Of a DNA stretch of 53,171 nt, positions 1 through 53,171 are shown one piece after another. The stretch lies in IMG/VR virus record IMGVR_UViG_3300032308_000975, positions 1 through 53,171 of that record; one strand, written 5' to 3'. Position 1 is the first letter of the stretch, and the number at the start of each line of letters is the position of its first letter. Made by a program: the position numbers and the translations under genes. The DNA is from a virus. A model generated the notes under the pieces. The model was given only the letters and a program-made list of their open reading frames with translations, ran no database searches and was not told the DNA's origin.

Positions 1-309
1 CACTACATCAACACTGCCTTCCACGGAACTGGATACTCTTAGACCCGCTGTCTCTGGAAGGATTAATTTTTCACCCCCGGTGATTAATTTTACCGCAGTG
101 TTAGGCGGTATGATAACGTTTTTAACATACAGTGCTGGAGTCGAATCCTCGTCAACTACGAACACATCCACAGCCACTGTTTCAAATAATGTATTGTTTG
201 CTAGATTACATCCCACTACTGTGGCACGTATACCTTCACCGATCTGTAGCACATCTACAGGTGTAGTTCCTACGTTAGTTGATGTTTTCATTCTAAATAC
301 GGTTGGCAT
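1..309 (-). CDS. Small virion protein, partial (C-terminus beyond left edge)
   Basis: An open frame begins with ATG at 309 (MPTVFRMKTSTNVG) and stays open to base 1, giving 103 codons with no stop, so the gene runs off the left edge. It starts 7 bases after the stop of the fiber gene upstream of it, with AAGAGA just before the ATG. The protein looks like a beta-rich fold with alternating hydrophobic residues. Its pattern (a PPNTAVKL turn followed by GEKLILPETAGLRVSSS) resembles the protein at 6814-7203 (VPAGETV, then SEGDKVVVTASA), so the two are probably paralogues. The role is unknown; the place among fiber genes suggests a small virion or fiber-associated protein. No catalytic motif is visible. 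Confidence 0.7.
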   Translation of the reverse strand, partial: MPTVFRMKTSTNVGTTPVDVLQIGEGIRATVVGCNLANNTLFETVAVDVFVVDEDSTPALYVKNVIIPPNTAVKLITGGEKLILPETAGLRVSSSVEGSVDVV

Positions 310-316
310 AGTTCTC

Positions 317-1375
317 TTATCCTAGTATTAGCGCATAGATCGCTGAAATCTCATTAGCATCATTTTCTGATACAGCACCAGAAGCACCTGCTGGGTTAGC
401 CCAGGCTCCGATAACCGCATCCCAGACTTCTAAAGCTCTTGACTCTGTGTTATATCTAGTCATACCGGCCACAGCATAGGCAGTTGGTCGATCGCCGTCA
501 TCACCTACAGGAGGTACAAATCCGTTTGTACCTGCTATTTTAAAATATCCTGTACCTGTACTGATAAATTGAGTAACTGCGTTAACAGATATATTTGTAA
601 TTACGTTATTTACAATTTTAAAATTACCCAATCTTACACCGCCGGCACCTGCACCTTGAATGTCGATATCCTGTCCAGCAGTTGTGGTAATTTCGTTATT
701 TCTGAATATTAAATTTCCGATATCTAATTCTGGTACATTTATTGCTGTGGTATAAAAATTATTAATGTAAGCATCGTTCCAGCGATAGCTTGGACTACCT
801 AGATCATACAAATTATCTGTTTCTGGAATTAGATCACTGTTGATACTGGCATTAATGGTGATAGTATCTGTGCTTTGATCACCAATAATAATGTTACCGC
901 CGATAGTGATGTTACCAGTAGCACTGATATCTCCAGTGACATTTAAGTTTCCAGTAACATATGTGTTGGCCTGTAACTGTATATTACCAGTACCGTTGGG
1001 AATTATTTCTATAGAGCTATTCGACACTGTGGTAGATATTACATTGCCCTGTAGTTGTAGGTCATCTACCTGTAATCTGCTATGATAAACTGTGGCTTCA
1101 CCGCCGGAAGCACGGAAGTTGATTATCTGACTGTCACTGTTTATAGTGTTGCCGCTGACGGTGATATCACCAACTGTAAGTTGATTGTCTATCTGTAATG
1201 TGGTACTTCTTGTAGTGCCGTTGACATCTAAGTCGGCTTGTGGAGAGACTTTATTGATGCCAATTCGCGAATTGTTAACATCAATGTATAGAAGGTCAGT
1301 CTCAAAGGCCAGATCCACACCATCTCTGATGAGATTGGACTTTAAGAGCGGACCGGAAATTCGACCAATAGCCAT
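317..1375 (-). CDS. Tail fiber-like structural protein, modular
   Basis: A protein of 352 residues if it starts at the ATG at 1375, which has AGGAG five bases upstream and gives MAIGRISGPLLKSNLIRDG. An ATG six codons earlier (1393) has no ribosome site. The N-terminal 25 residues match those of the 544-residue protein next door (LGRIGGKALSANLVRNGVDLAF), suggesting a shared virion anchor. The middle has repeated GN(L/I)xVxGD/G strands of a beta-helical fiber, then a TDNLYDLGSPSYRWNDAYI module. The C-terminal part has a GMTRYNTESRALEVWD module and ends in ALILG. These modules recur in several proteins of this window and are typical of fiber proteins of marine T4-like phages. The receptor target cannot be told. 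Confidence 0.75.
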   Translation of the reverse strand: MAIGRISGPLLKSNLIRDGVDLAFETDLLYIDVNNSRIGINKVSPQADLDVNGTTRSTTLQIDNQLTVGDITVSGNTINSDSQIINFRASGGEATVYHSRLQVDDLQLQGNVISTTVSNSSIEIIPNGTGNIQLQANTYVTGNLNVTGDISATGNITIGGNIIIGDQSTDTITINASINSDLIPETDNLYDLGSPSYRWNDAYINNFYTTAINVPELDIGNLIFRNNEITTTAGQDIDIQGAGAGGVRLGNFKIVNNVITNISVNAVTQFISTGTGYFKIAGTNGFVPPVGDDGDRPTAYAVAGMTRYNTESRALEVWDAVIGAWANPAGASGAVSENDANEISAIYALILG

Positions 1376-1444
1376 TCGCTCTCCTAAAGACACCGTGTTT
1401 CACGGATAACCACATTACATAGCGGGTTTACCACTGTTGGATCC

Positions 1445-1468
1445 CACAGAAAATGGTCGTTTCCTGTG
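1445..1468 (-). other. Stem-loop at the predicted 5' end of the fiber mRNA
   Basis: On the minus strand CACAGGAAA (1468-1460) pairs with TTTTCTGTG (1453-1445) around a 6-base loop: nine pairs with one G-U. It begins about where a late transcript from the motif at 1475-1483 would start, so it may cap and stabilise the mRNA 5' end. It has no U-run, so it is not a terminator. A second small hairpin (CCGTG-AAA-CACGG, 1405-1393) lies just ahead of the ribosome site. Confidence 0.4.
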
Positions 1469-1474
1469 ATTAGT

Positions 1475-1483
1475 AGTATTTAG
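1475..1483 (-). promoter_or_regulatory. Late promoter-like motif CTAAATACT
   Basis: Minus-strand CTAAATACT resembles the T4 late promoter TATAAATA, which gp55 recognises without a -35 element. The same core TAAATACT occurs at 6276-6284, 8869-8878 and 18564-18573, each upstream of a gene or gene block. It would serve the fiber gene starting at 1375 with a leader of about 90 bases. Confidence 0.45.
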
Positions 1484-1495
1484 TCAGAATGGAAA

Positions 1496-3130
1496 TTAAC
1501 CCAGGAATAGGGCTCGAGTTATGGCTAATTCTATCATTAGGTCGTTGGTAACCACAGCACCTGGGCCGGTGGACACAATATATCTTTCGCCGTCAAAACA
1601 TTCTAAAAGATTTAGATCAGTGTTCCAGCGTGTATCGCCTACTTCTAGGTATTGTCTTTCTGCTGAAGTTCCTACAGGTATAACAAAAGCTGTATTATCA
1701 TCAAAAACTGTATAACCTGTACCCGTAGAAGCCACAGTAAAAGGCGTATCATTTATAGTAGTTCCTGCCTGTCCCCATTTGGCATATTCTGTAGGGTTTG
1801 TTACGATAGCTGGTCGTAATTTAGTACGGTACCAGATCTGTTCGTTGGTTGTGCCGTTGGTTCTGTTGTAGATCTCTAATACCTTATTAGCATCTTGTAT
1901 GTCTAATACGCCAGGATTATCCAGATCGTTTCTAACGTCTCCTAAAAGGCTAGTTCTTTCAGTTCTTACTACCTGTCCGCCCCCTAGGAAATATTCTGGT
2001 CCTGTGACCACTGTGTTAAACAAACTAGCATTTGGATCTCCGGCAGCGGCAGCTAAAATACCCGCTCCTGTTAGATTAGGATCTAGATCGGGCTGCTGCA
2101 TTAAGCTGGTAATATCGTTATTTTGAAATACCAGTTCTTCAATATTATTGATACCGGTATCAGGATTTAATATAAGATCTTCATTGCCAGAAATAGCGTA
2201 GATTCTGTTAGATCCTGTTCCCCCTAAACGCATCTTGTTGTTAACATAGGCATTAGTAGGAATCAAATTTGTAATATTAGTCCAGTCGTCTATGTGTGCT
2301 TCTGCCCAGCGTTTGAGAGGTGAACCTAATTTCAAGTTAGACAATCCGGGGTTGATATCCTGGCTGAAGTCAGTCTGTATAGTTACAACATCTAAAGGAC
2401 TATCACCTACTATGATATTACTGGTAGTCTGTAGATTACCACCTATTACTGTATTTCCAGACACAGATAGGGCAGGTAAAAGAGGATTATTTGCTACAAT
2501 AGTAGTGCTTCTAGTTAATTCTATTGTGCCAGAAGCATTAGGATCGAATACAATGTTTTGATTAGATCTACTCTGTATAGAATTTCCATCGAACACTAGC
2601 ACAGGATTGTTAGAAACATCGATAGTACCTAGGCGATCAAACAGTGCTATACCGTTGTCATAACCGTGTGTGATTTCGATAGGTCCCGATGCTGTGGTGA
2701 TAGTTCTTGGGGCTTGGAATGTGATGTTATCTACATAAGCAGTGGATGTTGCTTCGGCATCGTTGGAAATGATCAACGAACTAACATCTAAAGTATAAAC
2801 AGGATTATTAACATTTATACCCACAGCTCTGCCAGAACTACCAGATCCCCAGTTAGGATCTCCGTCGTCGTAAGGAGGTTCTGTTAGGATAGAATATTGA
2901 GGATCCAGAAAGGGATCGTTTGTAGAAGCATATCCTTCTTTTGGATCTCCTACTTTTAGATATAAAATTTCTGGATCGCTGAGTGTATTTCTAAATGCTA
3001 GGTCAACACCGTTTCGTACTAGATTAGCAGACAGTGCTTTACCGCCGATTCTACCTAGTTGGGCAACATACAGCGATTCACTACCGCCTGATTCTTCTTC
3101 GCCTAAACCGCTGGTTCCTAGTATTGACAT
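1496..3130 (-). CDS. Tail fiber-like structural protein, modular (544 aa)
   Basis: The ATG at 3130 follows AAGGAG at the usual distance, 9 bases after the subtilase stop. After a 20-residue Gly/Ser/Glu-rich start comes an anchor segment, LGRIGGKALSANLVRNGVDL, shared with the fiber at 317-1375. The body has beta-strand repeats such as LSVSGNTVIGGNLQTTSN, then a LSNLKLGSPLKRWAEAHIDDW module and a GDTRWNTDLNLLECFDG module, ending in ALFLG. It has the features of a trimeric, beta-rich virion fiber and lacks enzyme motifs. The block with LEIYNRTNGTTNEQIWYRTKLR is unlike anything else in the window. Confidence 0.75.
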   Translation of the reverse strand: MSILGTSGLGEEESGGSESLYVAQLGRIGGKALSANLVRNGVDLAFRNTLSDPEILYLKVGDPKEGYASTNDPFLDPQYSILTEPPYDDGDPNWGSGSSGRAVGINVNNPVYTLDVSSLIISNDAEATSTAYVDNITFQAPRTITTASGPIEITHGYDNGIALFDRLGTIDVSNNPVLVFDGNSIQSRSNQNIVFDPNASGTIELTRSTTIVANNPLLPALSVSGNTVIGGNLQTTSNIIVGDSPLDVVTIQTDFSQDINPGLSNLKLGSPLKRWAEAHIDDWTNITNLIPTNAYVNNKMRLGGTGSNRIYAISGNEDLILNPDTGINNIEELVFQNNDITSLMQQPDLDPNLTGAGILAAAAGDPNASLFNTVVTGPEYFLGGGQVVRTERTSLLGDVRNDLDNPGVLDIQDANKVLEIYNRTNGTTNEQIWYRTKLRPAIVTNPTEYAKWGQAGTTINDTPFTVASTGTGYTVFDDNTAFVIPVGTSAERQYLEVGDTRWNTDLNLLECFDGERYIVSTGPGAVVTNDLMIELAITRALFLG

Positions 3131-3139
3131 ATTTGCTCC

Positions 3140-4741
3140 TTATACAGTCCTGCGTATTCTTACCCTAGGATAAGTCTGCACGGCTGTGGTCCTAATTTTA
3201 TAATCTACTTTTGGAAATAATCTTCCCGAATCTTTTCTTTCTTTATAAAAAAACAGATATTTGTTTTCTGCTCCCTGTAGAGAAGTGGTATCAGTATACC
3301 CACCGCCCGTATCTGAGATCTGATTATTTTTAGCGTAATATTTGATATAGCTCACTGCTTCATCTTGTCTCATTCGAGGATAGGTTTCTAAAGCACAGGC
3401 TAAAACTCCTGCGACCTGTGGACTGGCCATGCTGGTTCCTTGGTATTTTCCTATCCTATAACTGACATCTCTAGGATCAAATGTACCACCGCTGTGTAAG
3501 CTGCTCATGATATTTTGTCCAGGAGCATATAGATCAACTCTTGGTCCAGCATTGCTAAATGTTGCTTTTGATTCGTTGACCAGAGCACTAACTGCGCCTA
3601 CACAGATCGATGTAGAAGCAGCACTAGGACTTCCGCCCCTGTGATAAAACACGTTAGAGCCGCTCCAGATAAATCTGTTGTTGAAATCTGGGCCTGTGGT
3701 AGTGTCTATTTTTACATAGTCATTTCCAGCAGCACCTACTACAATAATTCCATCATTGATAGCATCTAAAATATCCTGATCCATAGCAGTGACTCGCACA
3801 GGACCAAAAGCACTACCGCCCGAAACAAACAAACCAAAATTTAATAACTGAGCATCTGTGAATGGTGCGTTGTTTACTACACCTCGATATATCACAGAAC
3901 TAATTCCTGTGGTTGGTAGTTCGTATCCATAGCCCCAACTGTTGTTTACTAATGTAGGATTTTTAATACCTGTCGCAGGGTTCACTGTTTTAGTATTATG
4001 CCATTGACGTATGTAATCAAATATCAACAGTGTAGAAATTCCATTTATATCAGTGCCGTAGGGATTGATATTGTAGATGTTAGCAGATCTAGCCCAACCT
4101 TGTGTACTACCCGCTACAGTTCCTGCTACATGCATTCCGTGATTATTATCATCGGTTCTGTCTGCGTTACCGCCGTCGATATAGGGAGTATAGGTATAGG
4201 TACTGCCTAGATAACCTCTCCAATTATACTGAACTACTCTAGATCCTCCAGTTCCGTTACTGTTTACAGCAAATTCCGGATGTGCTGGATTTATCATTCC
4301 GTCTACGATAACCACATCAACATTTCTACCCGAAGCATTAGTGCGTATAGTTCCGGACTGAACAGCAGTTCCGTTGCTGCCCCAGTTAGAGATTTGTTGT
4401 CCATTAACGCATCTTAGTAGTCCCCAGTTCTTATGTGTTGAACTGTTAGTTGACGATTTATCCCAGCTAGTTTCTGTTTGTATAAAAGCAGGTCTAGGTT
4501 TAAATCCTAGATCTTCTGGTAACTGCTCTACTGCCATAACTCTAGGATCATTTCTAAGATCAGCAGCTTCTTCATCGGTCAGCATATAATGAGTATTTCT
4601 GCTGATTTCTCTTCTTAGAGCACAGTCACAGCTGCGATTTGGAATATAAAGATTTCCGCCAGGAGTTTCCATATCCTCGTAAAAGGAATCTAGATCATCA
4701 TAGCTATGAAGTGTGACTATAAATTCTTTTAATTCGCTCAT
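3140..4741 (-). CDS. Subtilisin-like serine protease (peptidase S8)
   Basis: A 533-residue protein with all the hallmarks of the subtilase family. The catalytic aspartate lies in VVIVDGMINPAHPEF (Asp147), the histidine in NNHGMHVAGTVAG (His201), the oxyanion asparagine in VVGAAGND (Asn340) and the serine in GTSMASPQVAG (Ser437). Residues about 5-75 (FIVTLHSYDDLDSFYEDM and DLRNDPRVMAVEQ) resemble an I9-type propeptide/inhibitor, so it may be made as a self-inhibited precursor. No signal peptide or membrane segment is visible. It sits between two fiber genes with spacings of 9 bases and 1 base, so it is probably made late with virion proteins. It may be a virion-borne enzyme degrading host surface protein or a maturation protease; which is not known. 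The Asp motif is DGM rather than the usual DTG/DSG. Confidence 0.9.
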   Translation of the reverse strand: MSELKEFIVTLHSYDDLDSFYEDMETPGGNLYIPNRSCDCALRREISRNTHYMLTDEEAADLRNDPRVMAVEQLPEDLGFKPRPAFIQTETSWDKSSTNSSTHKNWGLLRCVNGQQISNWGSNGTAVQSGTIRTNASGRNVDVVIVDGMINPAHPEFAVNSNGTGGSRVVQYNWRGYLGSTYTYTPYIDGGNADRTDDNNHGMHVAGTVAGSTQGWARSANIYNINPYGTDINGISTLLIFDYIRQWHNTKTVNPATGIKNPTLVNNSWGYGYELPTTGISSVIYRGVVNNAPFTDAQLLNFGLFVSGGSAFGPVRVTAMDQDILDAINDGIIVVGAAGNDYVKIDTTTGPDFNNRFIWSGSNVFYHRGGSPSAASTSICVGAVSALVNESKATFSNAGPRVDLYAPGQNIMSSLHSGGTFDPRDVSYRIGKYQGTSMASPQVAGVLACALETYPRMRQDEAVSYIKYYAKNNQISDTGGGYTDTTSLQGAENKYLFFYKERKDSGRLFPKVDYKIRTTAVQTYPRVRIRRTV

Positions 4742-4742
4742 C

Positions 4743-6254
4743 TTAATCTTCTAACTGTAACAGTGTTAATGTCACTGTTATGTTTGCGGAACCTCCGCTT
4801 TTATTTGTCACTGTCATTGGGATCGATGTAGTAGGTGTTGATTCGTTGTTAAATCCTATAACACCCGGACTCATCAAAACTGTCTGTGCTGAGGTAGTAA
4901 TTATTTCTGAAATCACTCCTGCGTTGGGGCTCGGATCTACAGTTTCTAATCTACTAATATCTGCGGTTCTTGAAGCAGCATCGGCATAGATCCTAATCCA
5001 GGCTGCTGCTGACGTTTGTATTTTTAACAAGGCATAACTTTTGAATCCTGTTGCCTCTATCTGTGAAGTTGCTCCGTTAAGGATAGTACCTGTGCTGGAG
5101 ACAACTATCGATCTTGTTTTTGGAGTTGATGCTGCTGAAATGGCTATCGTGTTAGCATCGGTTCTTATGATAGAAATATTCGAACCTTCAGAGAATTTAA
5201 CGTTATCAAAATCCCCATTGTTACCCGACAATCTTAGATTGGCTCCACCTGCTACTGTTTCAGCAGATATCTGATAGGTAACAACATCTCCCGCTGGTCC
5301 TTGTGGTCCAGTGGGACCTTCTGGTCCTTGTGGCCCTGTGGGTCCAGTGGGACCTTGTACTCCGGGCTCCCCTTGTGGACCTGCGGCTCCTGTAGCACCT
5401 GCCGGTCCTTGTATGCCCTGTGGTCCTTGTGCTCCCTGTGGGCCTGTAGGGCCTGTGGCCCCTTGTGGTCCTCGAATAGGGCCTACGTTTTCCCACGATG
5501 TTCCATTCCAGAGATAACCATCTCCAGAACTAGTGGTTACATATAAATCGCCTACTGTGTTACCCGATAACGGTAAAAAAGAAGGATTAGTTACAGATCC
5601 TTTTAAACTGACACTGGTTCCGGATGGTCCTTGTGGTCCTGTAGTGCCTGTTGGTCCTTGTATGCCTTGTGGTCCTTGTGGTCCGGTTGGTCCTTGTGGA
5701 CCTGTAGGGCCTGTGGGTCCTAATAATGGTGTAGGAGTACCGACACCAACAGAAGTATTGAGAACCCCTCCTACGTTGGTTAATCTTAAATCTCCTAACC
5801 ATAGACTACTAGGTCCTAGATAAAGAGAATGCCATCTTTTAACTGCTGAACCAAGGTATCTAGTATTATCTGTATCAGGTATGATATCTTCGTTGACAGA
5901 GTTTAAAGGAGGTATAGGATTGAATCCCCCTCCATCGATGACTGCTTGACTTAGACTGCTGGGAAATGTTACGAAAACAGTCTTGGAACCTGTGGGAAAG
6001 TTTATTTTTGCTCCACCGGTTGAGCTGTCGATTATAGTGTTTCTTCTAAGTGTTTCTACAGAACTATCGGATTCGTAGGTTCCTAATCCTACTTCCCAAT
6101 TTCCTACTGCGTCAGTAATAGCATAGTATGTTTGATTTCCGTTGCCTACGGCGGCAAAACTTTGAAATCCTTCTACGACATTTTCGAGGATAAAATCTTC
6201 TGTTCCTATAGTACGTGATCGTACTTTTACGCGGTCAGCAAATACAATTGCCAT
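4743..6254 (-). CDS. Collagen-like tail fiber protein
   Basis: A protein of 503 residues from the ATG at 6254, which lies 7 bases after GGAG; a TTG two codons upstream is too close to that site. The N-terminal domain ([20 protein letters not shown], about 110 residues) resembles phage fiber attachment regions. Next comes a fiber module with [20 protein letters not shown]. Two blocks of Gly-X-Y triplets follow (about residues 179-211 and 262-323), separated by a segment with [17 protein letters not shown]. The C-terminal 180 residues are beta-rich and probably form the distal head. Gly-Pro-X triplets form collagen-type triple helices in other phage fibers. It overlaps no neighbour and begins an mRNA from the motif at 6276-6284. 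Confidence 0.85.
5286..5471 (-). repeat. Second collagen-like Gly-X-Y repeat block
   Basis: About 62 codons in which every third residue is glycine, mostly [12 protein letters not shown] and similar triplets. On the plus strand this reads as tandem GGTCCTTGTGGTCC-like 9-mers, which explains several false open frames here. Short DNA repeats of this kind can change copy number by slippage. Confidence 0.85.
5622..5720 (-). repeat. First collagen-like Gly-X-Y repeat block
   Basis: About 33 codons of Gly-Pro-X/Gly-X-Y triplets, separated from the second block by about 50 residues without triplets. It would form a short triple-helical rod between two globular parts of the fiber. Confidence 0.8.
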
Positions 6255-6275
6255 TACCAATCTCCAAATTTATCT

Positions 6276-6284
6276 AGTATTTAA
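6276..6284 (-). promoter_or_regulatory. Late promoter-like motif TTAAATACT
   Basis: Minus-strand TTAAATACT in the short gap between the genes starting at 6817 and 6254. It shares TAAATACT with three other gene-block starts. Transcription would begin near 6269, about 15 bases ahead of the collagen-like fiber ATG. Confidence 0.4.
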
Positions 6285-6295
6285 CAGAAATTGGA

Positions 6296-6817
6296 TTAGT
6301 TAGCGAAGCCGAAGAAGATAGTTATGAATTTATCTAAGGGCACAGGGCTGGTAAATTCTATGTAGGCCGTGCCAGATCCTAGATAATTGTAAAGAATATT
6401 ATAGTTAGTTTGAGATATTTGAAATACATTTTCCACTAAAACAAGGATACTTTCGTCACTTAGCGGAACAATGTTTAGAGGTCCAAAAATCGTAGTAACA
6501 TCGTTACCTGGTCCTAGTGTTTGTTTAGTTATCGCACTGACGCCCGGAGCAGCTACTACTTGCCATACATTGTTAATATACCCTTCGATAGCGTTAGTGT
6601 CAGTGTTGTAGCGTATGTACCCATTGGCTCCGTTTGGTGTTCTTACAAAATTGCCTGTAACTCCTGAATTAGTTACTAAGGGCCTCTCAGCGGTACTGCC
6701 TTTTGGCAATCTTAGAGCACCAGTTAGATCCATGACTGCCCTACCAAAATGATTAGTGAGCAAGCTATTGTCGCTGGGACTGTATTTGCTGATAGTTTTT
6801 TGTTTTAGAAATCTCAT
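6296..6817 (-). CDS. Short fiber-like structural protein with RYNT module
   Basis: A 173-residue protein. Residues about 32-90 (LTGALRLPKGSTAERPLV, then GYIRYNTDTNAIEGYINN) form a module found in fiber proteins of marine T4-like phages and also in the C-terminal parts of the proteins at 317-1375 and 1496-3130. The last 80 residues are beta-rich, with VLVENVFQISQTNYNI, similar to fiber tip or chaperone-like regions. Its start overlaps the stop of the upstream gene by 4 bases (ATGA), so the two are translationally coupled. Its exact place in the virion is unknown. Confidence 0.7.
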   Translation of the reverse strand: MRFLKQKTISKYSPSDNSLLTNHFGRAVMDLTGALRLPKGSTAERPLVTNSGVTGNFVRTPNGANGYIRYNTDTNAIEGYINNVWQVVAAPGVSAITKQTLGPGNDVTTIFGPLNIVPLSDESILVLVENVFQISQTNYNILYNYLGSGTAYIEFTSPVPLDKFITIFFGFAN

Positions 6818-7203
6818 ACTGGCATCGAACTCACTGTTACTGCTATTAAATTAGCCGCACTGGCAGTTACTACCACTTTGTCTCCTTCACTGAGGATGAT
6901 TCTTTCATCGCTGAAAAATACAGTTTCCCCAGCGGGTACTGTAAGACTTTTTACCACATAATGTTGTGTTGCCGGGGCGATATTATAAGGTACCAGTTGA
7001 ATGTCTATGTTAGCACTGTTTACAGTTTCATCTGTTAGATTAGGTGCTCCTACATTGCAGAATGCTATTGTTGTAATAGCATTAACTCGACCTGCAGGAA
7101 GTGCTGGGGGTCCTACTGAAACTGATCCAACTTCTGCGCCAGTAGTTGAACTAGCATATACTACTGTTGGTCCAGTTGTTGTTAAAAGTGTGCTGTATAT
7201 CAT
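6814..7203 (-). CDS. Small virion-associated protein, paralogue of the left-edge gene
   Basis: A 129-residue protein made almost wholly of predicted beta-strands, with no catalytic motif, no cysteine pair and no membrane segment. Its C-terminal half (SLTVPAGETVFFSDERIILS, then EGDKVVVTASA) follows the same pattern as the partial protein at 1-309, pointing to an old duplication. It is coupled by ATGA overlap to the following gene and starts 9 bases after the fiber gene at 7213-8295. A structural role in the fiber or baseplate assembly is inferred only from position. Confidence 0.6.
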   Translation of the reverse strand: MIYSTLLTTTGPTVVYASSTTGAEVGSVSVGPPALPAGRVNAITTIAFCNVGAPNLTDETVNSANIDIQLVPYNIAPATQHYVVKSLTVPAGETVFFSDERIILSEGDKVVVTASAANLIAVTVSSMPV

Positions 7204-7212
7204 ATTGATCTC

Positions 7213-8295
7213 TTAAAATACCATAGCGAATAATAATGCTCTGTTTTTATTTACTAATTCTCCTGCTATAGAATCCGCTACTGTATTGTTAAATGTGTTG
7301 TGATAAACACCTGTGTTACCTGTGCTGATATCGCCAGCATATAGTAGACTTGATTCTGGTATTGCCGTAGGAGTCGCATTTTCGTTGTTTAATTGTAAAG
7401 CATAACTGATTTCTACTCTGCCGGTGTCAGTTGTTTCTAATTTAATATTTCCGCTGGTCCCGTTAGCTTGTATTACAACTGTATTTGGATCGTTAAAATC
7501 ATACGGGTTAGTTGGTGATTCTTGGAATATATTAAGAAATGTACCTAACGTTAATCCGTTGTTATAAAACGTAGCCATTTTCTGGTTGTCGACTACAACA
7601 ACCACTTGACTTTCGGCAGGTTGGCTTAGGAAAGGACCTATACCGCCGCCAGGGAATGGAGATACTGGACTATCTTTATCAAATGCGATCACCCTAGTAT
7701 CTGTTCTTGTTATCTGATAAGTTGGATTATTTTGTATCGCAGAATCAACATAACCTTTATTAGTAAGTATGTCGTTGGCCTGTGGATCAGATGCTAATGC
7801 TCTGTCTATGATTTCTTGAGTGTAATCATCTGTTCCGCTTATTTTTACCACTCCGGTTCCTGTTCCTATAATAGTCAAGTCACCGTTATCTGTTCCTGTG
7901 TCGGTTAAAATTTCTTTTAATCTAAGTTTTCCATTTACAAATGCAGTTTCAGATCCAGGATTAAAATTAAATTGTCGTAATTCCCAAGCAGGCGGAGAGG
8001 CACTGTCATTCCATACAAAATTTACATTGTCTAAAGAGCCTCTCTCGACTTCTAAACCTGCATAATCAAAAGTTACACCTGCTCCAGTTTCTCCAGAATT
8101 AACAGTGATGATCCTATCTTCTACATCAAGTTGTGTAGTATTAATAGTTGTCTGTGTGCCTAATACCTGTAGATTACCGGTAACGATAACATTACCAATT
8201 TCTATACCAGTGTCTAGGGTAATAGTACCACCTTCTGGCCTGTCAGAAACTACTTTGATATTATAGTCACCGTTAGTCTGGATAAACTGTCCCAT
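7213..8295 (-). CDS. Tail fiber-like structural protein (360 aa)
   Basis: The N-terminus GQFIQTNGDYNIKVVSDRPE leads into a beta-helical segment with VTGNLQVLGTQTTINTTQLD and VEDRIITVNSGETGAGVTF, a pattern I associate with fiber proteins of marine T4-like phages. A middle part (about residues 150-190, DDYTQEIIDRALASDPQAND followed by NKGYVDSAI) recalls the region just before trimeric fiber heads. The C-terminus ends in ELVNKNRALLFAMVF. GGAAAC precedes the ATG, which lies 12 bases after the stop of the upstream gene. It is a virion fiber or whisker candidate with no enzyme motifs. Confidence 0.7.
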   Translation of the reverse strand: MGQFIQTNGDYNIKVVSDRPEGGTITLDTGIEIGNVIVTGNLQVLGTQTTINTTQLDVEDRIITVNSGETGAGVTFDYAGLEVERGSLDNVNFVWNDSASPPAWELRQFNFNPGSETAFVNGKLRLKEILTDTGTDNGDLTIIGTGTGVVKISGTDDYTQEIIDRALASDPQANDILTNKGYVDSAIQNNPTYQITRTDTRVIAFDKDSPVSPFPGGGIGPFLSQPAESQVVVVVDNQKMATFYNNGLTLGTFLNIFQESPTNPYDFNDPNTVVIQANGTSGNIKLETTDTGRVEISYALQLNNENATPTAIPESSLLYAGDISTGNTGVYHNTFNNTVADSIAGELVNKNRALLFAMVF

Positions 8296-8307
8296 CGTGT
8301 TTCCTAA

Positions 8308-8784
8308 TTATAGAACTGCTGTGATTTCTGTTAATACAAGGATATCAGCAGAAGAATCGTTTTCTATATACCATTTATATTTCTTTTGATTATGGTTAGT
8401 AGTTGCGTTTGAATCTTCTGAATTCCAAAGACTGCTAGCAGAATTTAACACAGGCACTGTAGGAAAACCAACAGCCACTCTACGTGTGATTTTTGAAATA
8501 GCTACAGGACTATTGGCATTGCCTCCTACATATCCTTCCATGCGCATTTCTCCTGCAGCGTTAGGTGTTGTATCGACTAGTTTACAGACTTTGTAGTTTG
8601 CTGGTGTAGCGATGTCGCCTACTCTGGCAACAACAAAAGTTCTTGCTCCGCGTTGCTTGATAATAACACCGTCTGTTCTTAGTGAAGAACCGTCATAGAA
8701 ATCTACTCTAATACCTGTTGTGGCGCCTGCGCCTGTGCCGATGACTTTGTCACCGTTTACATCTTTAAATAATGGACGTCCCAT
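8308..8784 (-). CDS. Conserved small structural protein (158 aa)
   Basis: A 158-residue protein starting MGRPLFKDVNGDKVIGTG with a strong AAGGAG ribosome site. It is mostly beta-strand and ends in a short strand (SSADILVLTEITAVL). I do not recognise a named family with confidence. It is the first gene after the late motif at 8869-8878 and the head-gene terminator, and has a leader of about 75 bases with small hairpins, as if it were strongly expressed late. Candidates are a head decoration protein or a small fiber component. Confidence 0.55.
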   Translation of the reverse strand: MGRPLFKDVNGDKVIGTGAGATTGIRVDFYDGSSLRTDGVIIKQRGARTFVVARVGDIATPANYKVCKLVDTTPNAAGEMRMEGYVGGNANSPVAISKITRRVAVGFPTVPVLNSASSLWNSEDSNATTNHNQKKYKWYIENDSSADILVLTEITAVL

Positions 8785-8868
8785 TTGTTTTCTCCTTATG
8801 TTGACGTTCTAGGTCTACGCTGCGGGTTACAGCATAAGTCCGCCCAATGCGGCTCTCATTTAGACAAA

Positions 8869-8878
8869 GTATTTATCC
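8869..8878 (-). promoter_or_regulatory. Late promoter-like motif GATAAATACT
   Basis: Minus-strand GATAAATACT, the same 10 bases as at 18564-18573. The stop codon (TAA, 8875-8873) of the upstream 96-codon frame lies inside the motif. Transcription would start near 8862 and serve the genes from 8784 leftwards. Confidence 0.55.
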
Positions 8879-9142
8879 TTGACTGAGCATAGCCATAAGC
8901 TCTAGTTTTTCAACTGTGGCTAATACTCTATTGATATTGTCTATGGCCTGCTGTTGCTGTTCTAAATAACTTTTTTTCTTAGTCTGTCTTAAAAAAACTC
9001 CGGCCGTAGAATGGTCTTGTATGAATTTTTCTATGATTTTCTCTATTTGTATTATATCATGAGAAAACATAGGAAATCGTTTTCTCCATAAAGAAAACTG
9101 TTTTCTAAGTTCAGGAAAATCTCGTTCGCTTTCTATTCTCAT
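8873..9142 (-). CDS. Small helical protein of unknown function
   Basis: A frame of 89 codons from the ATG at 9142 (MRIESERDFPELRKQF); it can be extended to a TTG at 9163, but that lies inside the terminator hairpin of the major capsid gene and has no ribosome site. The ATG also lacks a clear ribosome site, so the start is uncertain. The protein is charged and helical, with a likely coiled coil in the second half (QQQAIDNINRVLATVEKLEL). Its place between the capsid protein and the next late promoter suggests a small head or regulatory protein; nothing more can be said. Confidence 0.55.
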   Translation of the reverse strand: MRIESERDFPELRKQFSLWRKRFPMFSHDIIQIEKIIEKFIQDHSTAGVFLRQTKKKSYLEQQQQAIDNINRVLATVEKLELMAMLSQG

Positions 9143-9161
9143 GAAGGTATTTAAGTCAAAC

Positions 9162-9185
9162 AAAAAGGGCCTTGCGGCCCTTTTT
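9162..9185 (-). terminator. Rho-independent terminator after the major capsid gene
   Basis: A perfect 10-base-pair palindrome AAAAAGGGCC / GGCCCTTTTT around a 4-base loop, 26 bases after the capsid gene stop. The T-run follows the stem on both strands, so it works in either direction. It ends the head operon. Confidence 0.9.
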
Positions 9186-9210
9186 GAACTTTTGCTATTA
9201 AAGTCAGCGA

Positions 9211-10380
9211 TTAAGCAAACTTCAAGTTAGCTGTTGTAACAGCAACTTTAGCTAGGTAGTCAGCTGCGTTACCTAGAGAAGAAGCTGTGTTTGTCAACTC
9301 AACATAACCATAACGTGTCATGAATGATACGACTGGTTCGAAAGTTGATGGATCTAACACAACACCACTGCTCATCAATGGAATGTATGGGCAGTAGAAT
9401 GCTGGTGCGTCAGACTCAGAAGAGCCTTTGTAACCGATTAGAACATCATCAGCTGTAGCATAACCGTTTACATATACCTTCATTGCGCTGTTCAATGTAC
9501 CAACGAACTTGGTGTTTGTTGGAGCTTCGAATGTGCCTTCTGTTGTACGAGCAAATGCGCTTGTAGTAGCAGACTGAAGAATTGTTAATGTTGTTGGTGA
9601 AACAACAGCATAGTTACCAGCACCACGACGTGTACGCTGAGCGATCAAGTTAGCAGCACGGTTGATTTGAACAGCTAAAGCAGCATGCTCGTCACCAACG
9701 AATGTTGCTGTACCAGATACAGCGGACTGATCGTATGTTAATACTGTACCAGCTAGGTTAGATAATGAAGCGATAACTTCTTGATCGATTTCAGCTGTGA
9801 TCTCTTGTGCTAGAGCAGCCATGATTTCTGCTTCGATGTCAATGCCCTGTTGAGCTTGTGCATCTTGAGCAGCTTCAAAAGTCCAGCGAGCAGACAATTT
9901 ACGTGTCTTAGCTTCAACTGTTTGCTTTAGAATCTGGATGCTTAGTCTGTTACCAGCAACACCTTCAAGAGCGGCTGTAGAAGCTGCCTTGTCGCTTGCT
10001 GCACCAGAATAGCCTTCAGCGATCTTAAATGGGCTTAGTGCCTCATCGCCAGCTGTTGTATCAGTACCACTTGTGCTGTTAAAGCTATCAGCATAACGAA
10101 CACGTAGAGTATGGATCTGACCAACTGGACCAGTCATTGGCTGTACGCCTACCAACTCGTTAGCGATAACGGTTGGCATAACACGTCTGATTACTGGTAG
10201 AATGACGCGATTTAGTGTTGCAACGTTGCCAGCGGAAGTAGCACCAGCGGTAGCACTCTCTGCAAGATACTTACGGGTATTCTCTAGAGTAGTAGCCATA
10301 ACTGTACGCTTGTTACCTTGAAGACCTTCTAAAAGGGCCTCTTTGGTTTCCGACCAGCGTGACTCGAGTAGTTGTGACAT
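9211..10380 (-). CDS. 23: Major capsid protein (gp23 family)
   Basis: Residues about 45-105 contain VATLNRVILPVIRRVMPTVI and NELVGVQPMTGPVGQIHTLR, the most conserved block of T4-type major capsid proteins. The C-terminus (VSFMTRYGYVELTNTASSL) also fits. At 389 residues it is much shorter than T4 gp23 (521), so an insertion domain is probably reduced. In T4 the protein is trimmed by gp21 after a Leu/Ile-x-Glu motif; here LAE at residues 39-41, just before SATAGATSA, is the best candidate. AAGGAG precedes the ATG. It is co-transcribed with scaffold and protease genes and followed by a strong terminator, consistent with very high late expression. Confidence 0.95.
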   Translation of the reverse strand: MSQLLESRWSETKEALLEGLQGNKRTVMATTLENTRKYLAESATAGATSAGNVATLNRVILPVIRRVMPTVIANELVGVQPMTGPVGQIHTLRVRYADSFNSTSGTDTTAGDEALSPFKIAEGYSGAASDKAASTAALEGVAGNRLSIQILKQTVEAKTRKLSARWTFEAAQDAQAQQGIDIEAEIMAALAQEITAEIDQEVIASLSNLAGTVLTYDQSAVSGTATFVGDEHAALAVQINRAANLIAQRTRRGAGNYAVVSPTTLTILQSATTSAFARTTEGTFEAPTNTKFVGTLNSAMKVYVNGYATADDVLIGYKGSSESDAPAFYCPYIPLMSSGVVLDPSTFEPVVSFMTRYGYVELTNTASSLGNAADYLAKVAVTTANLKFA

Positions 10381-10391
10381 TGTAGTTCTCC

Positions 10392-11537
10392 TTAAACTTT
10401 TAGTCCCGCAAGCCTGCGGATGTCAAATATTTCAGCGGTTTTTTCTTCACCGCCAATTTGTTGTGCCTGCTTATCGCCTGTAACCACTTCCTTTTGTGAT
10501 ACTGGAGCTGGTTCTGCTGCCTCTGTTAATGCCTGTTTTTTCTGTTGTACACCACCATCCATAACAGCTGGTAGGTACTTGTCATATGCTGTGGTTAGCT
10601 TTTCTGTTTGAACAGATTCTAGCAATTCCTTCATAATGGAACGCTTGTCTCCGCTCAATGGTCCTAGTAGTTCGCTCATAATTTCTTTACGTTCTGCTAG
10701 GTCTTTAGCTACCTTCAGCTGTGTTTCTCTGCTTTCTACGAGCTTCTGAGTATCAGCAACAATCTTAGCTGCTTCAGCAAGTTCTTGCTCTTTCTGAGCA
10801 ACAACTTTCAACAACTTAGCTGTTTCTGATTTCTCATTGAGATGACTCGCAGCATATTCGCTGGCGAAACTTTCAAAGATTCTACGACCGAAGTCATTCT
10901 TACGTGCTTGCTCGATGTCTTCTTTGAGTTGTGTCATTTCGCGGTGGATGCCGCTTGTAATGGCTGACTCAACGACTTTGGCGCTCTTAGAAATAAATGC
11001 ATTCTTTAGAGCATCAAATTTTTCTCTGCTTTCTTTGATTAGACGAACCTTGGTTTCAGCAAGGTCTTTCTTATCGCTGTGGAACTCAGCAATTTCTTTT
11101 GCCAGAGCGTCAACGATAAATGATTCTAATTTAGCAACGTTAGATGCTACAGCTTTGCGATCTTCGTGTAATTCGGACAATTCTTTCTGTAGTTGACGTA
11201 GAACAAATGACTCCATTGCGGCAGTATCGTTCTTCATCTTAGCTACATACTTGGCACGAGCTTCAACTAGTCCTTGGCGGTCTTCTGCGAATTCTGTTAG
11301 TTCTGCTGTTAAGCGATCTACTAACATATTTTCTACAGCTTCGGCCATAACTGACTTGTCATGCTCATATTTTTGTGCGAATTCTTCACGAAGTTCAGCA
11401 GATAGTTGCTCACGCAACTCTTCTGTAACTTGTTCACGGTTTTCCTGAATCTTTGCTTGCCATGCGGTTTCAATCTCCGATTTGATTTCCTCGGAAATCA
11501 CATTGTTCTCGAACAATTGTTTAACGATGTCTAGCAT
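10392..11537 (-). CDS. 22: Prohead core scaffold protein (gp22 family)
   Basis: A 381-residue, highly charged, almost wholly helical protein with long coiled coils (residues about 20-270), as expected of the T4-type inner scaffold that shapes the prohead and is then degraded by gp21. Three or four internal repeats of the pattern LxxELxEhxxDRxxhxxxxxKh are visible (TAELTEFAEDRQGLVEARAK, LQKELSELHEDRKAVASNVA, AKEIAEFHSDKKDLAETKVR). The C-terminus (AEIFDIRRLAGLKV) is of the conserved kind that contacts the shell. It lies between gp21 and gp23 with 11-12 base gaps and has TAGGAGA before its ATG. Confidence 0.9.
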   Translation of the reverse strand: MLDIVKQLFENNVISEEIKSEIETAWQAKIQENREQVTEELREQLSAELREEFAQKYEHDKSVMAEAVENMLVDRLTAELTEFAEDRQGLVEARAKYVAKMKNDTAAMESFVLRQLQKELSELHEDRKAVASNVAKLESFIVDALAKEIAEFHSDKKDLAETKVRLIKESREKFDALKNAFISKSAKVVESAITSGIHREMTQLKEDIEQARKNDFGRRIFESFASEYAASHLNEKSETAKLLKVVAQKEQELAEAAKIVADTQKLVESRETQLKVAKDLAERKEIMSELLGPLSGDKRSIMKELLESVQTEKLTTAYDKYLPAVMDGGVQQKKQALTEAAEPAPVSQKEVVTGDKQAQQIGGEEKTAEIFDIRRLAGLKV

Positions 11538-11549
11538 GTGATTCTCCTA

Positions 11550-12179
11550 TTATTTGAGTCCTGAGATTATTTTTCTCAGACTCTCTGCTATGTACATTTG
11601 TGCCTTTGCGTCGCCTTGTACTTCTTTTGCTGTTATAAATGCCTTGTATCCACCTTTATTATTCATAAGATGTTCATAAACTGGTGTTGGGTATGCTCCC
11701 GGGGCGGAAGGTTGTGCTACTACGTCAACAGTGATAATTTCAAAACCTTTGACATTACCACCGCTATCTACTTCGCCAGAGCCTCTTGATGAAACTCCCA
11801 ACTTTACTCCTGATTCCAACATAGTTTGGACTAATTGTCCCATAGGTGTTGGAATTAATTTTAGTTTTCCGTAGCCGTTTGGACCGTCCATCCACATTTT
11901 AGTAATCATGTGTGACACACGGTCTAGGTTAATTTTCAAATCCTGCGGATGATCAACTTCCCCTAGCACGGAGTAACCACCAGAGATCTGTTCGTTGAGC
12001 GTCTTGACAGCCCTGCCAATTTCCTGAGAAGAATAAACACGCTGATTCGCATTACGGATATCTCCTTGAATGCAAATGCCGTTTAAATGCAAGGACTTTT
12101 TACCGTCCTTGCCTTCCTCGCTCTCCAAGACAATCTGTGCCTGGTCAAAACTCAAATGTTCTGATAGGGTGGTTTTCAT
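11550..12179 (-). CDS. 21: Prohead core protease (gp21 family)
   Basis: A 209-residue protein matching the T4 prohead protease family, a serine protease that cuts scaffold and capsid proteins during head maturation. The expected histidine lies in VLGEVDHPQ (His77) and the serine in LGVSSRGSG (Ser130/131), followed by the conserved GFEIITVDVVAQPSAPGA block. The family normally cleaves after (L/I)xE; such sites occur in gp22, gp23 and the acidic core protein next to it. Length is close to T4 gp21 (212). It stands in the usual order just ahead of gp22. Confidence 0.93.
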   Translation of the reverse strand: MKTTLSEHLSFDQAQIVLESEEGKDGKKSLHLNGICIQGDIRNANQRVYSSQEIGRAVKTLNEQISGGYSVLGEVDHPQDLKINLDRVSHMITKMWMDGPNGYGKLKLIPTPMGQLVQTMLESGVKLGVSSRGSGEVDSGGNVKGFEIITVDVVAQPSAPGAYPTPVYEHLMNNKGGYKAFITAKEVQGDAKAQMYIAESLRKIISGLK

Positions 12180-12188
12180 CTTTACCTA

Positions 12189-12974
12189 TTACCTACGACC
12201 ACGGAAAAGACTTGCTGTATTGTCAGCTTGCTCAGCAGCACCTTTCTTTTCAGCACCATGGCCTGATTCTTTCTTCAAGCTATCTGCTGCTTTGCCGCCT
12301 GGAACGTTGACATTACCTGATTTCATATCCTGTGCTTTATTACCTGCTAGGCCGCCTGCTGTGCCTTTAGAAGCTTCTTTTGCTTCTTCGGCTTGAGCGA
12401 TGTTGCTAGCTGAGCCACCCATGTCGTTTTTACCTGCTACTGGGCTAGCTTTGTGATCAGCTTTTTCGCCGGCACCTTTCTTTTCTGCGCCGTGACCTGC
12501 TGGAACTTTTTCTACATATTCACGAACTGTTTCTAGCTCTGGCTCGATAGAATCTTTCATTTCTTCGTCGCCCATTTCTTCGCTGTCGTCACCTTTTAGC
12601 TCGTCAAATTTAGCTTGTAGTTCGTCAACGATAGCGTCTAGATCTTGAAAAAGCTCTTCTTCGCTTTTTTCTTCCATGTCATCGTCGCCGCCCATTTCGT
12701 CGCCCATTTCTGCTTCTGAATCTAATTCAGCAGCTAGGTCGTCAGTAGGATCAGCTTCTAGAGCTACTTCTTCGAAGTCCTCTTCAACTTCTTCGTCTTT
12801 TTCTTCGTCTTTTTCTTCGTCACTTTCTTCAGCGATTTCGCTTTCGATTAGACCTTCGTAGATTTCACGTGATTTTGCTACTACGTAATCGTGGAAAAGC
12901 TCTTCGGCTTTTTGTTGCTCGTCATTAACGAGATGCTCGAGCATCTGCTCGATCAAAGTATTCTTTTCTGCCAT
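12189..12974 (-). CDS. 67: Acidic prohead core protein (gp67-like, enlarged)
   Basis: Residues 1-75 (TLIEQMLEHLVNDEQQKAEE, then a helical stretch ending in long Glu/Asp runs) follow the layout of the 80-residue T4 gp67: a short helix pair, then an acidic tail. This protein is 261 residues, over three times longer. Residues about 75-135 add further acidic segments, and the rest is Gly/Ala/Lys-rich with a duplicated motif, GHGAEKKGAGEKADHKAS and GHGAEKKGAAEQADNTAS. Core proteins of this type fill the prohead and are cut to peptides by gp21. AAGGAG precedes the ATG, and a late promoter-like motif lies at 13009-13016. Confidence 0.7.
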   Translation of the reverse strand: MAEKNTLIEQMLEHLVNDEQQKAEELFHDYVVAKSREIYEGLIESEIAEESDEEKDEEKDEEVEEDFEEVALEADPTDDLAAELDSEAEMGDEMGGDDDMEEKSEEELFQDLDAIVDELQAKFDELKGDDSEEMGDEEMKDSIEPELETVREYVEKVPAGHGAEKKGAGEKADHKASPVAGKNDMGGSASNIAQAEEAKEASKGTAGGLAGNKAQDMKSGNVNVPGGKAADSLKKESGHGAEKKGAAEQADNTASLFRGRR

Positions 12975-13008
12975 GTTGTATTCTCCTTAGATGGTTAGGC
13001 TGTCGTTT

Positions 13009-13016
13009 TATTTACT
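13009..13016 (-). promoter_or_regulatory. Late promoter-like motif AGTAAATA
   Basis: Minus-strand AGTAAATA in the 62-base gap ahead of the acidic core protein, protease, scaffold and capsid genes. Transcription would begin near 13000, leaving a short leader with a good ribosome site. Confidence 0.4.
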
Positions 13017-13036
13017 ACAGTTTTATTAAATCACCG

Positions 13037-13687
13037 TTAAATGGTAGTTTTTTGAGCATTTTGTTCTGAATAACTATTGATCGGAAATCTTTTAACAAAA
13101 TCCTCAAAAACCAAGTGTTTTAAATTAGGAAGGTTAGCACCTAGTCTATCAGGAACAAATCCACCTGCTTCTATTACTCGGTAAAAATTTATAGTTTTAT
13201 ATTCTTTAATGACTTTTTCTGTTTGGCTGAGCCAGTTTCCGTGATATGTAGCAGCATCTGTGCTCTTTTTATAGTTAAATGTATCAGCATAAACATTGTT
13301 AAATCTGCCTGCTACACCCATATAATCAAAGCCTAGTATATAAATTTCCTTGTGTCCTTGATTACAAGCCAGCCAAAGTGCTGTGGGTCCTGAACTCCAT
13401 CCTTTGTGCGGATTGAAAAAATTTACTCCTGTCTTAACAGTGATACCTTTATTAGGGTTGGTCCATACTTGATTTTGTTTATGATATCCTGTAGCCACTA
13501 TTTCGTTGACCATTTTAACGTCAACTGCTACTAGATAGTGTGGAGTAAATTCTCTATACACAGCATTACAGGCGTAAACTGTGCCTATTCCTAAAAGTTC
13601 TTTGGAATCTATGGATAATCTGCTGCGGCCGTTACCTAATACAAAGGCTGTATTATGCCGGTTGTTCTTGCTGTGGTGGTTGTCCAT
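13037..13687 (-). CDS. DUF115/MptE-like protein in head gene cluster
   Basis: A 216-residue protein. Residues 14-30 (AFVLGNGRSRLSIDSKEL) form a glycine-rich nucleotide-binding-like loop, and residues about 112-140 (GWSSGPTALWLACNQGHKEI, then YILGFDY) are typical of the DUF115 group, which includes MptE-like pterin diphosphokinases, flagellin glycosylation factors and sialyltransferase-like proteins. The assignment rests on motif memory only. The start at 13687 overlaps the upstream gene by 35 bases in another frame, and the conserved part begins 13 residues in. A nucleotide-sugar or pterin-related role, or a lost-activity relative, are all possible. Confidence 0.6.
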   Translation of the reverse strand: MDNHHSKNNRHNTAFVLGNGRSRLSIDSKELLGIGTVYACNAVYREFTPHYLVAVDVKMVNEIVATGYHKQNQVWTNPNKGITVKTGVNFFNPHKGWSSGPTALWLACNQGHKEIYILGFDYMGVAGRFNNVYADTFNYKKSTDAATYHGNWLSQTEKVIKEYKTINFYRVIEAGGFVPDRLGANLPNLKHLVFEDFVKRFPINSYSEQNAQKTTI

Positions 13688-13898
13688 ACATCTGCTTGAT
13701 AAAATCTAATTCGCTTTCTGCTTCCATTTCGTGAGATTCTGAAGCCATTCTTAATTTATTAATTTGGCCAAGAGTGAGTCGAACTTTGCGACTATCTTTG
13801 CGTTTTAACACATCAGAGTCGCTGGAATTTTCGTAGCGTCGATCCACAGCGATCTCGCTAGAATTGTTGGAATAATAAATGAATTCATTAAGCAGCAT
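13653..13898 (-). CDS. Small charged protein following the portal gene
   Basis: An 81-residue protein (MLLNEFIYYSNNSSEIAVDR) with a basic middle (KRKDSRKVRLTLGQINKLRM), an acidic helix (SESHEMEAESELDFIKQMYG) and a Gln/Pro tail. It starts 15 bases after the portal stop and overlaps the next gene. A small protein in this place is common in T4-like phages, where small prohead core proteins lie between portal and protease, but I cannot match it to one. A late-promoter-like GATAAATAT lies only 5 bases upstream of its ATG and there is no clear ribosome site, so the start is less sure. Confidence 0.65.
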   Translation of the reverse strand: MLLNEFIYYSNNSSEIAVDRRYENSSDSDVLKRKDSRKVRLTLGQINKLRMASESHEMEAESELDFIKQMYGQPPQQEQPA

Positions 13899-13902
13899 AA
13901 GG

Positions 13903-13911
13903 ATATTTATC
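13903..13911 (-). promoter_or_regulatory. Possible late promoter GATAAATAT
   Basis: Minus-strand GATAAATAT between the portal gene and the 81-residue protein. The predicted start of transcription would fall at or inside that gene's first codon, so it would serve the genes further left or be a chance match. Confidence 0.25.
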
Positions 13912-13913
13912 GT

Positions 13914-15611
13914 TTATGCTGCAGGAGCTGCAGCCTCGCCGCCTTCGGCACCTTGTTCGGCAGCAGCGGCCATGTCAGCGGGAGCTTCTGCGGTTTGTTC
14001 AGCAGCATCGGCTGCGATTCCTCCCGGTGTTACTCCTGCTGATCTTAATTCGCTTCCTGAATCTGCAGGGGGTTTAAGAGCAGAAGCGTTTTCTTCTCTC
14101 CATAAACGTTCGTTTTCTGTGATTTCTTCCTGTGTCAGTCCTAGGAATCTCTTCATACCAAATCTCTTGCTGAGATACGGTATCTGTACAATCTGAGAAT
14201 ATGTAGCTGCTCTAGCTGTGTCTAGCTCTGCTTGACGATAAGCCGCAAAGTTCTGTGGAGTGTTGAACTTTAATTCAAATAGGCTATTGTCAATATTAAT
14301 GCCTTGGCTGTTTAACCAAATTTTAAATTCTTGATCGAATGTTTCGCTGATGTTGCTCTGCAGACGCTTACAGTATTCATTGAAACGCAGTTCTTGAATG
14401 TAGGCTGTGCCAACTTTACCGTCAGCAACTGTATTTGAAGCTTCTTCAATACCTGTGGGCAAATAGGCTGCTGGAATTCTTAAAGCACGGAACAGCTTAT
14501 TAGTAAAAAAGCGTAAGTCTGTGATTTCACCAAGGTTTGTACCGCCTGCTAGCGTGTCAACTTTTGATCCGCGACCTTCTGCGGTCTGAGGAAAGAAATA
14601 ATCTTCATTGGTACTTAACGGATTATAGCTAGAATCGATTACTGATGTGCCACCACCTGTTGATGATGGAATACGGCGTTGTTGGATTTCATTTTTAACA
14701 CGTTCAACGAAAGCCATGGCCATATGTGCTGGCATATTACCTACGTCGACGTAGAATATTCTACGCTCAGGAGCACGTTGTACTCGATAGATAATAATAG
14801 CATCTTCAAGCAGTTCTTTCTGCTTGTAGACTTTAAACACTGATTCAAGAATTGAATTACCAAAAGGATAGTTGTTATCTAATCCTTCAGAAAGACTAAT
14901 ATGTATCATGTGCTTGGCATCTACAGTAACTTCATTTGTAGAATTTTGGAATCTAGTTCCTGGCGGTCTAGCAGCATCTCCAACAAAGCCTCGACCGAAG
15001 CCGCCACCGCTGGTATAACTGCTAGTGCCGCTTGGTGCGGTATTCATTGTTCCATGGGGTGTTACTGCTACTAAATTTTTAAAGTTAAAATTAAAATCTC
15101 TGATTACATACTGTTCAGGAATCTTTCCTTCACTTTCGTTTACAATAACTTTACTGACCTTAGCAGAATCCACATGAAGCCATTTTTTTGTCTGTGGATC
15201 TCTGATGAAAAAACAATCTCCGTATTTGAATGTATTACGGACGATTCTAAAAATTCTGTTTTCGAACTGCTGTATTTTATTCCATTTTTGTAGACTGTCT
15301 TTGAGTATTTTTACTTCAGTAGAAGTAGGATTACCTCTGAAAAACATGTGGAATGGGGTGGAATTTTCTTTATCTTTCTGTGTACAGAACTCAGCTAGAA
15401 TATCTAGAGCAGCATTAATTTCTGAATCCATATCCATGGTATCATACTGCATGTAGCGTTCGACGCGGTTTGGAGCACCAGCATAGACATCTGGCAAATA
15501 ACTAGAATAGTTTGCTCTAGCCGGCCCTGGTCGCAGACCGTTGCCTAACGGACTAAACGTACTGCTCTTATTACTGACTTCTACTGGTGTAAAGTATTTT
15601 TTCCAAGACAT
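13914..15611 (-). CDS. 20: Portal vertex protein (gp20 family)
   Basis: A 565-residue protein with T4-type portal features: MDMDSEINAALDILAEFCTQ near the start, FRIVRNTFKYGDCFFIRDP, the ERRIFYVDVGNMPAHMAMAF block, and IPAAYLPTGIEEASNTVADG in the second half. Twelve copies form the ring through which DNA enters and leaves the head and which starts prohead assembly. Length is near T4 gp20 (524); the extra part is an Ala/Glu/Pro-rich tail of about 60 residues. It is the first of the head genes and lies 13 bases after the tape-measure-like gene, so it is probably read through from the promoter near 18570. Confidence 0.95.
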   Translation of the reverse strand: MSWKKYFTPVEVSNKSSTFSPLGNGLRPGPARANYSSYLPDVYAGAPNRVERYMQYDTMDMDSEINAALDILAEFCTQKDKENSTPFHMFFRGNPTSTEVKILKDSLQKWNKIQQFENRIFRIVRNTFKYGDCFFIRDPQTKKWLHVDSAKVSKVIVNESEGKIPEQYVIRDFNFNFKNLVAVTPHGTMNTAPSGTSSYTSGGGFGRGFVGDAARPPGTRFQNSTNEVTVDAKHMIHISLSEGLDNNYPFGNSILESVFKVYKQKELLEDAIIIYRVQRAPERRIFYVDVGNMPAHMAMAFVERVKNEIQQRRIPSSTGGGTSVIDSSYNPLSTNEDYFFPQTAEGRGSKVDTLAGGTNLGEITDLRFFTNKLFRALRIPAAYLPTGIEEASNTVADGKVGTAYIQELRFNEYCKRLQSNISETFDQEFKIWLNSQGINIDNSLFELKFNTPQNFAAYRQAELDTARAATYSQIVQIPYLSKRFGMKRFLGLTQEEITENERLWREENASALKPPADSGSELRSAGVTPGGIAADAAEQTAEAPADMAAAAEQGAEGGEAAAPAA

Positions 15612-15624
15612 TTAAATTATCCAA

Positions 15625-18516
15625 TCAGGCTGCGGCCACTGAGAACATATCACCACCTAGACTCTTTTGGACACCTAGTTGTTTTCTGTTCAAATCCACT
15701 ACCTGTCTATTAGTTGCCACTAACTGTGCCATCTGCATATTTAACGATTGTAAGCTAGCCACCACGTCATTAAGGCTAGCAACACCGCCCGCTCCCGGAG
15801 CTCCTGCTCCTGATGCTGCGACAGTTGTGGCTGGTTTGGTTTCTACAGGTTTGGCTGTGGCAGCTGCTACCTGTGTGGAGGACGGAGTAGCTGCTGTCGA
15901 TCCCCCGGTCATAAATCCCTGTGCGAGTTGGGCACGTTTGGCAGTTTCTGCTTGGCCACCAGCATAACCAACTGCTTTGCCTACTGCGGCAATATTGGTA
16001 AGATCTACACCTTTCTTTTGTTTTTCTGCGAAATAGGCTGCTGCGATTTTGGAAGCTATAGCAGGATCGTTAGCTAAATCTGGATTTTTAACTAGGTCAA
16101 CTCCGATCATATCTCCAAATTTTTTGTAGTTATCTTTACCTGTTAACTGAATTAGACCTCTGCCACGATACTTAAATCCTTCATCTTCTCTATTGCCCAT
16201 TCTACCGCCATAGATAACATTACCTACAGCTTCTGGACCTTTGGCAGCCACTGCCTCGGCTTCTTCTACAGTTTTAAATCTAACTTTATTTCCGCCTTTG
16301 TTGCCTGCGCCATACAACTCAAATAATTTCTTACCGCTGTATTTTAAATTTTCATCTTGTGGCTTGAATCCAGATTCGGCTTGTACCTGTGCCATGATAT
16401 TGGCTACAGCCTTGGGATCTGTGATTCCTTGAGATGCTAACTGACTTCTCAGTGCGTCTTGTGTGGCGCCTTTAGTCATAGCTGCCGGAGCAGGACCTGC
16501 GGCTGTTGCCCCTGGTTGTTGTGCTGCAGAACCAGCACGTCTAGCAGCACTTTCAAATAATTTTGCAGGACTAGTAAAGTCGTATTTGGCAGTGGTTTCT
16601 ACTGCTTCTTTGGTCTGCTTGTTTTCCTGTTGTTTTAATTCAGTGCTTTTTTCAGTGGCTTTTGTATTTTCTTCTTTGGCTTTGGCCTCGGCCCTGTCTT
16701 TTTTACGTTTTTCAGCTTCTTCTTTGGAAATACCGCCCATCCATTTAGGTAGCAGTGACAATAATCCGTCTTTAAAATCAGCCATTCCTTCCCAAAGATA
16801 CTTAAGGCCTTTGTAGACAAGATATACTCCAGCAGCCAATGCGATAAACTTGATAGCAACCATAGCCATCGGTGCCATCATTAACATTTCTTTCATTGCT
16901 TTGATTTTGCTAACCACAGTAGCATATATTACTACCGCAGCTAATGCTCCTAGAGCCACACCCAACACCTGCATATTATCGCCCATAAACTGGAATACTG
17001 GTACCAGGAATGTTGAAATAAAGCTGACCATACCTTCAAATACACTCATCATTCCTTCTAGGAGACCACTAGTGGCTAGAAGTTTTGTAAATCTATTGCT
17101 GACCTGAGATATTTGTTCTTGATATTCTTTTAACTTAGCTGGATCTAATCCTTGAGCTTGAAGTTCTGCTGCTTTCTTTTCTTGTTTTAATCTTTCTTCT
17201 TCAACTTGCTTAAGATTCTTTTGACGAGCGGCAGCATCCATAGCCCCGATCATAAACTGTTTTTGTGCGTCTGTACCAAAATATGAAAGTGTTTCACCTA
17301 GGCCAGACTTAGCTACTCTAGAAGCTTCAGCTTGATAGGACGCATTGATCCTAGCTGCTTGATCTGCTCCCATCTTTCCTGTGGCACGGATTTGTTTATT
17401 CAATCCCATCATCTGACCAGCAGTCTCTGGCAAGAATGCTAATGCTGCTTTACCTGCTTCAGAAGTAGCAGTACCGGTAGCTATAATTTCCTTCATACCT
17501 TCTCTGTGTTCAGCAGGTATGCTATCCATTAATTTGTTTAATTCTTCTTGACTCTTGGCATCCATTTTAGATGCTATCATTCTGAACTGAGCATCTTTCA
17601 TTCTTGCCGCTCTAGCATCTTCTAATTCTTTTTTACTCTGTCCTGTTAATTTACTAACAGCATCTAAATTCTTTAAGTATTGTCCAGTTGATTCGATCAA
17701 CTGCGCATTATTCATTCCTTGAAGATGACCAGTCTTAGCCAGTCTGCCGGCATAATTGGCCATGCCTTCGTTGATCTGTTCTGTAGAATATCCCATACGA
17801 GCCAGTTGATCACCTAGCTCAGTGTCTTTGATTCCTCTACCTAACTGTGCTAATCTTTTAGCACCTTCAGCAGTAGATCCACCTAACAATGCTAGACTTT
17901 GACCAGTTCTAGCAATGATTCCGCTGAACTGGTCAAATGTTAATCCGGCACCAGTGGCCGCATCAATCATGTCAGTGATACTGCCTCCAAAATTCGCTCC
18001 TACTTCTGCTGCCTGTTGGAATGATTTATAAGTTTTTTCTGCAGCACCAGCTACCGCACCAAATACTGATGCTAGTGCTCCGCCAACTACAGGAATTTGT
18101 TGTAATGATGCTGCCGCTTGGGTTAGACTATTGCCAGTGTTAGCCAAAGCAGAAATCATACTGGTGAGTTTAGTTGCTGCTCCCATGGCCGCGCCGGCCA
18201 TAGCACCTAGAGCCTGTGAATTTGCTTCGGCTTGTTTTAATTGATCTTCTTCAGCTTTGGCACGAGTCGCAGCACGTTTTTTGCCTTCGTCTAATAATTT
18301 TAGTTCGTCTTGGCGTTTTTTGTTTAGATCTTTGGTTTGATCTGCTAGCCGTTTGAGTTCTTTTTCTAGTTCGGCCTGCGCTTTACCGCCTTTACCGCCT
18401 TTGCCACCCGCAGACATGGCCATCATTACCGCGAGAAGTTGCTTTAACGTGGTTTCGGTTGCCGCATTATTAAGTTCTATTGGATTGCCGCCAAGATCGC
18501 CGTAGACGTCTGCCAT
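15625..18516 (-). CDS. Tape measure-like protein with GH19-type lytic domain
   Basis: A 963-residue protein. Residues 1-110 are a charged coiled coil; about 110-490 are Ala/Gly-rich and helical, as in tape measure proteins. About 510-578 hold hydrophobic, membrane-like segments (LGVALGALAAVVIYATVV, MVAIKFIALAAGVYLVYKGL). Residues about 680-870 form a chitinase-19/lysozyme-like domain with AQVQAESGFKPQ, the likely catalytic Glu, and EGFKYRGRGLIQLTGKDNYK. The C-terminus has a short coiled coil. Size, Ala/Gly-rich helices and hydrophobic segments fit a tail-length ruler that enters the cell envelope; the lytic domain would open the wall. It lies divergent from a tail gene with a frameshift site, as tape measures lie beside chaperone genes. 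T4's own ruler, gp29, is unrelated in sequence as far as I can see. Confidence 0.8.
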   Translation of the reverse strand: MADVYGDLGGNPIELNNAATETTLKQLLAVMMAMSAGGKGGKGGKAQAELEKELKRLADQTKDLNKKRQDELKLLDEGKKRAATRAKAEEDQLKQAEANSQALGAMAGAAMGAATKLTSMISALANTGNSLTQAAASLQQIPVVGGALASVFGAVAGAAEKTYKSFQQAAEVGANFGGSITDMIDAATGAGLTFDQFSGIIARTGQSLALLGGSTAEGAKRLAQLGRGIKDTELGDQLARMGYSTEQINEGMANYAGRLAKTGHLQGMNNAQLIESTGQYLKNLDAVSKLTGQSKKELEDARAARMKDAQFRMIASKMDAKSQEELNKLMDSIPAEHREGMKEIIATGTATSEAGKAALAFLPETAGQMMGLNKQIRATGKMGADQAARINASYQAEASRVAKSGLGETLSYFGTDAQKQFMIGAMDAAARQKNLKQVEEERLKQEKKAAELQAQGLDPAKLKEYQEQISQVSNRFTKLLATSGLLEGMMSVFEGMVSFISTFLVPVFQFMGDNMQVLGVALGALAAVVIYATVVSKIKAMKEMLMMAPMAMVAIKFIALAAGVYLVYKGLKYLWEGMADFKDGLLSLLPKWMGGISKEEAEKRKKDRAEAKAKEENTKATEKSTELKQQENKQTKEAVETTAKYDFTSPAKLFESAARRAGSAAQQPGATAAGPAPAAMTKGATQDALRSQLASQGITDPKAVANIMAQVQAESGFKPQDENLKYSGKKLFELYGAGNKGGNKVRFKTVEEAEAVAAKGPEAVGNVIYGGRMGNREDEGFKYRGRGLIQLTGKDNYKKFGDMIGVDLVKNPDLANDPAIASKIAAAYFAEKQKKGVDLTNIAAVGKAVGYAGGQAETAKRAQLAQGFMTGGSTAATPSSTQVAAATAKPVETKPATTVAASGAGAPGAGGVASLNDVVASLQSLNMQMAQLVATNRQVVDLNRKQLGVQKSLGGDMFSVAAA

Positions 18517-18542
18517 GTATTAAAAACCCCAAAAACTACGCA

Positions 18543-18550
18543 TATAAATA
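18543..18550 (+). promoter_or_regulatory. Consensus T4 late promoter TATAAATA
   Basis: An exact copy of the T4 late promoter sequence, 33 bases before the ATG of the gp26-family gene, with the ribosome site GGAG at 18574. Transcription would begin near 18557. Confidence 0.75.
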
Positions 18551-18563
18551 GCTGCATAGATAA

Positions 18564-18573
18564 AGTATTTATC
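18564..18573 (-). promoter_or_regulatory. Late promoter-like motif GATAAATACT
   Basis: Minus-strand GATAAATACT, identical to the motif at 8869-8878. It faces the plus-strand promoter at 18543-18550; ATAAATA and TATTTAT form an inverted repeat, and both predicted start points fall near 18557. It would drive the tape-measure-like and portal genes. Confidence 0.6.
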
Positions 18574-18583
18574 GGAGAAAAAA

Positions 18584-19456
18584 ATGTCAGATCAAACCAT
18601 ACCGCAGCCTACGAAAAAGCCAATGAATAACCCTTTGGCTAATTATTTCCGGCAGCCAAAACTCTATATCAGATTGCCCAGCCACGGTGAATTTTATCCC
18701 GACGGCAGTTTAGATAAAAGCGAAATAGACGAATATGCCGTCTATGCTATGACTGCTAAGGATGAACTGATGTTTAAAACTCCAGACGCCTTAATGAACG
18801 GACAAGCTACCGTTGAAGTAATCAAGAGCTGTGTTCCGTCTATTAAAAATCCTTGGCAGATGCCCAGCATCGATCTAGATGCTGTGCTGATAGCTATTAG
18901 ATTAGCGACCTACGGAGAGAATCTAGATGTTAGCACATCGTGCCCTAGCTGCGGCCATATTAATGACTATATCTTAAATCTATTACAGTATCTTGATACA
19001 GTTACAAATTTCAAATACGAAGCTAGTATTAATGTAGGAGAATTAACTGTAAACATTCGTCCTTACAGTTATAAAGAACTTAATAAAACAGCACTCAAAA
19101 CTCTCGAACAACAGAAAATTTTCCAAATAGTCAATGACGATAACATGCCTGACGAAGAAAAAGTTGAAAAGTTCGGAGACAGTTTTGTTAAGCTAACTCA
19201 GCTCACTGTAGACACAGTTATCGGTTGTATCCGCAGTATAGACACACCTAACGGTAGTGTATCTGATAGCGAAATGATCAAAGAATTTATCGAAAATGCT
19301 CCCAGCGACGTGTTTACAAAAATCAGCGATCACGTTACTGATATGAAAGATCGTATGAGTCTAAAAGTTCAAAACGTTGAATGTGTAGAATGTCAGCATC
19401 AATGGACAGTTGATGTTTCCATGGACCAGACAAATTTTTTCGCCAAAGGGTCTTAA
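18584..19456 (+). CDS. 26: T4 baseplate gp26-family protein / probable tail assembly chaperone, short form
   Basis: A 290-residue protein of the T4 gp26-type baseplate family: YFRQPKLYIRLPSHGEFYPD near the start, MTAKDELMFKTPDALMNGQA, and VEVIKSCVPSIKNPW. Two Cys-x-x-Cys pairs (CPSC near residue 119 and CVEC near 267) probably bind zinc. The ATG has GGAG at a good distance and a consensus late promoter upstream. The frame ends in TAA at 19454-19456, but a slippery run at 19432-19441 sits five codons before that stop and the -1 frame stays open to 19668, so an extended form of about 361 residues is likely. It sits directly beside the tape-measure-like gene, the usual place of tail assembly chaperones. 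Confidence 0.85.
   Translation: MSDQTIPQPTKKPMNNPLANYFRQPKLYIRLPSHGEFYPDGSLDKSEIDEYAVYAMTAKDELMFKTPDALMNGQATVEVIKSCVPSIKNPWQMPSIDLDAVLIAIRLATYGENLDVSTSCPSCGHINDYILNLLQYLDTVTNFKYEASINVGELTVNIRPYSYKELNKTALKTLEQQKIFQIVNDDNMPDEEKVEKFGDSFVKLTQLTVDTVIGCIRSIDTPNGSVSDSEMIKEFIENAPSDVFTKISDHVTDMKDRMSLKVQNVECVECQHQWTVDVSMDQTNFFAKGS
19432..19441 (+). promoter_or_regulatory. Probable -1 ribosomal frameshift site (AAATTTTTTC)
   Basis: In the zero frame the bases read A AAT TTT TTC, which holds two overlapping X XXY YYZ heptamers, A AAT TTT and T TTT TTC. Both are of the classic -1 slippery type. A possible stimulating hairpin begins 6-9 bases downstream (19448-19477). Confidence 0.75.
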
Positions 19457-19668
19457 CTCAGCCTCAGGAAGAGATCCTAGCATACGTACAACAAATTGAA
19501 AAAGAGGCAAACGAGATCAAACGTGATATACTAAAGATCTGTTGGTATATGCGTGGCATGAGTTATCAAGAAGCATTATCAATGAGCCACGATGAAAGAA
19601 AAATCGTCGGTGAAATAATTAAAGAAAATCTAGAAACTACCAAGAAAAGCGGACTGCCTTTCTTTTAA
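19438..19668 (+). CDS. -1 frame extension of the gp26-family protein
   Basis: After a -1 shift at 19432-19441 the frame continues FRQRVLTQPQEEILAYVQQI and on for 76 residues to TAA at 19666-19668, ending in KENLETTKKSGLPFF. In this frame the upstream stop is at 19411-19413 and the first ATG comes only at about 19549, well inside a helix that looks part of one domain, and there is no ribosome site ahead of it. Expression through frameshifting is therefore more likely than a separate gene. The segment is helical and charged, with a WYMRGMSYQEALSMSHDERK motif that would suit contacts with the tape measure protein, as in the longer chaperone form of phages such as lambda. Alternatives are a separate gene with a weak start or a sequencing error. 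Confidence 0.7.
   Translation, partial: FRQRVLTQPQEEILAYVQQIEKEANEIKRDILKICWYMRGMSYQEALSMSHDERKIVGEIIKENLETTKKSGLPFF
19448..19477 (+). other. Possible frameshift-stimulating stem-loop
   Basis: GGGTCTT (19448-19454) can pair with GAGATCC (19471-19477) in seven pairs, two of them G-U, around a 16-base loop. The 6-9 base spacing from the slippery run is what -1 frameshift elements usually show. The fold was not computed. Confidence 0.4.
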
Positions 19669-19787
19669 ACAGAAAATTTCTTCAAAGCTTCTAAAAAAAA
19701 TTTTAAAACCTGAGGACCTTGAGCAGCGATTTCATCCGCTAGTTTTTCTAGGTCTTCGCTTTCTTTTAATAGATCATTTAATTTCAT
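19665..19787 (-). CDS. 40-residue small protein coupled to upstream gene
   Basis: A short frame reading MKLNDLLKESEDLEKLADEI and ending GPQVLKFFLEALKKFSV. Its ATG overlaps the stop of the 400-residue gene as ATGA, the usual sign of translational coupling. Its N-terminus resembles that of the gene before it (MKLHEIIQEQDLQE). The protein is predicted to be two amphipathic helices. Its stop overlaps by 3 bases the end of the -1 frame on the other strand, so the two transcription units meet tail to tail without a visible terminator. Function unknown. Confidence 0.55.
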   Translation of the reverse strand: MKLNDLLKESEDLEKLADEIAAQGPQVLKFFLEALKKFSV

Positions 19788-20986
19788 TGTCTTGCCTTTA
19801 GAAATTTAAACAACTGCTGTTTACCTGCAGAATCTAAATTATTAACACGATCGATTAACTCAACAGGCATAGTTCCTGTTTTATCAACAATCTTTGTTGG
19901 CGCTGCTGCAGAAGTTTCTGCATCGTTGGCTGCGCTGCCTGGACCACCAAATGGATTAGCTAATCCTCTTTGAAATCCTCTGTGCATTGCCTGCACTGTT
20001 TTAACATGGGAAGCTAGATCTTCCGATAAAGCATTTCCTGTTCTAATAACGCTTGAATTCTGTGGTCCCATTAAACGTTCGCGATCAGCGTCAATTTCTG
20101 CTTGTGTAGGTGCAGGTTCTTCTCTAGGAGCATTCTTTCCTATAAATCTACCTTTGGCATCTCTCTGTCTACCAGGTTTAGCATCAGTCGCCTGGGCTGT
20201 TGCAGTTGTAGTGGTAGCTGTTTGTGTTTGATCTTGACTAGCCGCTGGGGTTACAGCTGGTTGTTCTAGTTTAGCCTTAACTTCTGGGTCAGCCATCAGT
20301 GCTGCTATTAATTCTTTTTGCTGTTCCGGAGGTAGCTTGCTGATATTCTGTTGCATTTTTTGAAAAGCCGGATCGTTCGCCGCAGGTTTTTCCTGCTCTG
20401 GCTCTGGTTTCTCTTGTGTTTGAGCAGCTGGTTTTTCCTGTGCCTGTGTGGCTGTTGTAGTACTTGCCGAAGACTGTGTACCAGCAGCTGGTTTTTCATC
20501 GGCAGGTTGACCAGTCTGAGTATGTGCTGAACTGGTAGTCGATGTTGTAGCAGTACCTGCTGCAGGTTTTTCTTCAGGAGCATCTGGATCTTGTCCGGCA
20601 GCTGCCTGTGCTAAACGTCCAAATGCTGTATTTGATTTTGGTGGTGCGCTGGTCGCTGACGCTGCAGGAGTCCTAGACTGTGCCTGACCGCTGCCACCAG
20701 TAGAAGCTGTGGGTGTTGTGCTAGGTGTTGTTTGAGGTTGTCCCCCATCAGATGAAGCTGATGTTCCTCCGACAGAGACTTCTGGCTCATCGCCTGCGCC
20801 GGCCACTGTTTTTTTACCTGCTTGAAAACCTTTTTTAGCAGCAGCACCTAGTCCTGCTATTCCTCCTGCTACAGCACCAGCAGCCTTGGCCACACCACCT
20901 ACAATATTACCTACACCAGTGCCAATCTTGTTTAACAGTGGTCCTTCTTGTAGATCTTGTTCTTGTATGATTTCGTGTAATTTCAT
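19784..20986 (-). CDS. Low-complexity Ala/Gln/Thr-rich protein of unknown function
   Basis: A 400-residue protein starting MKLHEIIQEQDLQEGPLLNK, followed by a Gly/Ala-rich hydrophobic stretch (residues about 20-60, GTGVGNIVGGVAKAAGAVAG) that could insert in a membrane. Residues about 60-285 are disordered and rich in Thr, Ala, Gln and Pro, with repeated EKPAA units. The C-terminal 110 residues are more regular (LASHVKTVQAMHRGFQRGLA and VELIDRVNNLDSAGKQQLFK, then FLKARQ). The last part resembles the end of the 582-residue protein upstream (TLSDQIMKLPVDTKVQIVNY). The gene starts inside TAATG shared with that gene. A virion or internal head protein injected with DNA is one possibility; there is no direct evidence. 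Confidence 0.65.
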   Translation of the reverse strand: MKLHEIIQEQDLQEGPLLNKIGTGVGNIVGGVAKAAGAVAGGIAGLGAAAKKGFQAGKKTVAGAGDEPEVSVGGTSASSDGGQPQTTPSTTPTASTGGSGQAQSRTPAASATSAPPKSNTAFGRLAQAAAGQDPDAPEEKPAAGTATTSTTSSAHTQTGQPADEKPAAGTQSSASTTTATQAQEKPAAQTQEKPEPEQEKPAANDPAFQKMQQNISKLPPEQQKELIAALMADPEVKAKLEQPAVTPAASQDQTQTATTTTATAQATDAKPGRQRDAKGRFIGKNAPREEPAPTQAEIDADRERLMGPQNSSVIRTGNALSEDLASHVKTVQAMHRGFQRGLANPFGGPGSAANDAETSAAAPTKIVDKTGTMPVELIDRVNNLDSAGKQQLFKFLKARQ

Positions 20987-22734
20987 TAGGCCACCTTCAA
21001 TTCATTTTTCATATAGTTAACTATCTGCACTTTAGTATCTACAGGCAGTTTCATTATTTGATCGGATAAAGTTTTGTAATCGATTTGATCAGCTGTGCCT
21101 TTGGCACCCGGTTCCGGTATCTGCATGCCTGAATATACTTTCTTAACTACTTCTGGGTTAACACCTGCCTGCTGCATGATATCTGCCACAGCGTTTGAAT
21201 CTGTAGGGGAACCTGCCTTCTTCCAAGCCTGCATTAATTTGTCAGCAGTGACCTGCTGTGTGATATTTTGAGCTTTGGTCTTTAACCAAGAACCTGCTTT
21301 CTGTAGCATGCCTGCTTCTAATACTAGATATCCTTCTAGTATTAGATCTCTATTAGTAGCTGCCACACGCTTCATGATCAAATAACACTGACCTTCTGTT
21401 AAACGATTTCCAAGATATTCACGACTCTGTGTCTGAGGTCTTTTTAAAGTTGGTCTAAGATTTAATTGCTGTGATGATGTGTCTGCAGCAGCGGCTGGTG
21501 TAGCCTGTTTGGCAAGATCATATGCTGCCTGTACTTCAGGGCTAGGTGTGTTGCCCATAGATTTGCTCATGTCCACTACAGCCATCTGCTGTGCGCTTAA
21601 TGGTTGACCAGGAACTACTGGTTCATTGGCTACCATAACTCCAGAAAACTGTTTTGATCCACCTTTGGCTGCTTCTGCGTCCCAGTCTATTCGACCTACT
21701 CTGCGATCCCCCTGGATGTTCATGTCTGGACCAACACCAGCTAGCGGATCGCTGGATCCTGAGCCGCTGCTGATGCCCGGAGTTGCCATTTTTCCTTGAC
21801 TGGTTAAGTCGGCAAATGTCTTAGCATCCATAGTCTTCAATGGAATATCACCAGTGAACACTTTATTGCCGTTGGCATCAAATACTTCGATAGAGTTGCC
21901 TCGAGAACCAAATGTATATCCCTGATCAGGGGGAAACTTGTTTAACAGCCTATCCTGCATAGCTTGATCTGCGGCTAGGCCGGCTTCTATGTCACCACCA
22001 CTTTGACCTGCAGCAGCTTTATTACTGCCACCACCGCTGCCTATACCACTGACAAAATCAGCAGCTAGTTTACCTACCACAGCACCAGCAGCACCTGCCA
22101 ATGCAGGTTTAATAGCACCTTTGAATGATTCTTTCCATGACTTGCCCTGTATCTTAGCCGCAGCCACAGCAACTCCTCCCGCTACTAAGGCACCGGCTAC
22201 GCCCGCCACTAGTGTACCAGGCAATCCCATAGTATTCAACATAGGTCCAACTTTCTGTACCAATCCACCTAACACACCACCTACTAGAGCCAAGACCACT
22301 GGCTGTACTGCGGGATTTTTGGCAGCATTGGCCACCATCTTCATTAATCCGCCTTTGGTCTCTGCATCCACAGGCAGTTTACTTACCGCTGCTCCGGCCT
22401 TGTTGGCAAACTGCGGATCGTTGGCAGCATTAGGATCTGGCGCAGGCAAGCTATCACTGAGCTTTTGTAGCATAGAATCGGGTATGATCTTTTCTACGAC
22501 CTTGCCTAACATAGTAGAATTAGTACCTGATGCTTGTGCTTCTTTGTGCGCTGCTTGGAAGATCTGTGTTATTTGTTGTTGTGTTAATTCAGCTTCTTCT
22601 AGATAATGCGACCAAGGTTTAAAGAATTGTTCATCAATCCTTTCCATAGTAGCTTTCATTTTATAGGAATTAATACAGTCTTCGTTGATGTAATTTACTA
22701 AACTGTATCTATCATCGATGTCTAAGAGGCGCAT
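20986..22734 (-). CDS. Large Gly/Ala-rich protein with hydrophobic glycine-zipper segments
   Basis: I place the start at the ATG at 22734 (MRLLDIDDRYSLVNYINEDC), giving 582 residues. An extension to 22869 would run through a clear terminator hairpin and a late promoter motif, so it is rejected. Residues about 125-230 hold hydrophobic Gly/Ala-rich segments (AAVSKLPVDAETKGG, then VVLALVGGVLGGLV and GTLVAGVAGALVAGGVAVAA), resembling membrane-active glycine-zipper helices. The rest is partly disordered; the C-terminus repeats the pattern seen in the next gene. The pair may be ejected or membrane-acting proteins. No enzyme motif was recognised. Confidence 0.65.
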   Translation of the reverse strand: MRLLDIDDRYSLVNYINEDCINSYKMKATMERIDEQFFKPWSHYLEEAELTQQQITQIFQAAHKEAQASGTNSTMLGKVVEKIIPDSMLQKLSDSLPAPDPNAANDPQFANKAGAAVSKLPVDAETKGGLMKMVANAAKNPAVQPVVLALVGGVLGGLVQKVGPMLNTMGLPGTLVAGVAGALVAGGVAVAAAKIQGKSWKESFKGAIKPALAGAAGAVVGKLAADFVSGIGSGGGSNKAAAGQSGGDIEAGLAADQAMQDRLLNKFPPDQGYTFGSRGNSIEVFDANGNKVFTGDIPLKTMDAKTFADLTSQGKMATPGISSGSGSSDPLAGVGPDMNIQGDRRVGRIDWDAEAAKGGSKQFSGVMVANEPVVPGQPLSAQQMAVVDMSKSMGNTPSPEVQAAYDLAKQATPAAAADTSSQQLNLRPTLKRPQTQSREYLGNRLTEGQCYLIMKRVAATNRDLILEGYLVLEAGMLQKAGSWLKTKAQNITQQVTADKLMQAWKKAGSPTDSNAVADIMQQAGVNPEVVKKVYSGMQIPEPGAKGTADQIDYKTLSDQIMKLPVDTKVQIVNYMKNELKVA

Positions 22735-22760
22735 TTGTGTTAATCCAAAGGTGTATTGTT

Positions 22761-22768
22761 TATTTATT
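22761..22768 (-). promoter_or_regulatory. Late promoter-like motif AATAAATA
   Basis: Minus-strand AATAAATA directly after the terminator at 22771-22791 and 27 bases before the ATG at 22734. Transcription would start near 22754. Confidence 0.45.
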
Positions 22769-22770
22769 TT

Positions 22771-22791
22771 AAAAACGAGCTTACGCTCGTT
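22771..22791 (-). terminator. Rho-independent terminator at the end of the RNA candidate
   Basis: On the minus strand AACGAGC, loop GTAA, GCTCGTT, then further T bases: a perfect 7-pair stem with a GNRA-type loop and a U-run. It lies between the gene-free stretch and the start of the next gene. Confidence 0.8.
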
Positions 22792-23200
22792 TGCGTTATC
22801 GCTTACGCTCAACGCATTTTTTCTTTCTGGAAATGTTTTGTAAGATAACTGCGAAGCAGTTTTTAGCATTATCCAGATCGTTCAGTCATACTTAGCCCGT
22901 TGCCGGGCTAGATGTGAACATTATCCGAGTCGAACAAGTCATATAACAGTAGAGCATTACAGAGGCGGTCAGCCGGTACCTCGAGCTCCGTCTTAGATCT
23001 GACGGCGGACTAGATCTGCCTGTTATCGCAAACCGTAGTCGTGGGTTATTAACCCTCTTTTAGCCTTTAAAATCAATACTTTTTATTACAGTAAACCGGT
23101 TATAGGCGTATCCGATCGTCGTCCTGTCAAGGATAGTACTGTAGTTACCCTTCGCCAATTTAGGGGCCTTACCGTGCGACATCACCACGGATTTCGGGCA
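22771..23200 (-). ncRNA. Candidate structured non-coding RNA of about 430 bases
   Basis: No convincing gene fits between 22735 and 23234, yet the stretch holds many perfect stems. Minus-strand pairs: 23190-23186 with 23176-23172 (CCGTG/CACGG); 23143-23137 with 23093-23087 (TACAGTA/TACTGTA, enclosing TATCC/GGATA); GGGTT-AAT-AACCC near 23050; 23026-23020 with 22949-22943 (ATAACAG/CTGTTAT), enclosing CCGTC/GACGG (23005-22988); TAGCCCG-GCAA-CGGGCTA (22910-22893), nested in GTTCA/TGAAC; AACTGC-TTC-GCAGTT (22861-22847); TGCGTT/AACGCA (22816-22792); and the terminator. A TATAAT lies at 23208-23203. No tRNA, tmRNA or group I intron core could be made out. Orientation is inferred from terminator, -10 box and neighbours. 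Function unknown. Confidence 0.55.
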
Positions 23201-23202
23201 TC

Positions 23203-23208
23203 ATTATA
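23203..23208 (-). promoter_or_regulatory. TATAAT -10 box before the RNA candidate
   Basis: Minus-strand TATAAT, an exact sigma-70 -10 hexamer, 27 bases after the stop of the GIY-YIG gene. No good -35 box is seen 16-18 bases upstream, so activity would need an activator or an extended element. Confidence 0.3.
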
Positions 23209-23234
23209 TTCACCGATGCGGGTTTTTTTGGCGA

Positions 23235-23669
23235 TTATTTGCCTTTTTGTTGTTCTAAAAGACGCTGCCTTAGTATGTTTGATCCGCCTACTCTGACGTT
23301 TATAATGCCATTATAATAGTCATCTGTTTCTAAAACCCTGCGTTCAAACTGCTCTCTTGCCTCTAAATATGACATTTCTGCCTTGCTTTTGCAGTAATAA
23401 AGTATTTCTCTGGTGAAGTTTTCTGGACCTAATGCTTGGACGTCTGCTTGTAGCCTATCGGAAGAACCCCAGTATTCGCGCCAATCGCTTTCTACTACAG
23501 ATCTTCTTTTAAGTTTTTTGCCTTTGAGTGGTGGTTTAGTACGTTTAAACTGTGCTAATTTTTTGCCTATGTACTTCTGTCCAGTTTTAAGATTCGTGAT
23601 GAGGTAAACAAAGCCAATGTAGCCTTCTGGTATTTCTTCTACGAGTTGATTTTGATACGTCCACAGCAC
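23235..23669 (-). CDS. GIY-YIG family endonuclease
   Basis: A 144-residue protein with a GIY-YIG-type core near the start: FVYLITNLKTGQKYIGKK (residues about 20-37, variant of GIY...YIG), a basic run KPPLKGKKLKRRS, then SDWREYWGSSDRLQADVQAL and a helix with the likely metal-binding Glu (SYLEAREQFERRVLETDDYY). Such nucleases cut DNA and, in T4-like phages, are often free-standing homing endonucleases (Seg type). The start is GTG at 23669, directly abutting the TGA of the upstream gene, so it is probably coupled. It is the last gene before the RNA candidate. A role in phage DNA processing rather than homing is also possible. Confidence 0.8.
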   Translation of the reverse strand: MLWTYQNQLVEEIPEGYIGFVYLITNLKTGQKYIGKKLAQFKRTKPPLKGKKLKRRSVVESDWREYWGSSDRLQADVQALGPENFTREILYYCKSKAEMSYLEAREQFERRVLETDDYYNGIINVRVGGSNILRQRLLEQQKGK

Positions 23670-23900
23670 TCATTTAGTTAGTTTTGGCGGACGTCCTACC
23701 ATGCCTTTTCTGGCTGCCTTGCGTTGCTCTCGCTTTTCCTGTATTTCTATTCGCCTAGTCGACGCTTCGTTGCGTATTTCTGAAAGCCAAAATCTTGCCT
23801 TGATGCCTGCTTCGTCAGAGCTTTTATACTCAAAACGATCTTGCCATTTGATGTATTCTTGTAATGCCTTGATTAATCGGTCGTGTGCTTCTGTTGCCAT
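23670..23900 (-). CDS. Small basic helical protein with AT-hook-like end
   Basis: A 76-residue protein, helical and rich in Arg, Lys and Glu, ending in RKGMVGRPPKLTK, where GRPPK resembles an AT-hook that binds the minor groove of DNA. The ATG shares a base with the gp46 stop (TAATG), and the GIY-YIG gene follows at once, so it belongs to the recombination operon. A DNA-binding helper is a reasonable guess, not shown. Confidence 0.65.
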   Translation of the reverse strand: MATEAHDRLIKALQEYIKWQDRFEYKSSDEAGIKARFWLSEIRNEASTRRIEIQEKREQRKAARKGMVGRPPKLTK

Positions 23901-25678
23901 TAAGTTATTATTTCAATGTCGTTGCTGTAGCTGGTAAATCCGTTTTCTTTAATCACTTTTAATACGTGATTAACCCTGCTGGTAAGATCATCTCTGTGGC
24001 TGATCAAGAAAACATTTTTATCTCGCTCTCTAGTCATCTTCTTTAACACTGCTATAGAGCTTTCAACGCCACTGGCGTCCATGCCCGAATCTACTAGCTC
24101 GTCGATAAACAGTAAGTTGATAGGACGATATAGGTTTTCCCACACGTCACGGAATGCCCAACTCAGTGATAATATCAGTCTATTACGTTCTCCACGACTC
24201 AGGTTATCAAAATCCAAGTCTTGACCTAGCTGTGTGATGATCACACTGAGGTCATTTTGGAATTCTACAATGTGCGGAAGTCCGATCTTGTCCAGATAAT
24301 AGGTCAGCCGCTGATTTAAGAAAGCTAGATTCTGATCGATGATCTTCTTGCGTACAAAACTGTCTTTGGAAGTCAAGAGTTTGTATAAAAATTCCTGATG
24401 ATCTTTAACACGAGTTAGATCGTTGATGCTGTCCCAGTCTACGATCTGTAGAGCAGTGTTTTTAAGTTCTTCGATCTGCTCATCATAGGGATTAGTTTCT
24501 GCTTCTTTGGCAGTGAGATCTTTGTTTAGGCTGTCTAGTGTGTTTTTATGATTTAATGCTTCTTCTAGACTGTCATAGATCACTGTAGGACATTCTGTGA
24601 TTTCACCTAATAAGACCAGCGCCTGCTCTAAGCTGATGAATTCTTCTTGATAATCTTTGATAGTTGTTTGGCTTTCAGCGATCTGTTTCTCTTTGGCAGC
24701 AATCATAGTTTCATGTTTGGCATCATGTAGATCCTGTCCACAGCTGTGACACTTGTGATCCTTCAATGAAACGATTTCTTTTTCTAGTTTTTCTAAGACT
24801 TTCTGTTCCTTGTCCATGGCCGCGGTTTGTTTAGCGATCATGCTGGTCAGCGTATCTCGCTCTTTTTTATTCTTAGTCCATTCTACTAAAGCACGTTGAT
24901 TGACGATTTCACGTTCGATGTCTATGGTACTGAGCACTTCTATATGTTTCTTAAGGTCTTCTACAGACTTAGTTTTGGTTTCTTGCCATAGTTTCAGCTT
25001 TCTTTCCAGTGCTTCGATGCTCTGTTGTATGCGATCGTTGGAAGCCTTGACTGTTTCGATCCTAGTATTTTCGGTTTGTATAGCGTCTTTGGTGACTTTG
25101 ATCTGTTCTTTCAGCGTTTCTGCTTTTTCAGATAGCTGTGTGATGCCCAGCAGTTGTTCTATGATGCTGCGTTGATCCGCAGACTTCATGCTCAAGAACG
25201 GTTCTGTGTAAGTGTTCAAGGCTACGAGATGCTTAAACATCTCGTGACTCATCTGTATACAGTCCTCAATAGCCTTTTGTGTTTCTCTGCTGTCTCCTTG
25301 ACTTTCATCGAGATCAGTTAGCTCTTGCTCCTGCCCGTTTATAGAGAATTTCAGCAGATTAGGCTTTCGGCCACGTTCAATATGATATTCTATGCCGTCT
25401 TTTTCAAAGGTCACAGTGACCAACATGCCTTTGCCGTTGATCTTATTGATCAAATTATCACGTTTGATATTAGTCAATGCTTGGCCGTAGATAGAATAGC
25501 TAAGGCCGTTGATAATAGTAGTCTTACCGGTACCGTTACGAGCACCGCTGTCATCACCACCCAGATCTAGGTTTTCACCTAAAACCAGCGTGAGCTGACC
25601 TTTGTCAAAGTCTATGGCCTGGGTTTGATTACCTACGCTCATGAAATTACGTACAGTTAGGTTCTTGATTTTTATCAT
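23900..25678 (-). CDS. 46: Recombination endonuclease subunit gp46 (Rad50-like ATPase)
   Basis: A 592-residue SMC/Rad50-type ATPase. The Walker A motif is GARNGTGKTT (residues 45-54), the zinc hook KCHSCG lies in the middle (about residue 310) between two long coiled coils, the signature motif is LSRGERNRLILSLSW (about 490), and the Walker B is LLFIDELVDSGMD (about 522-534), followed by VFLISHRDD. With gp47 it resects DNA ends for recombination-dependent replication and host DNA breakdown. Its ATG overlaps the gp47 stop as ATGA. Length is near T4 gp46 (560). Confidence 0.96.
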   Translation of the reverse strand: MIKIKNLTVRNFMSVGNQTQAIDFDKGQLTLVLGENLDLGGDDSGARNGTGKTTIINGLSYSIYGQALTNIKRDNLINKINGKGMLVTVTFEKDGIEYHIERGRKPNLLKFSINGQEQELTDLDESQGDSRETQKAIEDCIQMSHEMFKHLVALNTYTEPFLSMKSADQRSIIEQLLGITQLSEKAETLKEQIKVTKDAIQTENTRIETVKASNDRIQQSIEALERKLKLWQETKTKSVEDLKKHIEVLSTIDIEREIVNQRALVEWTKNKKERDTLTSMIAKQTAAMDKEQKVLEKLEKEIVSLKDHKCHSCGQDLHDAKHETMIAAKEKQIAESQTTIKDYQEEFISLEQALVLLGEITECPTVIYDSLEEALNHKNTLDSLNKDLTAKEAETNPYDEQIEELKNTALQIVDWDSINDLTRVKDHQEFLYKLLTSKDSFVRKKIIDQNLAFLNQRLTYYLDKIGLPHIVEFQNDLSVIITQLGQDLDFDNLSRGERNRLILSLSWAFRDVWENLYRPINLLFIDELVDSGMDASGVESSIAVLKKMTRERDKNVFLISHRDDLTSRVNHVLKVIKENGFTSYSNDIEIIT

Positions 25679-26685
25679 AGGTCTTTGTAAATGTCCAACA
25701 ACAGCTTTTTGTCATAGGTTTCGGAATCTATAGCACCGATCTGATTCATAACGATAGTGTCTACGCTTTCAAAATGTATATCCACGGGCACCGCTGTAGA
25801 TTCTACTTCTACTTTTTCTGGGATCAACATCAGTTCTCTTAAATTGTACTGAGGAATGAATTGTTCTTTGATGAAGTTAGCCTCTTCGAAACTGATGGGC
25901 AGATCTATGGTCACACGGCAGTGCATCTTTTCACGCAAAAGAGCGTCTGGTGTGTCTATGATCTGGCTTAGTTTGTAAGTCCTGTACACAGGCTGTCCGG
26001 GCCAAGTGCGATATTCGGGCGTACCACCCCACTCTAGGATCATCATACCTCGATCATCATCACCTGCATCTGCATAGTTGTGAGGAAATGCGTTACCGAT
26101 ATAGGTAATGTTTCTGCTGGTCTGACGCTTATGGAAGTGTCCTGAGAACACGTACTCTTGATTTACGAAATGTGTGCTCTGTAACTGCCCATGATCGGGC
26201 ATCTGCACCATGGCATTCATGTAGAAATTCGGCAGTTCTAAGTGACCGAAAATATAACGACTTTTGATCTTAGGCACAGTCTGCCATTCGTCGCCCACTA
26301 ACCACGGCATGATAGTTACTTCACCGTCAGTAAAAGGATCTTTGATAGGAATTACATTAGGAAACAGACGCATGAATTCTACAGAATTAATTTCACGTTT
26401 GTCTTTATAGAATAGATCGTGGTTTCCCAAGATGAAATAAACCTGAGTAAAGTTTTGGCTTAATCTTTCTAGGTTGCTTAGAGTGTAATTCATAGTGCTG
26501 ACGTCAGTGGTACTGCGATTATGATGCCAATCACCTAGGAATATAGCAGTTTCACAGCCTTCTGCTCGAGCAGTTTCGCAGAACCAAATAACAAACTCTT
26601 CGCAGTCGATGTTGTGCGTTCTGCTACCAGATTTCAAACCAAAATGTATATCAGTGAAACATGCGGCTTTTTTGAATAGACTCAT
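25675..26685 (-). CDS. 47: Recombination endonuclease subunit gp47 (Mre11-like nuclease)
   Basis: A 336-residue metallophosphoesterase with the phosphodiesterase motifs in order: FTDIHFG (Asp12, His14), IFLGDWHHN, YFILGNHD, IFGHLE and FSGHFHKR. These residues bind two metal ions in Mre11. It forms a nuclease-ATPase complex with gp46. The start MSLFKKAACFTDIHFG leaves the usual short strand before the first motif; there is no clear ribosome site, and a sigma-70-like promoter ends only about 8 bases upstream, so the mRNA may be leaderless or nearly so. Confidence 0.95.
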   Translation of the reverse strand: MSLFKKAACFTDIHFGLKSGSRTHNIDCEEFVIWFCETARAEGCETAIFLGDWHHNRSTTDVSTMNYTLSNLERLSQNFTQVYFILGNHDLFYKDKREINSVEFMRLFPNVIPIKDPFTDGEVTIMPWLVGDEWQTVPKIKSRYIFGHLELPNFYMNAMVQMPDHGQLQSTHFVNQEYVFSGHFHKRQTSRNITYIGNAFPHNYADAGDDDRGMMILEWGGTPEYRTWPGQPVYRTYKLSQIIDTPDALLREKMHCRVTIDLPISFEEANFIKEQFIPQYNLRELMLIPEKVEVESTAVPVDIHFESVDTIVMNQIGAIDSETYDKKLLLDIYKDL

Positions 26686-26693
26686 ATTTGAAT

Positions 26694-26722
26694 ATTGTAA
26701 ATTAATGTTGACAGCGTGTCAA
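26694..26722 (-). promoter_or_regulatory. Sigma-70-type promoter for gp47-gp46 with inverted repeat
   Basis: On the minus strand TTGACA (26722-26717) and TACAAT (26699-26694) are 17 bases apart, an almost perfect consensus. The -35 box is half of the inverted repeat TTGACACGCTGTCAA (26722-26708), a possible operator. The -35 box overlaps the gp55 stop codon. This would allow early expression of the recombination genes by host polymerase. Confidence 0.55.
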
Positions 26723-27573
26723 TCCCAATCGCTACCGCTTTCCGCTGGCGCGGCAGGACCGCCGTAGCTACCGCTACCGCTGCCGCTATTCTGACGAGTC
26801 CAACTTGGATTCATGCCGTTCATTTCCAGAATATCGTCTCTGATGTTTTGGTTACGCTTTTCGATATTGATGATCCGCACGAATGAATTAGTAACAGCGG
26901 CAGTGTAATAAGCAAAAGGATTATCAGATTTGCTCTCATCGAATTGTAGTCCTATCTGAGTTAATTGTAGAATAGCCTGTCCACGCATTTCGTCGTTATA
27001 GGTATAACCTCGAACGTTGCCTCGAGTGGCATAACGCTCACAGAGCTTTATAAACATGCGGGCTAGATTATCAGTCATCTGTCCATGATCTTTTGAAAAC
27101 TTTCCTGTTTTCATACCGCCAGTCCAGTGACTTTTGCCTACACAGACAAGATTGTCGTTCTTGTCGAACTTCCAATGCTGAAACGGAGGAAAATTTACCT
27201 TTTCATGACTGTCTGCGGTATTCTTAAGAGTCTTTTTACGACCAGGCGCTAAAGGAACATGTTCAAATGTCATGACACGGAAGACTACGTCTTGTTTGGC
27301 AATTTTTTTATAGTCGATTTCAAAGTCCTTTAGTGATGCTTTCTTGTCCGACTGTTGTGCTTGGGAATGTGCTAATTTACCCAATCTTGTAGCACGATTT
27401 CTTTTAGCTTCTGCTATGGTTCTTACATTGATTTTTTCTAAATTTGGAACGATTAAATCATAATCGCAGTAGTCTGCAGCAGTATAAGAGCAATATGTGT
27501 TTTTACTTAGATGTATTTCTCTTAATAGGTCCTTGTTTGTAAGGTATTTTATTTTAGGTTGTGGCGTGATCAT
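26719..27573 (-). CDS. 55: Late transcription sigma factor (gp55 family), enlarged
   Basis: The ends of the conserved part match T4 gp55: KIKYLTNKDLLREI at the start (T4 KYNYVNNKELLQAI) and MRGQAILQLTQIGLQFDESK, then NPFAYYTAAVTNSFVRIINI and EKRNQNIRDD at residues about 197-248. gp55 binds host RNA polymerase and recognises TATAAATA promoters. T4 gp55 has 185 residues; this one has 284, with about 135 residues inserted between the two parts (residues 25-160, basic and rich in His/Lys). The C-terminus is Gly/Ser-rich and ends in SDWD; the SLDFLYE-like tail that ties T4 gp55 to the sliding clamp is not visible. A good GAGGAG lies 11 bases upstream of the ATG. Confidence 0.88.
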   Translation of the reverse strand: MITPQPKIKYLTNKDLLREIHLSKNTYCSYTAADYCDYDLIVPNLEKINVRTIAEAKRNRATRLGKLAHSQAQQSDKKASLKDFEIDYKKIAKQDVVFRVMTFEHVPLAPGRKKTLKNTADSHEKVNFPPFQHWKFDKNDNLVCVGKSHWTGGMKTGKFSKDHGQMTDNLARMFIKLCERYATRGNVRGYTYNDEMRGQAILQLTQIGLQFDESKSDNPFAYYTAAVTNSFVRIINIEKRNQNIRDDILEMNGMNPSWTRQNSGSGSGSYGGPAAPAESGSDWD

Positions 27574-27621
27574 CTACGAAATTTCTCCTCAATTAGTAAT
27601 ATAATAGCATATTTTGTTAAT

Positions 27622-27630
27622 AATAAATAG
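27622..27630 (+). promoter_or_regulatory. Late promoter-like motif AATAAATAG
   Basis: Plus-strand AATAAATAG, one base from TATAAATA, 20 bases before the ATG at 27650 and just ahead of CGGAGG. It would drive the baseplate operon. Confidence 0.55.
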
Positions 27631-27649
27631 AGTATACGGAGGTTTTTGG

Positions 27650-28756
27650 ATGGCCTTATCTACCAATCCGCTGGCAAAATTAGTAAGTTCAGTGTCAGCA
27701 TCTATATCGTCTGCGACTAATGCCGCAGGCCCCGCAGCATCAGAAGGTTTTGCTTCTGCTAAAGCTGCCCTTGATTCAAAAGTCAGCCAACTAGGCGGCG
27801 GAATTTCCAGCGGTTTAAATGGATTTACATCCGGAGTATCCTCAGGCATACCTAATATAGGTACAGCGATGGGCGGTGTAGGCAATCCCATACAAAGTTT
27901 AGCTTCTAGAGCCTCAGGCGCTTTAGGTGGAGCAGCTGGTAGCCTAGGAGGTGTAGCCGGAGCAGTTAGTAATGTTAGTGCGCAGATAGGATCGACTTTA
28001 AGCAAATTAGGTCTAGGTCAAGGTGGGTTGGGCGCAGGTCTTATCAATGCCGCGGCAGGAATCTCTGGAGCGGCAGGACAAATTAATAATCTATTAAGTA
28101 TGTTTAGAGGAAAGAACTTACCCAGTGGAGCAGAATTATTTAGTCAGACGGGTGCGTTCGTTGAGATCAAACCGGGCAAGGGAGACGACTGGCGTGTAAG
28201 GCTTAATTGTAATTTTGGTTTGTTCGGAGGAGCATTTAATCGTCTTTCAGAAACAGGCGGAATGGTTTGGCCGTATCTGCCAAACATCACAGTTTCCACT
28301 AGAGCCAACTATAGCAATATAGAACCAGTTCATAACAATTATCCTTTCCAGGCTTACAAGAATAGTCAAGTTGAAGATATTCAAATATCTGGAGAGTTCA
28401 CAGTTGAAACAGAAATAGATGCCGAGTATTGGGTACAGGCAACAACTTTTTTGAAAACTGCTACAAAAATGTTTTTCGGTACCGGTGCCTACGCAGGTAA
28501 TCCACCGGTGATATGTAATCTATCGGGTTATGGTACTAGGATATTCCATAATGTTCCTGTAATTGTAAAATCCTTTAGTGTAGATTTGAAAGAAGATGTA
28601 AATTACATGAAATATAATGATGCTACTGGTTCTCCAACTTGGGTTCCGGTGTTGAGTACAATATCTGCTACTGTGTCTCCGATCTACAACAGAACAAGAT
28701 TACGTCAGTTCAGCTTAGAAGATTATGCTAAAGGCAATGCCGTAGGATTCATGTAA
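27650..28756 (+). CDS. 48: Baseplate tail tube cap/initiator (gp48/gp54-like)
   Basis: I place the start at ATG 27650 (MALSTNPLAKLVSSVSASIS), seven bases after CGGAGG; the frame is open 36 bases upstream but without a ribosome site. The protein has 368 residues. The first 140 are Gly/Ala/Ser-rich and flexible. The rest (VRLNCNFGLFGGAFNRL, NITVSTRANYSNIEPVHNNY, PFQAYKNSQVEDIQISGEFT, YWVQATTFLKTATKMFFGTG) resembles the tube-like fold of T4-type gp48/gp54, which join baseplate and tail tube. It heads the gene set gp48-gp53-hub-gp5-gp25-gp6. The choice between gp48 and gp54 rests on the usual order in marine T4-like phages. Confidence 0.75.
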   Translation: MALSTNPLAKLVSSVSASISSATNAAGPAASEGFASAKAALDSKVSQLGGGISSGLNGFTSGVSSGIPNIGTAMGGVGNPIQSLASRASGALGGAAGSLGGVAGAVSNVSAQIGSTLSKLGLGQGGLGAGLINAAAGISGAAGQINNLLSMFRGKNLPSGAELFSQTGAFVEIKPGKGDDWRVRLNCNFGLFGGAFNRLSETGGMVWPYLPNITVSTRANYSNIEPVHNNYPFQAYKNSQVEDIQISGEFTVETEIDAEYWVQATTFLKTATKMFFGTGAYAGNPPVICNLSGYGTRIFHNVPVIVKSFSVDLKEDVNYMKYNDATGSPTWVPVLSTISATVSPIYNRTRLRQFSLEDYAKGNAVGFM

Positions 28757-28757
28757 T

Positions 28758-29057
28758 ATGGCAGCCTACAAAAAATCTTCTCCTTATTATAATACATCTC
28801 AAAATGAGCTGTATCTTGAGCTATTAACTATACGCCCAGTTCCAGCTGAATCAGACGATTACAAATATGTGATCGAATCTCAATATAAACATAGACCCGA
28901 TTTATTAGCCTATGACTTGTATGGCAATGCTAACCTATGGTGGGTATTTGTTCAAAGGAATATGGAAGTGATCAAGGATCCTATCTACGATTTTGAACCA
29001 GGAGTAGTTATCTATTGTCCTAAGAAAACTAATCTAGAAAAATATCTAGGAGTCTAA
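28758..29057 (+). CDS. 53: Baseplate wedge protein (gp53-like, short)
   Basis: A 99-residue protein with the gp53 hallmark: YKHRPDLLAYDLYGNANLWW followed by VFVQRNMEVIKDPIYDFEPG, which is a LysM-like fold in T4. gp53 locks neighbouring baseplate wedges together. T4 gp53 has 196 residues, so only the conserved half is here. The ATG follows the stop of the upstream gene by one base and the next gene begins one base after its stop, so the three are tightly coupled. Confidence 0.88.
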   Translation: MAAYKKSSPYYNTSQNELYLELLTIRPVPAESDDYKYVIESQYKHRPDLLAYDLYGNANLWWVFVQRNMEVIKDPIYDFEPGVVIYCPKKTNLEKYLGV

Positions 29058-29058
29058 T

Positions 29059-31404
29059 GTGGCAAATCTATTAAGGGCATTAGGAGTAGCTGGCGCAGCC
29101 TACGGTATATCAAAGTTAGTAGAAAAGAAACCCGATGGATCTCCTATAGATTTTATCACGAGAACTCCTAATATTCCCCAAGGCTTAGCATCTGTAGCAA
29201 CAGGACTGGTCAATCCCGGTGCTGTTATTAACACGGGTGACATAGGCAAGATCGTTCAAGACCCTAATAAAAATTCTACATTGAGTAGTATTCTAAGCTT
29301 TGGAGCAGCAAAGCCGCCAGCAGGTGGTCCTCCGTACGAAAATGTTCTAGAACAGTTTGCTTCATATTCTCCTGTGTGGACATTGGCCTGTTTGACCCCT
29401 GAGCAATTTAATGATCCCAGTTCTTATAGAGGAAACCCCGGAGCTCTTAAAGAAATAGTTTTAGCCTCGGCGGGAAGATTTGATGCACAGAGAACTAGAA
29501 CAGAATTTGGAACACCAGAATATTTTATCGATAACATAGTTCTTAATTCTAAACTCAGTCCTGGACCGGGAACAGGTAATACAAACGTTATAGGCTTTAC
29601 ATTTGATGTTTACGAGCCGTATTCTCTAGGTCTGTTTATACAGAGTTTACAGAATGCTGCTATTAAATCAGGATACACAAATTATTTCAACGAGTGCCCA
29701 TTCTTATTCAAATTAGAATTTTTAGGATTCAAAGACAATGGTGCTATTTTTACAGGCACAGAGGCCTTGGCGAAATATTTCACTATCAAAATCACTAAAA
29801 TAGACTTTACTGTTAACGAAGGAGGCAGTAATTATAAAGTTGAAGCAGTGCCTCTTCATCATACAGGATTATCAGATGTGGTTAATAGATTACCCACTGA
29901 CGCTACTATAACCGGTGAAACAGTAAAAGAAATGTTGGTCAGCGGTCAGCGAAGTCTCTGTACAATGCTGAATAAAATACAGCTCGAATTAGTAGATAAA
30001 AAACAACAAGATTACCCCGATTTATTTGAAATCGTATTTCCTGTAGATTCTCATGACAATGTGGGATTAGGGGAAAGAGAAAATGTTGAATTGCTCAAAG
30101 CCACAGCCGATCCTAAAGCAGAAGTTAAACAACCACTGAGAGGACGACAGGGACAAGATAGTCAGGATTTCGGTGACGGAGAAATAGGCGCAGCTGATAT
30201 GGGATTCGGTCCAGAGGACGGCGGTAACTATCTATATCCTCTAGAAGGAGATGCCTCAGATCCAGCCACAGGTAGGATCGTGCGAGATCAAATGACCATC
30301 GATCCTAAACAACGTGCCTTTACTTTTAAACAAGATGACAAGATAACAGAAGTAATACAGCGAGTGGTAGTGGCATCAGAATACGGAGTTAAAGCAGTTA
30401 AACCCGAAAACTTAGATCCAGAAGGAAGAGCTTCGTGGTTTAGAATTGATGTACAAATGCAGTTCCTTGAATTTGATACCAAAAGAAATACTAGATCGAA
30501 AAAATATATTTTTAGGGTAGTGCCTTATAAAGTAAGGGGCGATATATTGAAAAATCCAACATCAACATCAGCCGGAGCCGCAAATCTTAAAAAGAAGATA
30601 GCCAAGCGATACAACTATCTGTATACAGGACAGAATAACGATTTATTAAAATTTGATCTAAGCTTTAACGGTATGTTTTTCACTGGACAATTACCTAGAT
30701 CGGCAAATGACAACGCTAATGTTGCTAATAAAGATACCAACAGTGCTGCGCCCACAGGAGAGCCTACAGCAGAAGTAAGAACAGGAGCCGCTCCTGCGGT
30801 AGCAGCATCGACTGCAGGTACACCTGCTGTGAAACCAGATCCAAGCATTGATGTTTCTTCTCCTTCGGGTGCTAAGAAAGTGGAGCAAATGGTAGCAGAT
30901 GCTTTCCAGAAAGCTTTTCAAAACTCCAGCAGCGATTTAGTTAATATAGAAATAGACATTCTAGGTGATCCTTTTTATATTTCAGACAGCGGTCTGTCAG
31001 CAAACTATGTTGCCGGAGAAGGTCCAGTAGATCAAATTAACTCCGATGGTTCTATGAACTGGGAGGGTGGAGAAGTTTACTGTGAAATTGTGTTTAGGAA
31101 TCCAGTAGAACCAAATCTTGGTGTTACCGGACAAGGCGGTCTATGGAATTTCCCTCAGGGAGCCGGAGTAAGTCCGTTTAGCGGCACCTACATGATACAC
31201 GAAGTAACTAATAAATTTTCAAGCGGATCGTTTCAGCAGTCTCTGAAATGCGTAAGACAACAAGGTCAACCAGAAGATACTCCAGGAGCATCCGTGGCCA
31301 AAGAACAACAGAGTCTATACGACACTAGCAAACCAGAACCAGAAAGAACTGCGCCAGCAGATGATCCGGTTACTGGCAATACATGGGACTATCCAGCGGC
31401 ATAA
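29059..31404 (+). CDS. Probable baseplate hub protein (781 aa, gp27-like position in hub)
   Basis: The start is GTG at 29059 with AGGAG 7 bases upstream; an ATG at 29057 is in another frame. An N-terminal hydrophobic helix (LLRALGVAGAAYGISKLVEK) is followed by a large beta-rich body: NVLEQFASYSPVWTLACLTP at about 94, FLFKLEFLGFKDNGAIFTGT at about 215, a disordered Ala/Pro stretch at about 555-595, and a final domain with LVNIEIDILGDPFYISDSG and FSGTYMIHEVTNKFSSG. The last domain is of the kind seen in hub proteins of contractile tails that bind the gp5 spike. gp5 follows 8 bases on. It may play the role of T4 gp27, but I cannot show homology by eye. Confidence 0.6.
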   Translation: MANLLRALGVAGAAYGISKLVEKKPDGSPIDFITRTPNIPQGLASVATGLVNPGAVINTGDIGKIVQDPNKNSTLSSILSFGAAKPPAGGPPYENVLEQFASYSPVWTLACLTPEQFNDPSSYRGNPGALKEIVLASAGRFDAQRTRTEFGTPEYFIDNIVLNSKLSPGPGTGNTNVIGFTFDVYEPYSLGLFIQSLQNAAIKSGYTNYFNECPFLFKLEFLGFKDNGAIFTGTEALAKYFTIKITKIDFTVNEGGSNYKVEAVPLHHTGLSDVVNRLPTDATITGETVKEMLVSGQRSLCTMLNKIQLELVDKKQQDYPDLFEIVFPVDSHDNVGLGERENVELLKATADPKAEVKQPLRGRQGQDSQDFGDGEIGAADMGFGPEDGGNYLYPLEGDASDPATGRIVRDQMTIDPKQRAFTFKQDDKITEVIQRVVVASEYGVKAVKPENLDPEGRASWFRIDVQMQFLEFDTKRNTRSKKYIFRVVPYKVRGDILKNPTSTSAGAANLKKKIAKRYNYLYTGQNNDLLKFDLSFNGMFFTGQLPRSANDNANVANKDTNSAAPTGEPTAEVRTGAAPAVAASTAGTPAVKPDPSIDVSSPSGAKKVEQMVADAFQKAFQNSSSDLVNIEIDILGDPFYISDSGLSANYVAGEGPVDQINSDGSMNWEGGEVYCEIVFRNPVEPNLGVTGQGGLWNFPQGAGVSPFSGTYMIHEVTNKFSSGSFQQSLKCVRQQGQPEDTPGASVAKEQQSLYDTSKPEPERTAPADDPVTGNTWDYPAA

Positions 31405-31412
31405 GGTAATAT

Positions 31413-32858
31413 ATGGCAATAGAAAAACGATCACCGGTCAAACAAGATGCTGGCAAAATGGATCAGGGAATTATCCTGGCCAAAGTTGTTGGTTATATGG
31501 ATCCGTCATTCATGGGAGGATTAGAAGTTACTCTATTGAGAGAGCACGGTAATACCATAGGTGATTTAAATCAAACCTATTACGTAAAATATGCTTCTCC
31601 GTTTTATGGAGTTACAGCCTATGAATACATGGGTTTAAACAAAGATGACTTTAATGACACACAAAAATCTTACGGTATGTGGTTTCCTACACCGGAGATA
31701 GGTACCACAGTTATGTGTACGTTCATTGATGGCAACCCTGCTGAAGGATTCTGGATCGCTTGTATACCCGGTAAGTTTATGAATCATATGATTCCTGCGA
31801 TCGGTGCTACCACAGAGGTTGAACTATCAAAAGAAGATAAAGAAAAATATGATACTAGTCAGCCTCTTCCTGTAGGAGAAATAAACAGGAAGTCTAATGA
31901 CTTAGAAAAAAGTCTTCAAATTGATAAAATTAAAAAACCAGTCCATCCTATCGCCGATAGTTTTTTAAAACAAGGATTATTGGAAGATGATGTTAGAGGA
32001 GCGACCACAAGTACCAGTAGAAGAAGTATACCTAATACAGTCTTTGGAATTTCTACTCCTGGCCCGTTAGATCGTAGAGATGGTGCTAAAAAACAGTACA
32101 TAGGAAAACAGCAGAGTAAAACAGCAGTTACAGTTCCGGTCAGCAGATTAGGAGGAACTACGCTGGTATTTGATGATGGTGACGATCAATATCAACGCAA
32201 AAAGTCTGCGGGAGAGGGCGGGGTTGAGTATGCTGATACTCTTAATGGAGAAAAAGGTCAACCAGATATTCCTTATAATGAATATGTGAGACTAAGAACA
32301 AGAACCGGGCATCAAATACTTTTACATAACAGCGAAGATTTAATTTATATTGGCAACGCTAAAGGTACTACCTGGGTAGAATTAACCAGCAACGGAAAAA
32401 TCGACATCTATGCTGAGGACAGTATTTCTATACACACAGAACAAGATCTTAATATCCGTGCCGATAGAGATATCAACATGGAAGCAGGTAGAAATGTTAA
32501 TATCAAAGCAGTAAGCGGAAACTTTCATGCCGAAGCAGGAGCAAATTATCAACTATTTGCCGGCGCTAATGGTCAACTAACGGCCACAGCAGTGACAAAT
32601 ATTGTCAGCGGAGCTAGTCATTTAGAAACGTCACCTGCTATTCATATGAACGGACCTCCAGCAACTCCCTGTAGCCCGTTGAGCACACACGACAACGTTA
32701 AAACTAGCTCAAAACAGCCTTGGGCGAAAAAACGTTATGCTGAAGCTTCTCCGTTAACAAGCATTATGAAAAGAGTTCCTATGCATGAACCTTGGGCATT
32801 ACACGAAAACAATGCTCCTGATTTATTAACACCGGATAACACCGACAGAGATGTCTAA
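31413..32858 (+). CDS. 5: Central spike protein (gp5-like) without lysozyme domain
   Basis: A 481-residue protein. Residues about 15-130 form an OB-fold domain (ILAKVVGYMDPSFMGGLEVT, WFPTPEIGTTVMCTFIDGNP, AEGFWIACIPG), as in gp5 and VgrG. Residues about 285-415 lead into a beta-helix with alternating polar/hydrophobic repeats (GKIDIYAEDSISIHTEQDLN, IRADRDINMEAGRNVNIKAV), the membrane-piercing needle. The lysozyme domain that separates these parts in T4 gp5 is absent; a polar linker (residues about 150-270) lies there instead. It is the puncturing tip under the hub. Confidence 0.88.
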   Translation: MAIEKRSPVKQDAGKMDQGIILAKVVGYMDPSFMGGLEVTLLREHGNTIGDLNQTYYVKYASPFYGVTAYEYMGLNKDDFNDTQKSYGMWFPTPEIGTTVMCTFIDGNPAEGFWIACIPGKFMNHMIPAIGATTEVELSKEDKEKYDTSQPLPVGEINRKSNDLEKSLQIDKIKKPVHPIADSFLKQGLLEDDVRGATTSTSRRSIPNTVFGISTPGPLDRRDGAKKQYIGKQQSKTAVTVPVSRLGGTTLVFDDGDDQYQRKKSAGEGGVEYADTLNGEKGQPDIPYNEYVRLRTRTGHQILLHNSEDLIYIGNAKGTTWVELTSNGKIDIYAEDSISIHTEQDLNIRADRDINMEAGRNVNIKAVSGNFHAEAGANYQLFAGANGQLTATAVTNIVSGASHLETSPAIHMNGPPATPCSPLSTHDNVKTSSKQPWAKKRYAEASPLTSIMKRVPMHEPWALHENNAPDLLTPDNTDRDV

Positions 32859-32867
32859 GGATTGAAT

Positions 32868-33305
32868 ATGGCAAAACTTTATAATAGAAAATCAGCAGTG
32901 AGTTTACAGGCCAGCGTAGGCGACGCTGAAGTAACTACTTTTACCTATAAGGGTTTTGATTCTAAAAATACAAAAAATAATTTCAAAGCCTATGATATAG
33001 ATCTAGTCAAGCAAGATCTAGTAAATCACTTTTATATTCGTAAAGGCGAAAAATTAATGCAGCCTGATTTTGGAACAGTGATCTGGGACGTGCTTTTTGA
33101 GCCGTTTACAGAAGAACTGAAAGAAATCATAACCAAGGACGTTGAAGCTATAATCAACTACGACCCTAGGATATCTATAAATTCTGTGACAATAGATAGC
33201 ACAGATCAAGGAATTAGGATCGAAGCCGAGATCGTTTACATACCGTTTAACGTGGTAGAACGCATGACTTTTGACTTCGATCGCAAGAATAACATTATTA
33301 ACTGA
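32868..33305 (+). CDS. 25: Baseplate wedge protein gp25
   Basis: I place the start at ATG 32868, seven bases after TAAGGA; a TTG at 32862 is also in frame. The protein has 145 residues and the gp25/GpW fold: IDLVKQDLVNHFYIRKGEKL, MQPDFGTVIWDVLFEPFTEE, and LKEIITKDVEAIINYDPRIS. The EPR-like core motif is replaced by DPRISINSV. gp25 sits at the core of each wedge and is among the most conserved parts of contractile tails. gp6 follows after a 45-base gap holding a late promoter-like motif. Confidence 0.93.
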   Translation: MAKLYNRKSAVSLQASVGDAEVTTFTYKGFDSKNTKNNFKAYDIDLVKQDLVNHFYIRKGEKLMQPDFGTVIWDVLFEPFTEELKEIITKDVEAIINYDPRISINSVTIDSTDQGIRIEAEIVYIPFNVVERMTFDFDRKNNIIN

Positions 33306-33321
33306 CCAGATTATTTTATTG

Positions 33322-33330
33322 GGTAAATAT
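33322..33330 (+). promoter_or_regulatory. Late promoter-like motif GGTAAATAT
   Basis: Plus-strand GGTAAATAT in the gap before gp6, 20 bases ahead of the ATG, followed by TAGGA as ribosome site. A secondary late start for gp6 and the giant gene is possible. Confidence 0.3.
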
Positions 33331-33350
33331 TAGATAGGACGAAAAATACA

Positions 33351-36300
33351 ATGACTACTACGTCAAGACAGACTAATTTAATACTAAATCAAGATTGGAC
33401 TCGCATCTATCAGACTTTTAAAAATGCGGATTTTAAATCTTATGATTTTGAAAACCTACGTAGGGTTATGATAACCTATCTCCGTGAAAACTATCCGGAA
33501 GATTTTAATGATTATGTAGAAAGTTCAGAATATCTAGCTCTAATAGATGCTGTGGCATTTTTAGGACAAAGCCTTGCTTTCCGTATCGATCTTGCCTCTA
33601 GAGAAAACTTTATTGAACTAGCAGAACGTAAAGAAAGCGTTCTTCGCCTAGCTAGAATGTTAGGTTATAACAGCAAGAGAAACATGCCAGCGATGGGACT
33701 GTTAAAATTTGACACAGTCAGTACTACAGAATCTATTTTAGACAGTAACGGCAAAAATCTCAGCCAACAGGTTGTGATATGGAACGACCCAACAAATGCT
33801 AATTGGTCAGAACAGTTTGTAACAGTTTTAAATTCTGCTATGGCTGACAGTATAGAATTTGGAAGACCGCAGGGCAAAGAAACTATAGCAGGGATTTCTA
33901 CAGAACAATATAGATTTAGAACAGCATCAACAGATGTTCCTGTGTTCGCTTTTTCTAAAACTGTAGCAGGCAGACAGATGGTATTTGAATTACTCAGTAC
34001 CACATTTAAAAATGCTGAAGAAATATATGAAGAACCACCAGTTCCTGGAAATCAGTTAGGATTCGTTTACCGCAACGACGGCAAAGGCGGGTCCAGTGCT
34101 AACACAGGTTTTTATCTGTTATTCAAACAAGGTAGTTTAGAATTAGCAGATTTCAATGTAGAAGCTCCTTCTACTAATGAAATAGTATCCGTAGATACTA
34201 ACAACATTAATGAAATAGACGTGTGGTTATATCAATTAACTTCGGCAGGAATCCAGACCACAGAATGGACTAAGGTTCAAAGTTTGGTAGGTAGTAACAT
34301 TGCCTATAATAGTATTAATTCAGATATCAGAACCATATATTCTGTCAAAACTAAAGAGAACGATAGAATCGATCTTTTATTTGCCGACGGAGTCTACGGT
34401 AATTTGCCACAAGGACCGTTCAGAGTCTATTATAGAATTAGCAACGGATTAGTTTATCAGATAGCCCCATCAGATTTGAGAGGCGTTACTATAGCCATAC
34501 CTTATATCAATAAACAAGGTGTGGCTCATACTCTAACAGTGACCATGAGTTTAAAATACACCGTTAGTTCGTCAGCAGCTAGCGAAACAGTTGATCAAAT
34601 TAGATTTAATGCTCCTGCTCAGTACTACACTCAGAATAGAATGATCACTGCGGAGGACTATAACCTTGCTCCGTTAACCAGCAGTCAGGATATCTTAAAA
34701 GTAAGATCTATTAATAGAGTTTCTAGCGGAATTTCTAGAAACTATGATATTATTGATGCCAGCGGAAAGTATAGTGCGGTAAATGTATTTGGCGACGACG
34801 GTCTAATTTATAAGAGCCAAACAGAAAGATCTTTAAGTTTTAAATTTATCAATAGATTTGATATTGTCAATTTTATTAGAAATAGCATTGAACCGCTTTT
34901 TACAGACACTGATGTTTATAACTTTTACCTCACAAAATATGAAAAAGTTTTGTTTTCAGATCAAAACACTATATGGAATTCGATAACTAGCGATGTAAAT
35001 TTATCTACAGGATATTTTATAAATGCTATAGATAATACTAACATTTTAAAAACCGGAACATATACTTCTAATACTTTGAAGTATGTAGTTAGCGGTTCTT
35101 TGATTAAATTTGTTCCTCCAACCGGTAAAGCTTTTAAGAAAGGAAAATTAGTAAACATTGATGCTACAGATCCAGATCAAAGAGATAGAATATGGACAAA
35201 AGTAGTAAAGATAGTAGGCGACGGAACCAATGCCGGTCGAGGAGTATTGGCCAACGGTTTAGGTGCAGTGCAGTTCAGTGATATTGTTCCTACTGGCGCC
35301 ATAGCGTCTAGAATTGTTCCGAAATTCGTTAATAATCTATCTAATTCTTTGGAATCAGAAATGGTTACATTGATGTTTTCAAACTTAAATTTTGGTTTAA
35401 GATATGATTATATCGAGGGAGACTGGAAATTAATAACTTCGGCAAACCTAAATTTAGTAGGAAACTTCAGTTTAGGTAAGGCCGGAGACAGCACAAATAG
35501 CAGTTTAGATTCATCCTGGATTGTAGCATTTGTTAAAATCGCCGACGAATACGTTATTAGAATTCGAGGTTTAGATTACATCTTTGGCAGTATAGAGCAG
35601 AATAGATTTTATTACGATTCAAATCGAAAAGTCTATGACAGTAGAACAGGGCAAGTTGTTAAAGATCAGATTAAAATTCTCAATATTAATTCTGACAATA
35701 CATTTTTAACATCACTAAAACAAGATATCACTTTTGAAATAGATGATTCAATCAAGTTCGACGACGGATATCAGAGTGTAGAGGAAGTTAAGATAGCTTT
35801 TTCAGATTCCGATGATGACGGAGTTATTGATAATCCTGAATCTTTCGAATTGATTGTTGGAACAGATGCAGCCTTAAATTATCTATTTTTCCAAGAAATC
35901 GTGGACGATCTAGGCAACAAGAAAAAGGTATTCATAGATAATACTAACGATACTATTTTGATTGAGCAGAAAGAAAGTTTAATTAATGTTAATAACTATG
36001 ATAGCGGACAATTAATTTATTTCTATGACTCGGAAGAGGACGTGGTTAAGGAAGTTAATAAGTCAACCAATACATTAGACATAAGACCAGATTATATAGC
36101 TGCGGTAGGAAGATCAAAATTAAAATTTCAATATATCCATACAGCAGACTCGGATCGACGAATAGATCCTAGTTCCAGTAATATCATGGACGTATATCTA
36201 TTAACAAGAAGTTATGACAGAGATTTTAGGAATTTTCTAGCCGGAGCAATTAGAAATAAACCCGAACCACCTAACAGCGATAGTCTAAGGATAAGTTTTG

Positions 36301-36764
36301 GTTCTAAATTAAATTCTATAAAGGCGATCAGTGATGAGGTTGTTTACCATCCTGTAGTCTATAAAGTATTATTTGGGCAAACAGCCGAACCTAAATTTCA
36401 AGCTACATTTAAGGTAGTTAAAAATCCTAATAAATTAATAAATGATAATGATTTAAAGGTAAGAATAGTTTTGGCTATAAATGAATTTTTTGATATAAAC
36501 AATTGGGATTTCGGAGATAGATTTTATGTCAGCGAGCTCATAGCATATATTTTGACAACTGTAGCCCCGGATATCAGCAACATAGTTTTAGTTCCCAAGC
36601 AGCCAGATCAGGTGTTCGGTAGTTTATTTGAAATTCAAAGTAGAGTAGACGAGATATTTGTTAGCGGTGCGACAGTAGATGATATATCAATAGTATCTGC
36701 AGTATCAGCAGCAGAAATACGTGTTAATGCGGATTCTGTAGTTTCAAATACAAATAACGGTTAA
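33351..36764 (+). CDS. 6: Baseplate wedge protein gp6
   Basis: An 1137-residue protein. The N-terminal region (FENLRRVMITYLRENYPEDF, YLALIDAVAFLGQSLAFRID, LASRENFIELAERKESVLRL, ARMLGYNSKRNMPA) is the conserved core of T4-type gp6, the dimer that forms the inner iris of the baseplate. The Baseplate_J-like part with ITAEDYNLAPLTSSQDILKV lies near residue 440. The C-terminal part (LINDNDLKVRIVLAINEFFD) also fits. It is far longer than T4 gp6 (660), with an extra beta-rich middle of about 450 residues. It stands between gp25 and the giant protein. Confidence 0.92.
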   Translation: MTTTSRQTNLILNQDWTRIYQTFKNADFKSYDFENLRRVMITYLRENYPEDFNDYVESSEYLALIDAVAFLGQSLAFRIDLASRENFIELAERKESVLRLARMLGYNSKRNMPAMGLLKFDTVSTTESILDSNGKNLSQQVVIWNDPTNANWSEQFVTVLNSAMADSIEFGRPQGKETIAGISTEQYRFRTASTDVPVFAFSKTVAGRQMVFELLSTTFKNAEEIYEEPPVPGNQLGFVYRNDGKGGSSANTGFYLLFKQGSLELADFNVEAPSTNEIVSVDTNNINEIDVWLYQLTSAGIQTTEWTKVQSLVGSNIAYNSINSDIRTIYSVKTKENDRIDLLFADGVYGNLPQGPFRVYYRISNGLVYQIAPSDLRGVTIAIPYINKQGVAHTLTVTMSLKYTVSSSAASETVDQIRFNAPAQYYTQNRMITAEDYNLAPLTSSQDILKVRSINRVSSGISRNYDIIDASGKYSAVNVFGDDGLIYKSQTERSLSFKFINRFDIVNFIRNSIEPLFTDTDVYNFYLTKYEKVLFSDQNTIWNSITSDVNLSTGYFINAIDNTNILKTGTYTSNTLKYVVSGSLIKFVPPTGKAFKKGKLVNIDATDPDQRDRIWTKVVKIVGDGTNAGRGVLANGLGAVQFSDIVPTGAIASRIVPKFVNNLSNSLESEMVTLMFSNLNFGLRYDYIEGDWKLITSANLNLVGNFSLGKAGDSTNSSLDSSWIVAFVKIADEYVIRIRGLDYIFGSIEQNRFYYDSNRKVYDSRTGQVVKDQIKILNINSDNTFLTSLKQDITFEIDDSIKFDDGYQSVEEVKIAFSDSDDDGVIDNPESFELIVGTDAALNYLFFQEIVDDLGNKKKVFIDNTNDTILIEQKESLINVNNYDSGQLIYFYDSEEDVVKEVNKSTNTLDIRPDYIAAVGRSKLKFQYIHTADSDRRIDPSSSNIMDVYLLTRSYDRDFRNFLAGAIRNKPEPPNSDSLRISFGSKLNSIKAISDEVVYHPVVYKVLFGQTAEPKFQATFKVVKNPNKLINDNDLKVRIVLAINEFFDINNWDFGDRFYVSELIAYILTTVAPDISNIVLVPKQPDQVFGSLFEIQSRVDEIFVSGATVDDISIVSAVSAAEIRVNADSVVSNTNNG

Positions 36765-36770
36765 AGATTT

Positions 36771-39700
36771 ATGGATAAAGATATTTTTCCAGAAAGTAAT
36801 ATTCCAGTACGTAGATCAAAAGATCTTCTGCCTGAAATTTTCAAGACAGAAAGTAATAATAAGTTTCTTGGAGGGTTAGTTGATCCTCTGATACAGCCCG
36901 GCGTACTAGACAAGAAAGTCGGATACGTTGGAAGAAGATATGGAAAAACATTTAGGTCTTCAGATGTTTATCTTGATAATGATCAAACATTAAGAAGCAG
37001 ATATCAATTAGAACCTGGCGTTATTGTAAGAAATGATGTCAATGTGGAAGGATTTTATGATTACATTGATTTTAAAAATCAATTAAAGTTTTTCGGTAAT
37101 ATCGAAGAGCGAGACGATCTAATTACCAGCCAGCATCATTATACTTGGAATCCTCCTATAGACTGGGACAAGTTAATAAATTATAGAGAATATTTTTGGG
37201 TACCGGACGGTCCTCCAGGAGTTAGGATACAAGGTCAATCTCAAAAAATCGTAAGCACATATAGGGTAACCTTGGGTGCTAATTCCTACATATTTTCTCC
37301 GGACGGACAAACTAATAATCCCACAATTACACTATATCGAGGACAGACTTATAAATTTAATCTTAATGTACCAGGAGATTTCTTTGTAATTCGTTCCAAT
37401 ATAGACACAGGTTCTTTAACATACAATCCTATCGTGGGATACCAAAAAGGACAAATAGTTCTATACGGGAATAATTTATATCAGGCACAGGGAAATGTTC
37501 CTATCGCCGGACTAAACGCACCTTTAGATACCACCAGCGGTATTTGGAAACTATTAGAAAATTTACAAGAACAAAAACAAGCTTTAGATTATGATCAAGG
37601 TGTGGTTAACAATCGTTCAGAGAAAGGCACTGTTATATTTGATGTTCCTTTTGATGCTCCCGATACCTTATTTTATCAAAGCTTGACTGATCCGAATAAA
37701 TTTGGTAAATTCGTCATTGATAGTGTAGAAAATAATACGAAAATAGATGTATCTAATGAAATATTAGGTAAAGCGGACTATCTCAGCAGCAACGGAGTAC
37801 AATTAAGCAACGGAATGATTCTAAGATTCGAAGGATTAGTTACTCCTGTAAAGTATGCTTCGGGTTCTTGGTTAGTTGAAGGTGTAGGAGAAGAAATAAC
37901 TTTAACAAAATTTTCTGATCTGTCAGTTTCACAATTATTAAGCACAATATCTCCAGAAATTTTATTTGACGACGGCGGATTTGATACTGCTCCGTTCGAT
38001 GATGCCGCGGCCTATCCTGCTGCTAAAGACTACATAACAATTTCAAAATCTAGCAAGGATTCAAATCCTTGGAGCCGTTATAACAGATGGTTTCATAGAT
38101 CGGTATTAGAATATTCGCATAATTTTAATAACAGCAATTTTGATTCGCCCGAATCGGCAAGAGCAAAAAGGCCGATTATAGAATTTAAACCTAATTTACA
38201 ACTATTCAATCATGGAGCTGTAGCCAAGCAAAGTGTGGATTATGTTGATGATTTTACTACAGATGTGTTTTCTTCTATTGAAGGCGCTGTTGGTTATAAT
38301 ATAGATAACGAAGAATTGTTCGAAGGTGCTCGATTATTAATTACAGCAGACACTGATAGATTAGTTAATAACAAAATTTATACAGTTAGATTTATAACAC
38401 ATAATAACCGTAGACAGATCTCGTTGATACCAACAGAAGATTCAGAAACGGCGCCGGGCGAATGCGTATTGGTACAAAGGGGTTTAACAAATAAAGGCCT
38501 AATGTTCAATTTTGATGGCACAAGATGGAACAAGAGTCAATTGAAAACAACAATTAACCAGGCTCCTTTATTTGATTTGTTCGACGAGAATGAAATAAGT
38601 TTTTCTAATGCGGAAACCTATCCTGTTAGTTCTTTCGCAGGATCGAAATTAGTATCCTATAAAACAGGTGTAGGACCTAACGATTCTGAATTAGGATTTC
38701 CTATCAGTTATCTTAACATAGACAATGTCGGTGACATTCAGTTTGATAATAATTTTGAACAAGATATTTTTACCTACAAAATTAATCGTGTAACTTTTTC
38801 TAAAAAGTTATCTTTGGGATATTTTAAACTTAATCTTGTTTCTGGGACACAATATTCTAATGGGTGGATTCCATTAGATAACACTTTTGTTCAGCCTATT
38901 ATCGAAACAGTAGTAGCAGAAGATTCAAACACCATAGAGTGCGATATTATAGATTGGGATGCCGTTAGTGATGAACAGATTAAAAAATTAGTAATTTACA
39001 AAAACGGTATTAGGTATGATGTGCCCTATACAAGAACAGTTAATCAATTTGTTTTTGAAAAAGATTTTGTTAAGGGCGATTCCGTAACATTTAGATTATA
39101 CGCCGACTTCGATCCAAAATTTGGTTATTATGAAATACCTATCGGATTAGAAAGGAACCCACTTAATAATGAAATTGACACATTTACACTAGGACAGGTC
39201 AATGATCACTTGTTGTCGGCTTTAGATTTATTTGACGATTTTGAAGGAATTTATCCAGGGCAAAATAACCTAAGAGATATATCCGGATATCAACCCTTAT
39301 GCAGAAGATTTGTGAAACATTCGGGATTATCTCCTTTAGCTATATTATTATTGTGCGACAAGCAGGTTAATATTATAAAGTCTATACAATATTCTAGACG
39401 GGAATACACAGATTTTAAAAATAATTTCATTAAATTATCAGATGAAAGATATACAGGACAAACTGTAGTTGAACTAGTAGATGAAATATTAGAAGAAATG
39501 GGCAGAGCTAGATCTGCTGCTAATTCTTTCTCTAATTCAGACATGGTAGGTAGCGGAGCCTATACAACCATAGAATATCAAGTAGAGGACGAGGGAATTA
39601 AAACATTTGCCTTGTCTTCTAAATTTGATTTGAATACATTGAGCAATAAAGCGGTTTATGTTTATATTAATGGTCAACAAATCTTACACGGTAGAGATTA

Positions 39701-42700
39701 TGAATTTAACTCTATATTCGGTTTTGTTAATATCAAAGCTTCTGTAATAGAAGGAGATAAAATCGAAATCCGTGAATATGTTACAACAGGATCTTCATTT
39801 ATTCCACCAACGCCTACTAAATTAGGGCTTTATAAAAAGTACACTCCAAGAAAATTCTTAGATGATACTTATAGAATTCCAAAAGAAGTTATTCAAGGAC
39901 ACGATGGCAGCATCACTATTGCCTACGGTGATTTTAGAGACGATGTTTTATTAGAATTAGAGCACAGGATTTATAATAACATCAAACAAGAGTATGATGA
40001 AACATTATTTGATATTGACGCAGTGCTTGGTGGATATTACGACACAGGACTATTCAATAAAAAACAAGTTGATAATATTGTCAACAGAGATTTCTTATCA
40101 TGGATATCAGGAACTACCACTGATTATGTAAACAATATCTATTTTGACAGCGAGGATAGCTATACCTATACCTATTCTAACATGACAAACATAGAGGGCA
40201 CGAAAGCCTTGCCAGGATACTGGAGAGGAGTGTACCAATGGTATTATGACACAGATCGACCACATCGTTGTCCTTGGGAAATGTTAGGTTTTTCGGAAAA
40301 ACCAGATTGGTGGGAAGAACAATACGGCGCTGCTCCTTACACTAGCGGCAACTTGCTATTATGGGAAGATATTAGAGACGGAATCATTCGTCAAGGCGCT
40401 AGATCGGGAACGTATCCTAGATATCAAAGACCTAGTATCCTAAGTCATTTACCAGTTGACGGTGACGGAAACTTGTTAAGTCCCTTAGATTCTGGATTGG
40501 CTGCGAATTTTTCTCTGATTAATAATCAAGGTAGATTTTTTCTAGGGGATGTTAGCCCTGCGGAATATGCTTGGAGATCAAGTTCTGAGTGGCCTTACTC
40601 GATATTGACAGTGCTTTGTTTGTTAAAGCCTTTCGAATTCCTAACAGATAATTTTATTAAATCATCGGTAAGAAATAATAAGCTAGGTCAAACAGTAGAC
40701 AAAACCAGCGGCCTCTTTACAAGAATAGAAGATATAACTAGAGATGATTTTGATCATCTCAAGAGTTCTGGTTTGTGTAGGTTCGTTATAGATTATTTGA
40801 AAGGTACTTCAACTCCAACATCTATTTTAGCTGATAAGATTAGTAGATTGGATGTAAATCTTTCTTATAGAATGTCGGGGTTCGTTGATCAACAACAGCA
40901 AAAATTTATATTAGATAGTAAAAATCCTAAATCGCAATCTAGCAGTATTTTTATTCCAGTAGAAAACTACGATATTATTTTTAATGTTAGTAGCCCTATC
41001 GGCAGCATAACATATAGTGGAGTTATAGTAGAAAAAATCGACAGAGGATTTAAGATGTCGGGATATGATGCCTTAGATCCGTTCTTTGAATATTATCAGC
41101 CAGTGGCGAGCCAGCAGGATCCTTTGATATCTATAGGAGGAGTCAGCGAAAATTTTGTTGAATGGAACGCAGAAAAATTTTATAACAACGGAGTAGTTTG
41201 TAGATATAATAGCAATTTTTATAGAGCACTTAAGAGCCATACCAGTGGAGATACTTTTGATTTATCAGCTTGGAAACAACTACCGGCTCTGCCAAAAGTA
41301 GGATCTATTGATGCTTTTAAGAGGAAAAATTTTAATAAAACTAAAACCAAGATTTTAGTTTATGGAGAAATATTACCGGATGTTCAATCAGTAGTAGATT
41401 TCTTTTTAGGATATGAAGAATTTTTAAAATCTAAAGGGCTAGTATTTGATGGATATAATATAGAGACACAAAGCCCCAAAGATTGGTTTACATCTGTAAA
41501 AGAGTTTATGTATTGGACCAAACATAATTGGGATGTTGGTTCACTGATTACTTTTAGTCCTATAGCCGATAGAATAGAGTTTAATATTCAAATAGGTGTA
41601 GCTGACAATCTTTTAGACAGCTTCTACGGGTATCAAGTTTTAAAGAATGACGGCCTGCCTCTTCGTCCTGAATTTATTAATGTTACTAGAGATTTTCAAA
41701 AATTAGTTGTCAGTACTACCAACACCAACAACGGGATTTATTTCTTTAAAGGGCATTTAGTTCTTAAAGAACATGTAACTGTATTTGATGATCGAACAGT
41801 TTTTAATGACGTAATATATGATAAACCTACAGGGTATCGACAAGAGCGTATCAAGAGTCGAGGGTTCCGCACAGTTGATTGGGACGGAGACTATACCAGT
41901 CCCGGATTCTTGTTTGATAATGTTAATATTGATGTTTGGCAACCCTTCACTGATTATAAATTAGGGGATATAGTTGCTTATAAATCTTTCTATTGGACGA
42001 GCCAGACTAATCAGTTAGGATCAGAAGAGTTTAACGATACACTATGGACCAAACTAGATTCCACACCGCAGAAAGGTTTGATCAGTAACTTTGATTATAG
42101 GATTAATCAGTTTGAAGATTATTACGAAGCAGATGCCGACGGAATAGGATCTAGCCAAAGAGATCTATCCAGACATTTGATAGGGTATCAATCTAGAGAT
42201 TATCTACAACAGCTAGCAGAAGATCAAGTTAGTCAGTTTAAGCTATATCAGGGATTTATCAGAGAAAAAGGTACGGCCAATGCTATAGTCAAAGTATTTG
42301 ACAAATTAAGTGAATCCTCAGACGACAGCATAGTGCTTAACGAGGAATGGGCATTCCAGGTTGGAAATTTTGGAGGCACTGACCAAACTACAAGATTTGA
42401 ATTTGAAATTAAAAAAGATGAGTTTGAAATTAATCCGCAGCCAATATTCATAACATTATCAGAATCGACCGGCCCCGAAGTAGATCAGTATGTAAGGATT
42501 CCATTTTCTAAGTTTACATTGTCTCCTAACCCTTTCACGACTAATTTAAATCCGGTATCGGAATATGACAAATTAAACAGATCTGCTGGATATGTTAGTT
42601 TCAACGATGTAGATTATACGATTAAGAATAGAGACGATTTATTAAACTTTGACATAAACACAGTCAAAGAAAACTCTTTGTTCTGGGTCACGTTTGACTT

Positions 42701-45700
42701 AAATTCGTGGACGGTGATCAAATATAATGAACCTCCCACATTGAGGATCATTTCAGTATCTGCAGTAGACGAAGCAAATAAAATTGCACGAATTACCTTT
42801 AATTCACTGCATACTATTGCTGTTGATGATATAATCGGTATTAGAGATGTATCCGAGCTCACAGGATTTAGAAAAGTGGTAGCTCGAGGAAAAACCTATG
42901 TTGATGTAAAATATACGGCAGTTAAGCCCGAAATGGAAGATAGTACATCTGCAGCTGTTGGAATATTTTCAGATGTACGATACACTTCTTATGACGACAT
43001 CGACGAAGAATATATCGCAGCATCCGGTAGCGGAACTAAATTTTGGATAGATGACAACAGCACCGGAAAATGGACAGTCATAGAAAAAGTTAGACAGTAC
43101 TCAAACATTGATTTAGTCAACTACGGAGTAACGAATCCTATAGGTCTGGGCTCGGCAGTTGTTTATATTGAAAACTTAAAACAGGTAGTAGCAAATTTAA
43201 CAGCCTCGGGTTATGTGTTAGTTTATACAGAAAGCACAGATTCGATGAGACTAAGACAGATTATTTCTCCTCCGTCGGGTTTCGAAGCCGCACTACTAGG
43301 CTGCTTCGGCGAAGTTTTAACAGTCAGTCCTGATTATAGGTTTTTAGTGATAGGATCTCCTCTGGCTAGCGGAGTAAACAGTAGATTTAGAGGAAATCTA
43401 AGATTAGATGTTCAGTATGTTCCAGACGACATAGTTTTCTATCAAGATAAAACCTGGAAAGCAGTTAACGATATTCCTAGTTATGACGGAAGCTCGATAG
43501 ATTTTGCTTCAGAAGATTGGACTCCCGCTACCATAATAGAAGCAGTTTCTAATGGAGTGGGTACAGGATTTGCCGAGCAGGGGATGGTATCTGTTTATCG
43601 TTATGCAGATAACAGATGGGAAAATACTGTAAACATTCTCAGCCCGAGACCGTCTCAGGGAGAACACTTCGGTAGTGATATATCTATAGGTGTTTCCGGC
43701 AGCACATATTACATGGCTGTGTCTGCTAAAGATTCTATGGGAGGAAAAGGCAGAGTATATCTATTCTATTACACTGGAACGGAATGGAAACAGTTAGAAA
43801 ATCCTAATTACGCTGGAATTTATTCTACAGTAGAAGCTGTACCATATCCCATCGGAACTATCGTATGGGATGAAGATTTTCTTTGGGAAGCAACAGCTAA
43901 TCAGCAAGGCGCAGCTACCAAACCTAGCGACAGCGTTAGCGGTTGGAAAAAATTAGATCCTGTATCTACAGATTGCTCTTTGCCTAATATAATTTCAGTA
44001 GCAGACGATGACGGTTCTACTTTGATGTCCGGTATATTAACAGCAGACCAATTAGCCGAAGCAGTTAAAGAAGGTGATCAGTTCGGATTCGAAACCGCTA
44101 TGAACTATGATGGTTCTATTTTAGTAGTAGGAACTCCTAACAGCGACGGGCAGTTTTACAATAATTACAAAGGTTTATACAAGTCTTATCAAGAATATAA
44201 ACATGGAGATGTGGTAAAATCTGATGACAACTATTATAGATTAGGATCACCCGATTCTACCGTAGATTCGACGAACGCCATAAAGGGAGTGGATCCAGCA
44301 TCAGGAGAACCTTGGTTTAATATCACAGATTCTACTCCTACAGGTCGTACAGGAAAAATTTATATCTATAAGAGAACTGGTTCTCTATTCTTGTTAAAAC
44401 AGATAATTACGGCAGATAACTTAGCAGACTATAGCGATTTACCAGCAGGTGATACAATAGAGATAGGAGATCTGTTTGGATATTCTGTTGATATAGATCC
44501 TTCAGGAGCAACGATAGCAGCCAGCGCCCCTAGAGCCGACCTCGGAGGTCAGACACAGGGAGTAGTTTACATATTTGAAACAGCTAGTACAGAAAGTATA
44601 GAATATAGATTAAAACAAAAGATACAAAGTTTTGAAGAATACAATAACGAATTCTTTGGATCAAAGATCAGAATCAGTCCAGGATTAGAAAAAATCGTAG
44701 TCGGTGCTAAGAATGCAGGATATACTCTGATCACAGGGTTTGAAGCAGGTACAACTTTTGATAGAAATAAAACAAGATTTTCAGATTCTCAAGGATATCC
44801 AGGACAGGTGTATGTTTATGAAAACAAAGCTGGAAAATATCTGCTAACAGAAAAACTTGAAACAGACTTTGTTCGTAATGAATCTTTTGGTTATACTTTA
44901 GACTGCACTAGATCTACGATAGTAGTAGGTTCACCTAACTATAAACTCGATAATGAACGAGTCGGAAAGGTAAGATTATTTAGAAAGGTGTCGGGTAGCA
45001 GTAGCCTTAAAACTTTAGCCACACAACAGCCTTTAATCAATATAGATCTGTTAAAAAATATTGAACTTTATAATATTGACGATCATACAAGAATAGCAGA
45101 ATTAGATATTGTTGATCATTTTAAATTAAAGATATTAAATGTAGCTGAACAAGAATTATCTTTCAAGGTACCTTATGATCCTGCTTTCTATGATAAAGGT
45201 ACAGAGGAAGTAACCGTTGATGCTTCTCAGCCTTGGTATGAAAAGAATGTAGGAAAATTGTGGTGGGATCTCAGCACAGTCAAATTTAACTATTACGAAC
45301 AAGGTGACGATGCCTATAAGATAGGCTATTGGAATTCGCAATCTATAGGATCCTCGGTGGATGTCTACGAATGGATCGAATCAGTATTGCTGCCCTCAGA
45401 ATGGTCTATCTTAGCAGATACTACAGAGGGATTAGCAGAAGGTATATCCGGACAGCCGAAATATCCCAACAATTCAGTTTACAATACTAAACAAATTTTT
45501 AATCCTAATACTGGACAAGAAGTTGGGACCAAATATTATTATTGGGTAAAAAATAAAACCACTTTACCTTCTTTCGAATTAGGAAGAAGAATGCCGGCTG
45601 CTTCTGTAGCAGATATGATTAATAATCCAATTGGTTCAAATATTCCGTTTATTTCAATCATAGCTGCTGATAAATTTTTAGCTTATAATATTAGAAACAT

Positions 45701-48700
45701 TTTGACAACAGATAGAACTCTATTAAATGTTGAATATAATAAGGATCCTTCAAAATTAAATTTAGCACATAATGAATATCAGCTGCTTACTGAGGGAGTT
45801 TCTTCGAGCAATCCTACAGAGTATTTAGAAAGGAAATGGATTGACAGTTTAATAGGGTTCGACGAGGCAGGAAATTCAGTACCAGATCCTAAATTAGCTG
45901 AAAATCAAAAATACGGTTTACGTTTTAGACCTAGACAAAGTATGTTTGTTGATAGGATCAAAGCGATAAAGATAGTGATCGACCGTGCCAATAATATATT
46001 GGCCAGCAAACCGTTTTCTGATCTAATAGATCTTTCAAATTTTAATTCTAAAGATCCTTTACCGTCAAAACCTTTAAATGCTTTTGACTTTGAAGTAGAC
46101 GATTATGTTGATCTACTTCAAGTTGGAGTTGTGAGAGTAAAACAAGCGGTGTTTAGGGCTAATATAATTAATGGAAAAATTGATACCATAGACATTGTAG
46201 ATCCGGGTTTTGGTTATAGAAATGCTCCTTTTATAGAAATTGAAGGAACAGGATCGGGAGCTACAGCAGAAATAACCGTAGACGCTCAGGGAAGAGTTAA
46301 TTCTATTACTGTTACTAACAAGGGCAGAAAATACACCTTCGCTAATATTAAAATCAGACCTTTCTCTGTACAGGTTATTTCGGACTCCACAGCCGACGGA
46401 AGATGGAGTATCTATTCTTGGGATCAACAGAGGAAAATATTTTACAGAAGTAAATCTCAGGCCTATGACGTTTCTAGATATTGGTATTATATAGATTGGT
46501 GGAAAGATGGATATGATGAGGATTCTCGTATCGTAAAAGAAATCAATAATTTTTACGAAGAAAGCTACTATATTATCAAAGAAGGGGATCTATTACGTGT
46601 AAAAGAATATGCCAGCGGCGGATGGGCGGTATTTAAGAAAACAGCTCCAGGACAGGGAGAAGTGTCCGGAGACTATCAATTAGTAGGCAGACAAAATGGT
46701 ACTCTGCAGATCTCCTCTTCAGTATACGATACAAGCTCTGCTGCTATAGGATTCGATAATGTAGGAACATTCGATTCTGATCTGTACGATCTTCAGCCAG
46801 CTAGGGAATTGAGAATATTATTGAAAGCGATCAAAGAAGATCTTTGTGTAGAAGATCTTGCTGTAGAATGGAATAATATGTTTTTTGCCTCAATAAGATA
46901 TTCATATTCAGAACAGGATTTTATAGACTGGGCATTCAAAACTAGCTTTGTCAGCGCAGTGCATAATGTCGGGCCATTATCTCAACCTGTAAATTATACT
47001 AATGATAATCTTTTAGCATACCAAACATATATCGAAGAAGTAAAACCTTTTAGAACAACAATTAGAGAATATACCAGCAGGTATACAAAGATAGAAGGAA
47101 CAGGGTCTGCCGTATCGGATTTTGATTTACCGGCCGATTATTCGACAGCAGCCGAACTGATACTACCGATAAGGGGCTCGTTTGATAAGACTGGTCAGTA
47201 CCCCTGGCAGTATTGGTATGATAACAATGGTTATTCGATCGTGAGAATCGATGTATCTGATGCCGGCGGAGACTATACTAACCCACCTAAAGTATTGATA
47301 GAGGGCGACGGAACAGGTGCTACTGCCCGAGCATTCGTATCTAGCCAGAGGGTATCGGGCATAGAAGTTTTAACTGCAGGCGAAGGATATAAAACTACTC
47401 CAACAATTTATCTAGTTGGCGGAAACGGGACTTCGACCCGGATCGCTAAAGCAGTTGCCATTCTGGGCGATACCAAAGTTCGATCATTCAATGTTGGAAT
47501 GAAATTTGATAGAATAAGCAAATCAGGAATATTCCAAAACTTCCAACAAACCCAAACATTTGTAGCTACGGGATTAACATCTGTATTTGATTTAAATTAT
47601 CCTCCTACAAGAAATAAAGATAGAATATCAATTAAGAAAAATAATCAAACGGTCCTGAACAGCGATTATAATATATCACTGTTTAGTGTTTATAACGATG
47701 CTTATACTGTACCTAAAGGTAGATTAATTTTTAATTCATCACCGATAGCCGGAGATGTTATAGAAATAACCTACGACAAGAATACCTTAATACTAGATAG
47801 CGTAAACAGAATAGATAGATTCTATGCTCCTATGCCGGGGATGAAAGGCAAGGAAAAGAATCAACTTATGACAGGTATTGATTTTGGTGGAGTACAAATA
47901 CAGGGTACAACATTTGATGTTACCGGGGGCTGGGATGCTCTTCCTTGGTACGTGGACAGTTGGGACAGCGTAGAGTCTAGCGCAGATTATTATTACATCG
48001 CCGACGGCAGTACCACATTTATCGTGTTACCGTTTACACCTAAAGAAGGTGAAATATGGACTATCTACCTTAAGAGGTTATCCGAAAGTAGACCTACAAG
48101 GATCGATGATCCTTATTGGGGAAAGTATGACGGGTCAACAGTACAGCCCAACGGCAGAGTAACTGCTCCTAAAAATGCTCGCATGCCGACAATAATAGGG
48201 GACGGTTCTACTAATGTCGTAGAGCTACGGGATTCTGTAACAGATTTAGCATATGTTGAAGTTGATGCTGGAGATACATTAATATTTAGACCAGTTGAAA
48301 GCGACGGATCTGTTGTTATCACAGATGTTAATCTTTTAGATACACGTATTAGTGGGGGATCTTTATCAGCAGCAGCAGGTGCTTATCAAACAGCCACTGG
48401 TTTAACTCCCGAGGAAATAATAATTTCCGGTGATAAGTTTATCAGTCCGGATCAGGTTCCTGCTCCTGAAGAAAACGTTCCTGGACAAATACTCGACAGT
48501 TTAAGCATCAAAGTCTTTAATTTAACTAATGAAGCTGGTATACCTTTACAATCTAAAGTTGTAAGGAGTGATGGAAATACATTAAGGTATGATATTGGAT
48601 TAAAAGTTATAGAAAACAATTCAGTTGCTGTTTATGTTAATAAAATTAAACAGGAACAGAATGTAGATTATGAAGTTGATTTGGCAACCGACACTGTGCT

Positions 48701-50741
48701 TTTCCTATATCAGACTAATGATGGAGATCTGATAGAAATTGTATCTATCGGAATAGGTGGGGTTGGAATCTTAGACTATCAAGAATTTACAGCAGATGGA
48801 GACACTAATTTATTTTTAACAAATTCATTGTTTAATCAAACCGATGCTATTTTTGTAACAGTGAATGGGGAACAGTTCGACGTAGAATTTATAGACAGTT
48901 CTACAGTAATAGACAGACAAAATAGAACGATGGTACAGTTCGGAACCCCGCCAGCCCCCCAGTCGATTATTAAAATATTAACATTTGGATTCCACGATAC
49001 TGATGTCTTTGGAGATGCGCCATTGATTAGGATTAATCAACAGATTTTCTTTTTCGATGGAAGTACAAATTCATTCTCATTGGATAATTTTGTAGATCTA
49101 AATAGAAATTCTAAGGAAGCTCCAGTATTAGTAGAAATTAATGGATCAGCATTACAGGGATTAGACACTACCTACATAATCTACGATGGAACCAACAACG
49201 AAATTACAGTCGGTATAGATCCAGAGGAATCGATCGGTGCCATCACATCCGGAGAATTGAAAATTTATGTCAATAATGAACTGAAACGTTTCGTTCTTGA
49301 TTATGTGTATAACGGTAATGCTAATCAGGTTATAATTCCACCATCTAATCTAGTTGTTGGGGATATCATAAAAATTGAAAATAGTTTCCGATCAAAATAT
49401 AACATTAATCAAGGAAATTTAACTATAGCTCCCGAAGTGTTTAATAATTTACAAAGAAACGACGATAGCACATTAAAGGATGTTATAAAAATTACCTGGT
49501 TCAGCGAATATCCTAGTCTCGATTTGATAGCTGACGAATATACAGGCGGAAAGGTACAATACAAATTACCAAGAAATCCTTTAGCTATAGATTATGTTTG
49601 GGTATATAAAAATGGTATTCGTCTAACTCAAGACAAGGATTATACCTTATCTTTACCTAGGGGAGTTTTATATCTTGTTAACGGATCCTCTAATGCCGAT
49701 ATAATTAAAATTATCATATTTGGTAATAGGCCTTATCGATCACCTAGAGCATTTGAGATATTCAAGGATATGCTTAATAATGTACATTATAAGAGATATT
49801 CTAGAAACAAAGATATTAAATTATCTAAGGATCTAACTTATTTCGCCGATCAAATAGAAGTAACCGATGGTAGTTTATTAGCTGATCCTATTCCTAATAG
49901 AAAAATACCCGGAGTCGTGTCTATCAATAACGAGAGAATCGAATATTTCGAAAAGATCGGGAATATACTTTCAAAATTAAGAAGGGGAAGTCTTGGAACG
50001 GCTATCGCAGAACTCCATTCTGTAGGCAGTTTTGTTGTTGACGTTGGAGCCACTGAAACTCTTCCTTATGCGGAATCACAGGAAAGGATTGATTTCACTA
50101 CAGCATCAACAATCAATCTTATACCGGACGGAACTTCTAGAACGTTTGAGAATTTAGAGGATTTGTATCTTGGATATGGAAATAAACGTGACATATCTGT
50201 TAAAATCAACGGAGATTTAGTTAATCCCGATTACTACTTAGTAGACACAGATTTGGGCACTTTGAGATTCGTTGACCCGATTCAATTGGCAGAAACAGAT
50301 ATCGTCACTGTTACGCCTTTGCTTGTAGGTCCTTTAGATTTTGTTCCCCTGGAAAGAAGAGATTCTCAAGGAAATTCCTTAGAATTTTCTTATAAAGAAA
50401 CTATTCCAGATAATTATTATCCTTGTGATCAATTTGAAGTGTTCAAATCGGGTACTAGATTAAGGAAAAATCCTATAGCGGTTTATCAAGAAGAATTAGG
50501 ATTGACTAGTCCGCAGGCTGATATAAATCTAGAAGCAGAATTTTCTGTAGATGGATCTGCTGCTTATATAAGATTGACGGAAGAAGCAGCGCCGGGAACA
50601 AGAATTACTGTGATTAGAAGACAGGGTAATTTATGGTATGAAAGAGGTGAAAATACTGCTAGTAGAGGTATAACTCTGCTTGAAAATACTACACCTATAG
50701 CAGAATTTATTTTTCAAAAGGGCTCAGAATTGCCCGAATAA
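36771..50741 (+). CDS. Giant baseplate-associated protein in the gp7 position (4656 aa)
   Basis: One unbroken frame of 13,971 bases, 6 bases after gp6. N-terminal residues 1-140 (MDKDIFPESNIPVRRSKDLL, then WNPPIDWDKLINYREYFWVP) look like a virion anchor. At least six segments match small carbohydrate-binding modules with the pattern Y..G..V.y....Y.a....W..l, near residues 217, 1462, 1720, 2212, 2354 and 2470. Six FG-GAP repeats (for example GDQFGFETAMNYDGSILVVG and GDLFGYSVDIDPSGATIAAS), at about 2174-2724, suggest an integrin-like beta-propeller; three binding modules lie between its blades. Two related repeats with GTGSGATA and GDGTGATA lie near 3137 and 3492. T4 gp7, the largest wedge protein, has 1032 residues. 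Role in baseplate periphery and glycan binding is inferred. Confidence 0.85.
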   Translation: MDKDIFPESNIPVRRSKDLLPEIFKTESNNKFLGGLVDPLIQPGVLDKKVGYVGRRYGKTFRSSDVYLDNDQTLRSRYQLEPGVIVRNDVNVEGFYDYIDFKNQLKFFGNIEERDDLITSQHHYTWNPPIDWDKLINYREYFWVPDGPPGVRIQGQSQKIVSTYRVTLGANSYIFSPDGQTNNPTITLYRGQTYKFNLNVPGDFFVIRSNIDTGSLTYNPIVGYQKGQIVLYGNNLYQAQGNVPIAGLNAPLDTTSGIWKLLENLQEQKQALDYDQGVVNNRSEKGTVIFDVPFDAPDTLFYQSLTDPNKFGKFVIDSVENNTKIDVSNEILGKADYLSSNGVQLSNGMILRFEGLVTPVKYASGSWLVEGVGEEITLTKFSDLSVSQLLSTISPEILFDDGGFDTAPFDDAAAYPAAKDYITISKSSKDSNPWSRYNRWFHRSVLEYSHNFNNSNFDSPESARAKRPIIEFKPNLQLFNHGAVAKQSVDYVDDFTTDVFSSIEGAVGYNIDNEELFEGARLLITADTDRLVNNKIYTVRFITHNNRRQISLIPTEDSETAPGECVLVQRGLTNKGLMFNFDGTRWNKSQLKTTINQAPLFDLFDENEISFSNAETYPVSSFAGSKLVSYKTGVGPNDSELGFPISYLNIDNVGDIQFDNNFEQDIFTYKINRVTFSKKLSLGYFKLNLVSGTQYSNGWIPLDNTFVQPIIETVVAEDSNTIECDIIDWDAVSDEQIKKLVIYKNGIRYDVPYTRTVNQFVFEKDFVKGDSVTFRLYADFDPKFGYYEIPIGLERNPLNNEIDTFTLGQVNDHLLSALDLFDDFEGIYPGQNNLRDISGYQPLCRRFVKHSGLSPLAILLLCDKQVNIIKSIQYSRREYTDFKNNFIKLSDERYTGQTVVELVDEILEEMGRARSAANSFSNSDMVGSGAYTTIEYQVEDEGIKTFALSSKFDLNTLSNKAVYVYINGQQILHGRDYEFNSIFGFVNIKASVIEGDKIEIREYVTTGSSFIPPTPTKLGLYKKYTPRKFLDDTYRIPKEVIQGHDGSITIAYGDFRDDVLLELEHRIYNNIKQEYDETLFDIDAVLGGYYDTGLFNKKQVDNIVNRDFLSWISGTTTDYVNNIYFDSEDSYTYTYSNMTNIEGTKALPGYWRGVYQWYYDTDRPHRCPWEMLGFSEKPDWWEEQYGAAPYTSGNLLLWEDIRDGIIRQGARSGTYPRYQRPSILSHLPVDGDGNLLSPLDSGLAANFSLINNQGRFFLGDVSPAEYAWRSSSEWPYSILTVLCLLKPFEFLTDNFIKSSVRNNKLGQTVDKTSGLFTRIEDITRDDFDHLKSSGLCRFVIDYLKGTSTPTSILADKISRLDVNLSYRMSGFVDQQQQKFILDSKNPKSQSSSIFIPVENYDIIFNVSSPIGSITYSGVIVEKIDRGFKMSGYDALDPFFEYYQPVASQQDPLISIGGVSENFVEWNAEKFYNNGVVCRYNSNFYRALKSHTSGDTFDLSAWKQLPALPKVGSIDAFKRKNFNKTKTKILVYGEILPDVQSVVDFFLGYEEFLKSKGLVFDGYNIETQSPKDWFTSVKEFMYWTKHNWDVGSLITFSPIADRIEFNIQIGVADNLLDSFYGYQVLKNDGLPLRPEFINVTRDFQKLVVSTTNTNNGIYFFKGHLVLKEHVTVFDDRTVFNDVIYDKPTGYRQERIKSRGFRTVDWDGDYTSPGFLFDNVNIDVWQPFTDYKLGDIVAYKSFYWTSQTNQLGSEEFNDTLWTKLDSTPQKGLISNFDYRINQFEDYYEADADGIGSSQRDLSRHLIGYQSRDYLQQLAEDQVSQFKLYQGFIREKGTANAIVKVFDKLSESSDDSIVLNEEWAFQVGNFGGTDQTTRFEFEIKKDEFEINPQPIFITLSESTGPEVDQYVRIPFSKFTLSPNPFTTNLNPVSEYDKLNRSAGYVSFNDVDYTIKNRDDLLNFDINTVKENSLFWVTFDLNSWTVIKYNEPPTLRIISVSAVDEANKIARITFNSLHTIAVDDIIGIRDVSELTGFRKVVARGKTYVDVKYTAVKPEMEDSTSAAVGIFSDVRYTSYDDIDEEYIAASGSGTKFWIDDNSTGKWTVIEKVRQYSNIDLVNYGVTNPIGLGSAVVYIENLKQVVANLTASGYVLVYTESTDSMRLRQIISPPSGFEAALLGCFGEVLTVSPDYRFLVIGSPLASGVNSRFRGNLRLDVQYVPDDIVFYQDKTWKAVNDIPSYDGSSIDFASEDWTPATIIEAVSNGVGTGFAEQGMVSVYRYADNRWENTVNILSPRPSQGEHFGSDISIGVSGSTYYMAVSAKDSMGGKGRVYLFYYTGTEWKQLENPNYAGIYSTVEAVPYPIGTIVWDEDFLWEATANQQGAATKPSDSVSGWKKLDPVSTDCSLPNIISVADDDGSTLMSGILTADQLAEAVKEGDQFGFETAMNYDGSILVVGTPNSDGQFYNNYKGLYKSYQEYKHGDVVKSDDNYYRLGSPDSTVDSTNAIKGVDPASGEPWFNITDSTPTGRTGKIYIYKRTGSLFLLKQIITADNLADYSDLPAGDTIEIGDLFGYSVDIDPSGATIAASAPRADLGGQTQGVVYIFETASTESIEYRLKQKIQSFEEYNNEFFGSKIRISPGLEKIVVGAKNAGYTLITGFEAGTTFDRNKTRFSDSQGYPGQVYVYENKAGKYLLTEKLETDFVRNESFGYTLDCTRSTIVVGSPNYKLDNERVGKVRLFRKVSGSSSLKTLATQQPLINIDLLKNIELYNIDDHTRIAELDIVDHFKLKILNVAEQELSFKVPYDPAFYDKGTEEVTVDASQPWYEKNVGKLWWDLSTVKFNYYEQGDDAYKIGYWNSQSIGSSVDVYEWIESVLLPSEWSILADTTEGLAEGISGQPKYPNNSVYNTKQIFNPNTGQEVGTKYYYWVKNKTTLPSFELGRRMPAASVADMINNPIGSNIPFISIIAADKFLAYNIRNILTTDRTLLNVEYNKDPSKLNLAHNEYQLLTEGVSSSNPTEYLERKWIDSLIGFDEAGNSVPDPKLAENQKYGLRFRPRQSMFVDRIKAIKIVIDRANNILASKPFSDLIDLSNFNSKDPLPSKPLNAFDFEVDDYVDLLQVGVVRVKQAVFRANIINGKIDTIDIVDPGFGYRNAPFIEIEGTGSGATAEITVDAQGRVNSITVTNKGRKYTFANIKIRPFSVQVISDSTADGRWSIYSWDQQRKIFYRSKSQAYDVSRYWYYIDWWKDGYDEDSRIVKEINNFYEESYYIIKEGDLLRVKEYASGGWAVFKKTAPGQGEVSGDYQLVGRQNGTLQISSSVYDTSSAAIGFDNVGTFDSDLYDLQPARELRILLKAIKEDLCVEDLAVEWNNMFFASIRYSYSEQDFIDWAFKTSFVSAVHNVGPLSQPVNYTNDNLLAYQTYIEEVKPFRTTIREYTSRYTKIEGTGSAVSDFDLPADYSTAAELILPIRGSFDKTGQYPWQYWYDNNGYSIVRIDVSDAGGDYTNPPKVLIEGDGTGATARAFVSSQRVSGIEVLTAGEGYKTTPTIYLVGGNGTSTRIAKAVAILGDTKVRSFNVGMKFDRISKSGIFQNFQQTQTFVATGLTSVFDLNYPPTRNKDRISIKKNNQTVLNSDYNISLFSVYNDAYTVPKGRLIFNSSPIAGDVIEITYDKNTLILDSVNRIDRFYAPMPGMKGKEKNQLMTGIDFGGVQIQGTTFDVTGGWDALPWYVDSWDSVESSADYYYIADGSTTFIVLPFTPKEGEIWTIYLKRLSESRPTRIDDPYWGKYDGSTVQPNGRVTAPKNARMPTIIGDGSTNVVELRDSVTDLAYVEVDAGDTLIFRPVESDGSVVITDVNLLDTRISGGSLSAAAGAYQTATGLTPEEIIISGDKFISPDQVPAPEENVPGQILDSLSIKVFNLTNEAGIPLQSKVVRSDGNTLRYDIGLKVIENNSVAVYVNKIKQEQNVDYEVDLATDTVLFLYQTNDGDLIEIVSIGIGGVGILDYQEFTADGDTNLFLTNSLFNQTDAIFVTVNGEQFDVEFIDSSTVIDRQNRTMVQFGTPPAPQSIIKILTFGFHDTDVFGDAPLIRINQQIFFFDGSTNSFSLDNFVDLNRNSKEAPVLVEINGSALQGLDTTYIIYDGTNNEITVGIDPEESIGAITSGELKIYVNNELKRFVLDYVYNGNANQVIIPPSNLVVGDIIKIENSFRSKYNINQGNLTIAPEVFNNLQRNDDSTLKDVIKITWFSEYPSLDLIADEYTGGKVQYKLPRNPLAIDYVWVYKNGIRLTQDKDYTLSLPRGVLYLVNGSSNADIIKIIIFGNRPYRSPRAFEIFKDMLNNVHYKRYSRNKDIKLSKDLTYFADQIEVTDGSLLADPIPNRKIPGVVSINNERIEYFEKIGNILSKLRRGSLGTAIAELHSVGSFVVDVGATETLPYAESQERIDFTTASTINLIPDGTSRTFENLEDLYLGYGNKRDISVKINGDLVNPDYYLVDTDLGTLRFVDPIQLAETDIVTVTPLLVGPLDFVPLERRDSQGNSLEFSYKETIPDNYYPCDQFEVFKSGTRLRKNPIAVYQEELGLTSPQADINLEAEFSVDGSAAYIRLTEEAAPGTRITVIRRQGNLWYERGENTASRGITLLENTTPIAEFIFQKGSELPE

Positions 50742-50745
50742 ATAC
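50738..50745 (+). promoter_or_regulatory. Late promoter-like motif ATAAATAC over the giant gene stop
   Basis: Plus-strand ATAAATAC covering the TAA stop (50739-50741). Transcription would begin near 50752, just after the first ATG of the next gene, so it would favour translation from the ATG at 50774. Confidence 0.4.
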
Positions 50746-50749
50746 AATC

Positions 50750-51421
50750 ATGGATGATAAAGAAGACAAAAAAATGGCTCCAGAAACTGAAAATCACGTA
50801 GAAAATACGAAAAAACGCCCCGACGAACAGTCAGGATTCCACTTTGAGGGTCACATTAAGATTTTTGATCCCCAGTCCGGACAGATTTTTATTGATAAAA
50901 GAAATGCCATACACTACGAAAATATGAGTGTGGCAATGGCTAATAGTATCAGTAACCAGGGCAAAGGAACGTTCTATGAAATGGTGTTTGGCACAGGCGG
51001 AACAACAGTTGATCCTACCGGGTTGATTACCTATCTCACACCAAACACTATAGGAATTAATAGTAATCTTTATAATCAAACTTTTAGAAAAGTAGTGGAT
51101 CAGAGTGCTGTTGAAAACATCGATCCTGTCAGAAATAAAATGGAAATCAGGCATGTTAGTGGCGCTACTTATACAGATGTATTAATTACCTGCCTGTTAG
51201 ATTACGGTGAACCTGATGGACAGGATGCTTTTGATAACAGTCAAGACATGGATGGGAATTTTGTTTTTGACGAACTGGGAATTAAATCTTATGATCCAAG
51301 CGGCAACGGTAAATTGTTGACCCATGTGATCTTTCATCCGATCCAGAAATCATTGAATAGATTACTGCAGATAGATTATACGATTAGGATCCAGAGTTTA
51401 ACTGGATTTAATGAGGTTTAA
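50750..51421 (+). CDS. Virion structural protein (223 aa) between giant wedge protein and fiber
   Basis: A 223-residue protein. The first 30 residues are charged and poorly ordered; the ordered part begins at GFHFEGHIKIFDPQSGQIFI. Then come YENMSVAMANSISNQGKGTF, an FGTGGTTVDPTG loop, and a C-terminal beta part with GKLLTHVIFHPIQKSLNRLL. There are no enzyme motifs. By order it stands where T4 has gp8-gp11, baseplate parts that link wedges and fibers, but no homology can be claimed. The start is either ATG 50750, without a good ribosome site, or ATG 50774, which fits the promoter at 50738. It ends two bases before the collar fiber. Confidence 0.65.
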   Translation: MDDKEDKKMAPETENHVENTKKRPDEQSGFHFEGHIKIFDPQSGQIFIDKRNAIHYENMSVAMANSISNQGKGTFYEMVFGTGGTTVDPTGLITYLTPNTIGINSNLYNQTFRKVVDQSAVENIDPVRNKMEIRHVSGATYTDVLITCLLDYGEPDGQDAFDNSQDMDGNFVFDELGIKSYDPSGNGKLLTHVIFHPIQKSLNRLLQIDYTIRIQSLTGFNEV

Positions 51422-51423
51422 AA

Positions 51424-53171
51424 ATGCCATATATTGTTAATTTTACAGACAAAGAAAACAAGATACCTATCACGGTATATGACAATACCTCTAGTACAGA
51501 CACAAGTTTAACCTTTCCCGGACGTAATGTCACGGGTTACGGTCAGATTATTGCCGAAAATTTTCTATCATTGTTAGAAAATTTTGCTAAAGAAACACAA
51601 CCAGTTAATCCTGTTGAAGGACAATTATGGTATGATTCGGCGAATGCTGTTCTTCAAATTTGGGACGGTAACAGATGGAAGGCAGCCAGTAATATTCAAA
51701 AAAGTGGAGTTGAGCCACCTACAGCGACATCGCAAGCCGGTGAACTGTGGGTAGATACTAATAATCAGCAGTTATATGTTTATTCTGGTTCTAGGTGGAT
51801 TTTAGTTGGACCCACATTTTCTACAGGTTTAAGGAGTGGTCCTATCGTAGAATCTGTAGTTGATTCGGATAACGTAGAACAGGTTCTATTGACATTCTAT
51901 GTTGAAGATGTTCCTATCTTTATTATCAGTAAAGAAAACTTTACTCCCAAAACTAGTATTCCGGGATTTGTGGTAATTAGATCTGGATTAAACATCACAG
52001 ATCAGGACGTCGGTGTAGGATTTGAAACTAAGATTTGGGGTAAGGCTACTTCTGCCGAATCTCTAACAGTCAATGACGTTGAAGTTGCTGCTGGCAAATT
52101 TTTAAGATCAGACATAGTTAATATTGTTGAACAGGGATTTAATATTAGAAACAACACCGGTATGGCTATAGGTGTTGACGGAAACTTTATTCTAACTAAT
52201 TCCACAGTCGCAGCTAAAATTTATAATTCCACTCCGGGCGCCAGCGTAGACTTACAGACTAACAGAGGTGGAATTCCTGAAACTATTTTAAGAGTTATTG
52301 ATAACAAGGTAGGTATCAATGTAGCTGCTCCTGACGAAGCATTAGACGTAGACGGTAACATTAGATCAAATGGGGCGATCATCCTAACAGATACCACACC
52401 TACTACTAACTTTAATAATGGAACTTTTAGAACCGCCGGTGGTGTCGCTATAGGAAAAAATCTATTAGTCGGAGATGGTGTTACAATAACCGGTGTTTCT
52501 AATTTAGAAACTACCCAACCGTCTATTACAGACGAATATGATCTTGGAACGACTACCAAGAGATGGAATACAGTTAGAGCAAAAACAGTTATAGCTGAGA
52601 CTCTAGAAGGAGTATTATCTGGAAACATCACAGGTAATGCTTCGACTTCTACCAGTTTGAAATTTGCTACAACATTTCGAATGCAGGGCGACGTAGCTGC
52701 GCCTAATATTCAATTCGATGGTCAAGTAGGCGGACTCACTAAGACATTTCAGACTACATTAACATCTGGTATTATCAGTAGCAAGGATGAACCGTTTCCT
52801 AATATTTCTAGAAAATCAGACTCTGTTCTTGTTTTTAGATCAGGTACCGGACTTTTAAGAGAAACTAGAAACGTTTTTGTGGGAGATTTGGCTGTGCCTA
52901 TTGGTGCTATATTACCCTATGCAGGATCGGAAGCACCTTACGGTTATCTGTTCTGCGACGGTAGTGAAGTTGAAAAAGCCAAATACAGTGATTTATTTGA
53001 CGTATTGGGGACCAGGTATAATGGTCTTACTCCTTTATTAGGAGTCAATACATTTAGATTACCTGACTTAAGAGGTCGATTTGGTCTAGGTAAAGACAAT
53101 ATGGACAACGGACTAACTGTGCCTAACAACACTGGCGGATTCGTAGATGCCGGCGGAGGAAATATTGATAG
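51424..53171 (+). CDS. Tail fiber protein with phage tail collar domain, partial (3' end beyond right edge)
   Basis: The frame opens at ATG 51424 (MPYIVNFTDKENKIPITVYD) and stays open for 582 codons to the right edge. Two short repeats near residues 65-120 (VEGQLWYDSANAVLQIWDGN and AGELWVDTNNQQLYVYSGSR) are followed by beta-strand repeats, an ITDEYDLGTTTKRWNTVRAK module shared with the minus-strand fibers, and a tail collar domain (PIGAILPYAGSEAPYGYLFC, DGSEVEKAKYSDLFDVLGTR, FRLPDLRGRFGLGKDN). Collar domains occur in T4 gp12 and other fibers near the baseplate. The receptor-binding end lies outside the window. AT-rich spacing of two bases to the upstream gene shows co-transcription. Confidence 0.88.
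   Translation, partial: MPYIVNFTDKENKIPITVYDNTSSTDTSLTFPGRNVTGYGQIIAENFLSLLENFAKETQPVNPVEGQLWYDSANAVLQIWDGNRWKAASNIQKSGVEPPTATSQAGELWVDTNNQQLYVYSGSRWILVGPTFSTGLRSGPIVESVVDSDNVEQVLLTFYVEDVPIFIISKENFTPKTSIPGFVVIRSGLNITDQDVGVGFETKIWGKATSAESLTVNDVEVAAGKFLRSDIVNIVEQGFNIRNNTGMAIGVDGNFILTNSTVAAKIYNSTPGASVDLQTNRGGIPETILRVIDNKVGINVAAPDEALDVDGNIRSNGAIILTDTTPTTNFNNGTFRTAGGVAIGKNLLVGDGVTITGVSNLETTQPSITDEYDLGTTTKRWNTVRAKTVIAETLEGVLSGNITGNASTSTSLKFATTFRMQGDVAAPNIQFDGQVGGLTKTFQTTLTSGIISSKDEPFPNISRKSDSVLVFRSGTGLLRETRNVFVGDLAVPIGAILPYAGSEAPYGYLFCDGSEVEKAKYSDLFDVLGTRYNGLTPLLGVNTFRLPDLRGRFGLGKDNMDNGLTVPNNTGGFVDAGGGNID

Follow-up and report, generated by a model that had tools for sequence, protein, structure and literature searches.

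A conserved slip site and a selected -1 frame point to two protein forms from a gp26-family tail gene of T4-like phages

A slippery heptamer (T TTT TTC) followed by an open -1 frame was found near the 3' end of a gp26-family gene in a viral DNA of 53,171 nucleotides (IMG/VR record IMGVR_UViG_3300032308_000975; this whole stretch is called the window), and T TTT TTY with an open -1 frame behind it was present in 184/184 non-redundant relatives, among which gp26 identity falls to about 24%. Judged by comparison of these genes, the gene is very probably decoded in two ways, giving forms of 290 and 361 residues that would act as a pair of tail assembly chaperones. The comparative evidence supports -1 programmed ribosomal frameshifting about as well as can be attained from sequence alone, since the heptamer is invariant, the -1 frame selected and the hairpin covarying, with no general second start and no indel artefact. 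The frameshifting event itself, its rate and the chaperone function are inferred.

The gp26-family gene and its predicted products

The short form (290 residues, 18584–19456, + strand) was assigned by Pfam, PHROG and an AlphaFold2 model. It matched the T4_baseplate profile (PF12322) over residues 59–286 with E 2.8e-20 and 73 bits (cut-off 24.5), the end of the profile coinciding with the slip site, and it was assigned to PHROG 150, baseplate hub. Two CxxC pairs (C120/C123 and C267/C270) look like putative zinc sites. By codon, the 3' end of the gene reads ACA AAT TTT TTC GCC AAA GGG TCT TAA. The heptamer T TTT TTC occupies 19435–19441 (+), with zero-frame TTT TTC encoding Phe285-Phe286, and overlaps A AAT TTT at 19432–19438; the zero-frame stop TAA (19454–19456, +) falls within the hairpin region. 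Both heptamers stand in the zero frame five codons 5' of the stop, as the first-pass annotation had stated and as can be read directly in the sequence; the slip site and the -1 frame, open from 19414 to 19668, were confirmed, and all coordinates and numbers of that annotation hold. The -1 extension (19441–19668, +) consists of 75 codons plus a stop and would form the C-terminal domain of the long form. After slipping on T TTT TTC the junction is predicted to read ...DQTNFF followed by RQRVLTQPQEEI..., and 286 + 75 residues computed from the sequence give the long product of 361 residues that had been proposed. The sole other AAATTTTTTC of the window was located at 13415–13424 (-), inside an ORF at 13037–13687 (-).

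Three further elements of the window were recorded. An Rfam freshwater-2 RNA (8782–8854, -; 57 bits, cut-off 49.9) extends to the start codon of a 158-residue ORF (8308–8784, -), for which no PHROG match was found. A full-length Rfam Polynucleobacter-1 RNA (23084–23224, -; 54.5 bits, cut-off 37) is carried on this T4-like phage contig. Following the baseplate genes, an ORF of 4656 residues (36771–50741, +) contains an FG-GAP repeat, weakly matches a carbohydrate-binding module and probably encodes a giant fibre or adhesin.

Gene order and comparison with lambda

The adjoining gene on the other strand, described in the first-pass annotation as tape-measure-like, lies 67 bases away at 15625–18516 (-) and encodes a protein of 963 residues with a C-terminal chitinase-like (GH19) domain (PF00182; PHROG 181, 'endolysin'). 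On position and kind it was provisionally taken to be the tape measure. In RaK2 the corresponding position is occupied by a gene whose annotation notes similarity to a tape measure, and the gene directly downstream of gp26 is a tape measure by name in SP-15 and an endolysin by name in S-CAM22 and BRock. In SP-15, S-CAM22, BRock and Mel-JY01, gp26 is upstream on the same strand (the Mel-JY01 neighbour is a large unnamed gene); in the window and several jumbo phages it is adjacent to the tape-measure-like gene but divergent from it.

In phage lambda, a short and a long chaperone (gpG and gpGT) act on the tape measure (PMC5009743). The window gene resembles this system in having a short and a -1-frameshifted long form, a place beside the tape measure gene and a heptamer close to where the short ORF ends. 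It differs in that no sequence or solved-structure match between gp26 and gpG/gpGT was found, gp26 is larger and carries the two CxxC pairs, and its tape-measure-like neighbour is divergent on the opposite strand, unlike the lambda arrangement. A family of -1-frameshifted tail assembly chaperones that includes lambda gpG/gpGT was reportedly described by Xu and colleagues in 2004. The AlphaFold2 model of the gp26 part (pLDDT 86) resembles gp26-type models of other phages; no PDB match to the models of the gp26 part or the -1 domain was obtained at E <= 0.001, and no relatives of solved structure were found by sequence profile.

T4 gp26 and gp51 as separate short and long forms

Over the full length of PF12322, T4 gp26 matched with E 8.8e-64 and T4 gp51 with E 3.9e-52, gp51 carrying about 48 extra C-terminal residues; on these matches the two are paralogues, one short and one long. 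The same layout was found in CC31, AM101, an RB49-like phage and phiAS4, and no slip site was found in the gp26 genes of any of these four or of T4. At the place of the Phe-Phe pair, T4 reads TTC TTT, CC31 reads TTC TTC and AM101 reads TTT GTC; the pair is gone in AM101, the RB49-like phage and phiAS4. To judge from these codons, the Straboviridae with a separate gene 51 (loci L021 and L231–L234) have lost the slip site.

The C-terminal domains were linked by profile comparison: the gp51 C-terminus with the cyanophage -1 domain (P 1.5e-6), the cyanophage domain with that of a branch which uses the +1 frame, described below (P 1.7e-5), and the domain of this branch with the -1 domain of the window (P 6.7e-7). 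Compared directly, gp51 and the -1 domain of the window gave a weak match (P 0.0034), so the link goes through intermediates. T4 and the window thus have in common the PF12322 domain and, in gp51, a gp26-like part joined to a C-terminal domain profile-linked to that of the window; they differ in that T4 has two genes without a slip site, a duplicated fused gene replacing recoding. On the simplest reading, two genes of T4 would supply the short and the long form, for which a single gene suffices in the window. It is how widely the frameshifting form occurs, rather than a tree, that suggests that this form is ancestral and that the two separate genes of T4 are derived. According to a 2016 review of recoding, conservation of the tail-gene frameshift is wide in long-tailed phages, 'except T4' (PMC5009743).

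A role of gp26 and its long form in tail assembly, as chaperones, is likely from homology and context. The suggestion of the first-pass annotation that gp26-type proteins are chaperones made in two forms is indirectly supported, because T4 gp26 and gp51 are short and long paralogues with the same two parts and because gp51 is absent from the T4 virion (PMC3004832). It is improbable that frameshifting is real and that gp26 and the long form are instead structural parts of the baseplate hub: the Pfam and PHROG names do say baseplate hub, and older genetic work assigned T4 gp26 to the hub (PMC3004832), but in the table of that source both gp26 and gp51 appear as hub assembly chaperones, chaperones generally show this pattern of a short and a long form next to a tape measure gene (PMC5009743), and the chaperone view was also reached by Vladimirov et al. 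2022, as cited by later papers.

Conservation of the slip site

The slip site was inspected in six IMG/VR contigs and in 12 phages that range from Sinorhizobium phage Phosso to Klebsiella phage RaK2. Zero-frame T TTT TTC was present in all of them (as the variant T TTT TTT in XacN1), and the homologous -1 frame of these 18 sequences begins with FF, followed by R in nearly all. For a wider survey, loci were found by peptide patterns located far from the slip site and not touching it. T TTT TTY was retained in 218/218 loci whose record includes the slip site, the zero-frame stop following the second Phe at a distance of 2–12 codons. Past this stop the -1 frame stays open for 170–227 bases, barring contig ends. 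The alignment of related phages named in the first-pass annotation as a check therefore shows the slippery run and the open -1 frame to be kept, and the arrangement is not due to chance.

Removal of near-duplicates left the 184 non-redundant loci, cyanophage-like contigs among them; relatives that share the slip site are not independent of one another, and substitution at their synonymous sites is close to saturated (median pS 0.70). T TTT TTY was seen at 0/124 other Phe-Phe pairs of the same genes. The first Phe codon of the slip site is TTT in 184/184 loci, compared with 25% TTC among Phe codons elsewhere in these genes. The preceding codon may encode Asn, Ser, Ala, Asp, His, Thr, Arg or Tyr and ends in T in 184/184. 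Family-wide conservation is limited to the second heptamer, T TTT TTC; A AAT TTT is not conserved across the family because it hinges on this preceding, variable codon.

The downstream stem-loop

A stem-loop was predicted at 19447–19478 (+), with an eight-pair stem (19447–19454 with 19471–19478) separated from the heptamer by 5 bases, and is a probable stimulator of frameshifting. The possible hairpin noticed earlier after the slip site is thus present; it is weak in the window alone (z -1.3 and -1.4 in two tests, slightly better than shuffles) and strong across the clade. In an alignment of 40 distinct sequences selected for sharing the motif, 95.9% of the stem cells were paired, compared with 27–55% for slid versions of the stem, and three stem pairs were changed on both sides, i.e. 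compensatory. A synonymous-codon test, in which codons were shuffled within the -1 frame and the folding of the native 45 bases was compared, was more telling, since the members of the alignment had been picked for the shared motif. Mean z of the native fold was -2.5 in the window clade (16 loci; control stretch -0.7), -1.8 in other IMG/VR loci (68; control stretch 0.0) and -2.3 in cyanophage-like loci (75; control stretch -0.4). In jumbo isolates the signal was weak (mean z -0.8, 22 loci). By these folding comparisons the stem-loop of the clade is stronger than coding requires and carries compensatory changes.

The T6 run could also give rise to the long form through transcriptional slippage, RNA polymerase adding one U so that some mRNAs encode it; the same run would suffice, and the reading frame would shift by the same net amount. 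This is very unlikely, as the run is held at exactly six T in 181/184 loci and a selected stem-loop five bases past the heptamer suits ribosomal frameshifting. Transcriptional slippage usually requires longer runs.

The -1 frame as a coding region

For the 16 members of the window clade, median pN of the -1 region was 0.23 and median pS 0.71. Its dN/dS, from the 29 pairs unsaturated at synonymous sites, was 0.04–0.35, similar to that of the gp26 body. By these substitution measures the -1 region truly codes for protein and is under purifying selection. The AlphaFold2 model of the domain is all-helical (pLDDT 92). The earlier observation that the -1 frame lacks an early ATG was borne out, the first start codon being the ATG at 19549, where the first long helix predicted in the -1 domain (residues 11–39) ends.

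That the -1 region is instead a separate small gene, translated by termination and re-initiation through coupling and without a fusion protein, is, like transcriptional slippage, very unlikely. The annotation of several phages does list the -1 part as a separate small ORF, and a start codon overlaps the zero-frame stop in 21/184 loci (ATG in 8, TTG in 8, GTG in 5), a share which implies that re-initiation is not the general route. In Pseudomonas phage Cygsa01 (L236, 1072–1982) the gp26-family gene is without a slip site and the second part starts at a TAATG overlap; in this lineage the two parts may have become separate, coupled genes. Against re-initiation, no ATG, GTG or TTG at all was found in the second part of Paride, the conservation of T TTT TTY would be left without purpose and T4 gp51 is a fused protein. 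For the window, an independent start or coupling was rejected, no start codon occurring until domain residue 39. A sequencing error or gene decay, i.e. a single true frame with an indel in the T-run, has a negligible probability although the site is a homopolymer run, and was refuted by the identical arrangement in isolates and independent assemblies, with both parts under purifying selection.

A branch with the second part in the +1 frame

In gp26 relatives of Microcystis phage Mel-JY01, zero-frame YTT TTT T[GG/AC] CCT was found in 56/56 non-redundant loci. A homologous C-terminal domain lies in the +1 frame, which a +1 or a -2 frameshift would reach; it is joined at TTTTTTTGGCCT, and no downstream hairpin was found in this branch. 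Its loci are L030 (2890–3970) and L237–L316 (ORFs mostly from 1501). The C-terminal domain is likewise in the +1/-2 frame in SP-15 and LIS04. LIS04 (TTT TTT AGT) re-pairs poorly at +1, which favours -2 slipping. Slipping by -2 is used by phage Mu.

Discussion

The preferred reading is -1 ribosomal frameshifting. Most ribosomes would terminate at 19454 and release gp26 (290 residues). A minority, stalled by the stem-loop at 19447–19478 with two Phe-tRNAs on T TTT TTC, would slip back by one base and read the -1 frame to 19668, which would add a helical domain of 75 residues and give the form of 361 residues. Together the two forms would serve the tape measure protein and the hub as a tail assembly chaperone pair. 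As with lambda gpG and gpGT, the gp26 part common to both would attach to the tape measure, and the additional domain of the long form would bring in the tail component that comes next.

Cyanophage gp26 genes (e.g. S-CAM22) are alike in T TTT TTC, the -1 frame domain and a stimulatory hairpin; they differ in a shorter gp26 and in annotation, the small -1 ORF being listed separately as gp51 or 'baseplate hub assembly catalyst'. The TAC locus of Vandenendeviridae and Andersonviridae (phage Adele, PMC12846349) similarly has a conserved poly-T -1 frameshift near the end of TAC-N, with a GTTTTT motif and in another myovirus lineage. Tail assembly chaperones were named in T4-like phages by Vladimirov et al. 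2022, a work cited by both PMC10885494 and PMC12846349. According to the account of that work in PMC10885494, some T4-like phages carry two genes, one short and one long and fused, in place of frameshifting; PMC12846349 gives the same citation for the poly-T slip sites that TAC-N genes of T4-like phages have. From these citing papers, gp26/gp51 as chaperones and poly-T slip sites in those of T4-like phages had evidently been proposed in 2022, and the general suggestion of the first-pass annotation is therefore not new. What the present analysis adds is a broad survey together with tests of structure and of selection.

The balance tips slightly towards a single chaperone family that has switched its decoding in three ways: -1, +1 or -2, and gene duplication. 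The -1 mode would comprise T TTT TTC and a stem-loop in the window, cyanophages and jumbo phages; the +1 or -2 mode would use the invariant YTT TTT T[GG/AC] CCT without a stem-loop in the Mel-JY01 branch; and in T4 duplication would have replaced recoding altogether. A switch in the direction of frameshifting within one family is unexpected and is the part most worth following.

The tail-gene frameshift was already known from other tailed phages, and the evidence given here spans a very large set of relatives. T4 would be the exception within its own family, as the surveyed loci suggest that most relatives outside the Straboviridae keep the frameshift. In hundreds of genomes the second part is either missed or listed as a hypothetical gene of its own; gp26 in its long form merits annotation as a joined gene.

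Follow-up and report, generated by a model that had tools for sequence, protein, structure and literature searches.

The gene at positions 36771-50741 (+) of the window, which is the whole viral IMG/VR record IMGVR_UViG_3300032308_000975 (53,171 bases), encodes one of the giant virion proteins that form a known family in T4-related jumbo phages, as judged by sequence homology. It carries six small modules resembling CBM family 5/12 (ChtBD3) and a predicted FG-GAP beta-propeller of integrin shape, set between conserved blocks. We give an even chance to the reading that the propeller with its CBM-like modules is an adhesion head built into a giant wedge-region protein. The length of the protein is ordinary for its clade, and its anatomy looks new.

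The gene is a single intact open reading frame, as the first-pass annotation of the window had it: it opens with an ATG six bases past the stop of the preceding gene and runs without an internal stop for 4,656 residues (calculated mass 524 kDa), and its product matches phrog_10938 (E = 0, 1043.6 bits). It ends a plus-strand baseplate row. Before it stand a wedge gene matching phrog_7145, two virion genes, of which one is named as baseplate hub and tail lysozyme, a gp25-like wedge gene (32862-33305, +) with matches to phrog_261 (E = 4.4e-17) and phrog_43 (E = 6.3e-17), each bearing the name baseplate wedge subunit, and, directly upstream of the giant gene, a gp6-like wedge gene (33351-36764, +; phrog_10646, E = 6.9e-297; phrog_219, E = 1.4e-19). 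Downstream follow a gene for a 223-residue protein (50750-51421, +; phrog_11259, E = 6.2e-68) and a tail collar or fibre-like gene that runs off the contig (51424-53169, +; Pfam Collar, E = 5.9e-19; phrog_523). Among the genes tested, those for the major head protein and the portal lie on the minus strand. That strand also holds a 627-residue open reading frame (20986-22869, -) with no PHROG match at E ≤ 0.001, within the most GC-rich 2-kb block of the window (0.464).

Placed after gp25 and gp6, the giant gene corresponds in position to T4 gene 7; the first-pass annotation had likewise put the protein where T4 has gp7. The gene position bears this out, but sequence homology does not: over 45 segments the best match to a six-member gp7 profile reached 2.2%, whereas the gp6 control, the window gp6-like protein against the T4 gp6 family, gave 73%. 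Equivalence with T4 gp7 is positional only, and gp7, which likewise follows gp6, has 1,032 residues against 4,656 here. P2 gpI is the wedge partner of gpJ/gp6, and a KGT...EEW motif of the giant (residues 1829-1861; 42255-42353, +) resembles it at a probability of 12%, which is not significant. The three best of 60 segments in that comparison cover the motif, the gpJ control against the gp6-like profile failed (0.8%), and Pfam gave no P2 gpI match in any of nine members searched, so the resemblance is only a lead.

Ten named relatives had their giant homologues aligned with the window protein and the annotation around them examined. All ten have BLASTP matches to it across conserved blocks, and their homologues span 3,323-4,555 residues (Phosso 4,555, Atu_ph07 4,449, PA5oct 3,857, SCTP-2 3,807, Vibrio 2.275 3,771, GAP32 3,341, CBB 3,340, XbC2 3,339, RaK2 3,326 and 121Q 3,323). 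The giant directly follows a gp6-like gene in nine of the ten. In eight, the annotation calls the neighbouring upstream gene baseplate wedge; that of Vibrio 2.275, not so annotated, matches the window gp6-like protein (35% over 699 residues), and that of SCTP-2 (9.3 kb; record positions 139271-148561) shows no match to the window gp6-like protein in the part covered (L006, 1-5914). By tblastn, the first 2,999 residues match 58 phage records and the last 1,857 match 62; all of the best 40 of the 58 N-terminal matches, and 38 of the best 40 of the 62 C-terminal ones, come from genomes of at least 284 kb. The phage XacN1 is absent among the best 40 listed matches of either query; it has a 9.9-kb hypothetical-protein gene right after its baseplate wedge gene (L102, 14961-24902).

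The core of the protein is encoded at no fewer than 598 places in viral contigs, as counted with one core pattern. From these we took 80 loci and added four found with a propeller query; two of the 84 (L014 and L021) are the same contig, and 73 of the 84 core segments are distinct. The unusual length of the reading frame is the one point in favour of an assembly artefact or a decaying fusion, an explanation that is almost certainly wrong and that the relatives refute: all 84 loci have an open frame of more than 800 residues at the match, and among the 33 frames with both ends inside the locus, 30 are 4,452-4,787 residues long (the other three 3,123, 3,825 and 4,049), which makes the length of the window protein ordinary for its clade.

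Virion presence rests on two relatives analysed by mass spectrometry, PA5oct and phAPEC6. The giant homologue of PA5oct, gp355, has ESI-MS/MS noted in its record annotation. In the virion proteome of phAPEC6, the hypothetical protein gp245 (381.88 kDa) is supported by 17 unique peptides and the adjoining baseplate wedge protein gp244 (131.18 kDa) by 21, and the capsid protein is identical to that of 121Q (PMC7247149). Since the 121Q homologues calculate to 381.87 kDa (giant) and 131.21 kDa (wedge), gp245 is very probably the homologue of the giant. The giants of the RaK2/121Q/PA5oct/Atu_ph07 type share with the window protein the gp6-like gene upstream (nine of ten) and homology over large parts of residues 1-1900 and 2760-3480.

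The conserved core (residues 1005-1900; 39783-42470, +) and a second block that resumes past the propeller (residues 2761-3480; 45051-47210, +) both have BLASTP matches in all ten named relatives. Between them lies a slot of very different size: it measures 861 residues in the window (1900-2760), 213-216 in the RaK2/121Q group, 276 in Vibrio 2.275, 329 in PA5oct, 517 in SCTP-2, 1,535 in Phosso (L005, 10960-15564) and 1,542 in Atu_ph07 (L003, 18894-23519). Among 56 environmental relatives the slot also has the lowest identity to the window of seven blocks compared, with medians of 0.35 (residues 1900-2107) and 0.44 (2108-2751) against 0.61 for the core (1021-1900); the comparison excludes the last 216 residues, which align poorly. 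Judged by these sequence comparisons, the slot behaves as a site for exchangeable domains. Sequence searches detected no FG-GAP in the eight named-relative slots searched with Pfam and no blade in any of the ten with a blade HMM; the slots of these relatives may hold a degenerate propeller. A candidate lectin in the RaK2 slot (Laminin_G_3, E = 0.073) fell below the cut-off and was rejected. Against the PDB, the whole giant protein gave no sequence match at E ≤ 0.1; two matches of the 1790-1900 block (E = 0.22 and 1) were taken as chance.

In the window, the slot is predicted to fold as a seven-bladed, integrin-type FG-GAP propeller (residues 2108-2751; 43092-45023, +). AlphaFold2 modelled residues 1900-2780 from 48 sequences with a mean pLDDT of 83.2 and a pTM of 0.80, and the model shows seven four-stranded blades in a ring, with strands assigned by hand. 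When VIA-align re-aligned 968 of the best Foldseek chains, the 50 entries listed were all integrins (Z 34.2-38.0), the best at Z 38.0 and 3.0 Å over 359 residues (model 209-844, that is, residues 2108-2743); the best 50 Foldseek rows comprised 42 integrins (best E = 2.9e-11) and eight other propeller-like structures. An integrin-like propeller, as proposed in the first-pass annotation, is what structure prediction returns. The count of six FG-GAP repeats in that annotation holds for the sequence: a blade HMM from which the window was left out recovers six (12.6-28.1 bits; the best score among 220 shuffles was 3.5). The predicted structure has a seventh, the first blade, which lacks the FG motif. 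An earlier blade HMM from 29 seeds gave only three clear blades and was replaced. The profiles of the six blades are related to one another (80.6-98.7%; controls 0.5% or less), and Pfam FG-GAP_2 matches residues 1900-2780 with 55.1 bits (cut-off 23) and all 48 aligned members at E ≤ 0.01. The propeller was checked in these 48 members, against at least 598 places that share the core.

Integrin alpha chains carry calcium-binding loops of the DxDxDGxxD type in several blades. Residues 1900-2780 of the window protein contain no such motif, and five of the 48 members have a strict one. The window propeller further matches Pfam FG-GAP_2 rather than FG-GAP and is 14-19% identical to integrins in the rows listed. 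Residues 2108-2751 are therefore predicted to form an FG-GAP propeller of integrin shape and not an integrin; the likeness lies in the predicted seven-bladed fold and in the domains inserted in loops of the face that bears the I domain.

The first-pass annotation had counted at least six small CBM-like modules, and six are found by an HMM made from relatives with the window left out: M1 (residues 207-269; 37389-37577, +; 29.2 bits), M2 (1453-1512; 41127-41306, +; 63.8 bits), M3 (1717-1769; 41919-42077, +; 56.9 bits), M4 (2201-2262; 43371-43556, +; 48.4 bits), M5 (2347-2400; 43809-43970, +; 23.1 bits) and M6 (2464-2530; 44160-44360, +; 31.7 bits). The best of 220 shuffled proteins scored 6.0 bits and one further window match -4.2 bits. 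An earlier HMM from ten seeds clearly gave only two modules and was replaced. Pfam CBM_5_12, run on the whole protein, scores 31.9 bits (cut-off 26.2), with its match in M2. In profile comparisons, 13 of the 15 module pairs reach a probability of 90-99.7%, the others being M1-M6 (72%) and M1-M3 (13%), and the module profiles reach at most 17% against four control segments.

The CBM fold claimed for these modules is borne out in M2 by a second structure model (residues 1380-1900), in which about 1404-1670 are well predicted, the M3 region (about 1730-1769) is moderate (block means 66-82) and the KGT block is poor. M2 matches chitin-active enzymes at Z up to 7.3 over about 45 residues and the ChiA1 chitin-binding domain (1ed7) at Z 5.1. 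All M2 structure matches are under Z 8, with Foldseek E values of 0.04 or weaker, as expected for so small a domain. M2 is common to PA5oct, Atu_ph07, Phosso and SCTP-2 and absent from the five RaK2-group phages and Vibrio 2.275; none of the ten named relatives has M3, a clean insertion of about 50 residues. These relatives have zero to two modules at 8 bits or more, against six in the window; the slot of Atu_ph07 has one weak match (11.3 bits). Six is also the usual number among 49 environmental proteins of at least 4,400 residues (six modules in 33, seven in eight, five in three, four in four and two in one). CBM5/12 matches also occur in two stretches of the gp6-like protein of Vibrio 2.275 (L007, 1560-5423; E = 3.5e-14), suggesting a module that moves from one wedge protein to another.

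Three of the modules sit in the propeller. In a four-stranded antiparallel blade, one face has the 2-3 and 4-1 loops and the opposite face has the 1-2 and 3-4 loops. The predicted model puts two modules in 2-3 loops, M4 in that of blade 2 and M6 in that of blade 4, and M5 in the 4-1 loop that leads from blade 3 to blade 4, so all three are on one propeller face. Three CBM-like modules between blades had been proposed; this applies to M5, while M4 and M6 are within blades 2 and 4. Among the 48 members, which are related and whose loop counts are thus not independent, these three loops hold 133 of the 140 module matches (47, 41 and 44 members); four members account for the remaining seven, in the 1-2 loop of blade 3, where the alignment is least trusted. 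One of the 48, L091, matches FG-GAP_2 and has none of the three propeller modules, which makes these look as though they were added to a frame that stands without them. Blade 3 of some relatives also has large additional insertions in its 1-2 and 3-4 loops, and the effect of face on loop-length variation, measured over 27 loops, is weak (P = 0.08 in 48 members; P = 0.025 in the 36 closest); we dropped a general claim that insertions favour one face.

Taken as an adhesion head, the arrangement could work as follows. The conserved blocks (about residues 1-180, 420-1900 and 2760-3480) probably help to complete the baseplate wedge beside gp25 and gp6, a role we infer from gene order and the virion proteomics of relatives. 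The propeller would be set into this scaffold, with its 2-3 and 4-1 loops carrying the three CBM5/12-like modules on one face. The same loop face binds the ligand in integrins, where the I domain is inserted into it. In the giant, this face, if exposed, would present the small modules to host-surface polymers near the baseplate. The T4 baseplate has six wedges, and with that number a virion would carry about six propellers and 36 modules. In a further-reaching form, the propeller would be the primary receptor-recognition head, its binding mechanically coupled to baseplate triggering without a separate fibre and the content of its fixed loops exchanged to follow host surfaces; we regard this form as unlikely.

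One observation speaks against sugar binding. At the position of ChiA1 Trp687, the chitin-contact residue, alignments to 1ed7 and among the modules show the tryptophan kept in none of the six window modules: M2 (Phe1496), M3 and M4 have Phe there, M1 has Thr, M5 has Asp and M6 has a gap. In relatives, Phe occupies it in 51 of 56 cases for M2 and all 56 for M3, and an aromatic residue is found in 13 of 57 for M4, one of 42 for M1, one of 49 for M5 and three of 54 for M6. The better candidates for binding of the known kind, should any module bind sugar, would be M2 and M3, which lie outside the propeller. With Phe or a non-aromatic residue in place of the tryptophan, in modules embedded in a phage virion protein, the likeness to CBM5/12 is one of Pfam match and predicted fold. 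This makes a serious rival of the idea that the propeller and modules are structural docks, which anchor tail fibres or adjacent wedge proteins in a large baseplate without binding any host ligand. The fold of M2 matches phage baseplate and fibre chains (Milano 8fqc, Z 7.4; 7-7-1 9rkv, 6.9; A-1(L) 8kec, 5.2; KP1 9f4a, 5.1) about as well as it matches chitin-active enzymes. M2 and M3 lie in the best-conserved part of the protein and are present, by segment length, in all 57 aligned proteins, as expected of structural elements. However, the propeller slot varies in sequence and insert content, which is unusual for a buried structural part, and the lack of any detectable FG-GAP blade in the ten named relatives also counts against docking, to which we assign somewhat less than an even chance.

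Alternatively, the modules could attach virions to chitin or other environmental particulate polysaccharide rather than to the host cell itself. CBM5/12 is a chitin-binding fold, and the window encodes a 963-residue protein (15625-18516, -) whose C-terminal part matches endolysin and chitinase families, but the canonical aromatic is missing in three of the six window modules and rare in M1, M4, M5 and M6 of relatives, and we consider this explanation quite improbable.

Viral FG-GAP propellers are not new as such; many are recorded in giant viruses and phages. Atu_ph07 has a stand-alone integrin-like haemagglutinin of 393 residues (A0A2L0UZX4) with an FG-GAP-type propeller, and the AP-J-162 report describes gp213 as similar to human integrin and lists, in a table, a 4,455-residue structural protein after the wedge protein (PMC11242549). 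The propellers of Atu_ph07 and AP-J-162 are separate proteins, whereas that of the window is a domain within a wedge-region giant. Among open-licence PMC articles, searched by titles and abstract starts, we found no paper that describes an FG-GAP propeller within a baseplate protein of a phage; PMC7824862 does not mention propeller, FG-GAP or baseplate.

The annotation of giant structural proteins in jumbo phages often says no more than virion structural or hypothetical protein. Here, one of them is given an anatomy that can be tested: a conserved scaffold with a single slot, filled in this clade by a predicted integrin-type propeller that bears modules at three fixed loops of one face. An exposed module face would mean a new kind of host recognition for a contractile phage and a new use of the FG-GAP fold, and a buried one would show CBM-like folds turned into tail building blocks. 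Either outcome would aid the annotation of the many related metagenome genes that share the core.

Elsewhere in the protein, residues 4441-4500 (50091-50270) are aligned over half their length in none of the 56 environmental relatives, some of which end before this point, so a window-specific insertion is only likely. Two stretches of Gly-rich GxGY-type repeats were noted: one (46080-46442; residues 3104-3224) matches domains of several phage families (phrog_438, phrog_460 and phrog_1922), and the other (47226-47570; residues 3486-3600) matches several places in the Phosso and Atu_ph07 slot. The C-terminal third has five matches to a DGxT motif at about 48003-49280 (residues 3745-4170), perhaps tandem fibre-like domains.
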